Assembly: GCA_002170395.1 (NCBI GenBank)
Contig: NHEJ01000007.1
Coordinates: forward strand, 105,955 to 169,954
Source: Betaproteobacteria bacterium TMED82
GTDB taxonomy: Bacteria > Pseudomonadota > Gammaproteobacteria > Burkholderiales > Burkholderiaceae_A
Direction: 5' to 3'
DNA: 64,000 nucleotides
Shown here: one piece after another, positions 1 through 64,000 of the stretch
Numbering within the stretch: the stretch's first letter is position 1
How the letters are laid out: every line of letters begins with the position of its first letter
Notes under the pieces: generated by a model
The model's database searches: none
Told to the model about the DNA's origin: nothing
Seen by the model: the letters and a program-made list of their open reading frames with translations, nothing else
Position numbers and translations under genes: made by a program

Positions 1-967
1 CAGTTTGTAAATTGGCAGAAGCTACTTGAATCTCATTATTTTTTAATAAATTAGAGGTTTTTATTAAGTTTGACAGAGCATTTTTTAGATCAATAATTTT
101 CAGATCCTTAGTATCGACGAAAAAGTCTGATGTATCTTTTAATTTTTTTATCAATAATTTTTCTATTGAAAGCTCATTTTTCATTTTCATTAACATCTTT
201 TCTGATTTTAGTTCTTCTTCTACAGGTGAATTGAAAAATTTTCGTATTGATGTCTGGCTTGCGTGAGGCTTGTCTTTCAAATTCACGTATTCTGTCTTTA
301 AAATTGACTTTGGTGATAGTTTGTCATCTGTCTCATTAAGTCCAGATTTATTCAAAATCTTCTCTTTTTCAGCGGATAGATGTCTTTTATTTCCTTCCAA
401 TGCTACTTTTTTTAAATTGGTTTGTAATTCAAGTGTTCTAGTTGATTTTCCGCCATCTTTGAGATTTGAGGTATTTGTCTTCTTATCTCCCTCTTTATCA
501 AATAGTAACTTTATTGCTTTATCATTTAAGCCAATTTTCTTTGCATATTTTACTATTTGATCCACATCAGCTTTATTGTCACTCGTAGTGATTATTTGCG
601 TGTCTAAACCGAGAGACACTGACGTCAATTCCGAGTGGATTTTGGACAACTTTTCCACATTGGGTGGCAGTGCGTCCAAATTCTTAGCTAATGAGTTATC
701 AGTTGTTTCCCCTGTGGATTTTTCGTTAGTTAAAGAGGCATTAACCTCAAAATTTTCGGTTATTTTTTTTTTCAAAATATTTATATCAGTAGTGGCAATT
801 TCTTTCCCCTCCAATAAGTCTCGAATTTGCGAAAGAATTGCATCGAAGTTGCTTACGGTTGAATTCTCTTTTTCAGAGGTTTCGGCTAATTTTGGCTTAT
901 TTTCAGTTGTTTCATGGATTTTTTGGCCATCTTCGGACTGAAGTTTTATATTTGGGAGCTGAACCAT
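1..967 (-). CDS. fliK: Probable flagellar hook-length control protein FliK, N-terminal part (cut by window edge)
   Basis: An open frame of 322 codons runs leftwards from ATG at 967 and leaves the window without a stop. AGGA lies about 11 bases upstream of the ATG. The protein is hydrophilic, rich in Ser, Thr, Lys, Glu and Asn, and has no cysteine, no membrane segment and no clear fold. That matches the disordered, poorly conserved N-terminal part of FliK, the secreted molecular ruler that sets hook length. The diagnostic C-terminal FliK domain would lie outside the window, so the name rests on composition and on divergent placement next to flhA. It could be another flagellar export substrate or an unrelated disordered protein. 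Confidence 0.5.
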   Translation of the reverse strand, partial: MVQLPNIKLQSEDGQKIHETTENKPKLAETSEKENSTVSNFDAILSQIRDLLEGKEIATTDINILKKKITENFEVNASLTNEKSTGETTDNSLAKNLDALPPNVEKLSKIHSELTSVSLGLDTQIITTSDNKADVDQIVKYAKKIGLNDKAIKLLFDKEGDKKTNTSNLKDGGKSTRTLELQTNLKKVALEGNKRHLSAEKEKILNKSGLNETDDKLSPKSILKTEYVNLKDKPHASQTSIRKFFNSPVEEELKSEKMLMKMKNELSIEKLLIKKLKDTSDFFVDTKDLKIIDLKNALSNLIKTSNLLKNNEIQVASANLQT

Positions 968-1154
968 AATTTTCTTTTTCCTGCGAGTTTGAAGTAGGTA
1001 AAAAAAAGCAATCATTAGGCCAAAGTAAATAAAAAATGATTATTTAAATAAACCTGGAAAACCATTTGGTGGCATACCATTTGCTTTAAAGGTTAATGGA
1101 TCAAAAATCATTGTTTTTAATAATTTAACTAACTGATTTTATTAAATATTTATT

Positions 1155-3269
1155 ATGGCATCAACTACAACGAGCGACTTTTTTTCAAATATAAAACAAA
1201 ATCTTGCTAAGTTCGATACTTCATCGCTAAGTATTCCTTCGCTTGTACTCCTTATTATGGCAATGTTGGTTATTCCCCTGCCACCGATTATTCTTGATGT
1301 GCTTTTTACTTTTAATATTCTGGTTGGGCTGATGGTCATTATGATAGCTATCGGAACTAAAAGTGCTTTGGAGTTTTCCTCGTTTCCCGCCGTTTTACTC
1401 TTAGGTACTATGCTTAGACTTGCGTTAAACGTAGCCTCAACTAGGGTTGTGTTAGTAAACGGGCACACTGGGGTGGATGCAGCCGGTTCAGTAATAGCTT
1501 CTTTTGGTGAGTTTGTAGTGGGAGGCAATTACGTAGTAGGTGCTATCGTATTTGGAATACTGATCTTGATTAATTTCATGGTTATTACCAAAGGAGCTGG
1601 AAGAGTATCAGAAGTTACGGCAAGGTTTACACTAGATGCGATGCCTGGCAAACAGATGGCGATCGATGCTGACCTAAATTCCGGGAACATTGATAGTGAT
1701 CAGGCAAGAAAGCGTAGGGAAGAATTGTCTCAAGAGGCAGATTTTTTTGGTTCAATGGATGGTGCTTCAAAGTTTGTTAGAGGGGATGCTATCGCAGGGC
1801 TCTTAATCCTTTTAATCAATTTGGTTGGAGGATTAATTATTGGGATTGCTCAACATGACCTATCGTTTGCAGAGGCAGGACGTCTTTATTCCTTATTGAC
1901 TATTGGTGATGGTTTGGTTGCCCAAATCCCAGCATTATTTCTGTCGTTGGCCACGGCCATCATTGTTACACGAGTTTCCACTTCTGAATCTATGACTGAG
2001 CAAACCAAAGCACAATTATCAAATCCAGCGGCACTTTTTATTTCTGCTAGTATTCTTGTCTCCTTGGGCGCCATACCAGGAATGCCAACAAACGTATTTA
2101 TAACAATGGGTGTTTTGGCGGCTGGTCTGGGGTTTTTTGTTCTACAGAAAAAAGTAGCTGAAAGAGACGAGAAGTCGGCAGGCGAGGAATCGACTGAAGA
2201 TGAGCCAAAAGAGCTAGATTGGGACGATGTTGACCAGGTGGACTTAATTGGTTTGGAGATTGGTTATGGTCTTATCCCTCTTGTTAATCCAGAAACAGGG
2301 GGACAACTAATGGCCCGGGTAAAAGGAATAAGAAAAAAATTATCAGCTGAATTAGGTTTTTTAGTTCAGCCTGTGAGAATTAGAGATGCTTTGAATTTAG
2401 AGCCCGACTCCTACCACATAGTATTAAACGGTGTTGTTAGAGCTAAAGGTGAGGTTAGGGTTGGTCAAGAGCTTGCAATTAGTCCTGGACAGGTTCACGG
2501 TGATTTGGACGGAGAGAAAACTAAAGACCCAGCTTTTGGATTGGAAGCTGTTTGGATTGATCCATCTCAGAGTGATTATGCACGCACTTTAGGCTACACG
2601 GTAGTGGATCCCGCCACAACCGTAGCAACCCACTTGAATAAAGTCTTGAGAGAAAGTGCCGCTGAATTATTAGGTAGAGATGAAACGCAACAGCTGTTAG
2701 ATAAGTTAGCATCAAAGACACCAAAATTAGTTGAAGATTTGGTCCCGGGAAAATTGCCTTTGGGTACAGTCACTAAAGTCCTACAGAATTTACTTACTGA
2801 AGGAGTAGTAATCAAAGACATGAGAACAATTATTGAGACGTTATCAGACGAGTGTGGCAAGACTCAGGATCCAGAGCAACTTACCAGCTTGGTAAGGCCA
2901 AAGTTAGGAAGAATGATTATTCAGAGTATAGTGGATGCTGACTCTACTCTAGAAGTGATGACTTTGGATCCAGAACTAGAGCAACTGCTTCATAATGTAC
3001 TGCAGCAGAATCAGGGTAACCAAGAAGTAATACTCGAGCCTGGATTAGCAGAGGGCCTCTTTAAGTCCTTGAGGGAGAGTACTCAGGAGGTTGAAGATCA
3101 AGGTCAACCAGCTGTTTTAGTGGTTTCACCATCAATTAGACCTTGGCTTTCAAGATCAGTAAAACACAGAATCGCTGAGTTGATAGTTTTGTCTTACAGT
3201 GAAATACCGGACGATCAGGCCGTTAAAGTAATAAAAACGATTGAGTTAAATTTGAAAGATAAAAATTAA
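1155..3269 (+). CDS. flhA: Flagellar biosynthesis protein FlhA
   Basis: FlhA is the large inner-membrane component of the flagellar type III export gate; its cytoplasmic ring receives chaperone-substrate complexes. The 704 residues fit the family. The N-terminal half has about eight membrane helices, beginning with a segment around residues 25-45 (LVLLIMAMLVIPLPP). The conserved cytoplasmic loop between helices contains MPGKQMAIDADLNSG, a FlhA/InvA signature. The C-terminal half is the soluble FlhAc domain, with RPWLSRSVKHRIAEL near the end. It starts a run with flhF, flhG and fliA, an order typical of beta- and gammaproteobacteria with polar flagella. flhB is not in the window. Confidence 0.97.
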   Translation: MASTTTSDFFSNIKQNLAKFDTSSLSIPSLVLLIMAMLVIPLPPIILDVLFTFNILVGLMVIMIAIGTKSALEFSSFPAVLLLGTMLRLALNVASTRVVLVNGHTGVDAAGSVIASFGEFVVGGNYVVGAIVFGILILINFMVITKGAGRVSEVTARFTLDAMPGKQMAIDADLNSGNIDSDQARKRREELSQEADFFGSMDGASKFVRGDAIAGLLILLINLVGGLIIGIAQHDLSFAEAGRLYSLLTIGDGLVAQIPALFLSLATAIIVTRVSTSESMTEQTKAQLSNPAALFISASILVSLGAIPGMPTNVFITMGVLAAGLGFFVLQKKVAERDEKSAGEESTEDEPKELDWDDVDQVDLIGLEIGYGLIPLVNPETGGQLMARVKGIRKKLSAELGFLVQPVRIRDALNLEPDSYHIVLNGVVRAKGEVRVGQELAISPGQVHGDLDGEKTKDPAFGLEAVWIDPSQSDYARTLGYTVVDPATTVATHLNKVLRESAAELLGRDETQQLLDKLASKTPKLVEDLVPGKLPLGTVTKVLQNLLTEGVVIKDMRTIIETLSDECGKTQDPEQLTSLVRPKLGRMIIQSIVDADSTLEVMTLDPELEQLLHNVLQQNQGNQEVILEPGLAEGLFKSLRESTQEVEDQGQPAVLVVSPSIRPWLSRSVKHRIAELIVLSYSEIPDDQAVKVIKTIELNLKDKN

Positions 3270-3285
3270 GTGTTGGGAGGTTTAA

Positions 3286-4785
3286 ATGGAATTAAAAAGA
3301 ATTATTGCTAGGGACTTGAGGTCAGCAACAGAAGAAGCCATAAGAATATACGGGCCAAATACTCTTGTAGTCTCGAGTGAAAGACATAACGGCAAGGTAG
3401 AGGTAATTGTTGCTGCAGATCTGACGCCGGAACCACTCATTTATTCAGAGAAGGAAAATAGAATTCAAAACAATAAAAATGAAAAAATCTCGCTATCTGA
3501 TGAATTGGCAAGGGAATGTTTCGATGATATTTTGAATAAGTCGATGAATAATGACAGAGTAAAAGCCAAGTCATTGAAAGGAGATTTTGCCAATTCTGAA
3601 AAAACAAGAGAAAAAAGAAAGGCTAGTGATAGTGGGTCAAAAAGGAAATCCTTTGCATCCTTTCAACCTAGTTTAAGTCAACGTAAAAAAACGGTAGAAC
3701 CAAAAATCAATCGAGTAGAAGATTTGAACTTTTCCCAGGATTTCAAAGACTCTACTCGCAAGTCTCTTGAGATTCGAGAAGACAAAGCGGAACAAATATA
3801 CTCAGCCAGAGAAACGGAAGAGAGTGACTCTTTAAGAGCTAAGGAATTAGTAGACCTAGTGCTGAGAGAAGTTGCTGAGATGAAAAAAGAATTTAAGTTA
3901 ACAAAAAAAATGATGGTAGAAAAGAGTCAGGACGATTTGTCGGAAAGTCTCGAAGCCCTAATTAAATCAATTCATGATGCAAATTTACCGGTAAGTTTGG
4001 AAACTTTGTTACTTGGAGACTTTTACTCTTTCAAGGACGAGAATGAGGCTTTGCTATCTATCAAAACGCAACTATTGAATTCAAGCGGTGGGAAAACAGT
4101 TTCGTCAAAAACCGAGTTATTATCAGGAGTACATATTATTGCCGGACCAGCAGGGTCTGGAAAGACATCGGCAGCAATAAAGTTTGTGAGTAATGCGCTA
4201 AAGCATAATGTTCCACCAGAAAAAATTGCAGTTCTAAGCTATAAAGACCAGAAAATAGGTGGTTGGACTCAGCTGCAAATGGCAACGTCAAGTCTCGGAG
4301 TTGAAACTTTCAAAGTTATGACGGAAGATTTTTTTACGGCAAATGCGATAGAATTATCACAAAAGGAATTAATTCTGATAGATACATCTAGAACTTTCTT
4401 GACAGAGAAAGCCAATACACTTTCTTTAAATAGTTTAAATAAAAAAGTCTTTTATCATCTAGTTTTAGGAGCAGATGCTCCTGCCTCGGTTTTTACTAAA
4501 TACCTTAGCAGTTCCGATGAATATTGGAGTGACGTCATTGTAAGCAAGTTTGATGATTCAATTGCTCCTTGGGGACTTTTGCAAGATGTGCTTAATGGTG
4601 ATTCTCCAATTTGTCCGATTTGTTGTTGCGGACCTAGTGCAGAAGATTGGTTTTATTTTGAAAGTAATATTTTTATAGAAAAAGTTTTGTCTTTGATTTT
4701 TGATTTGGCAGCCAATCAAAGCAAAAAAATAACCGCTGTCGGGTTAAAATCAACGAATGAGCATTATTTGGAAAAAAATCTATGA
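3286..4785 (+). CDS. flhF: Flagellar GTPase FlhF, divergent
   Basis: FlhF is an SRP-type GTPase that sets the position and number of polar flagella together with FlhG. The start is ATG at 3286 behind a strong GGAGG. The N-terminal B domain is followed by a long charged linker (about residues 60-220) and a C-terminal NG domain. The P-loop GPAGSGKT is at about 287-294. Other GTPase motifs are weakened: DTSR stands where DTAGR is expected (about 366-369) and SKFDDS where TKLDE is expected (about 420-425). Near the end, CPICCCGP (about 443-450) occupies the place where relatives carry the GQRVPEDL segment. The gene overlaps flhG by four bases. The identity is secure from context and fold; GTP hydrolysis is uncertain. 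Confidence 0.9.
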   Translation: MELKRIIARDLRSATEEAIRIYGPNTLVVSSERHNGKVEVIVAADLTPEPLIYSEKENRIQNNKNEKISLSDELARECFDDILNKSMNNDRVKAKSLKGDFANSEKTREKRKASDSGSKRKSFASFQPSLSQRKKTVEPKINRVEDLNFSQDFKDSTRKSLEIREDKAEQIYSARETEESDSLRAKELVDLVLREVAEMKKEFKLTKKMMVEKSQDDLSESLEALIKSIHDANLPVSLETLLLGDFYSFKDENEALLSIKTQLLNSSGGKTVSSKTELLSGVHIIAGPAGSGKTSAAIKFVSNALKHNVPPEKIAVLSYKDQKIGGWTQLQMATSSLGVETFKVMTEDFFTANAIELSQKELILIDTSRTFLTEKANTLSLNSLNKKVFYHLVLGADAPASVFTKYLSSSDEYWSDVIVSKFDDSIAPWGLLQDVLNGDSPICPICCCGPSAEDWFYFESNIFIEKVLSLIFDLAANQSKKITAVGLKSTNEHYLEKNL

Positions 4786-5585
4786 AGACTAGTCAGCCGG
4801 AAGTTATAGGGATAGCCAGTGGTAAGGGTGGAGTTGGTAAAACAACTGTCTCTGTAAACTTGGCTTCATCTCTTGCTCAGTTGGGAAAAAAAGTCTTTTT
4901 ATTTGATGGAGATTTAGGGCTGGCAAATGCTCAAATTGCGCTTGGATTAAAAAGCGAATTTAATATTAGTCATGTAATTACTGGTGAAAAAAGTTTGAAT
5001 GAGATTTTGATTGAAGGTCCCAAAGGGATTACTTTAATTCCTGGCGCTTCTGGAGTTAAGCAGATGGCTGCTCTGAGTGAAATTGAGACTGCTGGTGTTG
5101 TGCAAGTATTCAGCGAGTTACGCGGAGATTTGGATTATTTAATTATTGACATGGCTGCGGGTATTTCACCGTCCGTACTTACTTTAATGGAAGCTTGCCA
5201 CCGGAGAATAATTGTCGTAATCGATGATCCGTCATCAATCGCAGACGCCTACGGAGCAATTAAAGTTATAACTCAGCAGAGTGATCGTGAAGACATTTAC
5301 CTAGTTCAAAACCGGGTACAAGAAAACGATCGCTCAGATATCTTATTCCATCGAATGAATAATGTATGTATGAAATTTTTAAATCAATCAATTTTTTCAC
5401 TTGGTGCTATTAGTGAAGACGAGTTTTTATTGGAAGCGCTAAGGAATAAAAAAACTATTCAAGAATTTGCACCGAGTAGTTTGGCTGCGAGGGATTTCAA
5501 GTTTTTAGCCGAAAAAGTTCTCTCTTTTGAGCCTCTTCAGCAAGTTGAGGGAGGCCTTGAATTCTTTGTTGAAAGAAAAAACTGA
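4782..5585 (+). CDS. flhG: Flagellar number regulator FlhG (FleN, MinD-like ATPase)
   Basis: FlhG is a ParA/MinD-family ATPase that antagonises FlhF and limits flagellar number. The deviant Walker A motif with two lysines, GKGGVGKTT, is at about residues 14-22, and the switch region DGDLGLANAQ follows at about 42-51. LIIDMAAG (about 120-127) is the Walker B region. The length of 267 is normal. Translation is coupled to flhF through an ATGA overlap, and fliA follows 17 bases after the stop, so flhF, flhG and fliA are probably cotranscribed. Confidence 0.95.
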   Translation: MKTSQPEVIGIASGKGGVGKTTVSVNLASSLAQLGKKVFLFDGDLGLANAQIALGLKSEFNISHVITGEKSLNEILIEGPKGITLIPGASGVKQMAALSEIETAGVVQVFSELRGDLDYLIIDMAAGISPSVLTLMEACHRRIIVVIDDPSSIADAYGAIKVITQQSDREDIYLVQNRVQENDRSDILFHRMNNVCMKFLNQSIFSLGAISEDEFLLEALRNKKTIQEFAPSSLAARDFKFLAEKVLSFEPLQQVEGGLEFFVERKN

Positions 5586-5602
5586 AATTTAGGAAAAATA
5601 TC

Positions 5603-6328
5603 ATGAATAATTCTATCTCTAATCCTTACAAGACGAGTGAAAATGAAAATCGCGAGGCCTTAATTACTGAACATATGGGTTTAGTTAAAAGAGTGGCTCT
5701 TCATCTTAAGGCTCGACTCAGTCCATTCATGGAATTAAACGAGATAATACAGGTTGGTATGATTGGTCTTATTGAGGCCGCCAAAGCTTTTGATGCATCT
5801 AAGGGAGTTGACTTTGAAAATTTTGCTCACAGAAGGGTTAAAGGTTCAATTATCGATGAAGTACGAAAATTATCATATTTGCCAAGGTCCGCTGTAGCAA
5901 TAAACAAACAACACAATGAAAGTGCCAGAGCTTTATCGGCTTCCTTGGGAAGAGCCCCTTCTCAAGGTGAATTGGCTGCCTCTATGGGAAAAGAAATAGG
6001 GAGCTTTCAAAAAGAAAGGGGGCAGGCTGCAAGATTTGAAACTATTCACTTAGAGGATTTTTCTGAGCACGTTTTAAATATACCTGATGAAAGGGCTAAG
6101 CAGCCGGAAACTATTGTAGAGGACAGCGAATTCATGAATGCGATAGTCTCCGCAATCGATGAATTACCGAGTAGAGACAAAATGGTAATGTCTCTTTATT
6201 ATCAAGAGGAAATGAACCTCAAGGAAATAGGTGAGGTTCTTGGCGTAAGCGAATCAAGGGTTAGTCAAATTTTAAGTCAGAACGTTAAAAAGCTGCGGGG
6301 TATACTTTTCCAAGACATTGTTTCTTGA
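5603..6328 (+). CDS. fliA: RNA polymerase sigma factor FliA (sigma-28)
   Basis: FliA directs transcription of late flagellar and chemotaxis genes and is held by the anti-sigma factor FlgM until the hook is complete. The 241 residues contain sigma region 2 (around LITEHMGLVKRVALHL and IQVGMIGLIEAAKAFD), region 3, and region 4 with a helix-turn-helix in LKEIGEVLGVSESRVSQIL near the C terminus. FliA-type sigma factors lack region 1.1, as here. ATG at 5603 follows AGGAAAAA. It is the last recognised member of the flhA-flhF-flhG-fliA run. flgM is not in the window. Confidence 0.96.
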   Translation: MNNSISNPYKTSENENREALITEHMGLVKRVALHLKARLSPFMELNEIIQVGMIGLIEAAKAFDASKGVDFENFAHRRVKGSIIDEVRKLSYLPRSAVAINKQHNESARALSASLGRAPSQGELAASMGKEIGSFQKERGQAARFETIHLEDFSEHVLNIPDERAKQPETIVEDSEFMNAIVSAIDELPSRDKMVMSLYYQEEMNLKEIGEVLGVSESRVSQILSQNVKKLRGILFQDIVS

Positions 6329-6337
6329 ATAAATTTA

Positions 6338-6359
6338 TATAACGCTGACTTATAACGCT
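6338..6359 (+). repeat. Short tandem direct repeat TATAACGCT
   Basis: TATAACGCT occurs at 6338-6346 and again at 6351-6359, so the copies are offset by 13 bases. The pair lies just after the fliA stop and about 95 bases upstream of the next gene. It could be a paired protein-binding site, but a chance repeat in AT-rich DNA is not excluded. Confidence 0.35.
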
Positions 6360-6452
6360 TGATATCGCCAAATTGAGGTTTATTGCAGTAAAATAAGTTG
6401 GTGCGCAAAACATTGTCGTGGATATTCAATTTGATACTACTTGGGGACTTCA

Positions 6453-6986
6453 ATGATTTTTGGGGGTGGTAAGCTTCAGGAACTGAAGAATCAGGCTAAA
6501 GCAGATTATGAAAGAGCTGTAAACTCTAAAGAGGATTCTAAGGAGGAAAGGGCTTTTAAACTAAAAATTGGGCTTAGGATAAGATCCTGTATTGACAAGC
6601 TTTTTGTGGACGGCGCTGAAAAATACGAAAAATATTCGGAGGTTTGCCTGGCAGCAGTAGCTAGCAATGACGAGAAACCTCCTCCCCCTAAGGCATCTAC
6701 TTTTAATAAAGTTAGGTCAGTTAATGGGCCGATTTTTGTTTATCTACCTGAGGATATCTCGGAAAATATTTTTTCTTTGGGAGGTAAATATCAAACTGTC
6801 GAAATTGATGCAAAAATTGCGATCAGGAGAGCCCAAGTTATTGCTAACCAAATTGCGTATGATCTTGATTTGCCAAATAAACTCGTCGTTTTGCAGTTTT
6901 TGCGAGATGAGTTGGAAGAGGCGGGAGACCCTTTTAGTGAGGATGAAGAGATTGACGATAATGACTCTGAGACAGAAAAAAAATAA
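6453..6986 (+). CDS. Uncharacterised protein with acidic C-terminal tail, in flagellar cluster
   Basis: I do not recognise this 177-residue protein. ATG at 6453 is preferred over an in-frame TTG at 6441 because GGGG lies at normal spacing before it. The N-terminal part (about residues 7-75) is charged and looks helical. A short PPPP stretch follows at about 75-78, then a mixed central region. The last 25 or so residues are strongly acidic (SEDEEIDDNDSETE). There is no signal peptide or membrane segment, so it is probably cytoplasmic. It sits between fliA and another unknown acidic-tailed gene, followed by fliS, a spot where related bacteria often keep chemotaxis or flagellar accessory genes. 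A flagellar or chemotaxis role is inferred from position only. Confidence 0.6.
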   Translation: MIFGGGKLQELKNQAKADYERAVNSKEDSKEERAFKLKIGLRIRSCIDKLFVDGAEKYEKYSEVCLAAVASNDEKPPPPKASTFNKVRSVNGPIFVYLPEDISENIFSLGGKYQTVEIDAKIAIRRAQVIANQIAYDLDLPNKLVVLQFLRDELEEAGDPFSEDEEIDDNDSETEKK

Positions 6987-7100
6987 AACGATATATTATC
7001 AGGAGACCCGGTAAAGATTTTACAAGTACAATAGTGTCGTTGAATTCTAAAGATCATAAATTGTCTGACGATTAGATTTACATCGTAATGGAGGTTTCCC

Positions 7101-7922
7101 ATGGCAACTTTATTGCTTTTTATTCTTCTGTTTTTCAGTGCTGCTCTATTAGTTATGGTGATTTACACTATTGACAGGTTGAATAGTGTAGAAAAAATAA
7201 CTTCGGTATTGAATTCTGTAGTAGCTCCTTCTCCTTCGGTAAGTGGGATTGAAGCTCAGGCAATGTTTGATGGTTTGACTGGTATGACTTTGTGGGAAGC
7301 TATGAGCGGTAAACCGGTTGAAGGCTGGGACGAAGAAGTTTTAGAGACTATGAAGCCTCGTTACAAAATAGTTCTACAGAAACACACAGAGGCTATTTTT
7401 GATGAGGGATTGCTAGATGGACACCAAGAAACTTACAAGCACTTACCCTCAAATACGATGATAGTTTCAATGTTAAGAGGAGCAGTTGAGTCTTGGATAC
7501 CTCAAAATTATGCCAGTGGGGTGTATCAAATCGGCTTAGAGTGGTCGAGAAATGACATCTCTGAGGCTAAGCGATTAAGAGAGCGTCTCGACTTGTTAGT
7601 CGATGAGATGTTTTCTGATTGTGATATCGAGTTAAAGTCCCCACTTTCTCGTACATTATTACCAGAAAGTGAGGAAGAACGCTTGAGAGCTGATAGCGAG
7701 GAAACAGCAGAAGATGGTGATGAAACTGCATTACAGCTGGGCTCGAATGAGACTTCTATTACTGACAGCGATGAGTTAGTCTCGGAAGAAACTCAGTCCG
7801 GCGCCCCTGTAGATGAGGATGCTGAAGGGGCTGAAGAAAAAGGGCCAAGCGAAAAAACTCCTGAAAATGTAGGAGTTCAGCCCAAAGTTTCTCCACAGGT
7901 TCCAGCGCCGACTCAAGCTTAA
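7101..7922 (+). CDS. Uncharacterised single-pass membrane protein with long acidic tail
   Basis: I do not recognise this 273-residue protein. The start is ATG at 7101 behind GGAGG. Residues about 3-22 (LLLFILLFFSAALLVMVIY and neighbours) form one membrane anchor. A globular-looking domain follows (about 45-185), with several tryptophans and the stretch MTLWEAMSGKPVEGW. From about 188 to the end the chain is acidic and Pro/Glu/Ser-rich, probably disordered. The N-terminal anchor without a cleavage site suggests a tethered soluble domain; which side it faces cannot be told. It lies between another acidic-tailed unknown and fliS, so a part in flagellar assembly or placement is possible, but nothing in the protein itself shows this. 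Confidence 0.7.
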   Translation: MATLLLFILLFFSAALLVMVIYTIDRLNSVEKITSVLNSVVAPSPSVSGIEAQAMFDGLTGMTLWEAMSGKPVEGWDEEVLETMKPRYKIVLQKHTEAIFDEGLLDGHQETYKHLPSNTMIVSMLRGAVESWIPQNYASGVYQIGLEWSRNDISEAKRLRERLDLLVDEMFSDCDIELKSPLSRTLLPESEEERLRADSEETAEDGDETALQLGSNETSITDSDELVSEETQSGAPVDEDAEGAEEKGPSEKTPENVGVQPKVSPQVPAPTQA

Positions 7923-7966
7923 AAAAAAAATTAAAGAATAGCATGTCAATGTCGATCATTTTACTA

Positions 7967-7981
7967 AAGGGATTTTCCCTT
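7967..7981. repeat. Perfect inverted repeat upstream of fliS
   Basis: AAGGGA-TTT-TCCCTT forms a perfect 6-bp stem with a 3-base loop, about 24 bases before the fliS start. It has no T-run suited to a terminator. It could be an operator half-site pair or an mRNA hairpin in the fliS leader. Confidence 0.35.
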
Positions 7982-8004
7982 ACAATAATTTTTAGGAGTT
8001 AGTC

Positions 8005-8442
8005 ATGAGGGCACGTCAAAAAGCAATAGAAAGTTATGGGGAGGTTAACGTTGTTTCAGGCGTTAATTCTGCGGATAATGTGCAATTAATTCAAATGCTT
8101 TTTGATGGACTTGTGGAAAGTTTGAAATCTGCAGAAGGCCAAATTAACCGAGGTGAAATAGCTGGTAAGGCAAAAAGTTTAGCTAGAGCTAGTAAAATTG
8201 TTCTTGGATTACAAAATGCACTTGACTTCGACGAGGGCGGCGAGATTGCAACTAATTTGAATGAACTATATAGTTATGTAGTTCGTCGTTTATTCCATGT
8301 TAACGCCCACAATGATATTGAAGCTTTGAAAGAAATTCATGGGCTCATGGAGGAAATAAGGCAGGCATGGAAGTCAGTACCTTCCCTAATTGGAACGAAA
8401 AAAAACAATAGTGGTTCTCGTAAAGAAGCGGTTGCGAATTAA
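8005..8442 (+). CDS. fliS: Flagellar export chaperone FliS
   Basis: FliS binds the C terminus of newly made flagellin and keeps it unpolymerised until export. The 145-residue all-helical protein has the family pattern: YGEVNVVSG near the N terminus, then VQLIQMLFDGLVESLKSAEG, and a later YSYVVRRLFHVNAHND. ATG at 8005 follows AGGAG. Flagellin (fliC) and fliD, usual neighbours, are not in the window, so fliS appears separated from its partners. Confidence 0.9.
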   Translation: MRARQKAIESYGEVNVVSGVNSADNVQLIQMLFDGLVESLKSAEGQINRGEIAGKAKSLARASKIVLGLQNALDFDEGGEIATNLNELYSYVVRRLFHVNAHNDIEALKEIHGLMEEIRQAWKSVPSLIGTKKNNSGSRKEAVAN

Positions 8443-8506
8443 AAAACTACAGCGCTTTTTAAGCCGATCAATAGCTTATAGGTAAAAAAAGTCAGTTACT
8501 TTTTGA

Positions 8507-8765
8507 TTAATATTCACAACAATAAGTTTTCTTAAAAAGAATCTTGACCCGTTCTATTCCTCCTACCTCTAAAAAATCTTCAATCTCACAGCTGACGTTT
8601 TGTTACCTCTTCGCAGGTACCAAATTTAGCATTATCAACTAAATTGTAAATAATTATCTTTTTCATATAACCAGCTAGAACAGGATAGGTAAAGTCAACT
8701 TTATACATCGTCCTATTAGAATCACAGATTGATAGTGGCATTATAATAAGGGAAGATAATCCCAT
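8507..8765 (-). pseudogene. Small gene broken by a one-base frameshift (product unknown)
   Basis: On the minus strand ATG at 8765 opens a 59-codon frame that ends at TGA 8588-8586. Removing one A from the AAAA run in the codons ACA-AAA near 8600 joins it to a second frame that runs to TAA at 8509-8507, giving about 85 residues. Both halves look protein-like: VDFTYPVLAGYMKKIIIYNL in the first, EIEDFLEVGGIERVKILFKK in the second. The N terminus (MGLSSLIIMPLSIC) resembles a weak signal or lipoprotein leader. I do not recognise the product. It may be a decayed gene, a real frameshift by slippage, or a sequencing error. Similarity to a known intact protein has not been tested. Confidence 0.4.
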
Positions 8766-9102
8766 GGGGTTTCCAGCCGGACTCTCACTTTACTGTAATA
8801 TTTATTCATAATGATGTCACTAAGCTAGTGCTAAGAGGTTAAGCTTGAGCTCATCAATTGTGCAAATTTTTATTATTAGTATTAACTTACCTAGACGTAA
8901 AAACTTAGCGGGAAGAACCATTTAAATTTAAAAAGTATATTCATGAATCTGATAGTTCTACGATGGCTAGGGCTAAAGCAAACCAAGATACCCGAATTCA
9001 TAATCTATTAGAGAGAATCGATACACTTATTCAGTGAAATACTTGGTTTTAAGTGTGGCTGCTTTTTGTAAATAGGTCGTATTTGGTGTAGTGTTAATTG
9101 CT
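8766..9102. other. Intergenic stretch with no supported gene
   Basis: Between the frameshifted small gene and gspG I see no RNA gene, terminator or convincing promoter. A 24-codon frame on the plus strand (ATG 8963 to TGA 9037, MARAKANQDTRIHNLL at its start) reads like protein but has no start signal, and may be a remnant. The next gene begins at 9103. Confidence 0.5.
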
Positions 9103-9555
9103 ATGACTAAGAGTAATTCTTCTCCTAAGAAGCTTCTAAAAATACCCAAGGGTTTCACCATAATAGAGATTTTGGTGGTAATTGCAATCATCGGCATTTT
9201 AGCAGCTGCTCTCGTTCCCCAGCTTATGAAGAGACCTGACCAAGCTAGGGTAGTTGTAGCAAAGCAAGACATAGTGACGATAGTGCAAGCTCTTAAAATG
9301 TATCAATTGGATAATTATTTTTTACCTAGTGAGGAACAAGGGTTAGTTGCGCTAGTGAGGAAACCTGAAATGGACCCTATCCCTGGAAACTGGGTGGGGC
9401 CATATTTGAGCAAATTGAACGATGATCCCTGGGGTACTGCTTATGTTTATCGTAATCCGTTAAATGGCGCTGAATTTGAAGTTTTTTCTTTGGGAGCCGA
9501 CAGTAAAATTGGCGGAGAGGGTGCAAATGAAGATATATCCTCCACGAGGCTTTAG
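9103..9555 (+). CDS. gspG: Type II secretion major pseudopilin GspG
   Basis: GspG forms the body of the periplasmic pseudopilus that pushes folded proteins through the GspD secretin. The prepilin signal is IPKG followed by FTIIEILVVIAIIGILAAAL, with Glu at position +5, as needed for processing by GspO. The C-terminal part has the GspG pattern DPWGTAYVYRNP and FSLGADSKIGGEGANEDI, including the acidic residues that bind calcium in the family. ATG at 9103 gives 150 residues; an upstream in-frame GTG at 9091 is an alternative. It starts an eleven-gene cluster with overlapping reading frames. The prepilin peptidase gene is not in the window. Confidence 0.96.
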   Translation: MTKSNSSPKKLLKIPKGFTIIEILVVIAIIGILAAALVPQLMKRPDQARVVVAKQDIVTIVQALKMYQLDNYFLPSEEQGLVALVRKPEMDPIPGNWVGPYLSKLNDDPWGTAYVYRNPLNGAEFEVFSLGADSKIGGEGANEDISSTRL

Positions 9556-9976
9556 CTTAGTAGAGGTTTTAACCGTAATAGCACTATTATCTATTACTTT
9601 AATGGTTTCAACTTTTTCAATTCAGTATCTAGAAAAGAAACGGGTACAGTCAGAAATTAATAGATTCAAACGAATAGTAGGTATGGTTGTCGATAGGTCT
9701 ATCATTTTAAGACGCCCCATGACGATTGAAGTTTATCATCACAGTTATCAAATAAAAGAGCTTTGGCGTTCGTCTTGGAAGCTTATGCAGGACGAAGGTC
9801 TTGCCCCTTATAGTTTTAAGTACTCGCTACGAGCTTCTATTAATGAGTACCCAATATATTTTAATTCGAGCGGGTTAGCAGAACCCCATTCATTCACTAT
9901 GTCTGCGGGAAAAATGAAATATAAATATTTAATCTCGATAAATGAGTTTGGAAATGTTGAAATTAGTGATAAATGA
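9527..9976 (+). CDS. gspH: Type II secretion minor pseudopilin GspH
   Basis: The start at 9527 places the prepilin motif correctly: PRG followed by FSLVEVLTVIALLSITLM, with Glu at +5. The 149-residue protein overlaps gspG by 29 bases. A longer frame begins at 9464 but would add an unrelated 21-residue leader read from inside gspG. GspH is one of the minor pseudopilins that prime or cap the pseudopilus. The rest of the chain is poorly conserved, as is usual for GspH, so the exact letter rests on its place between G and I. Confidence 0.88.
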   Translation: MKIYPPRGFSLVEVLTVIALLSITLMVSTFSIQYLEKKRVQSEINRFKRIVGMVVDRSIILRRPMTIEVYHHSYQIKELWRSSWKLMQDEGLAPYSFKYSLRASINEYPIYFNSSGLAEPHSFTMSAGKMKYKYLISINEFGNVEISDK

Positions 9977-10356
9977 ACGATAAGCGACAGCTTATCAAAA
10001 AGCCAATCGGATTTACATTAGTTGAGTCTTTGGTAGCTTTAGTTATAGCATCTATTGGCCTTTTATCAGCCATTAAAGTATTTACTATGATCTCAGGCGC
10101 ATTAGAGAAAACTAAGAAGCAGAACTATGCACTGATAAGTTCCCAGAACGTGATGGAGCAGGCTTTCCTGAGATTTAACCTACCACCGGAATTGAAAGAG
10201 AGCAAGGACTGTTCCCAGGGAAACTTAAAGTTACGTTGTGAATTAACAGTTTCTAGAACTTCACATCCGAACTTTAACAAACTAGAAGTTAAAGTTCTCG
10301 ACGCATCGGGCAATATTTTAGTGAGGGAAATAGCTTTCAAGGGAGAACAGTTTTGA
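9973..10356 (+). CDS. gspI: Type II secretion minor pseudopilin GspI
   Basis: This 127-residue protein has the prepilin motif PIG followed by FTLVESLVALVIASIGLL, with Glu at +5. It overlaps gspH by four bases (ATGA). GspI forms the tip complex with GspJ and GspK. The length, and the order H-I-J-K, fit GspI. The gspJ start codon overlaps its stop. Confidence 0.92.
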   Translation: MNDKRQLIKKPIGFTLVESLVALVIASIGLLSAIKVFTMISGALEKTKKQNYALISSQNVMEQAFLRFNLPPELKESKDCSQGNLKLRCELTVSRTSHPNFNKLEVKVLDASGNILVREIAFKGEQF

Positions 10357-10895
10357 AAAAAATTTACTGCGAGAATTCCTTAGAGCCCAGAGGACTTACA
10401 TTATTGGAGGTTTTAGTAGCATTGACTGTTATATCGGCGGTTTCTCTCATTTCTTTCAGAGTAGTCTCTGAACTAACCCAAGTACATACAAGATCTCAAC
10501 GGGAGGAATTAAGACAGAAAAGTGTATTTAATTTAAATCGACTATTAAAGGCTGATTTTCAATCGTATAACTACTATTCCAAACAGCATTTTTTTGACAA
10601 CTTTTTTTTTGATGGGGAAAAGCTAGAATTACCTGGAGGGATTACTTGGAAGTTAGAGTCAGGAGAATTACATAGAGAGAAGCGAAATCAAAAAAAAAAC
10701 TCGAGAACATTAGTGGTTTTGGAAGGAGTAAATGCTCTTAGAATTTCATTATGGCTAAATGGAGTTTTTGTTTCATATAATACTGTAAATAAAAAAGACC
10801 TCATTGATTCAAATACTTTTGGTATTGAAGTTGAAATTATTAAAAAAAGCAATAATGTAATAAGGCAGGTTTTTAGAATTCGGGGGTTTGTATGA
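10353..10895 (+). CDS. gspJ: Type II secretion minor pseudopilin GspJ
   Basis: The start is TTG, overlapping the gspI stop (TTTTGA). The prepilin motif PRG followed by LTLLEVLVALTVISAV lies at about residues 12-30, after a leader of about 13 residues; Glu is at +5. At 180 residues it is the larger minor pseudopilin expected before gspK. GspJ joins GspI and GspK at the pseudopilus tip. It overlaps gspK by four bases. Confidence 0.92.
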   Translation: MKKIYCENSLEPRGLTLLEVLVALTVISAVSLISFRVVSELTQVHTRSQREELRQKSVFNLNRLLKADFQSYNYYSKQHFFDNFFFDGEKLELPGGITWKLESGELHREKRNQKKNSRTLVVLEGVNALRISLWLNGVFVSYNTVNKKDLIDSNTFGIEVEIIKKSNNVIRQVFRIRGFV

Positions 10896-11824
10896 TGAAG
10901 CACATGCCATCAGGGTCCGCTGTTCTTTCTGCACTACTAGTCGTTTCAATTACTGCAGTATTAGCTAGTACTGCTTTGTTGGCGGTTAATTCATCAATTT
11001 TAAGAATACAGGCACAAAAAGATATCTCCCAGGCACAATGGATCGTTTTAGCGGTGACTGATTATGCAAGATGGGTGTTAACTGCCGATTTGAGAGGATC
11101 AAATAAATCTTCAAATCAATTCGATCATCTTTCAGAACCTTGGGCTCAGATAATTCCATTTAGTAGATTAGATGAATTATTTATCGAGAAATTAGACATT
11201 GAGAAGGAGAGAATGGCGTTGGCCGGATTTGAGGGCTTTATTAGAGATGAACAATCTAAGTTAAACATCGCAGGAATTTCAGATGGTTTTAAAGACGCTG
11301 AACTCATAGAAAAAAGCTTGAAAAATCTATTTCTTCTTCTTAAGATTGAAGAAAAAAAATTTAGGAAGTTCATTACATTGATTCGTTTCAGTTCAAAAAA
11401 TGACTTTTTGAAAAAAAATAGGAATTTTAGGATTTCTGAGCTTCCTGATTTATTGAGTAAGTTGGATTTAAGTAAAAAGGATAATCAATTACTATCTGAG
11501 AGATTGATATGGCTACCAGAGCATTCACCTGTGAACATCAACACCGCTTCAGTGGAGGTAATATCAGCCATATTTGACGAGACAGATACTTCAAAACTAA
11601 GCTTTTTACTAGAGACGCGAAAAAAATATCCATTTAGATCTATTTCCGAAATAGAGTCTGCTTACGTTACTTCCAATAGACAAAGCTATAATTTGTTGGA
11701 TACTAAAAGTAGTTATTTTTCTTTACATGGCACAGTAATATTCAATAAGGCTGAGAATTCCTTTAGAACTTTGCTGCGAAGATTTGATGACAAGGTTGTT
11801 GCAATATTTGAAGATAAAGCTTGA
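10892..11824 (+). CDS. gspK: Type II secretion minor pseudopilin GspK
   Basis: GspK is the largest minor pseudopilin and sits at the tip of the pseudopilus. The N terminus MMKHMPSG followed by SAVLSALLVVSITAVLAS is prepilin-like but has no Glu at +5, a known feature of GspK. The C-terminal part carries a helix-hairpin-helix-like stretch, PVNINTASVEVISAIF, also typical. The length of 310 fits the family. It is translationally coupled to gspJ and followed directly by gspL. Confidence 0.93.
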   Translation: MMKHMPSGSAVLSALLVVSITAVLASTALLAVNSSILRIQAQKDISQAQWIVLAVTDYARWVLTADLRGSNKSSNQFDHLSEPWAQIIPFSRLDELFIEKLDIEKERMALAGFEGFIRDEQSKLNIAGISDGFKDAELIEKSLKNLFLLLKIEEKKFRKFITLIRFSSKNDFLKKNRNFRISELPDLLSKLDLSKKDNQLLSERLIWLPEHSPVNINTASVEVISAIFDETDTSKLSFLLETRKKYPFRSISEIESAYVTSNRQSYNLLDTKSSYFSLHGTVIFNKAENSFRTLLRRFDDKVVAIFEDKA

Positions 11825-11829
11825 ATATA

Positions 11830-13281
11830 ATGAATTTAATTTTCGAAAATATCAGATATTTAGATAATAAAGAAATTGATGTAGAAATGAATGTTCTGTG
11901 TTCTGATGATAGCGGAGTATTTTTTAAAAGACGAACCTTTAAAGATTTCTTTGACGAGTGGAAAGATTACGAACTAAGACAAAAAAAGAGATTAACTATT
12001 TTTGTTGCCAGTGAATTTTTACTATCATCTGACATAAATAGTGCAGCAAATGATTATCAAGAAAAGAGTAGTTTGGTACGTACTCATCATTTATGGCATG
12101 AAAATATTTTTCATAAGATTGACCCTTTTTTTCTGGATTTACAGGAAAAGTTTTTCCGAAAATTTCGCGATGGAATGAGTTCCTTAGGTTTTCAAATAAC
12201 GACTGTAAAGCCATTGGGGCTAGCTTTATCCTGGAGGATAAATCAGGTTATTATATACATTTGTAATGATCTGATTACAATACGGTATGGTTTAAATGAT
12301 TTTTTTTCATTGAGACTTTCTCAAGATATTGATGAAAAAGATTCAAAAAAAAATATTTCAACACTTCTTAGTTTATTTGGTGATGAAAAAGAAATTGTCA
12401 CTATGAGTATAGGAGAAAAAGACAACAATTTTCTAGAAGCACTTGTGGGAAAAAATATTTCGAGGAGTTCTCTTAGATTAAATTTGTATACCCCCAATTT
12501 AGAAATATCAAATAAAAAATTGAAAGATAGACTGCTTCAAAAATTTGAGTATATCAGGATAGTTACATTTAATAAGTTTGCCGTCAGAGGATCAATTTTT
12601 GAAGAATTGCGATTGCCTTTGGGTTTTTTAAGCATAGCTATTTTGTTTTCGACGATTTCGTATTTTTTTTCCGCTGGAGATATAAAAACTAATCAAAATG
12701 ACACTGTTATTGGTCAAAATGACGGGAGTAAATTAGGAGACCGTTGGTTTTTAATTAAAGAATTAGCTCAAGTTATTTCTGATGGAGAAAGTATAGAGCT
12801 AAGCTATTTGAATCTTATTTTTGATAAAAATTTAAGTTCGCTGCTTGTTGAGTTTGGGTTCCTAGAAGATCTTATAATTTCCGAGGATAAATATAGAAAA
12901 ATAGTTGGGTCGTTGAAGGCTAAAAGCATATTGTCGGAGAATGTGAATATTAGTCTGTCGAAACAGGACTCAACTATTCTCCAGATTAAACTTAAAAGTG
13001 TCGAGATTGTAAAATATAAAAGTATGCCGAAAGAGGAATTTCGAGCGTATTTGTTGGATTTAGCTAAAGAGTCACAACTAAAGCTTGAGGGAGTGAAGAA
13101 ACAATTTCATATTGAGGTAAAGAACATAATATTAGTCAAGATGGGCAACCAGAATGTTGATGATTTAAGTAGTTTTTTAAATCGTTTAAGTGAAAGTAGA
13201 TCTGGGTGGTCATGGAAGGAAATTCGCATAGACAGGGTGAATAAGGGAGTAGTTAGATTTGAAGGATCCTTAACCAGGTAA
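11830..13281 (+). CDS. gspL: Probable type II secretion protein GspL, divergent
   Basis: GspL is a bitopic inner-membrane protein that couples the GspE ATPase to the pseudopilus. ATG at 11830 is chosen; an in-frame TTG lies nine bases upstream. The N-terminal part (about residues 1-260) is cytoplasmic and only weakly like the actin-related GspL domain. One membrane helix (LPLGFLSIAILFSTISYF) is at about 263-280, followed by about 200 periplasmic residues. The assignment depends on place (after K, before N) and on this topology. No gspM lies between it and gspN, and the last 40 residues vaguely recall the C terminus of GspM, so the protein may cover part of both roles. Confidence 0.72.
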   Translation: MNLIFENIRYLDNKEIDVEMNVLCSDDSGVFFKRRTFKDFFDEWKDYELRQKKRLTIFVASEFLLSSDINSAANDYQEKSSLVRTHHLWHENIFHKIDPFFLDLQEKFFRKFRDGMSSLGFQITTVKPLGLALSWRINQVIIYICNDLITIRYGLNDFFSLRLSQDIDEKDSKKNISTLLSLFGDEKEIVTMSIGEKDNNFLEALVGKNISRSSLRLNLYTPNLEISNKKLKDRLLQKFEYIRIVTFNKFAVRGSIFEELRLPLGFLSIAILFSTISYFFSAGDIKTNQNDTVIGQNDGSKLGDRWFLIKELAQVISDGESIELSYLNLIFDKNLSSLLVEFGFLEDLIISEDKYRKIVGSLKAKSILSENVNISLSKQDSTILQIKLKSVEIVKYKSMPKEEFRAYLLDLAKESQLKLEGVKKQFHIEVKNIILVKMGNQNVDDLSSFLNRLSESRSGWSWKEIRIDRVNKGVVRFEGSLTR

Positions 13282-13312
13282 TAGTTAGTCAATTCATCAG
13301 AAATACTTAAAT

Positions 13313-14104
13313 GTGATGCTATTCAAAATAATATTCTTTTGTGCAGTGTTTTGTAGTTCCATGTTATTGAATTTACCACCCTCTTGGATTGACAGGTTAT
13401 GCGAGGCCAGCTCATCAAATATGCTGCGTTTCGGGAACACATCCGGAACCTTTTGGGAGGGGGAGGGGGATTTGATATTAAACGACGATTTCTTCGGTGG
13501 AGAAAATGTTGAGTTTAGCTTTAACCGTGAGCAAGTCAGATTGCTAAAGAATGTAAGGTGGAGCTTTAAACCGTCTTTTAATTCTGCTGAGGGGTTGATT
13601 CTCAAAGTAAATATTAAGCACCCTTCATTGAGATGGAAAAATAAGAAAAGCATTTATATTTCTTATGATTCCGTAAAGTTACCCGCAGGAAATTTAAATT
13701 TAAAGAAGCTTGAAATAGGAAGGGTGGGAGGTCTACTAGGCACCATTAATCCAAAATTTGTTTTTAGCGCGAGTTGGTCAAATATTAAAATGTCGAAGAT
13801 TGATAATAAAGGTGAGGATTTCGATATGATATTTAAGCTCAATGATTTCGAAACAAGCTTATCAAACTTTAAACCATTAGGCAGTTATCGATTTGATCTA
13901 AAGAGTAAAAATAGCCAATTTTTTTGGTCGGTGAATGCAAAGCCGGGTAGCATAATAAAAATAGTCGGAAAAGGTCAAATAGTTGATAGTCTTGTTGGTA
14001 GGGTGAAATTAAAATGTACTAGGTATTGTGAGTATTTGGTAAGTTTACTAGAGGTTGTTGGTAGAAAAAATGGAGAGGAATATGAAGTATTTTTTGGCGG
14101 GTAA
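13313..14104 (+). CDS. gspN: Type II secretion protein GspN
   Basis: The first 20 residues form a signal or membrane anchor (LFKIIFFCAVFCSSMLLNLPP). The stretch LRFGNTSGTFWEGEGDLIL matches the GspN pattern in which a short beta repeat contains SGTxWxG. The remaining chain is predicted to be mostly beta. GspN is a periplasm-facing accessory component of uncertain role, found in only some type II systems. In beta- and gammaproteobacteria it follows gspM; here it follows gspL directly. The length of 263 is normal. The end overlaps the gspD start by 23 bases. Confidence 0.82.
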   Translation: MMLFKIIFFCAVFCSSMLLNLPPSWIDRLCEASSSNMLRFGNTSGTFWEGEGDLILNDDFFGGENVEFSFNREQVRLLKNVRWSFKPSFNSAEGLILKVNIKHPSLRWKNKKSIYISYDSVKLPAGNLNLKKLEIGRVGGLLGTINPKFVFSASWSNIKMSKIDNKGEDFDMIFKLNDFETSLSNFKPLGSYRFDLKSKNSQFFWSVNAKPGSIIKIVGKGQIVDSLVGRVKLKCTRYCEYLVSLLEVVGRKNGEEYEVFFGG

Positions 14105-16139
14105 GACGCAACTTAATTTAGTTCTACTAATAGCTTTTATATTGATGATGAAAATATCCTCTGTAACTGGACAAATTACACCAGCTGCAATTCAACAGGA
14201 TGACCAAAATGGAATGGTCACTTTATCTTTCATAGACTCGGAAATTGCTAATGTAGTTGCAGCTTTTAGCGAGTCACTCGGTAAGCCTTTTTTGTTAGAC
14301 CCGAGGGTAAAAGGAAAAATATCTTTGCAAGCACCTAATCCGATACCCCTCATTCGGGCGTATGAAATGTTTGTAGCATCTTTAGATCTATATGGATTTG
14401 ATGTTGTTGAGGGTGAGTTTTTTAATACTGTAGTCCCAGCCACTGATGCAAAAACCAAAGCTCCAGAATTAATAGCAGGTAGTAAGATAGAGCGGAATGG
14501 TTTGATAACGAAGGTTTTTAAATTAAAGAATCAGAGTGCTGCTGAGATAATGAATGCAGTTAGAGCTCTGGTGCCTGCCACTAACCCAATTACGGTGAAT
14601 AGTTCTTCAAATACTCTTATAGTCACTGATATTTCTAGCAATATTGAGAAGATTGGGAAGCTAATAAGTGCGGTTGATGATACGCAAATATGGTATGGAG
14701 AAACTTTTAGGGCACAACACATACCAATTAACGATCTAGCTTTTTTGGTGGATAGAGCTGTAAACGAGAGTAATAAAATTCTAAAAAATCAAATGGGTGA
14801 TTTTTCTCGCTTAACTATTATTCCCAGCTCTAGAACTAATTCCATGTATTTAAAATCATACAAAAAGAAAAATATAGAGTTAGCAATTAGTGTGGCGAGT
14901 AAATTTGATATGCCTACTGCCAATCCGGGCAATGTTCATGTTGTATATTTAAAAAATGCTGAAGCAGCATACATTGCCGACACATTGCAGAATCTGTTTG
15001 GTTTGAGCGAGATAAAGGGGGCGTCAACAGAAAATTTGAGTTCTGGTTCAAAGCAATCTATTATCCGTAGACAAGATAAACTGCAGGAAGCTAATAAATT
15101 GTCCTCCAGCCCAGAGTCCGGAATTTCCATTCAGGCCGAGCCTAACGTAAATGCTGTTTTAGTGGTTGCTGCAGAACCGATTTTTAGACAAATAAAAAAA
15201 GTGATTGACCTTCTTGACATAAGGAGGGCACAAGTGTTTTTGGAGTCTTTGATAGTAGAAATTTCCGCAGATAAAGCGGCTGAATTTGGTGTTCAGTTTC
15301 AGTACTTGGGAGGACTAGATTCTGTGGGAGAACAGTTTTTTGGCGGGACCAATTTTTCATCTGGAGGGGATAATTTGCTTTCATTAATTCAAAATCCAAC
15401 TCTCGCTGATGGAGGGCTAAATATTGGAGTTATTAATGGAACGGTGAATGTTCCTGGTGTAGGTGATATTACTAATCTCGGCTTACTTATAAGAGCACTA
15501 GAGACTCAAGGGAACGCAAATGTTATAGCCACTCCAACCTTACTTACCTTAGATAATGAAGAAGCAAAAATTGTGATTGGTCAAAATGTACCATTTGTGA
15601 CTGGTCAGTTCACCTCAACTGCAACTGGCAATAACCCATTCCAGACCGTAGAAAGGCGAGATGTTGGTACTACCCTTACGGTTAAACCATTGATAACTCA
15701 AGGAAATACAGTCAAGTTGAAAATTTTTCAGGAAGTCTCTAGAGTTTTAGACTCCGAACTTTCTTCCACTTTTGGTACTGTCTCCACGACAAAGCGTTCA
15801 ATAGATTCAACTGTTTTAGTCGAGGATGAACAATTCGTTGTCCTTGGAGGTCTGATTCAAGATCAAGATGCAGATATTGAGAATAAGGTGCCCCTGTTAG
15901 GTGATCTTCCTATAATGGGCAATTTTTTTAAATATGAGAGTAAAAGTAGGAGAAAAACAAACTTATTTGTTTTCTTAAGACCAGTTGTAATAAGAAATCA
16001 AGAAGATGCTAATGTTTTAACCGCTGACCGATATACGATTTTGAGGGGGATTGCTGAGCGTGAACAGAGAAAGGAGTCATTTATCTTGCCAAACTTTGAT
16101 CCATTGGAAATCCCTAAAATACCAACCTACACCGATTAG
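14082..16139 (+). CDS. gspD: Type II secretion outer-membrane secretin GspD
   Basis: GspD forms the multimeric outer-membrane channel of the secretion system. ATG at 14082, behind GGAGAGG, gives 685 residues and a clean signal peptide (LVLLIAFILMMKISSVTGQ). Longer in-frame starts at 14055 and 14070 lack such spacing. The N0 domain starts with VTLSFIDSEIANVVAAFSES; N1-N3 domains follow. The secretin core holds VPLLGDLPIMGNFFKY and LFVFLRPVVI near the end, both strongly conserved. There is no sign of a pilotin-binding S-domain beyond a short tail. Confidence 0.96.
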   Translation: MKYFLAGKTQLNLVLLIAFILMMKISSVTGQITPAAIQQDDQNGMVTLSFIDSEIANVVAAFSESLGKPFLLDPRVKGKISLQAPNPIPLIRAYEMFVASLDLYGFDVVEGEFFNTVVPATDAKTKAPELIAGSKIERNGLITKVFKLKNQSAAEIMNAVRALVPATNPITVNSSSNTLIVTDISSNIEKIGKLISAVDDTQIWYGETFRAQHIPINDLAFLVDRAVNESNKILKNQMGDFSRLTIIPSSRTNSMYLKSYKKKNIELAISVASKFDMPTANPGNVHVVYLKNAEAAYIADTLQNLFGLSEIKGASTENLSSGSKQSIIRRQDKLQEANKLSSSPESGISIQAEPNVNAVLVVAAEPIFRQIKKVIDLLDIRRAQVFLESLIVEISADKAAEFGVQFQYLGGLDSVGEQFFGGTNFSSGGDNLLSLIQNPTLADGGLNIGVINGTVNVPGVGDITNLGLLIRALETQGNANVIATPTLLTLDNEEAKIVIGQNVPFVTGQFTSTATGNNPFQTVERRDVGTTLTVKPLITQGNTVKLKIFQEVSRVLDSELSSTFGTVSTTKRSIDSTVLVEDEQFVVLGGLIQDQDADIENKVPLLGDLPIMGNFFKYESKSRRKTNLFVFLRPVVIRNQEDANVLTADRYTILRGIAEREQRKESFILPNFDPLEIPKIPTYTD

Positions 16140-16150
16140 GTTTTTTGCTG

Positions 16151-17521
16151 ATGAATTCTGAGGATATTGAGAATTTTATGATGTGGAAAGTAGTACCTTG
16201 CCGGGATAAGAGAGAAATTTGGTTTACCCTTGAGTCTCCCCCATGGGGAGTTGCGAGTGTTTTTTCAGTGGAAGATTATAGGAAATTTAGCCTAGTCGTC
16301 AAGAACCAAGATGAGGTTCAAAAAAAAATCAAAGAAGAGTTTTATTCCAAAGCAACTGTCTCTGAAATAATCGGGCATGCAGAGGGACAGGAGAAGCTAA
16401 TTGGTCTTCTTGAAGATAAGCCTCCTCCCACCGACGAGGATCTAAACTTCGAGGACGACGCCCCGGTAATTAGAATCATTAATACATTTATCGCGAATGC
16501 TTTACTTAAGGAGTCCTCAGATATACATTTTGAACCATATGAAAAAGACTCTATCGTAAGGTTTCGTATTGATGGGGTTTTACAGGATGTAGCTCGACCA
16601 ATGCGAGCTCTATACTCCGCATTAGTGTCGAGAATTAAAATAATGGCCCATTTAGATATTGCAGAACGCAGATTACCACAAGATGGGAGAATGAAAATTC
16701 GTTTAAACGATAGGGAAGTAGATATAAGAGTATCGACTTTACCAACGGGTAGTGGTGAGCGAGTTGTGATGCGTCTCTTAGACAAAAGAAACTTAGGAAT
16801 GAAGTTAGATGATTTAGGGATGAGCCAGGAGATCAAAAATAAGTTTGTAAATTGCATTGACAAACCTAATGGAATAATTTTAGTGACTGGTCCAACTGGT
16901 TCTGGTAAAACAACTACTCTTTATGCATCTCTGGAAAAACTTAATGCACAAGATCGTAATATCATGACTGTGGAGGATCCAATTGAGTACGATATAAAGG
17001 GTATTTCACAAACTCAGGTGCTGCCAAGAATTGGATTGGACTTTTCTAATGTTTTGAGGGCAATTCTCCGACAAGATCCGGACGTTATTATGATCGGAGA
17101 GATAAGGGATACAGAAACCGCCAGAATTGCCGTGCAAGCCTCCTTAACCGGACATTTAGTACTGGCAACTTTGCATACAAATGATGCTGCTTCTGCTGTA
17201 GTTAGGTTAAGAGATATGGGTATAGAGCCTTATTTGATTTCCTCTACTTTGAATGCAGTTTTAGCCCAAAGATTAGTTCGTAAGCTCTGCAAGAACGGCA
17301 ATAGCTATAAAGGAAGGACTGGTATATATGAACTATTGGAAATTAACGATACCGTAAGAGAACTTATCAAAAAGAATACAGATAATAATGTTTTGCGAAG
17401 GAAAGCTATCACTCTTGGCATGAAAACCCTTATCGATGACGGAAATAGATTAGTGGATTTGAGTATTACGGATGAGGAGGAAGTAGCAAGAGTAACTCTT
17501 TTAACGGAGGATGAAAATTAG
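16151..17521 (+). CDS. gspE: Type II secretion ATPase GspE lacking the zinc module
   Basis: GspE is the cytoplasmic hexameric ATPase that drives pseudopilus assembly. ATG at 16151 is preferred over TTG at 16145. Walker A GPTGSGKTTTLYASL lies in the middle, the Asp box and Walker B (DPDVIMIGEIRD) follow, and the His box is LTGHLVLATLHTND. Between RLVRKLC and GRTGIYELL, relatives usually carry about 40-50 residues with four cysteines that bind zinc; here only about eight residues remain and a single cysteine. The gene still reads in frame, so this is a loss of a subdomain rather than a broken gene. The stop overlaps gspF by 11 bases. Confidence 0.95.
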   Translation: MNSEDIENFMMWKVVPCRDKREIWFTLESPPWGVASVFSVEDYRKFSLVVKNQDEVQKKIKEEFYSKATVSEIIGHAEGQEKLIGLLEDKPPPTDEDLNFEDDAPVIRIINTFIANALLKESSDIHFEPYEKDSIVRFRIDGVLQDVARPMRALYSALVSRIKIMAHLDIAERRLPQDGRMKIRLNDREVDIRVSTLPTGSGERVVMRLLDKRNLGMKLDDLGMSQEIKNKFVNCIDKPNGIILVTGPTGSGKTTTLYASLEKLNAQDRNIMTVEDPIEYDIKGISQTQVLPRIGLDFSNVLRAILRQDPDVIMIGEIRDTETARIAVQASLTGHLVLATLHTNDAASAVVRLRDMGIEPYLISSTLNAVLAQRLVRKLCKNGNSYKGRTGIYELLEINDTVRELIKKNTDNNVLRRKAITLGMKTLIDDGNRLVDLSITDEEEVARVTLLTEDEN

Positions 17522-18578
17522 AAAATCATCTTTATTTTCAGAAACAAAAATCAGTAGTGCTACTTTAGAGTTACTTACTAAGCAGATGTCTGTTTTACTA
17601 TCCTCCGGTGTAACCTTAGAAAAAACGTTACACATTATTGAACTTCAATGTAGAGGTAGGACATCGAAAATATTTAAGGAACTCAGTCTATCTATTCAAT
17701 CGGGACACTCTTTTGCGAAAGCTCTTTCTAAGTATCCCAGAGACTTTTCCGATGTGTACAGGGGGTTCGTGTTTGCGGGAGAAAACTCTGGTCAACTTTC
17801 GGAAGTGTTTTTTAAATTATCGAAGTTTTTGGAAATGAGGAACTCCTTAAAAAAAAGTATCCTAACAGCCTTAACTTATCCTTTTATAGTTGTTCTTATG
17901 TCTTCTTTAATAATAATTTTGTTGATGGCTTATGTCGTACCAGAAATCACGACTGTATATACTTCGCAAAGTAGAGAATTGCCTTTATTAACAATAGGTT
18001 TAATCTTTATAAGCGATTTTTTAATTAAGTGGGGGGCATCAATTAGTTTACTTTTGGGGTTTTTACTCGTGATGATGACGGTAGCATATTCTAAGAAAAC
18101 GAAGTTTAGAATATTTTGTGATTTTTTTCTTTTAAAACTTCCAGTAATTGGTAAATTAATGTTGTTAAGTGAAATGGCGATGTTCGCAAATACTTTAAAT
18201 ATGTCAATCTCTGGAGGTTTAGATCTGTTGAAATCACTTCAAATTACACACAGAGTAACCAGTAATATGCATTTGCTCCTAAATATAAAAAAAGTGATCA
18301 ATATGGTTCGTGAGGGGGTACCCCTCGGTAAAGCCTTATCAAAAACTGCGGCATATCCAAAGTTATTACCTCAACTGATAACTATCGGAGAGGAAACTGG
18401 GCAATTGGCTAAGATGTTAGATCTTTGTGCCAGACAATCCATTGAGCAATTTAAAAGTCAGTCAAACACAGTAGCGATCTTTTTAGAACCGCTTCTTATT
18501 CTTTCTATGGGGGTACTTGTTATGTTAATAGTATTAGCAGTCATGATGCCGTTGATAGAAATGAATGTGGTTATTTAA
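17511..18578 (+). CDS. gspF: Type II secretion inner-membrane platform protein GspF
   Basis: GspF is the polytopic platform protein that works with GspE and GspL. ATG at 17511 lies right behind ACGGAGG, inside the end of gspE. The protein has the duplicated GspF domain: the first copy around LLTKQMSVLLSSGVTLEKTL, the second around LSEMAMFANTLNMSISGGL. Membrane segments are at about 120-145, 165-190 and near the C terminus (LLILSMGVLVMLIVLAVMM). The length of 355 is slightly short but within range. Confidence 0.95.
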   Translation: MKIRKSSLFSETKISSATLELLTKQMSVLLSSGVTLEKTLHIIELQCRGRTSKIFKELSLSIQSGHSFAKALSKYPRDFSDVYRGFVFAGENSGQLSEVFFKLSKFLEMRNSLKKSILTALTYPFIVVLMSSLIIILLMAYVVPEITTVYTSQSRELPLLTIGLIFISDFLIKWGASISLLLGFLLVMMTVAYSKKTKFRIFCDFFLLKLPVIGKLMLLSEMAMFANTLNMSISGGLDLLKSLQITHRVTSNMHLLLNIKKVINMVREGVPLGKALSKTAAYPKLLPQLITIGEETGQLAKMLDLCARQSIEQFKSQSNTVAIFLEPLLILSMGVLVMLIVLAVMMPLIEMNVVI

Positions 18579-18597
18579 GTAGCGGAGTAGCAGCTTT

Positions 18598-19050
18598 ATG
18601 CATGTTGGATTCAAAATATTAATTAGAACTGCAGTTTTCGGCTTATGGGCCAGCACAGCTTATTTGTTTGGAGATCTTTTGATTCAATATATCTCTCCCA
18701 AAAAGTTAATTGTTATAGATCCTGAGAACGAACCATCTTTAAAAGACACACAAATCATAAGCGAGTTATTCGGGCGAAATAGTGATCTGAGCAAATTTGT
18801 AAAATCCGATATACGAATCCTTGGTCTGGTTGCTGGTAAAGCGCAAGGCTCAATATTAATAGCTTTTAGAAATGGACCCCCTCAAGTACTGAAATTGGGT
18901 GAGAGGAGTGATGAAGGCCTATGTTTTCTGGGTTTTGAAAAGAATAAAGCTAAATTTGAATTATTTGGAGAGACTATTGAAATCTCTCATAATATAGTCA
19001 GAGAAGAAGTTGAAAAAAATTTAGAGAAATCAGTTAGTAAATCAATTTAA
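18598..19050 (+). CDS. gspC: Type II secretion protein GspC (short)
   Basis: GspC connects the inner-membrane platform to the secretin through its periplasmic homology region (HR). The 150-residue protein has an N-terminal membrane helix (about 8-28), then a linker, then an HR-like beta domain: IRILGLVAGKAQGSILIAF, followed by GPPQVLKLGERSDEGL. The C-terminal PDZ or coiled-coil domain of many GspC proteins is absent. It follows gspF rather than leading the cluster, as it does in several Burkholderiales. The assignment rests on the HR pattern and position. Confidence 0.82.
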   Translation: MHVGFKILIRTAVFGLWASTAYLFGDLLIQYISPKKLIVIDPENEPSLKDTQIISELFGRNSDLSKFVKSDIRILGLVAGKAQGSILIAFRNGPPQVLKLGERSDEGLCFLGFEKNKAKFELFGETIEISHNIVREEVEKNLEKSVSKSI

Positions 19051-19066
19051 ATTAAGTGGACACAAT

Positions 19067-19468
19067 ATGACTAAGCTTAAAGAAGTAGTTTCATCTGTTA
19101 ACGCACCTGAGGCAATTGGAACATATTCCCAGGGTATAAAAGTTGGCGACTTTGTATGGTTATCTGGTCAAATACCACTTGATCCATCGACAATGACTAT
19201 TGTAGGTAGTGATAGAGGTAATGTAGATGCTCAGATAAGACAGGTTTTTATGAATTTGAGAAGTGTATGTGAGGCATCTGGAGGTTCTTTAGACAACGTA
19301 ATAAAACTTAATATTTATCTTATAAATATGGATTTTTTTTCAAGAGTAAATGAGATTATGACTGAATTCTTTTGCGAACCATTCCCAGCTAGGGCTGCTG
19401 TCGGTGTCAGTAGTCTCCCAAAAGGAGCTCTAATTGAAGCGGAGGCGGTACTTTTTTTAGGTAATTAG
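19067..19468 (+). CDS. ridA: RidA family enamine/imine deaminase
   Basis: RidA hydrolyses reactive 2-aminoacrylate and similar enamines formed by PLP enzymes, protecting other enzymes in the cytoplasm. The 133-residue chain shows the family signatures: IGTYSQGIKVGDFVWLSGQI at the start and PARAAVGVSSLPKGALIEAE at the end, with the substrate-binding Arg in PARAAV and Glu in IEAEA. It lies just before recG with only three bases between them, so the two are probably cotranscribed. Confidence 0.93.
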   Translation: MTKLKEVVSSVNAPEAIGTYSQGIKVGDFVWLSGQIPLDPSTMTIVGSDRGNVDAQIRQVFMNLRSVCEASGGSLDNVIKLNIYLINMDFFSRVNEIMTEFFCEPFPARAAVGVSSLPKGALIEAEAVLFLGN

Positions 19469-19471
19469 TTT

Positions 19472-21505
19472 GTGAGGTTTCCAAACGGTTTGCTTAAAAT
19501 TGGTGTGAGTACTTGGCAAGATTTACTTTTTTACTTCCCCTCAAAGTATACTGATGAATCAAAAATTACAGATATTGCTAAGTTAAAGCAAACGGAAGTT
19601 GTACAACTTCAAGTTCAAGTCCTATCCTCTGTTATAGTTTTCCGTCCAAAGAGGACTCTGATCGTAAAAGTTTTCGATACGAGTGGTGTTGCGGAGTTAA
19701 GATTCTTGCATTTTAGACAGAGCTTTAAGGATTTTTTTTCGGTTGATCGGAAAATTAAAGTATCAGGTGTTTGCAGAATCAGCTCCAAAGGTTTTGAATT
19801 TATCCACCCTAAAGTAATTGATGGTTGGTATCCAACTAACATTGATCCTACTAAATTCCTTGTATCTACTTATCCTTCAATAAAAGGAGTATCTCAAGAC
19901 TTTATAAAAAGATGGATAAAAAAAGCGTTGGATTTGGAGTGTCCAAAAGAATGGTTACCGCCGGATTTACTAGAAAAATATGATTTACCGACTTTAGAAG
20001 ACTCTTTCAGGCAGATTCATCAACCGCAGATAATTGGAGATTCTGTTTCATTAATAGATGGTTTGCAAAATAAAACTAATCGGTTTTGGAAAAGAATAAA
20101 GATAGATGAGCTTGTAGCTCAACAAATTAGTTTTAGAAATAAAAAAAAGGCTGTAAAAAGAAAAGAGGTTAAAAAACTCTTAGATAAAGAAAAGTTAGCT
20201 AATCATCTCATAGATAGACTTCCTTTTAAGTTAACAAAATCACAAAAGAAAGTATGGGAAGAGGTGAGAGCTGATCTAGCTAAACCCTCCCCTACTAGGA
20301 GGCTCATACAAGGTGATGTCGGTTCTGGTAAGACTGTTATTGCTGCTTTAGCGGTGGCAACGGCAGTTGGATCAAATATGCAAGCTGCAATAATGACTCC
20401 TTCAGAATTATTAGCCTTACAAGTTTTTAGGAAAATGGAAGCTTGGTTTAGCGACCTTGAAATAAAATTGGTGTTCCTCAGTAGCGCTCAATCCCTTAAG
20501 GAGAAGAAGATTAATTTAAAATCGATTTTCTTAGGTGACGTAAATTTGGTTGTGGGAACTCATGCACTCATTCAGTCGGATGTGACATTTAAAAATCTTG
20601 GGTTATCTATAATAGATGAGCAACACAAATTTGGAGTCAATCAGAGAGAAAAATTGTCTTCTAATGGTTGTCATCTATTGGGCATGTCTGCTACCCCTAT
20701 TCCTAGGAGTCTGGCAATGACTTTTCTTGCTGATTTAGATATATCCACTGTTGACGAAGCGCCGAAAAGCAGGGGTAAGATTATTACTAAGCTGGTCTCT
20801 TCAGATAGGAGGCAAGAAATACTCAAAAGAATTAAAGTTTTTATTAGGGATGGTGGTCAAGCATTTTGGGTTTGCCCGATGATTGATGATGCCATCGATG
20901 CAAATAGAGCTTTAAAAACTCTATCTTCAACTGAAAAGTGGTTGAGATCTGTTTTCGAAGACGAGTTGGCTGTAGTTCATGGAAAACTAACCAAAGATGA
21001 AAAGAAAGTAGCAATGAAGGAGTTCGAAGAGGGAAAAAGAAAGATCTTACTGGCAACAACTGTCATTGAAGTTGGAATTGATGTTCCAAATGCTGGTTTA
21101 ATCATAGTTGAAAACTCCGAAAGATTCGGTCTTGCACAACTACATCAGTTAAGAGGAAGGGTTGGCAGGGGTGGAAGTGACGCTCTATGCATCTTTTTAT
21201 ATAGTAAATCGTTGACTGACTTGGCGATCGATAGATTAAAAATTCTACACTCCACTACTAATGGCTTTGAAATTGCAAAAAGAGATTTAGAACTGCGAGG
21301 ACCCGGGGAAATTTTAGGAACTAAACAATCTGGCGAGAATGTTTTTATTTTTTGTAATCTTAATAATGATTGGAGTCTTTTAAATGATGCAATATATTTA
21401 ACAAATGAGTTAGTTTCCCGTGCTAAATTAAAAGGGGTACCTAATTTAGAGCTAAGTTTGTCTGCATTAGTTAGTCGTTGGTCAAAAAGTAAAAATTCTA
21501 TATGA
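19472..21505 (+). CDS. recG: ATP-dependent DNA helicase RecG
   Basis: RecG remodels stalled replication forks and branch-migrates Holliday junctions. The start is GTG at 19472, giving 677 residues. The N-terminal wedge domain begins with a helix-hairpin region (GVSTWQDLLFYFPSKYTDES). Helicase motif I is QGDVGSGKTVIAALA, motif II is DEQH (the RecG/Mfd variant of the DEAD box), and motif III is GMSATPIPRSLA. The C-terminal helicase half ends with FGLAQLHQLRGRVGRGG. The RecG-specific TRG region follows. It is directly followed by oxyR, a pairing seen in pseudomonads and Burkholderia relatives. Confidence 0.96.
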   Translation: MRFPNGLLKIGVSTWQDLLFYFPSKYTDESKITDIAKLKQTEVVQLQVQVLSSVIVFRPKRTLIVKVFDTSGVAELRFLHFRQSFKDFFSVDRKIKVSGVCRISSKGFEFIHPKVIDGWYPTNIDPTKFLVSTYPSIKGVSQDFIKRWIKKALDLECPKEWLPPDLLEKYDLPTLEDSFRQIHQPQIIGDSVSLIDGLQNKTNRFWKRIKIDELVAQQISFRNKKKAVKRKEVKKLLDKEKLANHLIDRLPFKLTKSQKKVWEEVRADLAKPSPTRRLIQGDVGSGKTVIAALAVATAVGSNMQAAIMTPSELLALQVFRKMEAWFSDLEIKLVFLSSAQSLKEKKINLKSIFLGDVNLVVGTHALIQSDVTFKNLGLSIIDEQHKFGVNQREKLSSNGCHLLGMSATPIPRSLAMTFLADLDISTVDEAPKSRGKIITKLVSSDRRQEILKRIKVFIRDGGQAFWVCPMIDDAIDANRALKTLSSTEKWLRSVFEDELAVVHGKLTKDEKKVAMKEFEEGKRKILLATTVIEVGIDVPNAGLIIVENSERFGLAQLHQLRGRVGRGGSDALCIFLYSKSLTDLAIDRLKILHSTTNGFEIAKRDLELRGPGEILGTKQSGENVFIFCNLNNDWSLLNDAIYLTNELVSRAKLKGVPNLELSLSALVSRWSKSKNSI

Positions 21506-21515
21506 GGCGAAAAAC

Positions 21516-22445
21516 GTGACCCTAATTGAATTGCGTTATGTTACGGCTGTTGCAAGGGAGCGACATTTTGGTAGGGCTGCTGAATCTTGTTTTGTTAGTC
21601 AGCCGACTTTGTCTGTCAGTATAAAAAAGCTAGAGGAAGAACTGGGCACTAAGATATTTGAACGTGGTCGAGTTGAGATATCTGTTACAGATGTGGGTAA
21701 GGAAATAATAGAGCAGGCTCAGCTGATACTGCGAGAGACTTCAAAATTGAAATTTATTGCAGATCAAGGCCGGGACCCGCTACTTGGATCATTAAAAGTT
21801 GGAATTATCTTTACGGTGGGACCCTATTTGTTACCTCTTATTATGAAGAAGATAATTTCTGAGGTCCCCAGCATGCCCTTGGTCCTTTATGAGGATTACA
21901 CAGTTTCTTTGCTTGAAAAATTGAAAACTGGGAACATTGATATTGCTATACTGGCAGAGCCTTTTGACACGTCCGGCTTAAACGTAATGCCTATTTATAC
22001 TGAAGACTTTGTAGTGGCGATTCCAAAATCACACCCTTTAAAAAATGCAAAGAAAGTTGTTGCTGAGGATCTAAAACAAGAAACCTTACTTCTATTAGGA
22101 ATAGGTCATTGCTTCAGAAACCAAGTTTTAGATGTTTGTCCCGAGGCAGCAAAATTCTCGGCAAATGCTGTTGGAATTCAGAAAACTTTTGAAGGCAGTT
22201 CTTTAGAGACTATACGTCATATGGTTGCTTCTGGCTTAGGAATAACACTTCTGCCTAAAATGGCAATTTCAAAGGAAAAAATAAATGACAGTATTAAATT
22301 GATAAATTTCAAAGAACCAGTTCCAACCAGGACTGTAGTCATTGCCTGGAGGAGGGGTTTTACAAGGATAAAAGCCGTAAATAAAATTAGAGACTTAATT
22401 CTATCGATGGAATTGCCTGGCTGTAAATTAAATAAATGTAGATAA
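21516..22445 (+). CDS. oxyR: Hydrogen peroxide-sensing regulator OxyR
   Basis: OxyR is a LysR-type regulator that activates peroxide-defence genes when two cysteines form a disulfide. The start is GTG at 21516. The N-terminal winged helix-turn-helix includes FGRAAESCFVSQPTLSVSIK. The redox pair falls in GHCFRNQVLDVCPEA at residues 199 and 208, the same numbering as E. coli OxyR, which strongly supports OxyR over other LysR proteins. The length of 309 is normal. No catalase or peroxiredoxin gene is adjacent; recG lies upstream and cysM downstream. Confidence 0.95.
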   Translation: MTLIELRYVTAVARERHFGRAAESCFVSQPTLSVSIKKLEEELGTKIFERGRVEISVTDVGKEIIEQAQLILRETSKLKFIADQGRDPLLGSLKVGIIFTVGPYLLPLIMKKIISEVPSMPLVLYEDYTVSLLEKLKTGNIDIAILAEPFDTSGLNVMPIYTEDFVVAIPKSHPLKNAKKVVAEDLKQETLLLLGIGHCFRNQVLDVCPEAAKFSANAVGIQKTFEGSSLETIRHMVASGLGITLLPKMAISKEKINDSIKLINFKEPVPTRTVVIAWRRGFTRIKAVNKIRDLILSMELPGCKLNKCR

Positions 22446-22457
22446 CAGGAGAATTAA

Positions 22458-23357
22458 GTGTTTCAAGGATTAATAGATGCTGTAGGAAACACACCTCTAG
22501 TAAGGTTAAATGTAATTCCTGGTAAAGATAACCACGAAAAAAATAATATTATTCTAGGAAAATTGGAGGGCAATAATCCCGCTGGGTCAGTAAAGGATCG
22601 AGCCGCAGTATCAATGATTTCCGGAGCAAAAGAGAAGGGATATATTCAGCAAGGGGATCTACTTATTGAGGCAACAAGTGGAAATACAGGGATAGCGTTA
22701 GCTATGGCAGCAAAAATCATGGGTTTTAAAATGAGGCTGATTATGCCCGAAAACTTATCCATTGAACGACGTCAGGTGATGAAAGCCTTTGGTGCCGATT
22801 TAGTTCTTGTTTCGAAATCTGAGGGTATGGAGGGAGCGAGGGATTTAGCTAGGTCGATGGAGAGCGAGGGACATGGCTACGTATTGGATCAATTTTCGAA
22901 TAACGATAACTGGCTGGCTCACTATAGGAATACTGGTAAGGAAATACTTTCAGCAACAGGAAATAAGGTTTCTCACTTTGTGTCAGCGATGGGAACAACT
23001 GGGACTATTACCGGTGTTTCTAGATGCTTGAAAGAATACAATTCTGATATTCAGATTATCGGAGTTCAGCCAGAGGATGGTTCGCAAATAGCCGGCATCA
23101 GAAAATGGCCGGAGGCATATATCCCGCCGATCCGCTCGCTTGCTTTGATCGATAAAATAGAGGAGGTCAGTCAGGAAGAGGCAGAGGAAATGTGTAGAAG
23201 ATTAGCAGTTGAGGAGGGAATATTTTGTGGTCCCTCGGGGGCTGGTTCATTGTGTGTAGCTTTAAGGATTGCTAAACTCGTAAGCGGATCCAGGATAGTA
23301 TTTATTGTTTGCGATCGAGGGGATAGGTATTTATCCGCGGGAATTTTTCCAAGTTAA
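22458..23357 (+). CDS. cysM: Cysteine synthase B (CysM)
   Basis: CysM is a PLP enzyme that makes cysteine from O-acetylserine and sulfide or thiosulfate. The start is GTG at 22458, preceded by CAGGAG. The PLP lysine lies in NPAGSVKDRAAVSMI, and the phosphate-substrate loop is EATSGNTGIALAM. GTTGTITGVSR binds the PLP phosphate. The CysM-type pattern IAGIRKWPEAYIP distinguishes it from CysK. The length of 299 fits the family. Confidence 0.94.
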   Translation: MFQGLIDAVGNTPLVRLNVIPGKDNHEKNNIILGKLEGNNPAGSVKDRAAVSMISGAKEKGYIQQGDLLIEATSGNTGIALAMAAKIMGFKMRLIMPENLSIERRQVMKAFGADLVLVSKSEGMEGARDLARSMESEGHGYVLDQFSNNDNWLAHYRNTGKEILSATGNKVSHFVSAMGTTGTITGVSRCLKEYNSDIQIIGVQPEDGSQIAGIRKWPEAYIPPIRSLALIDKIEEVSQEEAEEMCRRLAVEEGIFCGPSGAGSLCVALRIAKLVSGSRIVFIVCDRGDRYLSAGIFPS

Positions 23358-23366
23358 GTCGGTTGT

Positions 23367-24107
23367 TTAAATGGTTTCTCTATTGTCAAACAAAAAGCAT
23401 TCTCCTTCCCATGAGTAACCCTCTGTTGAATTAAGATACTCAATAATACCTCCATCGAGCTGTGTCACATTTTTAAAGCCATTCTTCATCATAAATAGGG
23501 AGGCTTTTTCGCATCTGATGCCACCGGTACAAACATTTATAATTCTATAAACTTGGAGAATATGTTTCATGGACAAAACTTTTTTAGGGAACTCACTAAA
23601 CTTTGTTAGTTTAAGGTCAACAGCTTGGTGGAATGATCCCATAGCAATTTCGAAGCTATTTCTTGTGTCAAGCACTTTGATTGGTATTCCGTTTTCATCA
23701 AAGCCATCCTTCAACCATTTTTGAAGAGTCAAACTGTCAATCCTTGGTGCTTTTTCTTTGCCTGGCTGTATTTCAGGGCAGTCCATTTTGATAATTTCAG
23801 GTTTGATTTTCACTTTTAGTTGCTGGAATGCGCAGTCAGAGGACCAACTTATCTTTGGTCGAAGGTTTTCAAGACCAGGTATTGCTTTACATGCTTCAAA
23901 CATTTGCTCAGTGGAAGAAGTATTACCCGACAGAGTTAAGTTGATACCTTCTGTAGATAAAATAATAGTACCTTGCACGGCCAAAAGTTTCCCTATCTCG
24001 GCAAGAATTAACCGGTGATCCTCAAGGTGATCAAGATGAACAAATCGATAGGATCTTAAGTTTAAAATCTCACCTACTTTTTTGACTGAACTATTAGGAA
24101 CGTCCAA
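23367..24107 (-). CDS. trhO: tRNA uridine(34) hydroxylase TrhO (YceA/UPF0176, rhodanese fold)
   Basis: TrhO hydroxylates U34 of some tRNAs using oxygen; it has a rhodanese domain. The signature CTGGIRCEKASLFMMKNG, with two cysteines, is intact, and EGINLTLSG near the N terminus is the other family mark. The start is uncertain. ATG at 24155 would overlap the upstream gene by 62 bases and add a non-conserved leader; TTG at 24107, preceded by GGAG, overlaps by 14 bases and places the conserved LNLRSYRFV close to the N terminus. It ends 9 bases from the convergent cysM stop. Confidence 0.9.
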   Translation of the reverse strand: MDVPNSSVKKVGEILNLRSYRFVHLDHLEDHRLILAEIGKLLAVQGTIILSTEGINLTLSGNTSSTEQMFEACKAIPGLENLRPKISWSSDCAFQQLKVKIKPEIIKMDCPEIQPGKEKAPRIDSLTLQKWLKDGFDENGIPIKVLDTRNSFEIAMGSFHQAVDLKLTKFSEFPKKVLSMKHILQVYRIINVCTGGIRCEKASLFMMKNGFKNVTQLDGGIIEYLNSTEGYSWEGECFLFDNRETI

Positions 24108-25191
24108 ACCAACCTGCTCCGAGGGTAATGATACGATCAAATCCAAATTTTGCAATTATTTCCTCCTCAGTATACGACGGGTTTACTTCTTTAGCATTTT
24201 TAACAACCGAATTCTTCCAATCCTGTGCGCTGATTTTACCCAAATCAACCCTTAGTGGTGGAGGATTTTTCCAAATTGGTTTGAATTTTTCCTCAGCAGG
24301 AGTTGGGCGGAACTTTTCTGGTTGACTGTATAGAAGATCTACAGCTGTGGTGGGCGTTGTTCCCCCAAAAGGCTTAAATCGTTTGATTGTAAAAATTTCC
24401 TCCTCTCGCAAAATTGCCATATCTTTTACCAAATCTTCTGCTTTCTTTTTGTCAGCTGTTCCCTGTCTGTTTTCATCCTCCACCATCTTTAGAGCTTCAT
24501 AACTCGATGTTCCTCTAGGAAAGTTAGACAGAGTCAACCCCTCTTTTTTCAAAGCTTTTGTCACAATTCCATTTGTATTTTTTTTAAGCTCTATTTCAAG
24601 TGCCTCTATAATTGTTGTTCCAGGTCGATACTTGGGAGCTGCTACTGAGGTGATATCCAGCTCTTTAAGTTTATTTGCAGCAAATATAGTTTTTTCTAAG
24701 AGATCCTTATCTATCTTCACCACCGTTTGGACCACAGGTCTGCCGTTTTCGTCGAGTTTGACCTTGGTTTTTTGTTTTCCAGTTGTAGGGTCTAAAATTG
24801 GATTGCCAACATTATCAACTAAACCCTCTCGTTCTGCCTCAAATGTATTCCTCGCAATCATATGTCTTATGTCGTAGTAACTAGCTACAGCCTTTTTCAC
24901 TGGTAATCCGTTCTGCAGAACCAAATTACCGTTTTTATCTCTTTCAAAATCCAACTTAGTTTTTGGAAAACCTTTCGGTTCTCCATTAAAATCCTCAATG
25001 ATTCCCTGGCTTAACAGAATAGTCTTTGCTTCAAGTTCCCTTTCATCAATTTCAATTCTATCTTTCTGAGAAATCTGTATTAATTGGCCCTGAAAACCAG
25101 TTGCAAAACTCTTATCCATCCTCGAGCCAAGGTTCGTGTTAGCAATAGTTCCAGTGGCGAATGCATCTGTCGACTGTATGTTAAAAATCAT
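24094..25191 (-). CDS. Uncharacterised cysteine-free 365-residue protein
   Basis: I do not recognise this protein. ATG at 25191 has AGAGG seven bases upstream. It has no cysteine, no signal peptide and no membrane helix. The composition is rich in Lys, Glu, Asp, Asn and Pro. The middle carries loose repeats of a hairpin-like pattern (DKNGNLVLQNGLPV, later DENGRPVVQTVVK). The N terminus, MIFNIQSTDAFATGTIANTN, recalls substrates of the flagellar export pathway, which often lack cysteine, but this is only a resemblance. The end overlaps trhO. It could be a secreted or flagellum-associated protein of this lineage. Confidence 0.7.
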   Translation of the reverse strand: MIFNIQSTDAFATGTIANTNLGSRMDKSFATGFQGQLIQISQKDRIEIDERELEAKTILLSQGIIEDFNGEPKGFPKTKLDFERDKNGNLVLQNGLPVKKAVASYYDIRHMIARNTFEAEREGLVDNVGNPILDPTTGKQKTKVKLDENGRPVVQTVVKIDKDLLEKTIFAANKLKELDITSVAAPKYRPGTTIIEALEIELKKNTNGIVTKALKKEGLTLSNFPRGTSSYEALKMVEDENRQGTADKKKAEDLVKDMAILREEEIFTIKRFKPFGGTTPTTAVDLLYSQPEKFRPTPAEEKFKPIWKNPPPLRVDLGKISAQDWKNSVVKNAKEVNPSYTEEEIIAKFGFDRIITLGAGWFGRS

Positions 25192-25276
25192 ACCATACCT
25201 CTATTAACATTTGATACTTGAGAATAAGCAAAAGAAATGCCAATATTTCACTTTAGTTCAGTTTTAGGGAACTCTG

Positions 25277-25960
25277 ATGCTAACACTAGCTTTTGATGTC
25301 TATGGTACTTTATTCAACGTTAACTCGATGCAAGTTTTGCTTGAGAAATTTAGTCCTGGAAGTGGAAAAATTGCAACGCAATTATGGAGAGAAAAACAGA
25401 TTGAATACACTCGCCTACTTGTTATGCGTCAGCAAAAAGGAGACTATCAGTCTTTTTGGGATGTGACTATTGCTGCCTTGGACTTTACCTCTAATTCTCT
25501 CGGTTTAGGACTAACAACTTTACAAAAACGAGAGTTGATGGCATCTTACGAACATTTAGATTTATTCTCTGAAGTTGAGGATGTTCTCATGAACTTAAGA
25601 GGTATGGGAATTCAGCTTGTAATACTATCCAACGGTAATTACAAAATGCTGTCTCGGCTTCTCTTGAATGCTAGGCTTAATCGTATGTTTGATGAGGTTT
25701 TTTCCGCCGAGAGTGTTAGCAGCTTCAAGATTGATCCGGCAGTTTATGGGTTGATAAAAAAAAACTTAAACGTTGAAAAAAAAGATGTGATCTTGGTGTC
25801 CTCGAATTGCTGGGATATAATCGGTGGCGGGTGGTACGGCTTTAGAACGTTTTGGGTTAATCGCAATAACGATGTTTTTGATGAGCTTCGTTACCTACCA
25901 GATTTTACCGGAAATGATTTGAATGATCTCCTAGCTCAAATAAAGATTAAATATGGTTAA
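25277..25960 (+). CDS. Type II haloacid dehalogenase (HAD superfamily)
   Basis: The 227-residue protein matches L-2-haloacid dehalogenase type II. Motif I is LAFDVYGTLF with the nucleophile Asp at residue 7. The type II pattern REKQIEYTRLL follows, with the Arg of the halide pocket. Motif II is ILSNGN, motif III includes FKIDPAVYGL with Lys, and the last motif is SSNCWDIIGGGWYGF. The family hydrolyses 2-haloalkanoates with inversion; actual substrates in this bacterium are unknown. It stands alone between the divergent unknown gene and tRNA-Arg. Confidence 0.88.
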   Translation: MLTLAFDVYGTLFNVNSMQVLLEKFSPGSGKIATQLWREKQIEYTRLLVMRQQKGDYQSFWDVTIAALDFTSNSLGLGLTTLQKRELMASYEHLDLFSEVEDVLMNLRGMGIQLVILSNGNYKMLSRLLLNARLNRMFDEVFSAESVSSFKIDPAVYGLIKKNLNVEKKDVILVSSNCWDIIGGGWYGFRTFWVNRNNDVFDELRYLPDFTGNDLNDLLAQIKIKYG

Positions 25961-26008
25961 AGTTAGGAAGTATTAAAATAGTTGATTGAAATTTAAAGAC
26001 TTGAAGTT

Positions 26009-26084
26009 TGGCGCCTCCGGTAGGAATCGAACCTACGACCCTCCCCTTAGGAGGGGGATGCTCTATCCACTGAGCTACAGAGGC
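26009..26084 (-). tRNA. tRNA-Arg (anticodon CCU)
   Basis: The reverse strand reads as a full cloverleaf of 76 bases. The acceptor stem is GCCTCTG with CGGAGGC (one T-G pair). The D arm is GCTCAGTGGATAGAGC, the anticodon loop is CTCCTAA, and the T arm is GTAGG-TTCGAAT-CCTAC. The anticodon CCT reads AGG (Arg). The discriminator is G and the CCA end is encoded (26009-26011). It sits between the dehalogenase and a small exported protein. A frame over the tRNA that resembles a peptide is not a gene. Confidence 0.97.
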
Positions 26085-26110
26085 TTAGAAGTAAACTTTT
26101 TACAAGCTTT

Positions 26111-26383
26111 TTATAAGCGAGTTGGTCTGCACAAATGTAATTTTCCACCTCTTTCCTCAAACCTTAAATAGGAAAACTCTTTGCAATCTTTCTGTTTTTT
26201 AAAGCAGTGACCAATATGAGTATTGTTATCAGTTTTAGCACACCACATTATTGGTGGATTTATTATTTTCTCGTTATTTTTATCTTTATCATTTTTCTTT
26301 TTGATAGGGTCGCCTACGGCCATTCCATTTAAGAAAAACACTGCTACCATAAACGACAGCTTAGCTGTTTTATATTTTGTCAT
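26111..26383 (-). CDS. Small exported protein with four cysteines, unknown
   Basis: The 90-residue frame starts with ATG at 26383 behind AGGA. Residues 1-23 look like a signal peptide (KLSFMVAVFFLNGMAVG). The mature part is Lys-rich at first, then has four cysteines (WCAKTD, GHCFKKQKDCKEF and HLCRP), which could form two disulfides in the periplasm. I do not recognise a family. The gene lies between tRNA-Arg and the divergent dusA. Confidence 0.6.
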   Translation of the reverse strand: MTKYKTAKLSFMVAVFFLNGMAVGDPIKKKNDKDKNNEKIINPPIMWCAKTDNNTHIGHCFKKQKDCKEFSYLRFEERGGKLHLCRPTRL

Positions 26384-26430
26384 TTAATTCCTAAATTTTA
26401 ATTATGTTGCTATTTTAACATTTCTAACAA

Positions 26431-27402
26431 ATGACTTGGTCTCATAAATTATGTGTAGCTCCTATGATGGACACCACAGATAAGCACTGTCGTTTTTTTC
26501 ATCGGTTGTTAGCTCCCAAGGCTTTTCTTTATACCGAAATGATTAATGCCAATGCTGTGGTTTTAGGCAAAAGAACGGATTTATTAAATTTTGATTCCCA
26601 AGAAACTCCAGTAGGTTTGCAACTAGGTGGTAGTGATCCTCACATTTTAGCCAAAGCCGCGAAAATGGGATCGAAAATGGGGTATTCTGAGGTGAATTTA
26701 AATTGCGGTTGTCCTAGTCCTAAAGTAAATGCTGGAGATTTTGGTGCCTGTTTAATGAAGTCTCCTCTAAAGGTTGTTGAATGCATCAAAGCTATGCAAG
26801 ATGCATCAGAGGTTACGATTTCTGTTAAGCACAGAATTGGTATAGGCCCAATTACGGATTATGAGTTTGTTTCTGATTTTGTTGGTACATTGCAGCAAGC
26901 TGGCTGTAATCTGTTCATAGTTCATGCTAGGAATGCCATTTTGAATTTATCACCCAAAAAAAATCGAGAAATACCCCCGCTAGATTTAGTGATGGTGAGA
27001 ATGTTAAAGAAAGAATTTCCCGATTCGAACTTTATCGCAAATGGTGGTTTAGCTAGCGTGAACGACTGTATGAAACTTTTTAAATCTATTAGTCTTGATA
27101 CTACTTACCCAAAGGTCGATGGAGTGATGTTGGGAAGGTCAGTAATAAAGAAACCATTACTTTTAAGAGATCTTAGTCAGAGTCTGGAGAATGATGATGT
27201 AAAAAAAGTTCCTACCTTGGAGGAAATTATGATTAATTTGAATAGTTATTTTATAAAGCGAGAGTCTGAAGGGGTGCCAGCTGCCAGGATCACTAGACAA
27301 TGGCATGGCCTTTTTAGTAAATTGACTGGAGCTCGTAAGTGGCGAAGATTATTATCAAGTGGATATAAGCCTCTTGATGCATACAATGAAGCGTTCAGGT
27401 AG
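26431..27402 (+). CDS. dusA: tRNA-dihydrouridine synthase A
   Basis: DusA is an FMN enzyme that reduces U20 and U20a in tRNA D-loops. The 323-residue protein begins with the DusA-specific pattern VAPMMDTTDKHCRFFHRLL and LYTEMINANAV. The catalytic cysteine lies in NLNCGCPSPKVNAG. KHRIGI and HARNAIL are flavin- and RNA-side motifs, and GVMLGRSVIKKPLLL binds phosphate. No clear Shine-Dalgarno precedes ATG at 26431. It overlaps the convergent DUF2069 gene by eight bases. Confidence 0.95.
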   Translation: MTWSHKLCVAPMMDTTDKHCRFFHRLLAPKAFLYTEMINANAVVLGKRTDLLNFDSQETPVGLQLGGSDPHILAKAAKMGSKMGYSEVNLNCGCPSPKVNAGDFGACLMKSPLKVVECIKAMQDASEVTISVKHRIGIGPITDYEFVSDFVGTLQQAGCNLFIVHARNAILNLSPKKNREIPPLDLVMVRMLKKEFPDSNFIANGGLASVNDCMKLFKSISLDTTYPKVDGVMLGRSVIKKPLLLRDLSQSLENDDVKKVPTLEEIMINLNSYFIKRESEGVPAARITRQWHGLFSKLTGARKWRRLLSSGYKPLDAYNEAFR

Positions 27403-27733
27403 ACTTACTTTTAATTTTTTTTGACACTCGCCAGATCAGTGTCCAAAGAGCTAAGCTTAATGTGAGCCAAATAAAACTCAAATACACGGATTTTTCAGGA
27501 TCGGAAAAAATCCTTACAAGCGCTTCACAGATATAAAGCCAAATAAGAAGAGCTAGTATTTGATAAGTTCTTTTTTTTCCCTGATAGGCGCCAAGAACAA
27601 AGAATGCAAGTGGAGACACTTTTAGCCACAATAGTGAACCCTCCCTTAAAGGATCAAGGAACATTTCCCAAATCACACCATAAATGATCATTAAGATAAG
27701 CAAGGCAGCTGTAAAAGTATTTAATTTTGTCAT
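27395..27733 (-). CDS. DUF2069 family membrane protein
   Basis: The 112-residue protein has four predicted membrane helices: LNTFTAALLILMIIYGVIW, PLAFFVLGAYQGK, ILALLIWLYICEALV and FIWLTLSLALWTLIW. The pattern SPLAFFVLGAYQGKKRTYQ resembles DUF2069, a family that often lies next to wrbA, as it does here (eight bases after it). The start is ATG at 27733. The function of DUF2069 is not known. Confidence 0.8.
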   Translation of the reverse strand: MTKLNTFTAALLILMIIYGVIWEMFLDPLREGSLLWLKVSPLAFFVLGAYQGKKRTYQILALLIWLYICEALVRIFSDPEKSVYLSFIWLTLSLALWTLIWRVSKKIKSKST

Positions 27734-27741
27734 CAAAGTTT

Positions 27742-28344
27742 TTATTGTAGCTTTTTTGCAACTTCAGCTACACGTTTACCCAGTGAAAAAGCTAATCTAA
27801 ATTCTTCATCACTAATTTTTTTTCCTCCACTTCCTTGCCCAGAAACATGTGAGGCACCATAGGGTGTTCCTCCAGTTGACGTAGTGTTTAAATCTGGCTC
27901 CGAATATGGAAGTCCGACAATTATCATTCCATGATGAATCAATGGAAGCATCATTGTAATTAACGTCGATTCCTGCCCACCATGTAGACTTGAAGTACTA
28001 GTGAAAACGCCAGCAGGTTTGTTTATCAAATCACCAGAGATCCATATATCTAAAGTTGAGTCTAGAAAAAGTTTCATGGAGGCGGACATATTTCCGAATC
28101 TTGTTGGAGAACCAATTAGCAAACCAGAGCACTCCAACAAATCACTCTTATCCACGGAGGGATGTTCTGTGGAAGTTTGTATTAATATCTCATGATTATG
28201 CTGCTTTAATTCAGGTATCGTCCTAATTCTCGAAAAAACAGCTTCGATAGATTCAATTCCGGAGCATATCGCTTCAGCTAACTGCTTAGTTCCTCCATTC
28301 TTGGAGGTGTAAAGAACTAGTATCTCTATTTCATCATTAATCAT
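27742..28344 (-). CDS. wrbA: NAD(P)H:quinone oxidoreductase, WrbA family
   Basis: WrbA is a flavodoxin-like FMN protein that reduces quinones by two electrons. ATG at 28344 gives 200 residues. The FMN-phosphate loop is LYTSKNGGTKQLAEAI, a second FMN loop is IGSPTRFGNMSASMK, and the WrbA pattern TSTSSLHGGQESTL follows. GTPYGASHVSG is the third conserved loop. It is transcribed with the downstream DUF2069 gene. Confidence 0.92.
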   Translation of the reverse strand: MINDEIEILVLYTSKNGGTKQLAEAICSGIESIEAVFSRIRTIPELKQHNHEILIQTSTEHPSVDKSDLLECSGLLIGSPTRFGNMSASMKLFLDSTLDIWISGDLINKPAGVFTSTSSLHGGQESTLITMMLPLIHHGMIIVGLPYSEPDLNTTSTGGTPYGASHVSGQGSGGKKISDEEFRLAFSLGKRVAEVAKKLQ

Positions 28345-28416
28345 TAGCAAATATTAGAGTAATATTTAATCAAGTGCTAGCATTAGTGAGTGTGTTAAGT
28401 CCTTAAAGGAATAATT

Positions 28417-28902
28417 ATGAAAGTCTCGGACATTCTAGCGTTGCAAAAATTTGAACCTGTGACTTTATTACCGGAAGCGTTACTCTCCGAAGCGGTTGTT
28501 TTAATGTCGGAGAAGGACATTGGTTCAGTGGTAATCATCAATAATGAAAACAAATTAGTTGGCATGCTGACTTTTAGGGAGGTAATAAGAATACTTGCGA
28601 AAAGGCAGATTGAGAATAGATCTGGAAAAACGCCTACCATGTCTCTCATTACCGTTGACGAAGTTATGAATGACAAACCCACTACTACTGAAAAAAATAT
28701 GGAGATTAATGCTTTGAGGCGCTTGATGAACGATTGTGGCGAAAGATATTTACCGTGTGTTGAAAACGGAATGGTTCTTGGAGTAGTTTCTTTTCATGAT
28801 GTAGCGAGAGCAATGTTGAAGGTTCAGGATTTTGAGAATAAAATGTTAAAAGCATATATTCAGGATTGGCCTGAATCTGATGGTTCATCGGAAAATAGCT
28901 AA
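28417..28902 (+). CDS. CBS-domain protein
   Basis: The 161-residue protein is built of two CBS motifs, a pair that usually binds adenosyl nucleotides. The first spans about residues 1-65 (ALLSEAVVLMSEKDIGSVVI); the second about 75-135 (MEINALRRLMNDCGERYLPC). There is no attached enzyme or transporter domain. ATG at 28417 is preceded by AAAGGA. The stop overlaps the first base of surE. Such stand-alone CBS proteins often act as energy sensors, but the partner here is not evident. Confidence 0.85.
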   Translation: MKVSDILALQKFEPVTLLPEALLSEAVVLMSEKDIGSVVIINNENKLVGMLTFREVIRILAKRQIENRSGKTPTMSLITVDEVMNDKPTTTEKNMEINALRRLMNDCGERYLPCVENGMVLGVVSFHDVARAMLKVQDFENKMLKAYIQDWPESDGSSENS

Positions 28903-29666
28903 TGCGAATTTTAGTAACTAACGATGATGGCTATACCTCACCTGGGCTGGCATCACTTGCTGATGTTATGAAAATGTTTGGCTCAGTTGATGTTGTAGCG
29001 CCTCAGAATGATAAAAGTGGATCGAGCTGCTCTCTTACGCTTGACAGACCTTTGAGAGTGGGCGAAGCTGATACTGGCTTTTTTTTTGTTAATGGAACGC
29101 CGGTGGATTGCGTTCATTTGGCCATTTCATCATTATTACCGGAGAAACCCGACTTAATAGTCTCTGGTATAAACAATGGTAGAAATGTAGCTCAAGACGT
29201 ACATTATTCAGGAACAGTATCTGCGGCAATTGAGGGACATATGTATGGAATTCCCTCAATTGCTTTCTCTTTAGATTCCCATAGCTTTGAAAATTTATCC
29301 ACTGCGATTTTTGTTGTTGAGAATGTAGTTACAGCTTTAATAAAAAAATCTTTTGACGTAACTCCTCTACTAAACGTGAATATTCCGAATGTTAAGCTAG
29401 AAGACTTTGCTGGTTATCTTTCATGTAAATTGGGAAGTCGTTCTTCTGCTTGCCCGGCAGAAATCTCTTATTCACCAAAAGGAGAAAAAGTATATTGGAT
29501 AGGGGCATCTGGAAATCCAATTGACTTTTCCCGAGGAACGGATTTTTTTGCGTTGAATAATAATTTTGCATCTATTACTCCACTCAAGATGGGATTTTGC
29601 GATGAAAAAATATTAGCGGAATTGGACTCATGGGTGGAAAAGTCATTTTTAAACGTCCAAAGGTAG
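28902..29666 (+). CDS. surE: 5'/3'-nucleotidase SurE
   Basis: SurE is a metal-dependent phosphatase acting on nucleoside monophosphates and short polyphosphate, linked to stationary-phase survival. The family start MRILVTNDDGYTSPGL carries the metal-binding Asp pair. VVAPQNDKSGSSCSLTL and FVNGTPVDCVHLA follow, and ISGINNGRNVAQDVHYSGTV is the second metal site. At 254 residues the length is normal. The surE-pcm-nlpD order is conserved in proteobacteria. Confidence 0.96.
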   Translation: MRILVTNDDGYTSPGLASLADVMKMFGSVDVVAPQNDKSGSSCSLTLDRPLRVGEADTGFFFVNGTPVDCVHLAISSLLPEKPDLIVSGINNGRNVAQDVHYSGTVSAAIEGHMYGIPSIAFSLDSHSFENLSTAIFVVENVVTALIKKSFDVTPLLNVNIPNVKLEDFAGYLSCKLGSRSSACPAEISYSPKGEKVYWIGASGNPIDFSRGTDFFALNNNFASITPLKMGFCDEKILAELDSWVEKSFLNVQR

Positions 29667-30454
29667 AAGAGGCGTTGCGATTAAAACCAAAGTGGCCGGT
29701 AAAGCTAAAAAAAGAATTACAAGATAAATCGTCACAATTTAGATATGCTGATGCAAATCCCGGTCTAGCAAGTACCAGACTCAGAAAGAGGATGGTTGGG
29801 CGTTTAAGGGAAAGAGGTATATCTGACGAGGTTGTTTTAAATGCCTTTGAAAAAGTTGAGAGGCATAGATTTGTAGATTCAGCTCTGGCTAGTAGAGCTT
29901 ATGAGGATACAGCTTTACCAATCGGGCTTGGTCAAACAATTTCGCAGCCATATGTAACCGCTAGGGTTTTAAGTTTAGTAAGAAGTCTTTTAGGCCTAGC
30001 TTTAGGAAAGAATCAAACAATCGCCCGACAAAATATCAAGATTTTAGAGATTGGTACTGGCTGTGGTTATCAAGCGGCGATTATGTCCTACTGCTTTGAG
30101 CTTGTTTTTACAGTTGAAAGGATCGAGTCTCTTTATCTCGAGGCCAGAGAGAGGTGCGCAAAGTTGGGAAATATATCAAATCTCGAATGTCATTTTGCGG
30201 ATGGAAGCCATGGATTACCAATAAAAGCCCCTTTTGATGCTATTGTATTTTCAGCCGCCTTGAACAAGTTTCCTAGAAAATTGTTATCGCAAATTCGATG
30301 TGGAGGGGTTATCATTTGTCCTGTTGGTTCTTTGAAGCAGAATCTTTTTGCCGGAGTTAAATCTAGGGATATTAAAACTAAAGTGAATTTCTTTAAATTT
30401 GATTGTGTTAAGTATGTTCCAGTAGTTGTTGGTTTGGAGTCTTTCAGTAAATGA
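29630..30454 (+). CDS. pcm: Protein-L-isoaspartate O-methyltransferase
   Basis: Pcm methylates isoaspartyl residues so that damaged proteins can be repaired. The SAM-binding motif I is LEIGTGCGYQAAIMS. The upstream family block EDTALPIGLGQTISQPYVTA is intact. The chosen ATG at 29630 overlaps surE by 37 bases and gives 274 residues, with an extension of about 55 residues before the enzyme core (which starts near RLRKRMVGRLRERG). Extended Pcm proteins occur in betaproteobacteria. About 18 extra residues precede motif I. The stop overlaps nlpD by four bases. Confidence 0.92.
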   Translation: MGGKVIFKRPKVEEALRLKPKWPVKLKKELQDKSSQFRYADANPGLASTRLRKRMVGRLRERGISDEVVLNAFEKVERHRFVDSALASRAYEDTALPIGLGQTISQPYVTARVLSLVRSLLGLALGKNQTIARQNIKILEIGTGCGYQAAIMSYCFELVFTVERIESLYLEARERCAKLGNISNLECHFADGSHGLPIKAPFDAIVFSAALNKFPRKLLSQIRCGGVIICPVGSLKQNLFAGVKSRDIKTKVNFFKFDCVKYVPVVVGLESFSK

Positions 30455-31293
30455 AAATTAACCTTCTCTTGTTTAGTCTTTTTTGTTTTTCTATCTCGCT
30501 TTTTCTAACTGGGTGTACTGTTCCTAAGCCCGCGCCTGTGGAGTCTCGCCCAGTTTCAAAAGTTAAGAAACCGTCCGAAGCATTATATGGCAAGAAAAAA
30601 AATGCCTCGGCTGACGGATTCTATACGGTTGAGTCCGGTGATACGCTATTTGGTATTGCGTTGGCTTTTGGCCAAAACTGGCGCGACATTGCTGCTTGGA
30701 ACGGTTTATCTAACCCAAACAAAATACTCAAAGGACAAAGATTAAAAGTGGTTCCGCCTAAGAAGGTGAGTGAGGCCATCGCTATTCCGCTTGAGAGCCA
30801 ATCAAGTGTTAGAGAAGGTGAGCAGCAAGGAATGGAAGTTGATAATGACGATAAAGTAGTGAAAGTAGATAAATTAGATGATGAAGATACTTTGGTAGAT
30901 ATGCCTACAGAAGTTAATCCCAACAACTTATTATCGTGGGTTTGGCCCGCCAACGGTCAAGTAATTGAGCAGTTTTCGGAATCTAATAGCAAAGGTATAT
31001 CAATTGCTGGCCTATCTGGTGAGTCAATTTTTGCTGTAAGTGATGGAAAAGTGGTATATAGCGGAAACGGCTTGAGAGGTTATGGTAACTTAGTCATATT
31101 GAAGCACAGCGGAGATATGATAACGGCCTATGCTCATAACCAAATTATATTTGTAAAAGAGGGAGAGCAGGTTAGTAAAGGACAAAAGATTGCCGAGATG
31201 GGAATGACCGAAGCAGAGAGACCCAAACTGTTATTTGAGGTTAGGAAATCTGGAAAACCCCTAGATCCTTTACAATTCTTACCACCTCGTTAA
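30451..31293 (+). CDS. nlpD: NlpD-like murein hydrolase activator (lipoprotein, LysM and LytM domains)
   Basis: NlpD activates the amidase AmiC at the septum. The lipobox is LTGC at about residues 19-22. A LysM domain follows (FYTVESGDTLFGIALAF to ILKGQRLKVV, about 55-100). The C-terminal LytM/M23 domain runs from about 165 to 280 (KVVYSGNGLRGYGNLVILKH). In the last block LLFEVRKSG the usual His is replaced by Leu, so the peptidase site is degenerate, as expected of an activator rather than a hydrolase. In many relatives rpoS follows; here a convergent yccA follows instead. Confidence 0.92.
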   Translation: MKINLLLFSLFCFSISLFLTGCTVPKPAPVESRPVSKVKKPSEALYGKKKNASADGFYTVESGDTLFGIALAFGQNWRDIAAWNGLSNPNKILKGQRLKVVPPKKVSEAIAIPLESQSSVREGEQQGMEVDNDDKVVKVDKLDDEDTLVDMPTEVNPNNLLSWVWPANGQVIEQFSESNSKGISIAGLSGESIFAVSDGKVVYSGNGLRGYGNLVILKHSGDMITAYAHNQIIFVKEGEQVSKGQKIAEMGMTEAERPKLLFEVRKSGKPLDPLQFLPPR

Positions 31294-31345
31294 ATTTAAA
31301 ACTAAGAATTAGTATTTTTCAAAAACCCGCGAATTCTCTCAAGGT

Positions 31346-31367
31346 AGAGGTTGGAATCAACCAACCT
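31346..31367. terminator. Perfect hairpin between convergent nlpD and yccA
   Basis: GAGGTTGG and CCAACCTC form a perfect 8-bp stem around the loop AATCAA. It lies 53 bases after nlpD and 13 bases beyond the yccA stop. Neither strand has a U-run straight after the stem, so a classical intrinsic terminator is not certain; it may be a bidirectional or Rho-assisted terminator, or stabilise 3' ends. Confidence 0.4.
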
Positions 31368-31379
31368 CATGAGTATGCC

Positions 31380-32078
31380 CTATTCTCGATCGCCACCAAA
31401 AAAAGCCATTAATAAAAACAAAAGATTGCTAAATATATTGTAGATACTCAAATAAACTGCCAATGTTGCACTAACATAATTAGTTTCTCCTCCGTTAACT
31501 ATTCGCTGTAAATCATACAGGAGAAATAACGAAAAAATGGCTACGGCGAGAAGCGAGATAGTAAGCATTAGAGCCGGCATCTGTAACCATATATTGGCCA
31601 CGGAGGCCACTAACAACAAAATCATGCCGATAAATAAAAACTTACCCATGGGAGCTAAGTCTCTCTTGATCGTAGTTGACAATACTGACATTCCGAAAAA
31701 AACACCACCCGTTCCTGCGGCAGCAAGTCCAATAAGCTGGGCTCCGTTATTCATTCCCAACGCAAAACCCAAGATTCTTGACAGCATTAACCCCATAAAA
31801 AATGTGAATCCTAGAAGCAAATAAACTCCAATTTGGCTATTTTTGAATTTTTCAATCGCGTAAAAAAATCCAAATGCTATACCCAGAAAAAGCATCATGC
31901 TAATCATCGGGTTACCAGCAAACAACGAAAAACCGGTGTTAATACCAACCCAAGCACCTAAGACAGTAGGAATCATTGAAACCGAGAGTAACATATATGT
32001 GTTTTTCAGAACCTTATTTTTAACTGCGACGGTTTCGACACTACCGGTACTTCTCAACTGATTCATATTTGGAATCAT
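31380..32078 (-). CDS. yccA: Bax inhibitor-1 family membrane protein (YccA-like)
   Basis: The 232-residue protein has about seven membrane helices and fits the BI-1/YccA family, inner-membrane proteins that modulate FtsH-mediated turnover in E. coli. Family features include the cytoplasmic N terminus with SVETVAVKNKVLKNTYMLLS, the central GLAAAGTGGVFFGMSVLS, and the late pattern LLYDLQRIVNGGETNYVSAT with its conserved Asp. ATG at 32078 follows AGGAGAG. Confidence 0.9.
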   Translation of the reverse strand: MIPNMNQLRSTGSVETVAVKNKVLKNTYMLLSVSMIPTVLGAWVGINTGFSLFAGNPMISMMLFLGIAFGFFYAIEKFKNSQIGVYLLLGFTFFMGLMLSRILGFALGMNNGAQLIGLAAAGTGGVFFGMSVLSTTIKRDLAPMGKFLFIGMILLLVASVANIWLQMPALMLTISLLAVAIFSLFLLYDLQRIVNGGETNYVSATLAVYLSIYNIFSNLLFLLMAFFGGDRE

Positions 32079-32162
32079 CTAACTCTCCTAAATTTAAACG
32101 TAATTAACCTTTACTAGACAAATCGTGAGCCAAAAGGTTTCCGAATTTTTGTCACTTTACAT

Positions 32163-32168
32163 TATAAT
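32163..32168 (+). promoter_or_regulatory. Possible -10 box upstream of ndk
   Basis: A perfect TATAAT lies 62 bases before the ndk start. No good -35 hexamer is seen at the usual spacing (TTTCCG-like at best). The placement, after the divergent yccA start and before ndk, makes it a reasonable promoter for the ndk run. Confidence 0.4.
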
Positions 32169-32229
32169 TTCTTGTTATTGCATTAATCAATACAAAGAGC
32201 TGATTTGCTCAAAAAATAACGAGGTGAAT

Positions 32230-32658
32230 ATGGATGTAGAAAAGACCCTTTCGATAATAAAACCTGATGCGGTAAAAAACGGATACATTGGCGAAATTTT
32301 GAGCAGATTTGAAAAAAACAACTTAAACATTGTTGCCATAAAAATGATCTCATTAACTGCCCAGCAAGCTCAAAATTTTTACTCTGTTCACAAAAACCAG
32401 CCTTTCTTTGTTGATTTAGTTACTTTTATGTGTTCAGGCCCGGTTGTAGTGCAAGTCTTGGAGGGAATAGATGCTGTCGCTGTAAATAGAAAGTTAATGG
32501 GTGCTACTGATCCAAAAAAAGCTGATAGCGGCACTATACGAGGTGATTTTGCTGAAAGTATTGATGCTAACGCCGTACATGGATCCGATAGTCTCGAAAA
32601 TGCTTCCGAAGAGATTAGTTTTTTCTTCGCTGATAGTGAAATATCTATACTTTCCTAG
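32230..32658 (+). CDS. ndk: Nucleoside diphosphate kinase
   Basis: Ndk balances nucleoside triphosphate pools by phosphate transfer through a histidine. ATG at 32230, with GAGGTG just before it, gives 142 residues, the family length; a longer frame from 32125 is an extension without support. [20 protein letters not shown] is the start signature, and the active-site His is in [12 protein letters not shown]. rlmN follows 17 bases later. Confidence 0.97.
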
Positions 32659-32675
32659 GCCGCAAGGGTATTTTA

Positions 32676-33755
32676 GTGTCAAATATACTCGGTATTTCGC
32701 CCTCAGACCTTAAGCAATGGTGCTCAGAAATAGGGGAGTCCGAGTACAGGGCAGACCAGATTCTAAAATGGATACATCAAAAATCCATAACGGATTTTTC
32801 TTTAATGACCAATTTGTCGAAAAGTCTGCGTGATCTTCTTCAAACTGAATTTTTTTTTAAAGCTCCAACTATAATTCGAACAAGCACCTCTAATGACGGT
32901 TGTCTTAAGTGGCTTATTGATGCTGGTTCTGGAAATGCAGTTGAGTCCGTTCTAATACCTGAAATTGGAAGAAGAACATTGTGTATTTCGTCTCAGGCCG
33001 GTTGTGCTGTCAATTGCCCTTTTTGTTTGACCGGAAAGCAAGGGTTTTCAAGAAATTTATCGATAGATGAGATCATAGGTCAGTTATGGCTGGCAAATTC
33101 AAGTGCAGATCGTGTTTCAAACATTGTTTTTATGGGGATGGGTGAGCCCCTACTCAATTATGACTCGGTTGTTGAAGCTATTAAATTAATAATGTCCGAC
33201 TTTGCCTACGGTATTTCGCGTAGAAAAATTACTGTTTCGACGTCTGGAATTGTTCCGAAGATTGATAGGCTAAGTGTTGATTGCCCAGTGTCACTTGCCA
33301 TTTCTCTGCATGCTGGTAATGACTCACTTCGTAACGATTTAGTGCCGATAAATAAAAAATACCCGTTAAAAGAATTGTTGGAAGCTTGCAAGAGATATCA
33401 GGTAAGATCACCAAGAGAATTTATTACTTTTGAGATTGTGATGTTGAGAGATATTAATGATTCTACTGAACATGCTAAAGAGGTGGCTGCGCAGGTCCTC
33501 AATAATGGGATAAAACCAAAATTTAATTTAATTCCTTTCAATTCCTACAAGGGCAGTAAGTTTGAAACTTCAAGCGAAAAAGCTATAAAAAATTATAAAG
33601 CTGTTCTGCAAGCTTCTGGGTACACGGTTACAATTAGGAAGACTAGGGGTGAAGATGTTCTGGCTGCCTGTGGACAACTCGCAGGGGAGGTTGTTAACAG
33701 GGTAAAATTAAATGAATCATTAATAACTAATGGGAATTTGAAAGCTCCTTTATGA
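32676..33755 (+). CDS. rlmN: Dual-specificity RNA methyltransferase RlmN
   Basis: RlmN is a radical-SAM enzyme that methylates A2503 of 23S rRNA and A37 of some tRNAs. The start is GTG at 32676. The radical-SAM cluster motif is CAVNCPFC (CxxxCxxC). [13 protein letters not shown] follows, and the second catalytic Cys lies near the C terminus in [11 protein letters not shown]. The length of 359 is normal. The stop overlaps ispG (ATGA). pilW/pilF and rodZ, which often lie between rlmN and ispG, are missing. Confidence 0.96.
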
Positions 33756-34993
33756 GTTTAGAACAGCCTAGAAAAAAATTAACTGAAAAAGTAGTCGTAA
33801 AGTGGAAGGATAAGGCTGTAATTATCGGTGGGGGTAATCCAGTCGTAGTTCAATCTATGACTAATACAGACACTTCTGAAGTTATCAAGACTGCGGTGCA
33901 GATTAAAGAATTGGCGGATGCTGGTTCTGAATTGGTGAGAATCACTGTAAATACAAAGGAGTCGGCCTTGGCTGTTCCGGAAATAAGAAATCACCTTGAC
34001 AAAATGAACTGTAGTATTCCGCTAGTGGGAGATTTTCACTTTAATGGGCATAAGCTTTTGACTGAGGTGCCTGAATGTGCAGAGGCATTGTCAAAACTCA
34101 GAATTAACCCGGGAAATGTGGGAAGAAAAGCAAAAAAAGATCTTCAGTTCGGATCTATGATAGATGCAGCTTTAACCTACCAAAAACCGATAAGGATAGG
34201 CGTTAATTGGGGAAGCTTAGATCAAGAAATACTGGCAGAGAGGATGGATAAGAATGCCAGGTTGATTAGTCCAAGAGGGGCAGACGTTGTAATGAGAGAG
34301 GCACTAATAGAATCTGCGTTATCGAGCGCAAACAAGGCTATAGATTGGGGTATGAGTAAAAATCAGATTGTTATTTCAGCAAAGGTTTCGAATGTACAGG
34401 AATTACAGCAAGTGTATTTAGAGCTTAACAAAAGAAGTTCTTTCGCGCTTCATCTTGGTTTAACTGAAGCAGGTATGGGACTTAAGGGCATAGTCTACTC
34501 TACCTCAGCACTTTCATTACTGCTCAATGAGGGGGTAGGGGATACTATAAGAGTATCGTTAACTCCAGAACCAGGAGGAGATAGGAGAGATGAAGTCTAC
34601 GTTGCTCAAGAAATTTTGCAGTCGCTTGGTATCAGAGCATTTACTCCAGTTGTTATAGCTTGTCCCGGGTGTGGGAGGACAACGTCGACTTTTTTTCAAG
34701 AGCTAGCAGAAAATATTCAAAAGTATGTGAGAGGAAACATGAATTCTTGGAAAAAAATTTATCCTGGTGTAGAAAAGATGAATGTGGCTGTAATGGGTTG
34801 TGTAGTAAATGGGCCGGGTGAAAGTCAGCATGCAGATATAGGCATAAGTCTACCTGGAACCGGGGAGCAACCTGTTGCCCCTGTGTTTATTAATGGTGTT
34901 CGAGGGCCTACCTTGAAAGGTGACAATATAGCTGAGGAGTTTCAGCAGTTGATAAGTGAGTATGTAAAAGACCAATATGGTGCGAAAAGATAA
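33752..34993 (+). CDS. ispG: 4-hydroxy-3-methylbut-2-enyl diphosphate synthase IspG
   Basis: IspG is the 4Fe-4S enzyme of the MEP isoprenoid pathway that converts MEcPP to HMBPP. The TIM-barrel start [13 protein letters not shown] is intact, as is VGDFHFNGH. Cluster ligands are in CPGCGRTT and in [11 protein letters not shown]. The length of 413 is typical of proteobacteria. The gene overlaps rlmN and is followed 15 bases later by hisS. Confidence 0.97.
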
Positions 34994-35008
34994 GCATTAG
35001 CTTCAATT

Positions 35009-36337
35009 ATGAGTGCAAAAATTGTTGGAATAAGAGGGATGAATGACTTACTCCCTGAAAACACGCGTATTTGGTCGGCCATTGAAGCAAAGGCACGTGA
35101 GCTTTTTGAACTATATGGGTATGAAGAAATTCGTACTCCAATAGTTGAAAATTCGTCCTTATTTACCAGAGGACTTGGAGAGGTTACGGATATTGTGGAA
35201 AAAGAAATGTACTCTTTTACGGATAAATTGAATGGACAGCCCTTAACATTAAGGCCCGAGAATACCGCCTCAGTTATTAGAGCTGTTATCGAACATAACT
35301 TGATTTATAACGAACCAAAAAAATATTGGTACTTTGGACCGATGTTTAGGCATGAAAGGCCCCAAAAAGGACGGTATCGGCAGTTTTATCAATTTGGAGT
35401 TGAGGGTATTGGTTATTCTGGGATTGAGGTTGAAGCAGAGCAAATATTCATGACGAAAAGATTTTGGAATTTGCTAGGGTTGCAAAAGGATAAATCCCCG
35501 TCGTTGAGTCTAAATTGCATAGGTTCAAAGAATGAACGGGAAAAATTCAAGGACTGTTTGGTAATTTTTCTGAATGATAATAAAGATAAATTGGACGAAG
35601 ATAGTATAAGGAGGTTGAGTAGAAACCCTCTAAGAATTTTAGACTCGAAAAACAGCGTGACCCAAGAAGTGCTATCTCAAGGTCCCAGGATAGGTGATTT
35701 TTTAAAAGTTGAGACATTGGAAAACTTTTCGCAATTGTGCAAACTTCTTGACGATAAGGAAATTAAATATTCGATAAATGAAAGGTTGGTCAGGGGCTTG
35801 GATTATTATAACGGAATTGTTTTTGAATGGTTGTCTCCGTTGTTAGGAGCACAAGATGCAATTTGTGGGGGTGGTAGATATGATTCTCTTATGCAGTCTT
35901 TGGGAGGAAAACAGGCTGATGCATGTGGTTTTGCTCTCGGTATGGAGCGTATTGTTAATCTAGTCGAAGAAATTGGAGATATTGATTATTCGCGCAGGCT
36001 AGATGTCTATTTAGTAAACAAAGGCGATGAGGCAAGGCGAATTGCGGTTTTGCTGGCGGAGCAGTGGAGAGATGTCGGTATATCCGTGAAGATCGACATG
36101 ACAAACGTCAGTCTTAAAGCCCAGATGAAGAGGGCTGCGGGATCGTTTGCGAGATTTGTGGCAGTTTTGACTGACTTGGAAGTCCGAGACAAATGTGTGA
36201 ATATCAGACCATTGCAAAAAGAAAGTGTTTTAACTGATAAGAAGAAAGATCGATTAGAAAGTCAGCAATCAGTTCCGTTGAAAAAGGCGGGTGATTATTT
36301 GCTGAAATGTTTAATGAATGAGGACGTTAAATCATGA
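35009..36337 (+). CDS. hisS: Histidyl-tRNA synthetase
   Basis: HisRS charges tRNA-His. The class II motifs are visible: motif 2 in FGPMFRHERPQKGRYRQFYQ and motif 3 in ACGFALGMERIV. The His-specific loops are LVRGLDYYNGIVFEW and GGGRYDSLMQSLGG. The C-terminal anticodon-binding domain runs from about residue 330. The length of 442 is normal. It overlaps yfgM by four bases. The paralogue hisZ lies about 7 kb downstream. Confidence 0.97.
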   Translation: MSAKIVGIRGMNDLLPENTRIWSAIEAKARELFELYGYEEIRTPIVENSSLFTRGLGEVTDIVEKEMYSFTDKLNGQPLTLRPENTASVIRAVIEHNLIYNEPKKYWYFGPMFRHERPQKGRYRQFYQFGVEGIGYSGIEVEAEQIFMTKRFWNLLGLQKDKSPSLSLNCIGSKNEREKFKDCLVIFLNDNKDKLDEDSIRRLSRNPLRILDSKNSVTQEVLSQGPRIGDFLKVETLENFSQLCKLLDDKEIKYSINERLVRGLDYYNGIVFEWLSPLLGAQDAICGGGRYDSLMQSLGGKQADACGFALGMERIVNLVEEIGDIDYSRRLDVYLVNKGDEARRIAVLLAEQWRDVGISVKIDMTNVSLKAQMKRAAGSFARFVAVLTDLEVRDKCVNIRPLQKESVLTDKKKDRLESQQSVPLKKAGDYLLKCLMNEDVKS

Positions 36338-36987
36338 GAGAGGATCTTGAGCAGCAGGAACAGATGCAAGCTTTGAAGGCTTATTGGGAATTAAATCGTC
36401 GTTGGATAATATCCGTCTTCGTCGCATTAGCGCTTGGCGTAAGTGGGTTTAATGGTTGGAAAATTTTTGAGGCTAACCAAAAAAGCAAAGCATCGAGAAT
36501 TCTTTCCGAGATTCAAGAAAACATTGATATCCAAAATTTTGAAATTACCAAAAAGTTAATTGTTGAGTTAAAAAATAATTATGACGATAGCTTGCAAAGG
36601 GGCTTAGCAGGTCTTATGTACGCAAAAGCATTGGTAGCAGATGATCAAATTGAGGCAGCTGAGAATGAATTGAGGAGTTTACTTGAGCATTTTGATTCTG
36701 GGGTTAGTTGGTTAGCGAGAATTCGGCTGGTCGGTTTGCTTTTAGATTTGAGGCGGCCCTCGGAGGCGGCTAAACTAATTCCTGAGTCGATTCCACCTGA
36801 GTGGACCGCATTGGCAAATGATCGCAAAGGCGATGCCTTTAGCGCGCTTGGTAAATTTGACGAAGCGGAAAAATTATGGGGTAAGGCTCTCAAAGCATAC
36901 AGTTTAGACAGTTCTCAGTTAGTCGCTGCCAACATGGTTAGTAAGAAATTAGCCACTTTAAGATCGGAAGTTATAGATGAGAAGTAA
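36334..36987 (+). CDS. yfgM: YfgM family TPR-like inner-membrane protein
   Basis: YfgM is an ancillary factor of the SecYEG translocon with a periplasmic TPR-like domain. The 217-residue protein has an N-terminal cytoplasmic stretch (EQQEQMQALKAYWELNRRW), one membrane helix at about residues 28-47, and a helical repeat domain. The pattern and the place between hisS and bamB are conserved. It overlaps bamB by 11 bases. Confidence 0.92.
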   Translation: MREDLEQQEQMQALKAYWELNRRWIISVFVALALGVSGFNGWKIFEANQKSKASRILSEIQENIDIQNFEITKKLIVELKNNYDDSLQRGLAGLMYAKALVADDQIEAAENELRSLLEHFDSGVSWLARIRLVGLLLDLRRPSEAAKLIPESIPPEWTALANDRKGDAFSALGKFDEAEKLWGKALKAYSLDSSQLVAANMVSKKLATLRSEVIDEK

Positions 36988-38191
36988 TGACAAAGGCGCA
37001 TTAATTTTTAAATTATTTTTTCTTTCCTTTGTTTCATCCATTTTTCTTTCTGGGTGCGCATTTTTTGATTCTAGTAATATCAAACCCACGAGGCTCAAGC
37101 AAGTTGAGGAAACATTAAAGATCAAAGTATCTTGGAAAAAAAAGGTGGGGCCCATTACTTCAATTGATTCAGGCCCAATGTCTTTTACTCCTGTGGTGGT
37201 TGGTGATTTGGTTATCGCCTCTTCCAGTAATGGCTCGATTTCAATATTCAATTTGGCAGATGGAAATTTGGTAGACAAAATTAAATTAGAAGAAAATCTC
37301 TTATCCTCGGCGGCTTACAAAGAAAGGTCGAGCGGAATAACTTTGGCTGTAATTTTGGAAACTGGAGAGTTGGGTTTAATTGAACCTGGAAAAGGTTTTC
37401 TTTGGAGAATACCCTTGGACGGTATCACGAGGCTACCTCCGTTTCTGGATGAAGATACAGTAGTCATAAAATACGCAGACAATAGAATTTTTGGCTACGA
37501 TGTAGAAACCGGTCAGAGGGTGTGGAACATTACCCGGAGGGTTCCCTCTTTAACTTTACATGGTCAGTCTGGCATGCGTTTTTTTGCTGAAACAGACGTA
37601 AACTCAGGTTTAGGCAGCTCGTTGGAGGGCCTAGCAGTCAACATGGCGGGTGGGCGCTTAATGGTTTTAAACCCGAAAACAGGTGCTCTGGAGTGGGAGA
37701 ATCGGGCTGTTTACCCAAGGGGGACAAACGAAGTTGAAAGAATTGTAGACTTGATAGGTTTACCTTTCATTAACGCAGATGAAGTTTGTTCTACCTCATA
37801 CCAAACAAAAATTATCTGTCTTAGAACAACTGATGGCGAAATTATATGGAGCCGAGACTTTATGGCGATGAAGCCTGCTGTTTTCAAAAAACCATTTGCT
37901 GCTAGTGTGGATTTTGATGATAAGTTAGTTGCTTTTGATTGGGTACAGAATAAGAAATTATGGGATAACGAGGATTTACTTTTTCGAGGGCTATCTGGGC
38001 TGATAATTTGGGATGACCTATTGTGGGCTATTGATGATTATGGAATTTTGCATGGCATCAACCTTGAGTCTGGAAATATTATTTCTCGGTTTAACGTTGG
38101 TGATGGAGGTTTAGCCGGCGATCCCATTCCAACGACTTCAGGTTTGTTATTGCAAACTATATCTGGAAGTTTGCTCATGCTTGAAAAATAG
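36977..38191 (+). CDS. bamB: Outer-membrane protein assembly factor BamB
   Basis: BamB is a lipoprotein of the BAM complex that inserts beta-barrel proteins. A signal peptide ends with lipobox LSGC at about residues 24-27. The rest is an eight-bladed PQQ-type beta-propeller, with repeats such as GALEWENRAVYPRGTNEVER and DGEIIWSRDF. At 404 residues the length is typical. der follows 14 bases later. Confidence 0.95.
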   Translation: MRSNDKGALIFKLFFLSFVSSIFLSGCAFFDSSNIKPTRLKQVEETLKIKVSWKKKVGPITSIDSGPMSFTPVVVGDLVIASSSNGSISIFNLADGNLVDKIKLEENLLSSAAYKERSSGITLAVILETGELGLIEPGKGFLWRIPLDGITRLPPFLDEDTVVIKYADNRIFGYDVETGQRVWNITRRVPSLTLHGQSGMRFFAETDVNSGLGSSLEGLAVNMAGGRLMVLNPKTGALEWENRAVYPRGTNEVERIVDLIGLPFINADEVCSTSYQTKIICLRTTDGEIIWSRDFMAMKPAVFKKPFAASVDFDDKLVAFDWVQNKKLWDNEDLLFRGLSGLIIWDDLLWAIDDYGILHGINLESGNIISRFNVGDGGLAGDPIPTTSGLLLQTISGSLLMLEK

Positions 38192-38205
38192 AATATTTTT
38201 TTGAA

Positions 38206-39555
38206 ATGATTCCAGTCGTATCAATTGTTGGACGGCCTAATGTAGGTAAGTCTACTTTTTTCAACCGGCTCACCAAGTCTAGGGATGCTCTAGTGATCGA
38301 TTGCCCCGGGGTGACCCGAGATAGGCAGTTTGGTAGGTGTGAGATTGCTGACACACCGTTTCTTTTGGTTGACACTGGGGGTTTAGAGTTTAATCAGAAA
38401 AATGAACTAGCAAAGAAAATTTTTCATCAATCCAGTCAGGCTATATTTGATGCTGATTATGTTATTTTTCTAGTTGATGGCAGGACCGGGGTTTGTCCCG
38501 CCGATACAGAAATTTCGAAGCAACTTAGAAAGCTAAAGCGTGATGTTTTTGTGGTTGTAAATAAAATGGAGGGGTTAACTGCTAGTGGACTTGACAATGA
38601 ATTCTATGAATTAGGTTTTTCGTCGGTAACTGCAGTCTCAGCAGCTCATGGTGATGGAGTTAAAAATTTCGTCAGTATAATTACAACTAATATGAAAAAA
38701 AATGCTGATCAAAATACTTCAGCAGAAAGGGAAGATAAGTGCAGTTCAAATAGAAAAATATTGTTATCAATTGTTGGACGGCCTAATGCTGGCAAATCAA
38801 CTCTGATTAATAATTTGGTTGGTCAAGAGAGAGTAGTGACATTCGATCTTCCAGGCACTACTCGAGATTCAGTTTCCATACCCTTTTTTTGGAAAAACAC
38901 ATTGTTTGAAATTATAGACACTGCTGGGATACGCAGAAGGTCGAAGATTTCTGATATTGTTGATAAGTTCTCAGTTTTGAAGACTCTAAAAGTAATCCAA
39001 CAATCTAACATTTCTATTTTTTTGATTGATGCAACGATTGGGGTAACCGATCAAGACTTATATATTGCTTCAATGATTGTGCATGCCGGCGCTTCTCTAG
39101 TTTTGGCTGTTAACAAATGGGATATGATTGATGTCAACAGAAAAGTACAAGTTAAGAGAGAAATAACTAGAAAACTAAATTTTTTGTCTTGGGCAGACTT
39201 ACATTACATTTCTGCATTGAAGGAGAAGAATTTTTCTTCCCTTTTTGTTTCTGTAGAGGGAGCCTATCAGGCTTCAATGGCTGATTTACCAACCAATAAA
39301 TTAAATAATTTTTTAAGGACTAGTCAAGACAACCACCCTCCTCCCATAAAGAATCGGTTTAGGCCAAAGCTACGATATGTTCATCAAGGAGGTAAAAATC
39401 CCCCGGTAATAGTTATTCATGGCACCGGTTTAAATAAGTTGACCGCCGATTATAAGAGATACTTGGAAAACGGTTTTAGAAAAAGATTTAACTTGAGCGG
39501 CACTCCGTTGAAGGTAGAGTGGAAGAATAGTAACAATCCGTTCGCGCGAAGGTGA
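38206..39555 (+). CDS. der: Ribosome-assembly GTPase Der (EngA)
   Basis: Der acts in 50S assembly and has two GTPase domains in tandem. The first P-loop is GRPNVGKSTFFN and the second GRPNAGKSTLIN; each is followed by DTGG or DTAG (VDTGGLEF, IDTAGIRRRSK) and NKxD-type motifs (VNKMEG, VNKWDM). The first of these lacks the usual Asp. A KH-like C-terminal domain ends with FRKRFNLSGTPLKVEWK. The length of 449 is normal. It is directly upstream of hfq, as in betaproteobacteria. Confidence 0.96.
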   Translation: MIPVVSIVGRPNVGKSTFFNRLTKSRDALVIDCPGVTRDRQFGRCEIADTPFLLVDTGGLEFNQKNELAKKIFHQSSQAIFDADYVIFLVDGRTGVCPADTEISKQLRKLKRDVFVVVNKMEGLTASGLDNEFYELGFSSVTAVSAAHGDGVKNFVSIITTNMKKNADQNTSAEREDKCSSNRKILLSIVGRPNAGKSTLINNLVGQERVVTFDLPGTTRDSVSIPFFWKNTLFEIIDTAGIRRRSKISDIVDKFSVLKTLKVIQQSNISIFLIDATIGVTDQDLYIASMIVHAGASLVLAVNKWDMIDVNRKVQVKREITRKLNFLSWADLHYISALKEKNFSSLFVSVEGAYQASMADLPTNKLNNFLRTSQDNHPPPIKNRFRPKLRYVHQGGKNPPVIVIHGTGLNKLTADYKRYLENGFRKRFNLSGTPLKVEWKNSNNPFARR

Positions 39556-39603
39556 TACCATAAGTAATATTAAAAGTTAATTCACAACGTAGGTAATTTT
39601 TTT

Positions 39604-39867
39604 ATGAGTTCGCAAAACAAAGGACAAACATTACAAGATCCTTTTTTAAATTTACTTAGGAGAGACCGTGTTGCAGTTTCTATTTTTCTGGTTAATGGTA
39701 TTAAGTTGCAGGGCCAAATAGAATCGTTTGATCAATATGTGATTCTGCTTAGGAGTAACGTGGTGCAGTTGGTATACAAACATGCTGTTTCTACTATAGT
39801 ACCTTCAAAAAATATTGAATTTGATTTTAAAGAGGCCTCCGCGGCAGGGAAGAAAAAAGAGAGTTAG
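39604..39867 (+). CDS. hfq: RNA chaperone Hfq
   Basis: Hfq is the hexameric Sm-like chaperone that pairs small RNAs with mRNAs. The 87 residues contain Sm1 ([20 protein letters not shown]) and Sm2 ([11 protein letters not shown]), with YKHA in place. The start [19 protein letters not shown] is typical. The C-terminal tail is short. The TAG stop is followed, in the same frame and without another stop, by the hflX reading frame. Confidence 0.97.
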
Positions 39868-39945
39868 GTCCTGGGTAAATTAAAGTTATCGAGAATAGAA
39901 ACAAATGAACAGCTAACTCATGGGGAGAAGGTTAAAGTTGGCATA

Positions 39946-41091
39946 GTGGTTTTACAGAGGAATGTTTTAACAGATAATCAATCCTCAGAGCTGCAGGCTT
40001 TGGCGGAATCTGCAGGTGGATTTGTTTGCTTTAAGATAGTTACGGCACAGAGCTGCATTAACCCGTCTTTTTTTGTGACTCCAGGCAAGGTTGCTGAGGT
40101 AAAATCAGCCCGACAGAAATATCGAGCTAATTTGATAATTTTTAGTGAAGAGCTGACCGCCGTACAACAACGTAACCTAACTCAAAATATCGAATGTCGA
40201 GTAATCGATCGTGTTGCTTTAATTTTAGACATATTCGCGCAGAGGGCGAAAAGTAGAGAGGGTAAGTTACAGGTTGAGTTGGCACAATTAAAGTACCTGT
40301 CAACTCGGCTTATTAGAGGCTGGACGCACCTCGAACGACAGCGTGGAGGAATAGGTCTGAGGGGGCCAGGTGAAACTCAGCTTGAGACTGATAGGAGGTT
40401 GATTGCTGTAAAAGTGAAAAAACTGAAGCGTGATTTAGCGAGTGTTTCCAAGCAGAGAGATAACAGACGAAAGGCTCGAGAGAAGGGTGGTGCGTACAGC
40501 GTTTCTCTTGTTGGATACACAAATTCTGGGAAATCAACACTTTTTAATGTATTTACGAGGGCGGGAGTCTATGCTGCAAATCAACTTTTTGCCACTCTTG
40601 ATACTACAAGTCGTAGGGTTTTTTTGGGCAGTGATCAGTTCATGGTTTTATCAGATACAGTGGGGTTTATAAAAAATCTTCCTGTTGGGTTAGTAGAATC
40701 ATTCAAGGCAACATTGACGGAAACAGCGAGAGCTGACTTGCTCATCCACGTAATTGACTATAGTGATGAAAAATGGAAGGAACATTATGATGATGTGTTA
40801 AAAGTATTAGGAGAGGTTGGTGCAGCTGGTATTCCTCGTTTGAATTTATTTAACAAAATCGACTTGACAGGCGAAGATCCTAAGGTTGTGCGCGATCAAT
40901 ATGGTAGACTTGAAAATGTATGGATAAGCGCTACTGACAAAAAAGGCTTGGATCTGGTAAAGCTAGCGGTGTTATCCTTTAAGTTGATAGAAGATCCCTC
41001 GAGTGGAAAAAACGCAGAGTCTATGCCTGAAATTTATTCCTTTGGAAAAAATAGAAAGAACGTTTGTCCGTCCAGAGGGTCATTAGTTTAA
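39946..41091 (+). CDS. hflX: Ribosome-associated GTPase HflX (start uncertain)
   Basis: HflX splits stalled ribosomes and is a GTPase. GYTNSGKSTLFN is the P-loop, DTVGFIKNLP the G3 motif and NKID the G4 motif. GIGLRGPGETQLETDRR is the HflX signature. GTG at 39946 is the only standard start in frame, but it cuts into the first beta strand of the N-terminal domain. The frame is open back to the hfq stop, with CTG at 39871 behind GAGAG (7 bases) as a possible start that would add 25 residues. The true start is probably upstream. Confidence 0.9.
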   Translation: MVLQRNVLTDNQSSELQALAESAGGFVCFKIVTAQSCINPSFFVTPGKVAEVKSARQKYRANLIIFSEELTAVQQRNLTQNIECRVIDRVALILDIFAQRAKSREGKLQVELAQLKYLSTRLIRGWTHLERQRGGIGLRGPGETQLETDRRLIAVKVKKLKRDLASVSKQRDNRRKAREKGGAYSVSLVGYTNSGKSTLFNVFTRAGVYAANQLFATLDTTSRRVFLGSDQFMVLSDTVGFIKNLPVGLVESFKATLTETARADLLIHVIDYSDEKWKEHYDDVLKVLGEVGAAGIPRLNLFNKIDLTGEDPKVVRDQYGRLENVWISATDKKGLDLVKLAVLSFKLIEDPSSGKNAESMPEIYSFGKNRKNVCPSRGSLV

Positions 41092-41113
41092 TAACTTTAT
41101 ACGTTCGGAAAAC

Positions 41114-42502
41114 ATGACATTAAATAACATTTTAAAAAATTTGCTATCCATGGGTGATCCTAAGTGGGGTAAGGCTTCTGATGATGATAAAAAGTCCTCG
41201 GAGGGGGATAAGAATGAAAATTCGGGCCGTGGGGAGTCCAATGGCGACGGTAGGGACAATCGGTCTCGCCCTGAATCCCAGAATAATCCTCCCGATTTGG
41301 AAGAAGTTTGGAAAGATTTCAATAGGAAGCTCGGGTCTTTATTTGGGGATTCCCGCGGTAAAAGACCGGGTGGGAATTGGGGTGGTAACCGAAATAGAAA
41401 CGGAAAGTCAGGGGGAGGACTGCCCCCTTTTAAGTTTGATGCACGTTTCTTTGCGGGTGGTTTTGTAATTATTTTCCTTTTATGGTTAGCCTCGGGTTTT
41501 TACATCGTTGAGGAGGGACAAACAGCCCTTGTGCTGAGATTCGGCGAATATAAATATTCGGCTAATGCCGGATTCAATTGGCGAATTCCATACCCTGTTG
41601 ATTCTCACGAAACTGTAAATTTTGCCCAGTTGAGACAGACCGCTATTGGTGTACGCAATAGCCAAACACAAACCTCGGGGAGAGATTCATTAATGCTCAC
41701 AGGGGATGAAAATATTGTTGATGTTCAATTTGCCGTTCAGTATAGAGTTGGTAACCCTGAAGATTACATTTTTAATAATTTACGGCCGGACGATATAGTA
41801 AGACAGGCAGCCGAGACGGCTATGAGAGAAGTGGTTGGAAGAAGCGAAGCTGATTCTGTACTGTACGAAAATAAGGAGGCAATTAGTAGAGAAGCTTTAG
41901 GAATTACGCAAAAAATTGCAGATCGATATAAATCGGGATTAACGATCGTCAATCTAACTATTCAAAATGTGCAGCCGCCGGAAGAGGTGCAGGCTGCCTT
42001 CAGTGACGCCATTAAGGCTGCTCAGGACGCAGAGAAGACTAAAAATGAGGGCCAAGCTTATGCCAACGATGTTATTCCTAGGGCAAAGGGTGCCGCTTTT
42101 CGTCTGGAGGAGGAAGCTGAGGGTTACAAGGAAAGGGTTATTGCAACCGCTGAGGGAGATAGTCAGAGGTTTAAGAAGCTGGTAAATGAGTATAAAACCG
42201 CTCCTGATGTCACGCGCAACAGACTTTATCTTGAATCGATGCAAGAAGTGTTTTCAAATGTTAGCAAAGTAATGGTTGAAACAAAATCTGGCAGTAATAT
42301 GCTCTTCCTACCCCTGGATAAGTTAATTCAGCAGAGAACGTCGGAAACTAGATCTCTACCCAATGCTACTGCTGGAAATTCCGCTGCTTCCAACAATACT
42401 ACCAGTAACACGAACAGCGCTAACTCAATCAGAAATTTTCTAGGTAACGATTTAAGAAGCGGTGCTGAAAATTTGCGAGATAGACTACGAGAGGGCAGGT
42501 AA
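41114..42502 (+). CDS. hflK: FtsH-associated membrane protein HflK
   Basis: HflK forms with HflC the cage that modulates FtsH. An N-terminal Gly/Asn/Asp-rich stretch includes PPDLEEVWKDFNRKLGSLFG, a HflK signature. The membrane helix is FVIIFLLWLASGFYIV at about residues 115-132. The SPFH domain follows, with VEEGQTALVLRFGEY at its start. The C-terminal tail is Asn/Ser-rich. ATG at 41150 is an alternative start. hflC begins at the next base after the stop. Confidence 0.95.
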   Translation: MTLNNILKNLLSMGDPKWGKASDDDKKSSEGDKNENSGRGESNGDGRDNRSRPESQNNPPDLEEVWKDFNRKLGSLFGDSRGKRPGGNWGGNRNRNGKSGGGLPPFKFDARFFAGGFVIIFLLWLASGFYIVEEGQTALVLRFGEYKYSANAGFNWRIPYPVDSHETVNFAQLRQTAIGVRNSQTQTSGRDSLMLTGDENIVDVQFAVQYRVGNPEDYIFNNLRPDDIVRQAAETAMREVVGRSEADSVLYENKEAISREALGITQKIADRYKSGLTIVNLTIQNVQPPEEVQAAFSDAIKAAQDAEKTKNEGQAYANDVIPRAKGAAFRLEEEAEGYKERVIATAEGDSQRFKKLVNEYKTAPDVTRNRLYLESMQEVFSNVSKVMVETKSGSNMLFLPLDKLIQQRTSETRSLPNATAGNSAASNNTTSNTNSANSIRNFLGNDLRSGAENLRDRLREGR

Positions 42503-43378
42503 ATGAACAAGCTTATTCCACTAGCAGGCATTGTTGCGGTTATTGCGTTTTTTTTGTCTTCTTGCCTTTTTGTAGTTGATCAGAGGCAGTTTGCTTTAGT
42601 TTTTGCTCTGGGGGAAATTAAAAGAGTAGTTGATCAACCTGGGTTATACTTCAAATTACCGCAGCCGCTTCAAAACATTATTTATTTGGAAAAAAGAACG
42701 CTAACGATTGACACACCAGATGCCGATAGATTCATTACTAAAGAAAAACAGAATGTGGTAGTCGACACTTACGTAAAATGGCGGATTGAAGATGCTAAGA
42801 CTTTTTACACCAGTGTGGCTGGCAGGGTTGCCAGTGCAAACGACAGAATCTCTAGGGCACTGCGGGACGGTCTCAATAATGAAATAGCAACTAGAACTGT
42901 TAATGATGTGATCTCTGGAGAGCGAGAAAAAGTAATGGAAAATGTTACGAGAAGAGTGGCTGAAGATGCTACCCAGATAGGGGTGAAAATTGTTGATGTT
43001 CGGTTGAGACGAGTTGATTTTGCAGATGAAATTAGAGACTCGGTTTTTCGTCGTATGGAGTCGGAGCGAAAAGCGATTGCAGCGGAAAGGCGATCTGAAG
43101 GGGCTGCAGAGGCTGAAAAGATAAGAGCAAATGCTGATAGGCAAAGAGTTGGCATTCTTGCTCAGGCTTACAAAAAAGCCCAGGATATCAAAGGTACTGG
43201 CGATGCGGTATCCGCAGCAGCATATTCCGAAGCCTTTGGCCGTGACCCAGAATTCGCCGAATTTTATCGTAGCCTGCAAGCCTATAGGGAGAGCTTCAAA
43301 AATAGTAGTGACTTAATCGTCACCGATCCAGATTCTGACTTTTTTAGATTTTTTCAGTCGAATCAGGGTGTGAAATAG
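42503..43378 (+). CDS. hflC: FtsH-associated membrane protein HflC
   Basis: HflC is the partner of HflK. The N-terminal membrane helix LIPLAGIVAVIAFFLSSCLF is at about residues 4-23. The SPFH domain then shows VDQRQFALVFALGEIKRVV and, further on, DTYVKWRIEDAKTFYTSV. The C-terminal block FAEFYRSLQAYRESFKNSSD is typical of HflC. The length of 291 is normal. The hisZ-purA frame starts 24 bases later. Confidence 0.95.
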   Translation: MNKLIPLAGIVAVIAFFLSSCLFVVDQRQFALVFALGEIKRVVDQPGLYFKLPQPLQNIIYLEKRTLTIDTPDADRFITKEKQNVVVDTYVKWRIEDAKTFYTSVAGRVASANDRISRALRDGLNNEIATRTVNDVISGEREKVMENVTRRVAEDATQIGVKIVDVRLRRVDFADEIRDSVFRRMESERKAIAAERRSEGAAEAEKIRANADRQRVGILAQAYKKAQDIKGTGDAVSAAAYSEAFGRDPEFAEFYRSLQAYRESFKNSSDLIVTDPDSDFFRFFQSNQGVK

Positions 43379-45754
<2,376 letters not shown>

Positions 45755-45942
45755 AATCGCAGATAGGGAGCCAGTAAATAAGATTTTTTTATTAGGGTTT
45801 ATGGAAATAGCCTTCCTTAACGTACTTTGTTAGGTGGTTCTCCAGGTGCCTTTGCAAGAAATTTCTATCTTAAGAATTTCCTAATTAATTCAGCTATGTT
45901 AAAACTTTATTTTTCTTTAACGTCATTTTCGGAATCACAAAC

Positions 45943-48120
45943 GTGTCAAAGCAGAAAGTAAAATTGGTAGTTGGAATGGTTGCCGGGCACAGAGACGGCT
46001 ACGGATTTTTGTCTACTGATGAGGACTCTACGGATATCTTTATTTCTCCAAAAGAAATGTTGAAGGTAATGCATGGAGATAAGGTTGCAGCTAACTTATT
46101 ATTTTCAAGAAAGAATAATAAATATGAAGCTGTTATTCAGGAAGTACTTGAGCATTCTCAAAGAGACTTAGTAGGCAGGTTGGTTTTGGAGAAAGGCATT
46201 TATGTTGTTATTCCAGAGGACAACAGAATAAAGCACGATATCTTAATACCAAAAACTAGTACCAAGGATGCATTTCCAGACCAAGTAGTCATGGTAAAAA
46301 TAACGGACCCACCCACAAAAGATACCCCTCCTATTGGACAAATAATTGAAGTCATCGGTGGTATAAATGATCCTGGCATGGAGGTTAAAATAGCAGTAAG
46401 AAAATTTGGTATTCCAGAATCATTCCCTGAGAATATTTTGTCTTTGGAGGCAAATTTTCAGTCTCCAGACGAAAATGATATAGACGCCGCAAGACAAGAC
46501 TTGAGGGATATAGATTTTTTTACCGTTGACGGAATAGATGCACGAGATTTTGATGATGCTATCTACGCCGAGCCAATTAAAGGTAAAAGTAAAGGTGCTT
46601 GGAGATTGTTAGTGGCGATAGCAGACGTTTGTCATTATGTTAAAAGTGACGACCTTCTAGACAAAGAAGCTTTTAATCGCGGTACATCTGTGTATTTTCC
46701 GCGGACGGTTATTCCCATGCTTCCTGAGTACCTATCAAATAATATTTGCTCCTTGGTCGCTGGAAAAGATCGATTTGTTCTTGTGTGTGATATGGTCGTG
46801 AATTCAGTGGGTAGAATTATTGCATATCAATTTTATGAGGCCGTAATCCGTTCGTGCGCGAGGTTAACTTATGATGAATATTTTGTTTTATTAAAAAACA
46901 GAGAACAAACGAGAAAAATAAGTGATGATGAAACTCTGACCCCTATGTTCAATGCCCATGAAATCTTTAAGCTACTGTTAGCCTCCAGAAATAGCCGAGG
47001 GGCACTAGATTTTGAAACAACTGAAACTAATATCGAGTTGACTCAGGATGGAAAAATAAAAAATATCTCACCTTTAAAGAGAAATGACAGTCATAGAATT
47101 ATCGAGGAATGTATGATCGCTGCAAATAGTTGTGCAGCGGAATTCTTAAATAAAAACGGTTCTGGCTGTTTGTATAGAGTGCATCAATCCCCTGAGTCGG
47201 AGAAGTTGGACGAGTTAAGAGTTTTTTTAAAATCGCAAGGAATTAAATTAGGAGGAGGAGAAGATCCGAAGCCATCTGATTTCTCCGAGTTGTTAGCTAA
47301 GATCAAAGCAAGGGTTGATGCCGATGTTTTACAGTCTTTAATACTTAGAACAATGCAAAGAGCTCAGTATATTCCAGAAAATTCTGGTCATTTTGCTCTG
47401 TCGTTAGATCATTATACTCACTTTACTTCGCCAATTCGTAGATATCCCGACCTCTTAGTTCATAGGTCGATAAAGTCGATTTTAGTGGGAAAACGGTATA
47501 CGCCAAATTGTCAATTTAAAGATGATGATGAACCTGTGGATCAAAAAACAAGCTGGAAATATATTGGAGAGCACTGTTCGAACGCTGAGCGACGCGCAGA
47601 TGACGCGTCAAGAGATGTACTAGCTTGGTTAAAATGTCAGTTTATGCAAGACAGAGTAGGTGAGCAAATGAGAGGAACAATTACTGGAGTTCAGCCTTTT
47701 GGCCTTTTTATCACTCTTGACGATCTATTTGTTGAGGGTTTGATTCATGTATCGGAACTGGGATCAGAATATTTTCAATTCAATTCTGCAAGTTACGAAA
47801 TGCGCGGTGAGCGCACAGGTAAACGATATAAGTTGTATGATAGTGTAATTGTTCAATTGTTGAGGGTTGATATAGATGGCAGGCGTATTGATTTTGGTTT
47901 GGCCCCAACCATCTTAGCTAAGAAAAAAATTGGGATTAATAGCCAAAGAGTCTCCAATCACTATCAAACAAAGGAGGCTGGTCGAAGTTTAATTACTCAA
48001 ACTTCACGCTTGAAAAACGACCGTAGAAAAAAAAGTTTCAGCAGTTCCTCAAAGAACAAAAAGTCAAGAGTTTCGGACTTTAATGTTCGTAGTCTCAACC
48101 AACTAAATAAAAAGAGCTAA
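45943..48120 (+). CDS. rnr: Ribonuclease R, lacking the N-terminal helix-turn-helix
   Basis: RNase R is a processive 3'-5' exoribonuclease able to degrade structured RNA. The start is GTG at 45943. The chain begins almost at the first cold-shock domain (VVGMVAGHRDGYGFLSTDED); the usual 70-80-residue HTH region is absent and no upstream frame supplies it (a stop lies at 45886). The RNB catalytic domain contains DGIDARDFDDAIYAE with the metal-binding aspartates, and HFTSPIRRYPDLLVHR. A C-terminal S1 domain (GTITGVQPFGLFITL) and a Lys/Ser-rich tail follow. At 725 residues it is short for RNase R. Confidence 0.93.
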   Translation: MSKQKVKLVVGMVAGHRDGYGFLSTDEDSTDIFISPKEMLKVMHGDKVAANLLFSRKNNKYEAVIQEVLEHSQRDLVGRLVLEKGIYVVIPEDNRIKHDILIPKTSTKDAFPDQVVMVKITDPPTKDTPPIGQIIEVIGGINDPGMEVKIAVRKFGIPESFPENILSLEANFQSPDENDIDAARQDLRDIDFFTVDGIDARDFDDAIYAEPIKGKSKGAWRLLVAIADVCHYVKSDDLLDKEAFNRGTSVYFPRTVIPMLPEYLSNNICSLVAGKDRFVLVCDMVVNSVGRIIAYQFYEAVIRSCARLTYDEYFVLLKNREQTRKISDDETLTPMFNAHEIFKLLLASRNSRGALDFETTETNIELTQDGKIKNISPLKRNDSHRIIEECMIAANSCAAEFLNKNGSGCLYRVHQSPESEKLDELRVFLKSQGIKLGGGEDPKPSDFSELLAKIKARVDADVLQSLILRTMQRAQYIPENSGHFALSLDHYTHFTSPIRRYPDLLVHRSIKSILVGKRYTPNCQFKDDDEPVDQKTSWKYIGEHCSNAERRADDASRDVLAWLKCQFMQDRVGEQMRGTITGVQPFGLFITLDDLFVEGLIHVSELGSEYFQFNSASYEMRGERTGKRYKLYDSVIVQLLRVDIDGRRIDFGLAPTILAKKKIGINSQRVSNHYQTKEAGRSLITQTSRLKNDRRKKSFSSSSKNKKSRVSDFNVRSLNQLNKKS

Positions 48121-48153
48121 TAATCTTCATTGAAAGGCTTTCAGGTATCAATT

Positions 48154-48897
48154 ATGCTGCTAATCGGTTTTCACGCTATAAAAAATAGGTTAAATTTCAA
48201 TCCGAAATCAATTGAAAAAATTTTTATTTCCTCAAAGAAAAAAGATTTTAGGAAGGACCTCATTTTACAGCTTGCAAAAAAAAATCAGTTAAAAGTAATT
48301 TTGACAGACCAGGAGGAATTAAATAAGTTATCGAGCAATAAGAAAAACAACGGTTTTCTAGCTTTTGCGGAAAAGTTGGATACCCCGGAAACTGTTAATG
48401 ACCTTTTTGATTTTTTGGCTGTGCAGAAAAAAAAATCCTTACCTCCATTAATTTTTTTGGATGGAGTCACAGACCCAAGAAATCTTGGAGCCCTATTGCG
48501 CTCTGCCGATGCAGGCGGCACGGCTGCCGTTATAGCACCTATGAATCACTCAGCCCCCCTGAATGATTTGGCCCTTAAGACTTCCGTGGGCGCGACTGAG
48601 GGAACTTTTTATTTAAGGGTCCCCAATTTATCTCGAGCGATTGAAATTGTTCAAATGAGAGGTTACTTTGTTTATGGTATGGATTCAACTGCTGCGAAGA
48701 ATCTTTACTCTCTGGATTTGAGATCGCCCGTAGCCTTTGTTTTTGGAGACGAGGCAGGTGGGCTAAAGAACAGAACTAGAGACATGTGCGATGACTTAAT
48801 TAGCTTACCAATGGTGGGAGTGACCGAGAGCTTGAATGTATCTGTAGCTTGTGGTGTTACAATTTTCGAGACTTTGAGGCAAAGGAGGTTCAATTAG
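48154..48897 (+). CDS. rlmB: 23S rRNA (guanosine-2'-O-)-methyltransferase RlmB
   Basis: RlmB methylates G2251 of 23S rRNA; it is a SPOUT (TrmH) enzyme with a trefoil knot. ATG at 48154 puts the family start IGFHAIKNRL near the N terminus; a TTG at 48130 would add eight residues. Motif 1 is FLDGVTDPRNLGALLRSADA, motif 2 VAFVFGDEAGGL, and motif 3 LPMVGVTESLNVSVACGV. It follows rnr, a conserved pair. The end overlaps the convergent mltB by eight bases. Confidence 0.94.
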   Translation: MLLIGFHAIKNRLNFNPKSIEKIFISSKKKDFRKDLILQLAKKNQLKVILTDQEELNKLSSNKKNNGFLAFAEKLDTPETVNDLFDFLAVQKKKSLPPLIFLDGVTDPRNLGALLRSADAGGTAAVIAPMNHSAPLNDLALKTSVGATEGTFYLRVPNLSRAIEIVQMRGYFVYGMDSTAAKNLYSLDLRSPVAFVFGDEAGGLKNRTRDMCDDLISLPMVGVTESLNVSVACGVTIFETLRQRRFN

Positions 48898-49951
48898 TAT
48901 TTACCTCTGCAGAAATTCTTTCCCCAAGTTTGATTACTGCCGCAGCGTACATGTAACTTCTGTTGTACATAGTTATCGAAAAGAAATTTTTTGTAGCAAT
49001 CCAGTATATGTCTTTTTTGTTTTTTCTCGGTAGGTCTATCAAACTTACAGCTTGATTAGGTGGCAAAACTTTAGATTTATCTAAAATGCCGGCTGACCTG
49101 AGTAAATTTATGCTGTGACTCGGGGTCAGATTTTTTGCTAAATATTTCGTTGGATTTGAACCAACTGCAATTAAAGCAACAGCATGAGTTAAGTCGCCTC
49201 TTTCCCAACCATGTTTCGAAAGGTAGTTTGCTACAGAGCCAATAGCGTCCGACTCACTGTTTAAAATATCAACTTTCCCATCTCGATCAAAGTCCACAGC
49301 AAAAGATCTGATGCTGGAGGGCATAAATTGGGGAATACCAAGCGCGCCGGCGAAGGAACTTTTTAAAGTTGTAATATCAAGCTTGGACTCCCTGCCAACT
49401 AACAGTAATTGCTCAAGTTCGTTTCTGAAAAAGACTTCCCTTCTGGTATTTTCAAAAGCTAGGGTAAATAAGGTATCTAGAACTGGAAAATCCCCCGTAA
49501 CTTTACCATACCTTGTCTCAACGCCGATTATACCCATTAAAATCTTAGAGGGCACACCGTAAAGTTTAGAGGCTCTCTTCAAAGTTTTTTCATTTCTAAA
49601 AAAAAATTCTTTTCCCGTCGAGATCACTCTAGCATTAAGGAATATGTCACGGTATTTCGGCCAGTCTCTTATTTTTTTTTGATTTTTTGATGGGTTATTA
49701 AGTTTTAGGGCTCGTTTTTGAATTTTTAGTTGCCTAAATTTTTTAGTTAAATTGGATTTTGAGAAACCGTGTTTCCTGTTCATATCAAAAATAAACTGTT
49801 CAACTTGATTTTTATCACCTGCAGTCCTTGAAAAAGATTCCTCCACAAAAAAAAAGCTTGCAAATGCTATAATGACTATATGAAACTGGAAATTTCTTTG
49901 ATTTCGATTAGTTACAGATGATTTCGAAAAGGCTTGGCATTGAGTCGTCAT
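48890..49951 (-). CDS. mltB: Lytic murein transglycosylase B
   Basis: MltB cleaves peptidoglycan glycan strands with formation of anhydromuramic acid. The catalytic Glu is in GIIGVETRYGKVTGDFPVLD. The family blocks FAGALGIPQFMPSSIRSFAV and DFDRDGKVDIL are clear. ATG at 49951 gives 353 residues with a hydrophobic leader (FHIVIIAFASFFFVEESFS); no lipobox is seen, so this version seems to be soluble or anchored by its leader. A longer frame starting at 50023 would overlap the divergent rpsP and is not supported. Confidence 0.9.
   Translation of the reverse strand: MTTQCQAFSKSSVTNRNQRNFQFHIVIIAFASFFFVEESFSRTAGDKNQVEQFIFDMNRKHGFSKSNLTKKFRQLKIQKRALKLNNPSKNQKKIRDWPKYRDIFLNARVISTGKEFFFRNEKTLKRASKLYGVPSKILMGIIGVETRYGKVTGDFPVLDTLFTLAFENTRREVFFRNELEQLLLVGRESKLDITTLKSSFAGALGIPQFMPSSIRSFAVDFDRDGKVDILNSESDAIGSVANYLSKHGWERGDLTHAVALIAVGSNPTKYLAKNLTPSHSINLLRSAGILDKSKVLPPNQAVSLIDLPRKNKKDIYWIATKNFFSITMYNRSYMYAAAVIKLGERISAEVNTN
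49865..49873 (+). promoter_or_regulatory. Extended -10 promoter for the rpsP operon
   Basis: TGCTATAAT is a perfect extended -10 element on the plus strand, inside the 5' part of mltB on the other strand. Transcription would start near 49880 and give a leader of about 105 bases before rpsP. The -35 region is poor, as is usual for extended -10 promoters. Confidence 0.5.
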
Positions 49952-49985
49952 ACAGGTATACTTTTTCTTTTTTGAGTAAAAGTTC

Positions 49986-50249
49986 ATGGTAGTTATAAGA
50001 TTAGCAAGAGGTGGGTCCCACAAAAAGCCCTTTTATCATATTGTAGCAACAGAAGCGCGATTTAAGCGAGACGGTAGGTTTATCGAGAGGCTGGGTTTTT
50101 TCGATCCTCTTGCAAAAGCGAATGTTGAATCCTTAAGAATAGCTAGTGATAGGCTTGATTTTTGGATTAAGAAGGGAGCGCAACCGAGTGATAGGGTTAA
50201 AAAGTTAATGAAGCAGTCTAACTCGGCAACCGTCGAAAATGGTGTTTAA
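49986..50249 (+). CDS. rpsP: Ribosomal protein S16
   Basis: The 87-residue protein starts with [20 protein letters not shown], the S16 signature, followed by [14 protein letters not shown] and [19 protein letters not shown]. It leads the rpsP-rimM-trmD-rplS operon, conserved in bacteria. The TAA stop is followed in the same frame by the open rimM frame. Confidence 0.97.
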
Positions 50250-50300
50250 GAAGCATCTTTTGACGCAAAAAAAAAATTTGGGAGCTTTATTGAGCGTCGA

Positions 50301-50879
50301 TTGGGTAGACTTGTAGGTCCTGAGATTGTTTTTAGCAGAACTTTAAATTTTTCTAGCGCCGAGAAGCTCCCCAAAGAGCTCTTCTTACTGGGCAATGTTG
50401 TTTCCGCCGTTGGCTTATCAGGGGTAGTCAGGCTGGCTTGCTCAAAACCTTTTTTTGATCTAACTCGGTCATCAAAGTGGGAAGAAAAGCCTTTGATAGG
50501 TCGTGAAATTTGGATAAGCAATAAAAATCGATTTTTTTTATCTTTTGTCGAGAAAGTTTCCTTGAACGCTGGGCGTCTTCGTCTTAGGATCGCAGGAATT
50601 GATTCACGGTCAGCGGCAGAAGAGATTGTTTCATTTCAGGCTCTAATATCTAGAAGTTTAATAGCTGATGAGCGTATCTTGCTCATGAATGACCTCATCG
50701 GTTATGCAGTTAGAAATTTGCAAGGTAAATTTTTAGGCCAGGTAGTAAAAATTGACGGTAATAATCACCAAAATTGGATTTGTACTGAGAAAACGTTAAT
50801 TCCTTATAATAAAGTTTTTATTTCTGAAATTATTAAGGAAGAGCAAAAATTGATTGTTGATTGGGAAGAGGGTTGGTGA
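50301..50879 (+). CDS. rimM: 16S rRNA processing protein RimM
   Basis: RimM assists maturation of the 30S head and binds S19. The N-terminal beta-barrel domain shows FLLGNVVSAVGLSGVVRLAC; the PRC-barrel domain follows at about residues 120-190, with LLMNDLIGYAV and a late EIIKEEQKLIVDWEEGW. The start is TTG at 50301. The frame is open back to the rpsP stop, so an upstream non-standard start is possible. About 25 residues precede the conserved core, more than usual. trmD begins five bases after the stop. Confidence 0.88.
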   Translation: MGRLVGPEIVFSRTLNFSSAEKLPKELFLLGNVVSAVGLSGVVRLACSKPFFDLTRSSKWEEKPLIGREIWISNKNRFFLSFVEKVSLNAGRLRLRIAGIDSRSAAEEIVSFQALISRSLIADERILLMNDLIGYAVRNLQGKFLGQVVKIDGNNHQNWICTEKTLIPYNKVFISEIIKEEQKLIVDWEEGW

Positions 50880-50883
50880 AACT

Positions 50884-51636
50884 ATGACTTTCAATGTAGT
50901 TACACTTTTTCCAAGCCTTTTTGAGGTGTGGGAGAATTCAGGTGTTTGTGGTAGGGCGGTTAAAAATGGACTTGTTAAAGTTAAGTGTTGGAATCCGCGA
51001 GAATTTTCAAATGAAAGTTCTGGACAGATCGATGACAGACCATACGGAGGGGGACCAGGAATGGTAATGATGGCCGAGCCCCTTAGGGCGACAGTCAATA
51101 AGATTGATGAAGCTGCTGAAAAGCCCGCCAGAGTCCTTTTTTTTTCACCAGTTGGCAAGGTTCTATCTCAGGATCTAGTTGAGGATATAGCTCATAATTT
51201 AGAGGAGCAACAGTACACACTGATATGTGGGAGATATGAAGGAGTTGATCAGCGTTTTATTGACACATATGTTGATGAAATTGTTAGTATAGGAGACTTT
51301 ATTCTGCCAGGTGGTGAATGCGTGGCGCTAGCATTGATGGAAGCCGTAATCAGAAGAATTCCTGGGACTCTTGGGAATGAAGAATCCTCTAAACATGATT
51401 CTTTTATGGATGGGGTACTGCAATTTCCTCACTACACCAGACCAAAAGTTTTTGAATCAAACGCTGTCCCAGACGTGCTTTTATCTGGACATCATGCGAA
51501 AATAAAGAACTGGCGGCGACAAAAAGCTATCGAATTAACATGTAAATATAGGCCAGATTTAGTTAGACTGGCAATTAGAAAAAATTTGTTATCAAAAAGT
51601 GAGATTCTTGACTTTGTAGATGAATTAAATGATTAG
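50884..51636 (+). CDS. trmD: tRNA (guanine-N1)-methyltransferase TrmD
   Basis: TrmD methylates G37 of tRNAs and prevents frameshifting. ATG at 50884 gives 250 residues starting MTFNVVTLFPSLFEVW. RPYGGGPGMVMM is the family block, and CGRYEGVDQRFIDTYVDE lies by the SAM knot. The knot motif reads ILPGGECVALALMEAV; most relatives have LSGGE, so a Ser is replaced by Pro. The catalytic Asp is in KHDSF, and LQFPHYTRP is intact. Confidence 0.96.
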   Translation: MTFNVVTLFPSLFEVWENSGVCGRAVKNGLVKVKCWNPREFSNESSGQIDDRPYGGGPGMVMMAEPLRATVNKIDEAAEKPARVLFFSPVGKVLSQDLVEDIAHNLEEQQYTLICGRYEGVDQRFIDTYVDEIVSIGDFILPGGECVALALMEAVIRRIPGTLGNEESSKHDSFMDGVLQFPHYTRPKVFESNAVPDVLLSGHHAKIKNWRRQKAIELTCKYRPDLVRLAIRKNLLSKSEILDFVDELND

Positions 51637-51653
51637 TTTTGGGGGATTAACAG

Positions 51654-52046
51654 ATGAATATTATTGAGTCATTGGAGGCTGAGCAAATTAAGGAGCTTGG
51701 TGTGGAGATGCCGGAGTTTTTTTCCGGCGATACTGTAAAAGTTAGTGTAAATGTCCTTGAAGGCAATAGGAAAAGAGTTCAAGCTTTTGAGGGTGTAGTA
51801 ATTGCCAAAAGAAATAAGGGTCTCAACTCCTCATTCATTGTCAGAAAAGTATCTGGTGGAGAGGGGGTTGAAAGAACCTTTCAAACTTATTCCCCGCTCA
51901 TTGCAAAAATCGAAGTGCTACGGCGAGGTGATGTTCGACGAGGAAAGTTATTTTATTTGAGGCAAAGATCGGGTAAGTCAGCCAGGATCAAAGAAAAATT
52001 ACCGTCCAGATCTTCAAAGCCTTCAAAAAAAGTTTCTGGGGGGTAG
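51654..52046 (+). CDS. rplS: Ribosomal protein L19
   Basis: The 130 residues contain [40 protein letters not shown] and a late [19 protein letters not shown], all L19 signatures. The C-terminal tail is basic and somewhat extended. It closes the rpsP operon. Confidence 0.97.
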
Positions 52047-52094
52047 ACTCCTCGCCGGATTTTCCTAATCATTTTTTTAATTTGTTACCTTAGA

Positions 52095-53135
52095 ATGCTT
52101 TTGACAAGTTTACTGTGCGCTCTTTTATTAGAGTATTATTTTCCCCTTAAAAATGGCTTGTTTGAGGTGTTCGCATCTCGTGTTATCAACTGGGCGAGGA
52201 ACAAACTGGATATTGGGGATTGGAAATTGGCTGCTATGGTTTGGCTCGCAGTAGTCATTATTCCAGCTAGTTTCTTTTGGGTAATATGGTATTTGCTTAT
52301 GCTGGCACACCCATTTTTAGGATTAGTATTTCTAACTCTACTTTTATACCTCTCATTGGGTTTTAAGCAGTATCTAGACCGTTTCTCAAATATTCGAAAG
52401 CACTTGATAAGTTCAGATGTTGATAAGGCCAAGAACTTTTTGAGTGATTGGTCTGCCAAAGAGCACAGCGATCCAGTTTTACAAGAAGTTTCAAAAACTG
52501 GTGATCATAATCAAATTTCACGAGAGGCAATTAAGCTTCTTGTTGTCTCGCTTCACCGTAACTTATTTTCTGTTATATTCTGGTATCTTATTTTACCTGG
52601 TCCCTTGGGGCTTGTAGCGTATAAATTTTCAGTTCTCACTAAAAGAATTTGGTCAGAGGAGCTTCAGGGGGCACTTGAGGAAAAAACAGTATCCGAAGAC
52701 GGTGAACCTGATCCTCTCTCTTTTTCTGAGGAAAACTACTTTGATTCCATTTCAAAAAAGGGATTTTTTTGGTTTGACTGGATATCTTGTAGGGTTACAG
52801 CTTTTGTTTTTGCAGTAGTAGGAAATTTCGAAGACGTTGTTGCAATGATTAGAGCTAGCTCCGCAGGAAACTTTGAGGGAGGGCATGATTCAGAGCGTAT
52901 AATTTTAGCTGCTGGGGAGGGAGCTATGACTTTCAGATTGACAGTGCCCACAGCGCTTTCTGGCAAACGTCAGTTGGAGAACTTCGACAGCGACATACAG
53001 TCCCATGTTGATTTAAGAGACCCTGACGAAAATTCTATGGTAGTTGCGTCAGGATTAATGTGGAGATCTTTAATTCTTTTTTTGACTATTTTGCTCCTAA
53101 CTACATTTGGCTGGTTTGCAAATTTAATTCATTAG
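52095..53135 (+). CDS. CobD/CbiB (AmpE-like) family membrane protein
   Basis: The 346-residue protein has about five membrane helices: the first at the N terminus (LLTSLLCALLLEYYFP), two at about 45-95, one at about 155-180 and one at the C terminus (LILFLTILLLTTFGWF). The pattern LHRNLFSVIFWYLILPGPLG is typical of the CobD/CbiB-AmpE group found next to rplS or rsgA in betaproteobacteria. The cobalamin role is not implied, since no cob genes are near; an AmpE-like signalling role is equally unproven. The stop overlaps the convergent rsgA by 12 bases. Confidence 0.72.
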   Translation: MLLTSLLCALLLEYYFPLKNGLFEVFASRVINWARNKLDIGDWKLAAMVWLAVVIIPASFFWVIWYLLMLAHPFLGLVFLTLLLYLSLGFKQYLDRFSNIRKHLISSDVDKAKNFLSDWSAKEHSDPVLQEVSKTGDHNQISREAIKLLVVSLHRNLFSVIFWYLILPGPLGLVAYKFSVLTKRIWSEELQGALEEKTVSEDGEPDPLSFSEENYFDSISKKGFFWFDWISCRVTAFVFAVVGNFEDVVAMIRASSAGNFEGGHDSERIILAAGEGAMTFRLTVPTALSGKRQLENFDSDIQSHVDLRDPDENSMVVASGLMWRSLILFLTILLLTTFGWFANLIH

Positions 53136-54128
53136 TGTTCTTGTAAGTTCTCTCCACAACTCTAAGCGACAGAGAAGTTTGGAAGACTTATCAAGAGAAC
53201 TTTTGGAATAGGCTTTTGATAGTCTTTTTATGGTGCATCCTGGTTCATGATCATGTTTGCAGTCTGAAAATTTACAAGGCCCATAGGTGGTAACTATCTC
53301 AGAAAAATCTGGAAATAATCTTTGAATGGCATTCAACGATAAATCAGAGATGCCAAAATTCTCGATGCCTGGTGTATCAATAATCCAAAGTTTTGAAAAC
53401 CCTTTTTCAAATTTTTTTAAGCTGTAAGCATAAGATGTAGTTGTGGTGTGTTTCCCTTTCTTTCTTGTATTAGAAATTTCTCCAATTCTTGGGTCTGCAT
53501 CAGGAATTATTTTTTTAATTAGACTGCTCTTTCCTGATCCTGACTGTCCGATAAAACAAATTGCTTTATCGGATTTTTTTTGCTCATGGATCTCTTGAAT
53601 TTTTTTCTTTATTTCAATCAATCCCTCATTCGAAGTGTTGGAATTTTCAAGAAGTTTAGAACTGAAAATTTGGTTAAATAAATGTAGGTCATTTGATGAC
53701 GCCTTCAAATAACAAGGAAAAAGAGACAGAAGAATTTTTTTTGCTGTCTCAAATTCTTTGATCAAATCTTTTTTGTTTAACACTAATGAGATTGGGATAT
53801 TTTGATCAAGGGCTCTTAACAATACAGATAATAGAAGATTAGGCGTAAATTTTGGTTCACCAGAAATAATCAAAAATATGTGATCTAGGTTTACACTTAT
53901 GATTTTAGTTTTGAGTTCTTTCCTAAAGAATATATTTTTCCTGGGGAGTATACTCTTTATTGAAATGGGTGTTGTATCTATGTTTACTAATATCAAGTCA
54001 TTGACTACCGGTGATAATTCAGGTGTTTTGGAAATACAACGAATAACCTTATTACCAAAACACGCAGTAATGATATTTCTGTTTGAATTTAGTACTCTGT
54101 AAACTTCATTTTTAACTTTTGTAGTCAT
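53124..54128 (-). CDS. rsgA: Ribosome small-subunit GTPase RsgA
   Basis: RsgA is a circularly permuted GTPase acting in late 30S maturation. ATG at 54128 gives 334 residues; longer frames would run into the divergent orn. The OB domain covers about residues 1-75, the G domain has NKKDL first, then GQSGSGKSSLIKKI, then KGKHTTTTS and DTPGIENFG. The zinc site is CKFSDCKHDHEPGC. It is divergent from orn, a conserved arrangement. Confidence 0.95.
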   Translation of the reverse strand: MTTKVKNEVYRVLNSNRNIITACFGNKVIRCISKTPELSPVVNDLILVNIDTTPISIKSILPRKNIFFRKELKTKIISVNLDHIFLIISGEPKFTPNLLLSVLLRALDQNIPISLVLNKKDLIKEFETAKKILLSLFPCYLKASSNDLHLFNQIFSSKLLENSNTSNEGLIEIKKKIQEIHEQKKSDKAICFIGQSGSGKSSLIKKIIPDADPRIGEISNTRKKGKHTTTTSYAYSLKKFEKGFSKLWIIDTPGIENFGISDLSLNAIQRLFPDFSEIVTTYGPCKFSDCKHDHEPGCTIKRLSKAYSKSSLDKSSKLLCRLELWRELTRTLMN

Positions 54129-54156
54129 GCTTAATAATTGATCAAAGAGGTGTATT

Positions 54157-54717
54157 TTGTCAAAATCAGAGAATAAGGCCGCAGAAAATCTTGTCTGGCT
54201 TGATATGGAAATGAGTGGTTTGGAGCCTAAAATTTGCAGAATTTTGGAACTGGCTCTTGTCGTCACTAATCAAGAATTAGAGTTGATTGATGCGGGTTTA
54301 GAGTTTGTGGTTCATCAGACTGATAACCATCTTGAAACGATGGATGAGTGGAATCAAAGCACACACTCAAAGACTGGTTTAGTTCCAAAGGTAAGGCTCT
54401 CCTCGCTCTCTGAATTTGATGTAGAAAAGAGGGTTTTGAGTTATTTAGAGGATAGGGTTCCAAAAGGAGTTTCTCCCTTATGCGGTAGCTCTATTCACCA
54501 GGATAGAAGATTTTTACGTGCCTACATGCCTAATTTGGATGCATATTTCAGTTATAGAAATATTGACGTGAGTACAGTAAAAGAGTTGTGCAAGAGATGG
54601 AACCCCGCACTGACAAAGGGCTTTGTAAAGAAAGGTGCCCACTCAGCCATGGCTGATGTCTTGGAGTCTATTGAGGAACTTAAATATTACCGAGCTAATT
54701 TCTTGCGGCTACCGTAA
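54157..54717 (+). CDS. orn: Oligoribonuclease
   Basis: Orn degrades short oligoribonucleotides, including pGpG, in the last step of RNA and c-di-GMP turnover. The start is TTG at 54157 with AGAGGT upstream. The DEDDh motifs are LVWLDMEMSGLEPK (Asp, Glu), LCGSSIHQDRRFL, and the last block AHSAMADVLESIEEL with His and Asp. The length of 186 is normal. The stop overlaps the convergent glycosyltransferase by nine bases. Confidence 0.96.
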   Translation: MSKSENKAAENLVWLDMEMSGLEPKICRILELALVVTNQELELIDAGLEFVVHQTDNHLETMDEWNQSTHSKTGLVPKVRLSSLSEFDVEKRVLSYLEDRVPKGVSPLCGSSIHQDRRFLRAYMPNLDAYFSYRNIDVSTVKELCKRWNPALTKGFVKKGAHSAMADVLESIEELKYYRANFLRLP

Positions 54718-56415
54718 TCTTGAAAAAAGTGAATATTTTTCTCTTTTTCTAGGATCTCCGTACCTGCTTATTTGCCAGACTATGGACCATTGACTTGCTC
54801 CAGTGGGAAATTCTGTTTCTGATATTCTGTCTTGAGTGTCGCGATTATTATTTCTAATTAAGAAATATTGACATTTTTGAGTATCGGAAATGCTGAAGTT
54901 TGTGTATGCCAAAACAATGGCCTGCGTTTTTAAATCCGAAGCTTTTATATTTATACATGGAATAACTTCGTCATTTTTTTTATGGAAAACGATACTCTGC
55001 TCTAAATTATTTGCAATATTAGAAAAACCTCGGTTAACGTTCAAAGCTGGGCCCCATAGTGTAATCAACAGTGTCCACATGAATGCCAGTCCTCCTGCAC
55101 TTAATACTACCGGCCTCCATAAATTTGGTTTTGTTGTTTGCATTCTCCATAAAATAAGGTAAAGCCAACCCATGGTAACCATAACTCCAAGAATTATGTC
55201 TAAAATTCTAAATTTTCCCTCAGCGACGGGAGCTGCCCTGATGGCGTCTTGATATATTTCGTTCGGTGTGCCCGTGTGAAGTGCAATCCAGTATGTCCAG
55301 ATTAAAACAGCAATAAGAGAGAAAATGGATAGGGCAAACCAGTCTATTAAATTTGCTACGCCTCTAGGAAGACTTAACAAACCAAAGGCAGCCAGAACGG
55401 ATAATGGAAGTATTGGAATAAACTTTGTTTCTGCTGAGTTTAAAACTCCGGATAATGGAAATATAGTTAAGGAAGTAAACAGAACGATAGGCAGTATCAA
55501 ATGAGGAGAGTTTTTAAAACTTTTCGGGTGTAATTTCGCCAATAATGCAAAAATTATTGGCCATAAGGGCCACCATGTCCAAAGCCAAGTTTTAATTAGA
55601 TATAATGGTTGGAAAGATGATCCGGTTATCTGAGAGAGAAACCAGCGATTTATTATTAAATTGTCTACCTCTTCAAGAATTAAAAAAGAGATGATACCCG
55701 AAAGTGCAACAAAAAATGTAAGAAAAGAGAGTAATAGAAATTTTGTTTTCACTAAATTCCATGGGTGAAAAAAAATTAGCAGAAACAGTGCACAAAACCA
55801 GTACGAAAAGCAAGTAGATACGCCTGCAGATAATAATAGCCCAGTGGTAGACAAACCATAGATCAGTGCATTCTTTTCCGGTTTCTCAGGAGACTCGGTT
55901 AGTGCAAAAAAAGCAATGGCCTGAAAAAAAAACGATAAGCCTACATTACTAATTTCATGCCATTGCATAATTGATCCAAGGCAAGACAGGTTTAGCAGAA
56001 GACTGCAGGTAGCTATATTCGAACTGTAATTCTGTGCATTTGGTCCTATTCCTAATGGGTCAATTGGCCTTGACTCTCTTCTAAGGGCAAGTTTTTTTAC
56101 TCCAAACCATGAGAACATTAACCCTAAAATTATGAAAAAAATTTGAACTATTCTGGCAAAGTCATCTAAGAAGTGACTGCTTAGATGAAAACCATTTAAC
56201 TTTTCCCAGGAATAATTTACACCTTTCCAAAAAGACGACACTAACCAGAAGAAAAGAGGACCCTCACTACCAATAATGTTTCCTGAAATGTTTGGAACTA
56301 CGCACCGTGACTCGAGTATGCTACCTCCATCACAGTTTTTTATCAGTGCTGTCCCATAAAGGTCAGGGCCTTTCCATGGAATTCTATCAACTACTCCAAA
56401 GAACAGAATACCCAC
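54709..56415 (-). CDS. Integral-membrane glycosyltransferase, ArnT/PMT-like (start uncertain)
   Basis: The protein has about eleven membrane helices and a C-terminal soluble part, as in GT-C glycosyltransferases that use polyprenyl-linked sugars (ArnT, PMT). The N-terminal loop after the first helix carries VDRIPWKGPDLYGTALIKN, where the catalytic Asp of the family would lie. GTG at 56415 is the only standard start, but it falls within the first helix. The frame stays open for about 40 codons upstream and codes for the rest of the helix (KILFFLIIVGILF). Just before this is TTG followed by a run of ten A. The gene is last in trxA-rho-rpmE. The sugar and acceptor are unknown. Confidence 0.75.
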   Translation of the reverse strand: MGILFFGVVDRIPWKGPDLYGTALIKNCDGGSILESRCVVPNISGNIIGSEGPLFFWLVSSFWKGVNYSWEKLNGFHLSSHFLDDFARIVQIFFIILGLMFSWFGVKKLALRRESRPIDPLGIGPNAQNYSSNIATCSLLLNLSCLGSIMQWHEISNVGLSFFFQAIAFFALTESPEKPEKNALIYGLSTTGLLLSAGVSTCFSYWFCALFLLIFFHPWNLVKTKFLLLSFLTFFVALSGIISFLILEEVDNLIINRWFLSQITGSSFQPLYLIKTWLWTWWPLWPIIFALLAKLHPKSFKNSPHLILPIVLFTSLTIFPLSGVLNSAETKFIPILPLSVLAAFGLLSLPRGVANLIDWFALSIFSLIAVLIWTYWIALHTGTPNEIYQDAIRAAPVAEGKFRILDIILGVMVTMGWLYLILWRMQTTKPNLWRPVVLSAGGLAFMWTLLITLWGPALNVNRGFSNIANNLEQSIVFHKKNDEVIPCINIKASDLKTQAIVLAYTNFSISDTQKCQYFLIRNNNRDTQDRISETEFPTGASQWSIVWQISRYGDPRKREKYSLFSRLR

Positions 56416-56524
56416 AATGATTAAAAAGAATAAAATTTTTGGTACTGATGCAACTGAGCTTGCCGCTAATCCAGGTAAAGGACCAACTTCACCAGACTCG
56501 AAAATTAACTCACGAAGAGAATAG

Positions 56525-56534
56525 TTTTTTTTTT
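56525..56534 (-). repeat. Homopolymer run of ten A at the 5' end of the glycosyltransferase gene
   Basis: On the minus strand a TTG is followed by ten A. One more A would put that TTG in frame with the full-length glycosyltransferase. Such tracts can vary in length and switch genes on or off; here this is only a possibility, since the region is AT-rich. Confidence 0.45.
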
Positions 56535-56558
56535 CAAACTAAAAAATTAGTTTTATCG

Positions 56559-56834
56559 TCAAGCTGAGGATTTGGAGGTCTTGGATCCCTTTTTACTACC
56601 AAACTTTTGTCTAAATTTTTCAACTCTTCCGGCTGTATCAATCATTTTCTGTGTTCCAGTGTAAAAGGGGTGAGATTCTGAGCTCGTATCCAACTTGTAT
56701 AAAGGGTAATCCTTTCCGTCACTCCACTTAATTGTATCTTTGGTTTTTACAGTAGATCTTGTGATAAATTTGTAGTCGTTCGAAACATCAACAAAAACGA
56801 CTTCCCTGTAAACGGGATGAATATCATTCTTCAT
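56559..56834 (-). CDS. rpmE2: Ribosomal protein L31 type B
   Basis: The 91-residue protein starts [18 protein letters not shown] and has the type B pattern [20 protein letters not shown]. It lacks the CxxC zinc motif of type A L31, and so belongs to the zinc-independent form. The C-terminal tail is Lys/Ser-rich. It lies between rho and the glycosyltransferase in the same direction. Confidence 0.95.
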
Positions 56835-56879
56835 TTGGTTAGCAACCTTTCACCTATGCAATTAGCTAAGCTTCCCATA

Positions 56880-58142
56880 TTAACCACCTTTCTTCATCAA
56901 ATCAAAAAACTCACCATTATTTTTAGTCTGTCGGATTTTATCAAGTAAAAATTCGATAGACTGCATCTCATCCATATCATGAAGTAATTTCCTCAGAATC
57001 CAAATCTTCTGCAGTAAGTCAGGCTTAATTAAAAGTTCCTCTTTCCTGGTTCCTGATCTGTTGATGTTTATGGCTGGATAAACTCTTTTTTCGGCTAAAC
57101 GCCGCTCTAAGTGTACCTCCATATTTCCAGTGCCTTTAAATTCCTCATAAATTACTTCATCCATTCGGCTTCCCGTCTCAATCAAAGCTGTAGCAATTAT
57201 GGTAAGTGATCCACCCTCCTCGACATTTCTTGCCGCGCCAAAGAATCTTTTCGGTCTATGTAGCGCATTAGCATCAACTCCGCCCGTTAGAACCTTACCA
57301 GAGGTTGGTACCACCGTATTGTAAGCTCTTGCTAACCTAGTAATTGAGTCCAGTAAAATTACGACATCTTTCTTATGTTCGACTAATCTTTTTGCTTTCT
57401 CTATAACCATTTCAGCAACTTGAACATGCCTCGGCGCGGGTTCATCAAAAGTTGAAGCCACAACTTCTCCGCGAACAGATCTTTGCATTTCAGTGACCTC
57501 TTCGGGTCTTTCGTCTATGAGTAAAACGATAAGTTTGATTTCAGGGTGATTATCCGTAATTGAGTGCGCCATGTGTTGCATCATTACAGTCTTGCCACTT
57601 TTTGGTGAGGCTACTATTAATCCTCTTTGCCCTTTTCCGATTGGAGCGATCATGTCAATGATTCTTCCAGTGATATTCTCTTCCCCTCTCAAATCGCGCT
57701 CAAGGGACATCGCATCATCGGGAAATAAAGGGGTTAAGTTCTCAAACAGAATTTTTTTCTTCGAGGCATCAGGAGGTTGAGAATTAATCTGGTCAACTTT
57801 AACAAGAGCGAAGTATCTTTCACCATCTTTCGGGGTTCTAACTTCTCCTTCTATCTCATCTCCCGTGTGAAGATTAAAGCGTCGGATTTGGGAGGGTGAC
57901 AGGTATATATCATCTGTACTTGCCATGTAAGAAGCTTCTGGAGAACGCAAAAACCCAAAACCGTCGGGTAAAACCTCTAGAACTCCATCACCAAAAATCT
58001 GTTCCCCGCCCTTAGCTTTTTTCTTCAAAATAGCAAACATTAACTCCTGTTTACGCAACCTGCTCGCCGTTTCTATTTCCAAAGACCTGGCTAATTCAAC
58101 GAGTTTTGTTACTGGAAGGGCTTTGAGCTCTGATAGGTACAT
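56880..58142 (-). CDS. rho: Transcription termination factor Rho
   Basis: Rho is the RNA-dependent ATPase that ends many transcripts. The 420 residues fit the family. The N-terminal RNA-binding domain begins [20 protein letters not shown]; the cold-shock-like part has [14 protein letters not shown]. The P-loop is [15 protein letters not shown], Walker [17 protein letters not shown], and [20 protein letters not shown] contains the Q/R loops. trxA lies upstream on the same strand. Confidence 0.97.
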
Positions 58143-58197
58143 TCTTTCGGCTGTCGTTAAGTTAGAAAATTTTTGTTACAAATTCTACGCAATCAAA

Positions 58198-58524
58198 TCA
58201 CACGTTACTATCAATCCAGGCAGTCAGCTGAGATTTTGCAGCAGCACCGACCTTTTGGGACACTACTGCGCCGTTTTCAAACAACAAAAGGGTAGGAATA
58301 CCGCGAATACTGAACTTTGCGGGGGTATCAGGGTTTTCGTCAATATTTAATTTACAAACCACAATCTTACCAACGTATTCTTTAGCTATCTCCTCTATAA
58401 TCGGCGCGATACTTTTACAGGGACCACACCACTCAGCCCAAAAATCAACCAATACGGGGGAGGGGCAATTTACTACTTCTTCATCAAACGATTCGTCTGT
58501 GACGTTTATTATAGAATCACTCAT
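58198..58524 (-). CDS. trxA: Thioredoxin
   Basis: The 108-residue protein has the active site [15 protein letters not shown] and the cis-proline region [13 protein letters not shown]. It is a general cytoplasmic disulfide reductase. The trxA-rho pair is conserved in beta- and gammaproteobacteria. It is divergent from the SRP RNA gene. Confidence 0.97.
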
Positions 58525-58696
58525 TTATTAATTTATTCAGGGGGTTTTATTAATAGCACGGCAGTTTAAGGAATATCTTCAGGTTCTAATATACTACGTA
58601 ACTATGAATTATTTCAATTTTCTCTCAAATTAATTTGAATACAATAATTTTTACTGTATTTTGTGAAAATATTTAAAACTTTTTATGCCTTATTGA

Positions 58697-58702
58697 TAAA
58701 AT
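58697..58702 (+). promoter_or_regulatory. Possible -10 box for the SRP RNA
   Basis: TAAAAT lies 8 bases before the first paired base of the SRP RNA. A TTAAAA at 58673-58678 could act as a weak -35 with an 18-base spacer. The position fits transcription starting at about 58709. Confidence 0.4.
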
Positions 58703-58707
58703 GTAAA

Positions 58708-58802
58708 GGCGGGCCGTCTCGCATCTTCAATTGCGTGAATCTGGTCAGATCGGGAACGAAGCAGCCACAACGCTAATTTGGGAGTGCCGAGGTTTCGGCT
58801 CG
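58708..58802 (+). ncRNA. ffs: Signal recognition particle RNA (4.5S)
   Basis: The conserved apical motif GGTCAGATCGGGAACGAAGC is present, with the asymmetric loop that binds Ffh. The 5' end CGGGCCG (58710-58716) pairs fully with CGGCTCG (58796-58802), closing the hairpin at about 93-95 bases. It is followed by a run of seven T. It lies between trxA and dnaX, as in other betaproteobacteria. Confidence 0.93.
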
Positions 58803-58809
58803 TTTTTTT
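58786..58809 (+). terminator. Intrinsic terminator of the SRP RNA
   Basis: GCCGA-GGTT-TCGGC forms a small stem (58786-58799), and the transcript ends in TTTTTTT (58803-58809). The stem uses the 3' arm of the SRP RNA itself. Confidence 0.6.
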
Positions 58810-58830
58810 CTTCAGACGGGAGTATATTTT

Positions 58831-60432
58831 ATTTCTAATATTGCTTTAGCCAGGTCTTGTAGGCCAGATCAGTTTAGTAAGGTGGTGGGGCAAGATATAG
58901 TCATTAAGGCTCTTAAGCATGCTATTTCTAAGGAAAGCTTTCACCATGCTTACTTGTTTACAGGGGGAAGAGGCGTTGGGAAAACAACAATTGCAAGATT
59001 AATTGCCAAAGCAATCAATTGCACCAACTGTTTAGAAGGTGAGCCGTGTAACGAATGTAAAAACTGTGAGGAAATAGACGATGGCAGATTTGTCGACGTC
59101 CTTGAGGTAGATGCGGCTTCGAATAGGGGCGTTGACGAAATTCAGTCAATTTTGGATCAAATTCATTTTTTTCCAGCTTTAGGAAAGAGAAAGGTTTTGA
59201 TAATTGATGAGGTTCACATGCTCAGTAATCATGCTTTCAATGTCATGTTGAAAACTTTAGAAGAACCACCCGAGCATATTGTGTTTATTTTAGCGACTAC
59301 GGACCCAAAAAAAATACCCGCAACAGTCATCTCACGATGCCTTCGTTTTTCATTGAATAATATCCCGGAGGATAAAATTTGCGAACACGTAATGGACATT
59401 TTAAAGAGAAAAAATGTTCCGTTTGAACGGGGTGCAATTAGTCAAATTTCTGCTGCTGCCGAGGGAAGCTTGCGAGATGCTTTGTCTATTTCAGATCAAG
59501 CAATCGCTTGTGGTGAAGGAAAAATAACGTTAGATAATGTGAACTCGATGCTTGGATATGCTTCAACTCTAAGCATCGATGGTTTGATAGATGCTATCCA
59601 ACAAGATAACGTAGACGCAGCCCTATCAATTTCAAGGGAAATGCTAAATTCAGGAGCTGACGCTGGTAGCATTCTGGAGGAGCTTGCGGTCAGATTTCAT
59701 TCGCTTAGTTTAAAGCAGCTGTCAAATATTTCATTCGACGACTCGGAGATGAAGTATACAAGCAAGAACTTAGCTACTTTGAGCTTAACACAATGTAATT
59801 TTTATTATCAAATTGTTACTCTTGGTAGAAGAGATATGCCACTGGCTCCGAACCCCTTGGTTGGATTAGAGATGGTTTTAATTCGGCTTTTCGCGTTTCA
59901 GCTAAGTGAAAAAACAAATGATGTCTTGATTAAGGAGGGAAAAAAAAAATCAAGTAAGAAGCATGATAAATTAATCACGCAGATAAATGCTGACCAGCCG
60001 GTAGCAAATAAATTACCGAAAAAAATTGATCAGCTTGATCAAATGACTTTACTCACCTGGCCAACATTTGTTTCTAATTTAGGGTGTGAGGGGTTGCTCA
60101 GGCAGTTTTTATATAAAACTGAATATGATTCCTTTTCTGAGGATAAAAATATTATTGAAATTAAGTTAAAAGTGAGTTTAGAAATTTTGATGGATAGTGC
60201 ACTCATAAAGAAAGCAGAGGTTTTTTTGACTGATTTTTTAAAAAAAGAAATCAGCATAACTGTCGAAAAAGTGGAATCCGTCTCCAATAGTTTTGAAATG
60301 ATTGAGAAAGCAAATAGTTTGCGAGATAAGAGAGTCGCGAAGGAGGCTTTCAAAAAGAATGCTGGGATTATGCAGTTATTGGCTGAATTTGAGGCCGAGA
60401 TCATAAATGAATCTCTGATTATAAAAAAATGA
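58831..60432 (+). CDS. dnaX: DNA polymerase III subunit gamma/tau, apparent ATT start
   Basis: DnaX is the clamp-loader ATPase. From ATT at 58831 the frame begins I-S-N-I-A-L-A-R-S-C-R-P, which lines up residue for residue with the usual M-S-x-x-x-L-A-R-K-W-R-P start. GGGAG lies eight bases upstream. The first standard start is GTG at 58882, which would cut 17 conserved residues. Walker A is GGRGVGKTTIARL, the zinc site is CTNCLEGEPCNECKNC, and Walker B is VLIIDEVHML. The tau-specific C-terminal part is short (533 residues in total). It overlaps nothing; ybaB follows 22 bases later. Confidence 0.93.
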   Translation: MSNIALARSCRPDQFSKVVGQDIVIKALKHAISKESFHHAYLFTGGRGVGKTTIARLIAKAINCTNCLEGEPCNECKNCEEIDDGRFVDVLEVDAASNRGVDEIQSILDQIHFFPALGKRKVLIIDEVHMLSNHAFNVMLKTLEEPPEHIVFILATTDPKKIPATVISRCLRFSLNNIPEDKICEHVMDILKRKNVPFERGAISQISAAAEGSLRDALSISDQAIACGEGKITLDNVNSMLGYASTLSIDGLIDAIQQDNVDAALSISREMLNSGADAGSILEELAVRFHSLSLKQLSNISFDDSEMKYTSKNLATLSLTQCNFYYQIVTLGRRDMPLAPNPLVGLEMVLIRLFAFQLSEKTNDVLIKEGKKKSSKKHDKLITQINADQPVANKLPKKIDQLDQMTLLTWPTFVSNLGCEGLLRQFLYKTEYDSFSEDKNIIEIKLKVSLEILMDSALIKKAEVFLTDFLKKEISITVEKVESVSNSFEMIEKANSLRDKRVAKEAFKKNAGIMQLLAEFEAEIINESLIIKK

Positions 60433-60454
60433 AATTTAAATATAGGAGAAAAAG

Positions 60455-60784
60455 ATGAAAGGACAAATCGCTGGGATGATGAGGCAAGCGCAACAAATGC
60501 AAGAAAAAATGAAGAAAGTTCAGCACGAGCTCGAGAGTGTTGAAATTGAAGGTCAAGGAGGTTCAGGGTTAATAAAAGTAACAGTCACAGGTCGTCAAAA
60601 AGTGAAAGCAATTGATATTAATCCATCGCTACTTATTCCAGGCGAGGATGACAAGGAGATCCTTCAAGATCTTATAGTAGTGGCAATAAACGATGCAATG
60701 TCACGTGCTGAGAAAATTGCAAACGAGAAAATGTCCTCGGTTACTTCAGGACTTCCATTACCGCCAGGATTGAAACCCTTTTAA
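60455..60784 (+). CDS. ybaB: Nucleoid-associated protein YbaB/EbfC
   Basis: The 109-residue protein starts [20 protein letters not shown] and contains [20 protein letters not shown], the EbfC/YbaB signature. It forms tweezer-like dimers that bind DNA. ATG at 60455 follows AGGAG. It sits between dnaX and recR, a conserved trio. Confidence 0.96.
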
Positions 60785-60789
60785 TAGTA

Positions 60790-61404
60790 ATGAAATATAA
60801 AGCCCCGTTAGCTCTGCAAAAATTGGCTGATGCTTTTGTAAAATTACCCGGAGTTGGACCGAAAACCGCTCAGAGAAATGCTTTGCATCTGATGCAATAC
60901 GACCGAGGAGCAGCACTAAAATTGTCTGAAGCCCTTGCAGAGGCGCTCGAAAGCCTCAAAAACTGTAAAAATTGTAATACGTTTTGTGAGGATAATATTT
61001 GTGAATTATGTGTTGACGCAACTAGGGATAGAAGTAAACTTTGCATAGTTGAGTCCCCCTCGGATTTATTAGCACTTGAGCAATCTCAAGCGTTCAACGG
61101 CTTATATTTTGTTCTGCTCGGAAAAATATCTCCAATTGATGGTGTTGGGCCAAAGGAACTAAAATTTGAAAATCTGATGGCCCGTCTTTCAGATGATCTA
61201 GTAACTGAAGTAATACTAGCTACAAACTTTACTCCTGAGGGACAAGCCACTGCTTACGCCATCGAATTACTCTTAGAGGAGCAGGATTCCCTTAAAAAAA
61301 AGAAGGTGTCGCGTTTAGCCCGCGGTGTACCACATGGTGCAGAATTAGAGTTTACCGACCTGGGTACAATAGCTCAAGCGGTGAGAGAAAGAAAGACAGG
61401 GTGA
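60790..61404 (+). CDS. recR: Recombination mediator RecR
   Basis: RecR works with RecO (and RecF) to load RecA on gaps. The 204 residues show the helix-hairpin-helix LPGVGPKTAQRNALHLM, a zinc site CKNCNTFCEDNICELC, and a Toprim domain with IVESPSDLLALE. The late block LARGVPHGAELEFTDLGTIA is typical. It overlaps nothing and is followed three bases later by the MAPEG gene. Confidence 0.96.
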   Translation: MKYKAPLALQKLADAFVKLPGVGPKTAQRNALHLMQYDRGAALKLSEALAEALESLKNCKNCNTFCEDNICELCVDATRDRSKLCIVESPSDLLALEQSQAFNGLYFVLLGKISPIDGVGPKELKFENLMARLSDDLVTEVILATNFTPEGQATAYAIELLLEEQDSLKKKKVSRLARGVPHGAELEFTDLGTIAQAVRERKTG

Positions 61405-61407
61405 ATT

Positions 61408-61785
61408 ATGGATGAAACTCTTTTATGGTGTTTATTTGTGACTGGAATTTTACCGTTTATTTGTGCTGGAATCACAAAATCAAAAAAATCTTTTGATAAT
61501 TCAGACCCCAGAGCTTGGCAGGCTCAGCAAGAAGGGTACAGAGGCAGGGCGTATGCTGCCCAACAAAATAGTTGGGAAGCTTTTATCTGGTTAACGGTCG
61601 CGATCTTGGTTGCAACAGTATCCGAAAACAATAATTTGGAGTATGTTAAAAATTGTGCTTTGGCATTTGTTTTTTTCAGACTGTTGTTTATTTTGTTATA
61701 TCTTGCCGACCTTTCAAGTGCTAGAACAGTTGCTTGGATTGGTTCAAAAGCATGTGTGTTTTTAATTTTCTTTAGTGCATTTTAG
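61408..61785 (+). CDS. MAPEG family membrane protein
   Basis: The 125-residue protein has four membrane helices and fits the bacterial MAPEG group. The conserved pattern AYAAQQNSWEAFIWLTVAI contains the family Asn and Glu, and FRLLFILLYLADLSSARTVAW is the last conserved block. Some MAPEG proteins use glutathione; an enzymatic role here is not shown. It lies between recR and carA. Confidence 0.85.
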   Translation: MDETLLWCLFVTGILPFICAGITKSKKSFDNSDPRAWQAQQEGYRGRAYAAQQNSWEAFIWLTVAILVATVSENNNLEYVKNCALAFVFFRLLFILLYLADLSSARTVAWIGSKACVFLIFFSAF

Positions 61786-61828
61786 TGAAACGTTTTTAAC
61801 AGACTGTAATATAGTTTTGGAGTAATTT

Positions 61829-63004
61829 TTGCGCCTTAATCAGCTTTTAAGAAAATTTGCCTTTGACGGAGGTGGCCATAAAGGACCAGCCCTGCTAGCA
61901 CTTTCCGATGGGAGCGAATTTTTCGGTGATGCCGTTGGATTTCATGGATTAGCTTGCGGTGAGGTAGTTTTCAACACGTCGATGACAGGTTATCAAGAAA
62001 TAATTTCAGACCCAAGTTATTGCAATCAATTAGTTACTTTGACTTATCCACACATTGGGAATGTTGGATGCAATGCTTCTGATATGGAGAGTAAAAATGT
62101 TTATCTTTCAGGAGTCATAGTAAAAAACTTATCCTCTTCTTACTCGAATTATAGAGGCGAACAAAGCTTAAATAGTTTTCTTGTGCAAAATAAAGTTGTC
62201 GGTATAGCAAATATCGACACGAGAAAATTAACTCTAAATCTGAGACAAAATGGTGCGATGAATGGGGTTATTATCTCAATGCAGGAAAATTCAAAGTTAA
62301 ATTTGGTTGAGGCAAGGCGCAGCGCCTCAGCTGCTTTGAGCGAATTCGATGGTATTCGCGGATCTGAACTGGCAAATCGTGTTAGCGTGTCACGATCTTA
62401 CAGCAGCCAAACCGAACCAAAAAGAGACTCCCCATTTCTTCTAGTTTATGATTTTGGGATAAAAAAGAACATTTTAAGAATTTTAGAATCTCTGGGTTGC
62501 CAGTTTCTGGTGGTCCCAAGTAACACCTCATATGACGTTATCGTAGAAACTAAACCCGATGGTATTATTTTGTCAAATGGTCCTGGTGATCCTGAGCCGT
62601 GTGCAAATGGAATAAACGTCGCTAGAAATGCCATTTCTAACAAATTACCAATTTTAGGAATTTGCTTAGGGCATCAGGTCTTGGCTCTGGCTGCAGGTGC
62701 AAAAACAAAGAAAATGTCATTTGGTCATCACGGAGCTAATCACCCTATCCAAGAGCTTAAAACCAACAAAATTTTTATTACTTCTCAGAATCATGGTTTT
62801 GTAGTTGACGAAAATTACTTAGGTGACGAATTAGTGGTTTCTCATAAGTCACTCTTTGATGGAAGCATACAGGGAATAGAGCACCTTAATTCGCCGGCTT
62901 TTGGTTTTCAAGGCCACCCTGAGGGAAGTCCAGGCCCACAAGATCTAGTTGATATATTCAAAAAATTTGTAGATCTTTTGAAAGAAAAAAATAAAAATGC
63001 CTAA
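61829..63004 (+). CDS. carA: Carbamoyl-phosphate synthase small subunit
   Basis: CarA is the glutaminase subunit that supplies ammonia to CarB for arginine and pyrimidine synthesis. The start is TTG at 61829, with GGAG seven bases upstream; it gives a leader of about 20 residues before [18 protein letters not shown]. The N-terminal domain holds [20 protein letters not shown]. The glutamine-amidotransferase triad has the Cys in [14 protein letters not shown] and the His/Glu in [12 protein letters not shown]. The length of 391 is normal. The stop overlaps carB by eight bases. Confidence 0.96.
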
Positions 63005-64000
63005 AAGAAAAGACTTAAAAAAGATTTTGATAATCGGTGCGGGCCCAATAGTTATTGGGCAAGCATGCGAATTTGATTACTCGGGAGTGCAAGCTTGCAA
63101 GGCCTTAAAGGAGGAGGGTTTTAAAGTAATACTAGTCAACAGTAATCCCGCAACAATAATGACTGATCCTGAAATGGCAGACTCAGTTTACATAGAGCCT
63201 TTAAACAAATTTATATTAGAAAAAATACTTGAAAGAGAAAAACCAGACGCGATTTTACCCACAATGGGAGGACAAACTGCACTGAATTTGGCGCTCGCAC
63301 TCTCTGATGACGGAATATTAGAGCGTTTAAAAATTGAATTAATTGGTGCCAATCGAGATGCTATTGACAAGGCAGAGGATAGAAGAAAATTCAAAGTTGC
63401 AATGGAAAAAATCGGATTAAAAACTGCCAAGTCTGGAGTAGCACATACCATTTCGGAGGCAAATGCGGTTAGGAAGGAAATTTCCGCTGGGATCTCTGGA
63501 GCTGGTTTTCCCTTGATAGTTAGGCCAAGCTTTACCTTAGGTGGGTCAGGTGGCGGCATAGCCTATAACTCTGAAGAATTTGATATTATTTGTGCTAGAG
63601 GTTTGGATGCATCTCCGATTGATGAGCTTTTAATTGAGGAGTCTCTCATAGGTTGGAAAGAGTTTGAAATGGAGGTTGTGCGGGATAAAATGGATAACTG
63701 CGTTATTATCTGCTCCATAGAAAATATCGATCCAATGGGCATTCACACGGGTGACTCTATAACTGTCGCTCCTGCTCAAACCCTCACTGATAAGGAATAC
63801 CAACAAATGAGAGTGGCTTCCATTGATATACTTAGAGAAATCGGGGTTGATACCGGGGGTTCAAATGTCCAATTTGCTGTAAATCCTAGCAACGGTAAAA
63901 TGGTAGTTGTGGAAATGAATCCTAGAGTATCTCGCTCATCAGCACTAGCATCTAAGGCTACAGGGTTCCCAATTGCGAAAGTTGCAGCAAAATTGGCTAT
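62997..64000 (+). CDS. carB: Carbamoyl-phosphate synthase large subunit, N-terminal part (cut by window edge)
   Basis: ATG at 62997 lies within the end of carA (ATGCCTAA). The first residues [20 protein letters not shown] and [20 protein letters not shown] are the CarB start. The ATP-grasp region of the first synthetase half is visible: [32 protein letters not shown], and further on [16 protein letters not shown] and [17 protein letters not shown]. About 334 codons are in the window; the second half lies beyond it. Confidence 0.97.

Follow-up and report, generated by a model that had tools for sequence, protein, structure and literature searches.

What are the two genes that separate fliA from fliS in the flagellar cluster of the uncultured Betaproteobacteria bacterium TMED82, and what part might they play in the flagellum? 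The window, i.e. the whole stretch of 64,000 nucleotides analysed (contig NHEJ01000007.1, 105,955 to 169,954), comes from a genome of 1.58 Mb in 7 contigs that is 86% complete, and carries the gene order flhA-flhF-flhG-fliA-X-Y-fliS, X being the gene at 6453-6986 and Y that at 7101-7922, both between fliA and fliS. Families (f1, f13, f18, f49) and genera (g1, g2, g3, g117) are given under the labels of the search tool, f1 being the window's family and g1 its genus; L-numbers designate loci and G-numbers genomes. The features of the locus are:

1155-3269, forward strand: flhA, context (Pfam FHIPEP)
3286-4785, forward strand: flhF, context (Pfam SRP54 GTPase; named by position and type)
4782-5585, forward strand: flhG, context (Pfam ParA/MinD type; named by position)
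5603-6328, forward strand: fliA, context (Pfam sigma-70 regions 2 and 4; TIGR02479, 218.6 bits)
6453-6986, forward strand: gene X, 177 aa, soluble (ORF, AlphaFold2 model, purifying selection)
7048-7074, forward strand: probable FliA (sigma-28) promoter of Y, TAAAG-N14-GACGATTA, 53 bp 5' of the Y start codon, conserved in the genus
7101-7922, forward strand: gene Y, 273 aa, N-terminal membrane helix (ORF, AlphaFold2 model, hydropathy)
7932-7958, forward strand: probable FliA promoter of fliS (in the promoter-model training set)
8005-8442, forward strand: fliS, context (Pfam FliS, E 4e-34)

On the 3' side of fliS (9091-18578) lies a run of genes which, read by eye, resembles a type II secretion system with pseudopilin-like starts.

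The X reading frame extends from an ATG at 6453, with GGGGA just 5' of it, to the end of its stop codon at 6986, an alternative TTG start being present at 6441; Y extends from the ATG at 7101, with GGAGG 5' of the start, to the end of its stop codon at 7922. Comparison of close relatives gave low dN/dS values, about 0.06-0.10 (X) and 0.13-0.15 (Y), which mark both as real proteins; X and Y are real genes under purifying selection. The initial annotation had described two genes in tandem within the flagellar block, between fliA and fliS, and its coordinates were right; its distinction between a soluble X and a membrane-anchored Y is fair by hydropathy, residues 3-21 of Y having a mean of 2.97 and X a maximum of 0.85.

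The same annotation could assign neither protein to a family that it could name, and the searches bore this out. A Pfam scan of X and Y gave no match, and even at E-values up to 10 there was no DUF2802, LysM or FimV match in Y or 11 Y members and no FliS match in X or 20 X members, fliS itself matching at 4e-34. No family was found in NCBIfam (one chance match, E 0.25) or PHROGs (best E 0.12), and a sequence search of the PDB gave no match for X or Y, the best E-values (0.22 and 0.35) being those of chance. Foldseek revealed no fold relative at E 0.001 or less, and the best VIA-align score was a Z of 3.5 to a TetR-type protein, an absent fold match proving little. No relative was detected in one scan of viral contigs or among the plasmids searched. 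No mention of these genes emerged from our literature searches, a statement meant for those searches and no wider.

Comparison of profiles and models indicates that X and Y are diverged copies of one previously undescribed domain, their shared ancestry being a computational result. A single-sequence BLAST of X against Y gave a weak match (E 0.007), and profile-profile comparison with hhalign gave 1e-6 over 62 columns, or 2e-6 over 78 columns with broader alignments. When 399 genomes of the order were searched with the X profile, the 19 matches comprised 15 X genes, 4 Y genes (E 1e-6 to 3e-4) and nothing else; the Y profile in turn detects X in L105 and L120. A hairpin signature reads NG-x-I-x-x-Y-I/L-P in X and G-x-V-x-S-W-I-P in Y.

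The AlphaFold2 model of X (mean pLDDT 88.8) contains a long helix (residues 30-70), a beta hairpin (84-97), helices at 100-114, 120-137 and 148-156, and a disordered acidic tail from about residue 162. That of Y (overall pLDDT 70.1, residues 61-190 mostly 82-95) begins with a predicted N-terminal helix (2-40), followed by the domain and, from about residue 204, by a disordered acidic tail. Compared by element order and not superposed, the two models have in common a long helix, two strands, helix, helix and short helix; since the order is the same and Y carries an extra membrane helix in front, Y is predicted to be, in effect, X on a membrane anchor.

Both acidic tails, which the initial annotation had stressed, are present in this genome (10 D/E and 2 K/R in X 159-177; 25 D/E and 5 K/R in Y 189-273). 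The stress on them is not supported: the tail of Y is 24-43% identical to those of its relatives in the genus, the core 77-82%, and in family f49 both tails are short and bear little charge. The tails evolve fast and are not the conserved part of X and Y; as the working part they were rejected, given their form in f49 and their rapid divergence even within the genus.

How far the pair extends was determined by genome searches. In a search of 100 genomes Y was found in 14 and X in 15 of the 26 genomes of f1, and nothing outside that family. The X profile, applied across the order, found X in 10 of 399 genomes (seven of f1 and one each of f13, f18 and f49); across the class X occurred in one of 369, the window's own. 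Within the other families X is present in 2/17 genomes of f18 and in 27/60 of genus g117 (f49). The relatives recovered with the X alignment are uncultured betaproteobacteria including MED-G174, TMED100, TMED41 and AG-913-B20. One record titled Bordetella parapertussis (CAMAZF010000036.1; L066/G014) groups with the uncultured family and is probably a mislabelled metagenome bin. The order flhG-fliA-X-Y-fliS was found at all 21 loci examined in two other families (L105 and L107-L126, representing one f18 genome and 20 of the 27 g117 genomes with X), and fliA-X-Y-fliS also in the window, nine f1 loci, L099 and L100. In one f13 genome (G127) X lies between fliA and fliS without Y. By their conserved gene order X and Y appear to be a flagellar accessory of some Burkholderiales, wider than one genus. 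The earlier suggestion of a lineage-specific flagellar part holds to that extent; the lineage is not a narrow one, as it takes in three families besides f1.

The pair accompanies one type of flagellum in betaproteobacteria. Among the g117 genomes X is present in 26 of the 47 with FliA over the cut-off and in 1 of the 13 without (Fisher p 0.003, only a guide, as genomes of one genus are non-independent). The one exception, G783, holds only an X paralogue, beside chemotaxis genes, so that an incomplete genome is the probable explanation. In f1, X is found in 14/21 genomes with FliA and 1/5 without; seven have FliA and lack X (G008, G011, G012, G013, G015, G019 and G020), and the stretches read in four of these (G008, G011, G012 and G020) encode other flagellar types. 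Over 35 genomes the distances of X and Y track those of FliA (r 0.90 and 0.92). With FliA taken into account the partial correlation of X with Y (0.39) is no greater than that of X with FliS (0.42), and the distances thus give no specific signal of X-Y coevolution.

The g117 genomes that have FliA and lack X indicate how the pair can disappear. Nine of these 21 were read: seven keep flhA-flhF-flhG-fliA with fliS directly after it, and two are of other types. The FliA tree, which has long outgroup branches and an uncertain root, unites the seven X/Y-free clusters in one clade (99/95) that lies among X/Y-bearing rows. Since they form one clade in that position, a single loss of the ancestral pair would suffice to explain all seven, the rest of the cluster having been kept. 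Seven genomes of g117 (G782, G790, G811, G812, G814, G816 and G822) have two FliA genes over the cut-off, and these probably possess two flagellar systems. Stator type was considered as a correlate of X/Y and rejected, since the MotB of G805, a genome with X/Y, is of the type that goes with X/Y-free clusters; MotA_N has no match in L100 (f18) and a match in L138, an X/Y-free locus of f49.

A further gene near flhB was considered as a partner. In the host genome the interval between flhB and motAB holds a 517-aa protein, a 128-aa protein and a 361-aa coiled-coil membrane protein, all unknown; these three genes lie upstream of the window (L154 10257-13365; C7 ~96756-99864). The 517-aa protein has a SPOR-like end in relatives, a weak match below threshold. 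SPOR domains elsewhere bind the septal wall, and this flhB-motB module may be a marker of the pole. The SPOR-like gene accompanies flhB in 15/15 X/Y-bearing clusters examined and in 3/5 X/Y-free ones; it goes with the type of cluster and not with X/Y, and was rejected as their obligate partner. Beside the SPOR-like module, near flhB, genome G349 has a second Y-type gene (L163 13689-14558, reverse strand; Y profile E 1e-34).

In an effort to place X and Y in the flagellar hierarchy, their upstream regions were scanned with a weight matrix built from 13 FliA-type sites 5' of fliS and flagellin genes, chosen by how well they match the E. coli sigma-28 consensus; five further fliS sites, whose matches were weaker or of another kind, were left out of this training set. 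A FliA-type site precedes Y in 7/7 genomes of the genus and 6/6 of the sister genus (shuffle p at most 0.013), and in the genus it is among the few blocks conserved in an intergenic region that has otherwise diverged. At p 0.05 or less such a site was found 5' of X at two of 17 loci, and at one of 14 X paralogues. With a predicted site 5' of Y in 13/13 f1 genomes and of X in 2/17 loci, Y is probably a late flagellar gene in the window's family and X is probably transcribed with the fliA operon. Outside f1 no FliA-type site was detected 5' of Y at the three loci scanned (L099, L100 and L133; families f18 and f49).

That X and Y are a new flagellar accessory pair with shared ancestry is well supported. 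The computational results on which a function can be built are this ancestry, the position fixed between fliA and fliS, inheritance along with the cluster, the single loss and the Y promoter in f1. Our tentative preference, a possible reading and not a firm one, is that the pair is an accessory of the FlhF/FlhG-type flagellum and forms a complex, tethered to the membrane, that acts late at the base of the flagellum. Flagellar reuse of the domain speaks for it: X paralogues lie between chemotaxis and flagellin-side genes in g117, and the second Y-type gene of G349 is near flhB. As suggested by place, layout and promoter, Y would anchor its domain to the inner side of the cell membrane, close to the base of the flagellum; X, as the related partner, would bind it from the cytoplasm; and the complex would act late, after FliA has become active, tuning the building of the filament or the running of the motor and not the start of assembly. 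The pair would be helpful yet dispensable; many flagellated relatives lack both X and Y.

What the flagellum of this organism does without bears on the role. The initial annotation had pointed to chemotaxis genes as frequent at such a place, and for X/Y this is unlikely here, CheW being found in 0/8 genomes of the window's genus (70-92% complete; absence in incomplete genomes is not proof) and in only 2/26 of f1. Genus g1 has flagellar genes, yet its flagellum apparently runs without chemotaxis. A chemotaxis adaptor of CheW type was accordingly rejected for this organism, there being no Pfam match either.

Among described systems, flagella of the FlhF/FlhG type are known mostly from gammaproteobacteria such as Vibrio, Shewanella and Pseudomonas, in which placement is aided by FipA and HubP/FimV (PMC11620751, PMC12826062); the FlhF/FlhG review PMC12826062 names HubP/FimV and FipA as landmarks. 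Like the HubP/FimV polar landmarks, Y has a single membrane helix and, within this genus, a cytoplasmic stretch of acidic residues. It differs from them in being short and without a LysM or FimV/TPR match, FimV being taken as described in PMC12918733. Y also resembles FipA (DUF2802, PF10975), the FlhF partner of polar flagella: FipA, as portrayed in PMC11620751, has a short N-terminus, one membrane helix and a cytoplasmic domain, and its gene lies downstream of flhA-flhF-flhG-fliA; Y has a single predicted N-terminal membrane helix, a cytoplasmic domain and the same neighbourhood. Y might accordingly stand in for FipA as a membrane protein that helps FlhF to find the cell pole, with X as its helper, which is conceivable in f1, where DUF2802 was found in 0/26 genomes (the same model matched 32/100 genomes, and 31/74 other genomes of the order were over the cut-off). 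Y nevertheless carries no DUF2802 and has a different domain, common with X, no X/Y member matches that family, and a FliA-type promoter fits a late gene and not an early placement factor. In g117, moreover, DUF2802 was found in 0/60 genomes, X/Y-bearing and X/Y-free alike, in a search that gave no match in its control genomes either. A simple replacement of FipA is not supported, as FipA was not found in g117 with or without X/Y, and the stand-in reading as a whole seems rather unlikely.

A service at the FliA/FliS step, in flagellin handling or the release of sigma-28 at the export gate, is likewise unlikely. The genes do lie between fliA and fliS, and fliS, encoding the flagellin chaperone, is the adjoining late gene with a FliA-type promoter like that of Y. 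In g117 an X paralogue sits beside the chemotaxis operon at 4/4 paralogue loci examined; at three of these loci it is flanked on the other side by flaG or flagellin genes. The distances of X track FliS slightly beyond FliA (the partial r of 0.42 given above). No sequence similarity of X to FliS was found, however, nor any clear fold match, little as an absent match proves, and a membrane-anchored copy would be unusual for an export chaperone.

The tentatively preferred late accessory complex can be drawn more specifically, as a new kind of ring or collar that is tethered to the membrane at the base of the FlhF-type flagellum, built from the duplicated domain (itself without clear match among solved structures) and adjusting a flagellum that runs without chemotaxis; in this particular form the proposal is quite doubtful.

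Copies of X outside the flagellar cluster bear on the last reading. Six genomes of the genus, including that of the window, carry an X-only paralogue at one fixed place away from flagellar genes, and in five of the six (not L076) an RND pump gene follows; this gene was confirmed as ACR_tran in the window's genome and read by eye in the others. At that place in the host genome (L043 5534-10226; C7 near 427 kb) the X paralogue is followed by a 341-aa protein and then an AcrB-type RND pump; the 341-aa protein, which has no Pfam match, sits where a membrane fusion protein would. More X copies at non-flagellar places occur in g2. Given such paralogues in the window's family, the X/Y domain is not tied to flagella. 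The flagellar role suggested in the initial annotation agrees with the fixed fliA-fliS place, the Y promoter in f1 and the co-occurrence of X with FliA; these X-only copies speak against a strictly flagellar one. That a general envelope protein domain came to lie in the flagellar operon by chance, as the f1 copies next to the RND pump gene and elsewhere outside flagellar clusters might suggest, is very improbable against a place fixed across families, a FliA-type promoter on Y and the rarity of X in genomes that lack FliA.

Among the Burkholderiales searched, FipA was not found in f1 or g117, and different, previously undescribed accessory genes occupy the same cluster. A duplicated domain in a soluble and a membrane-bound form, lost in one sister clade, offers a natural comparison for what such an accessory contributes to the flagellum.
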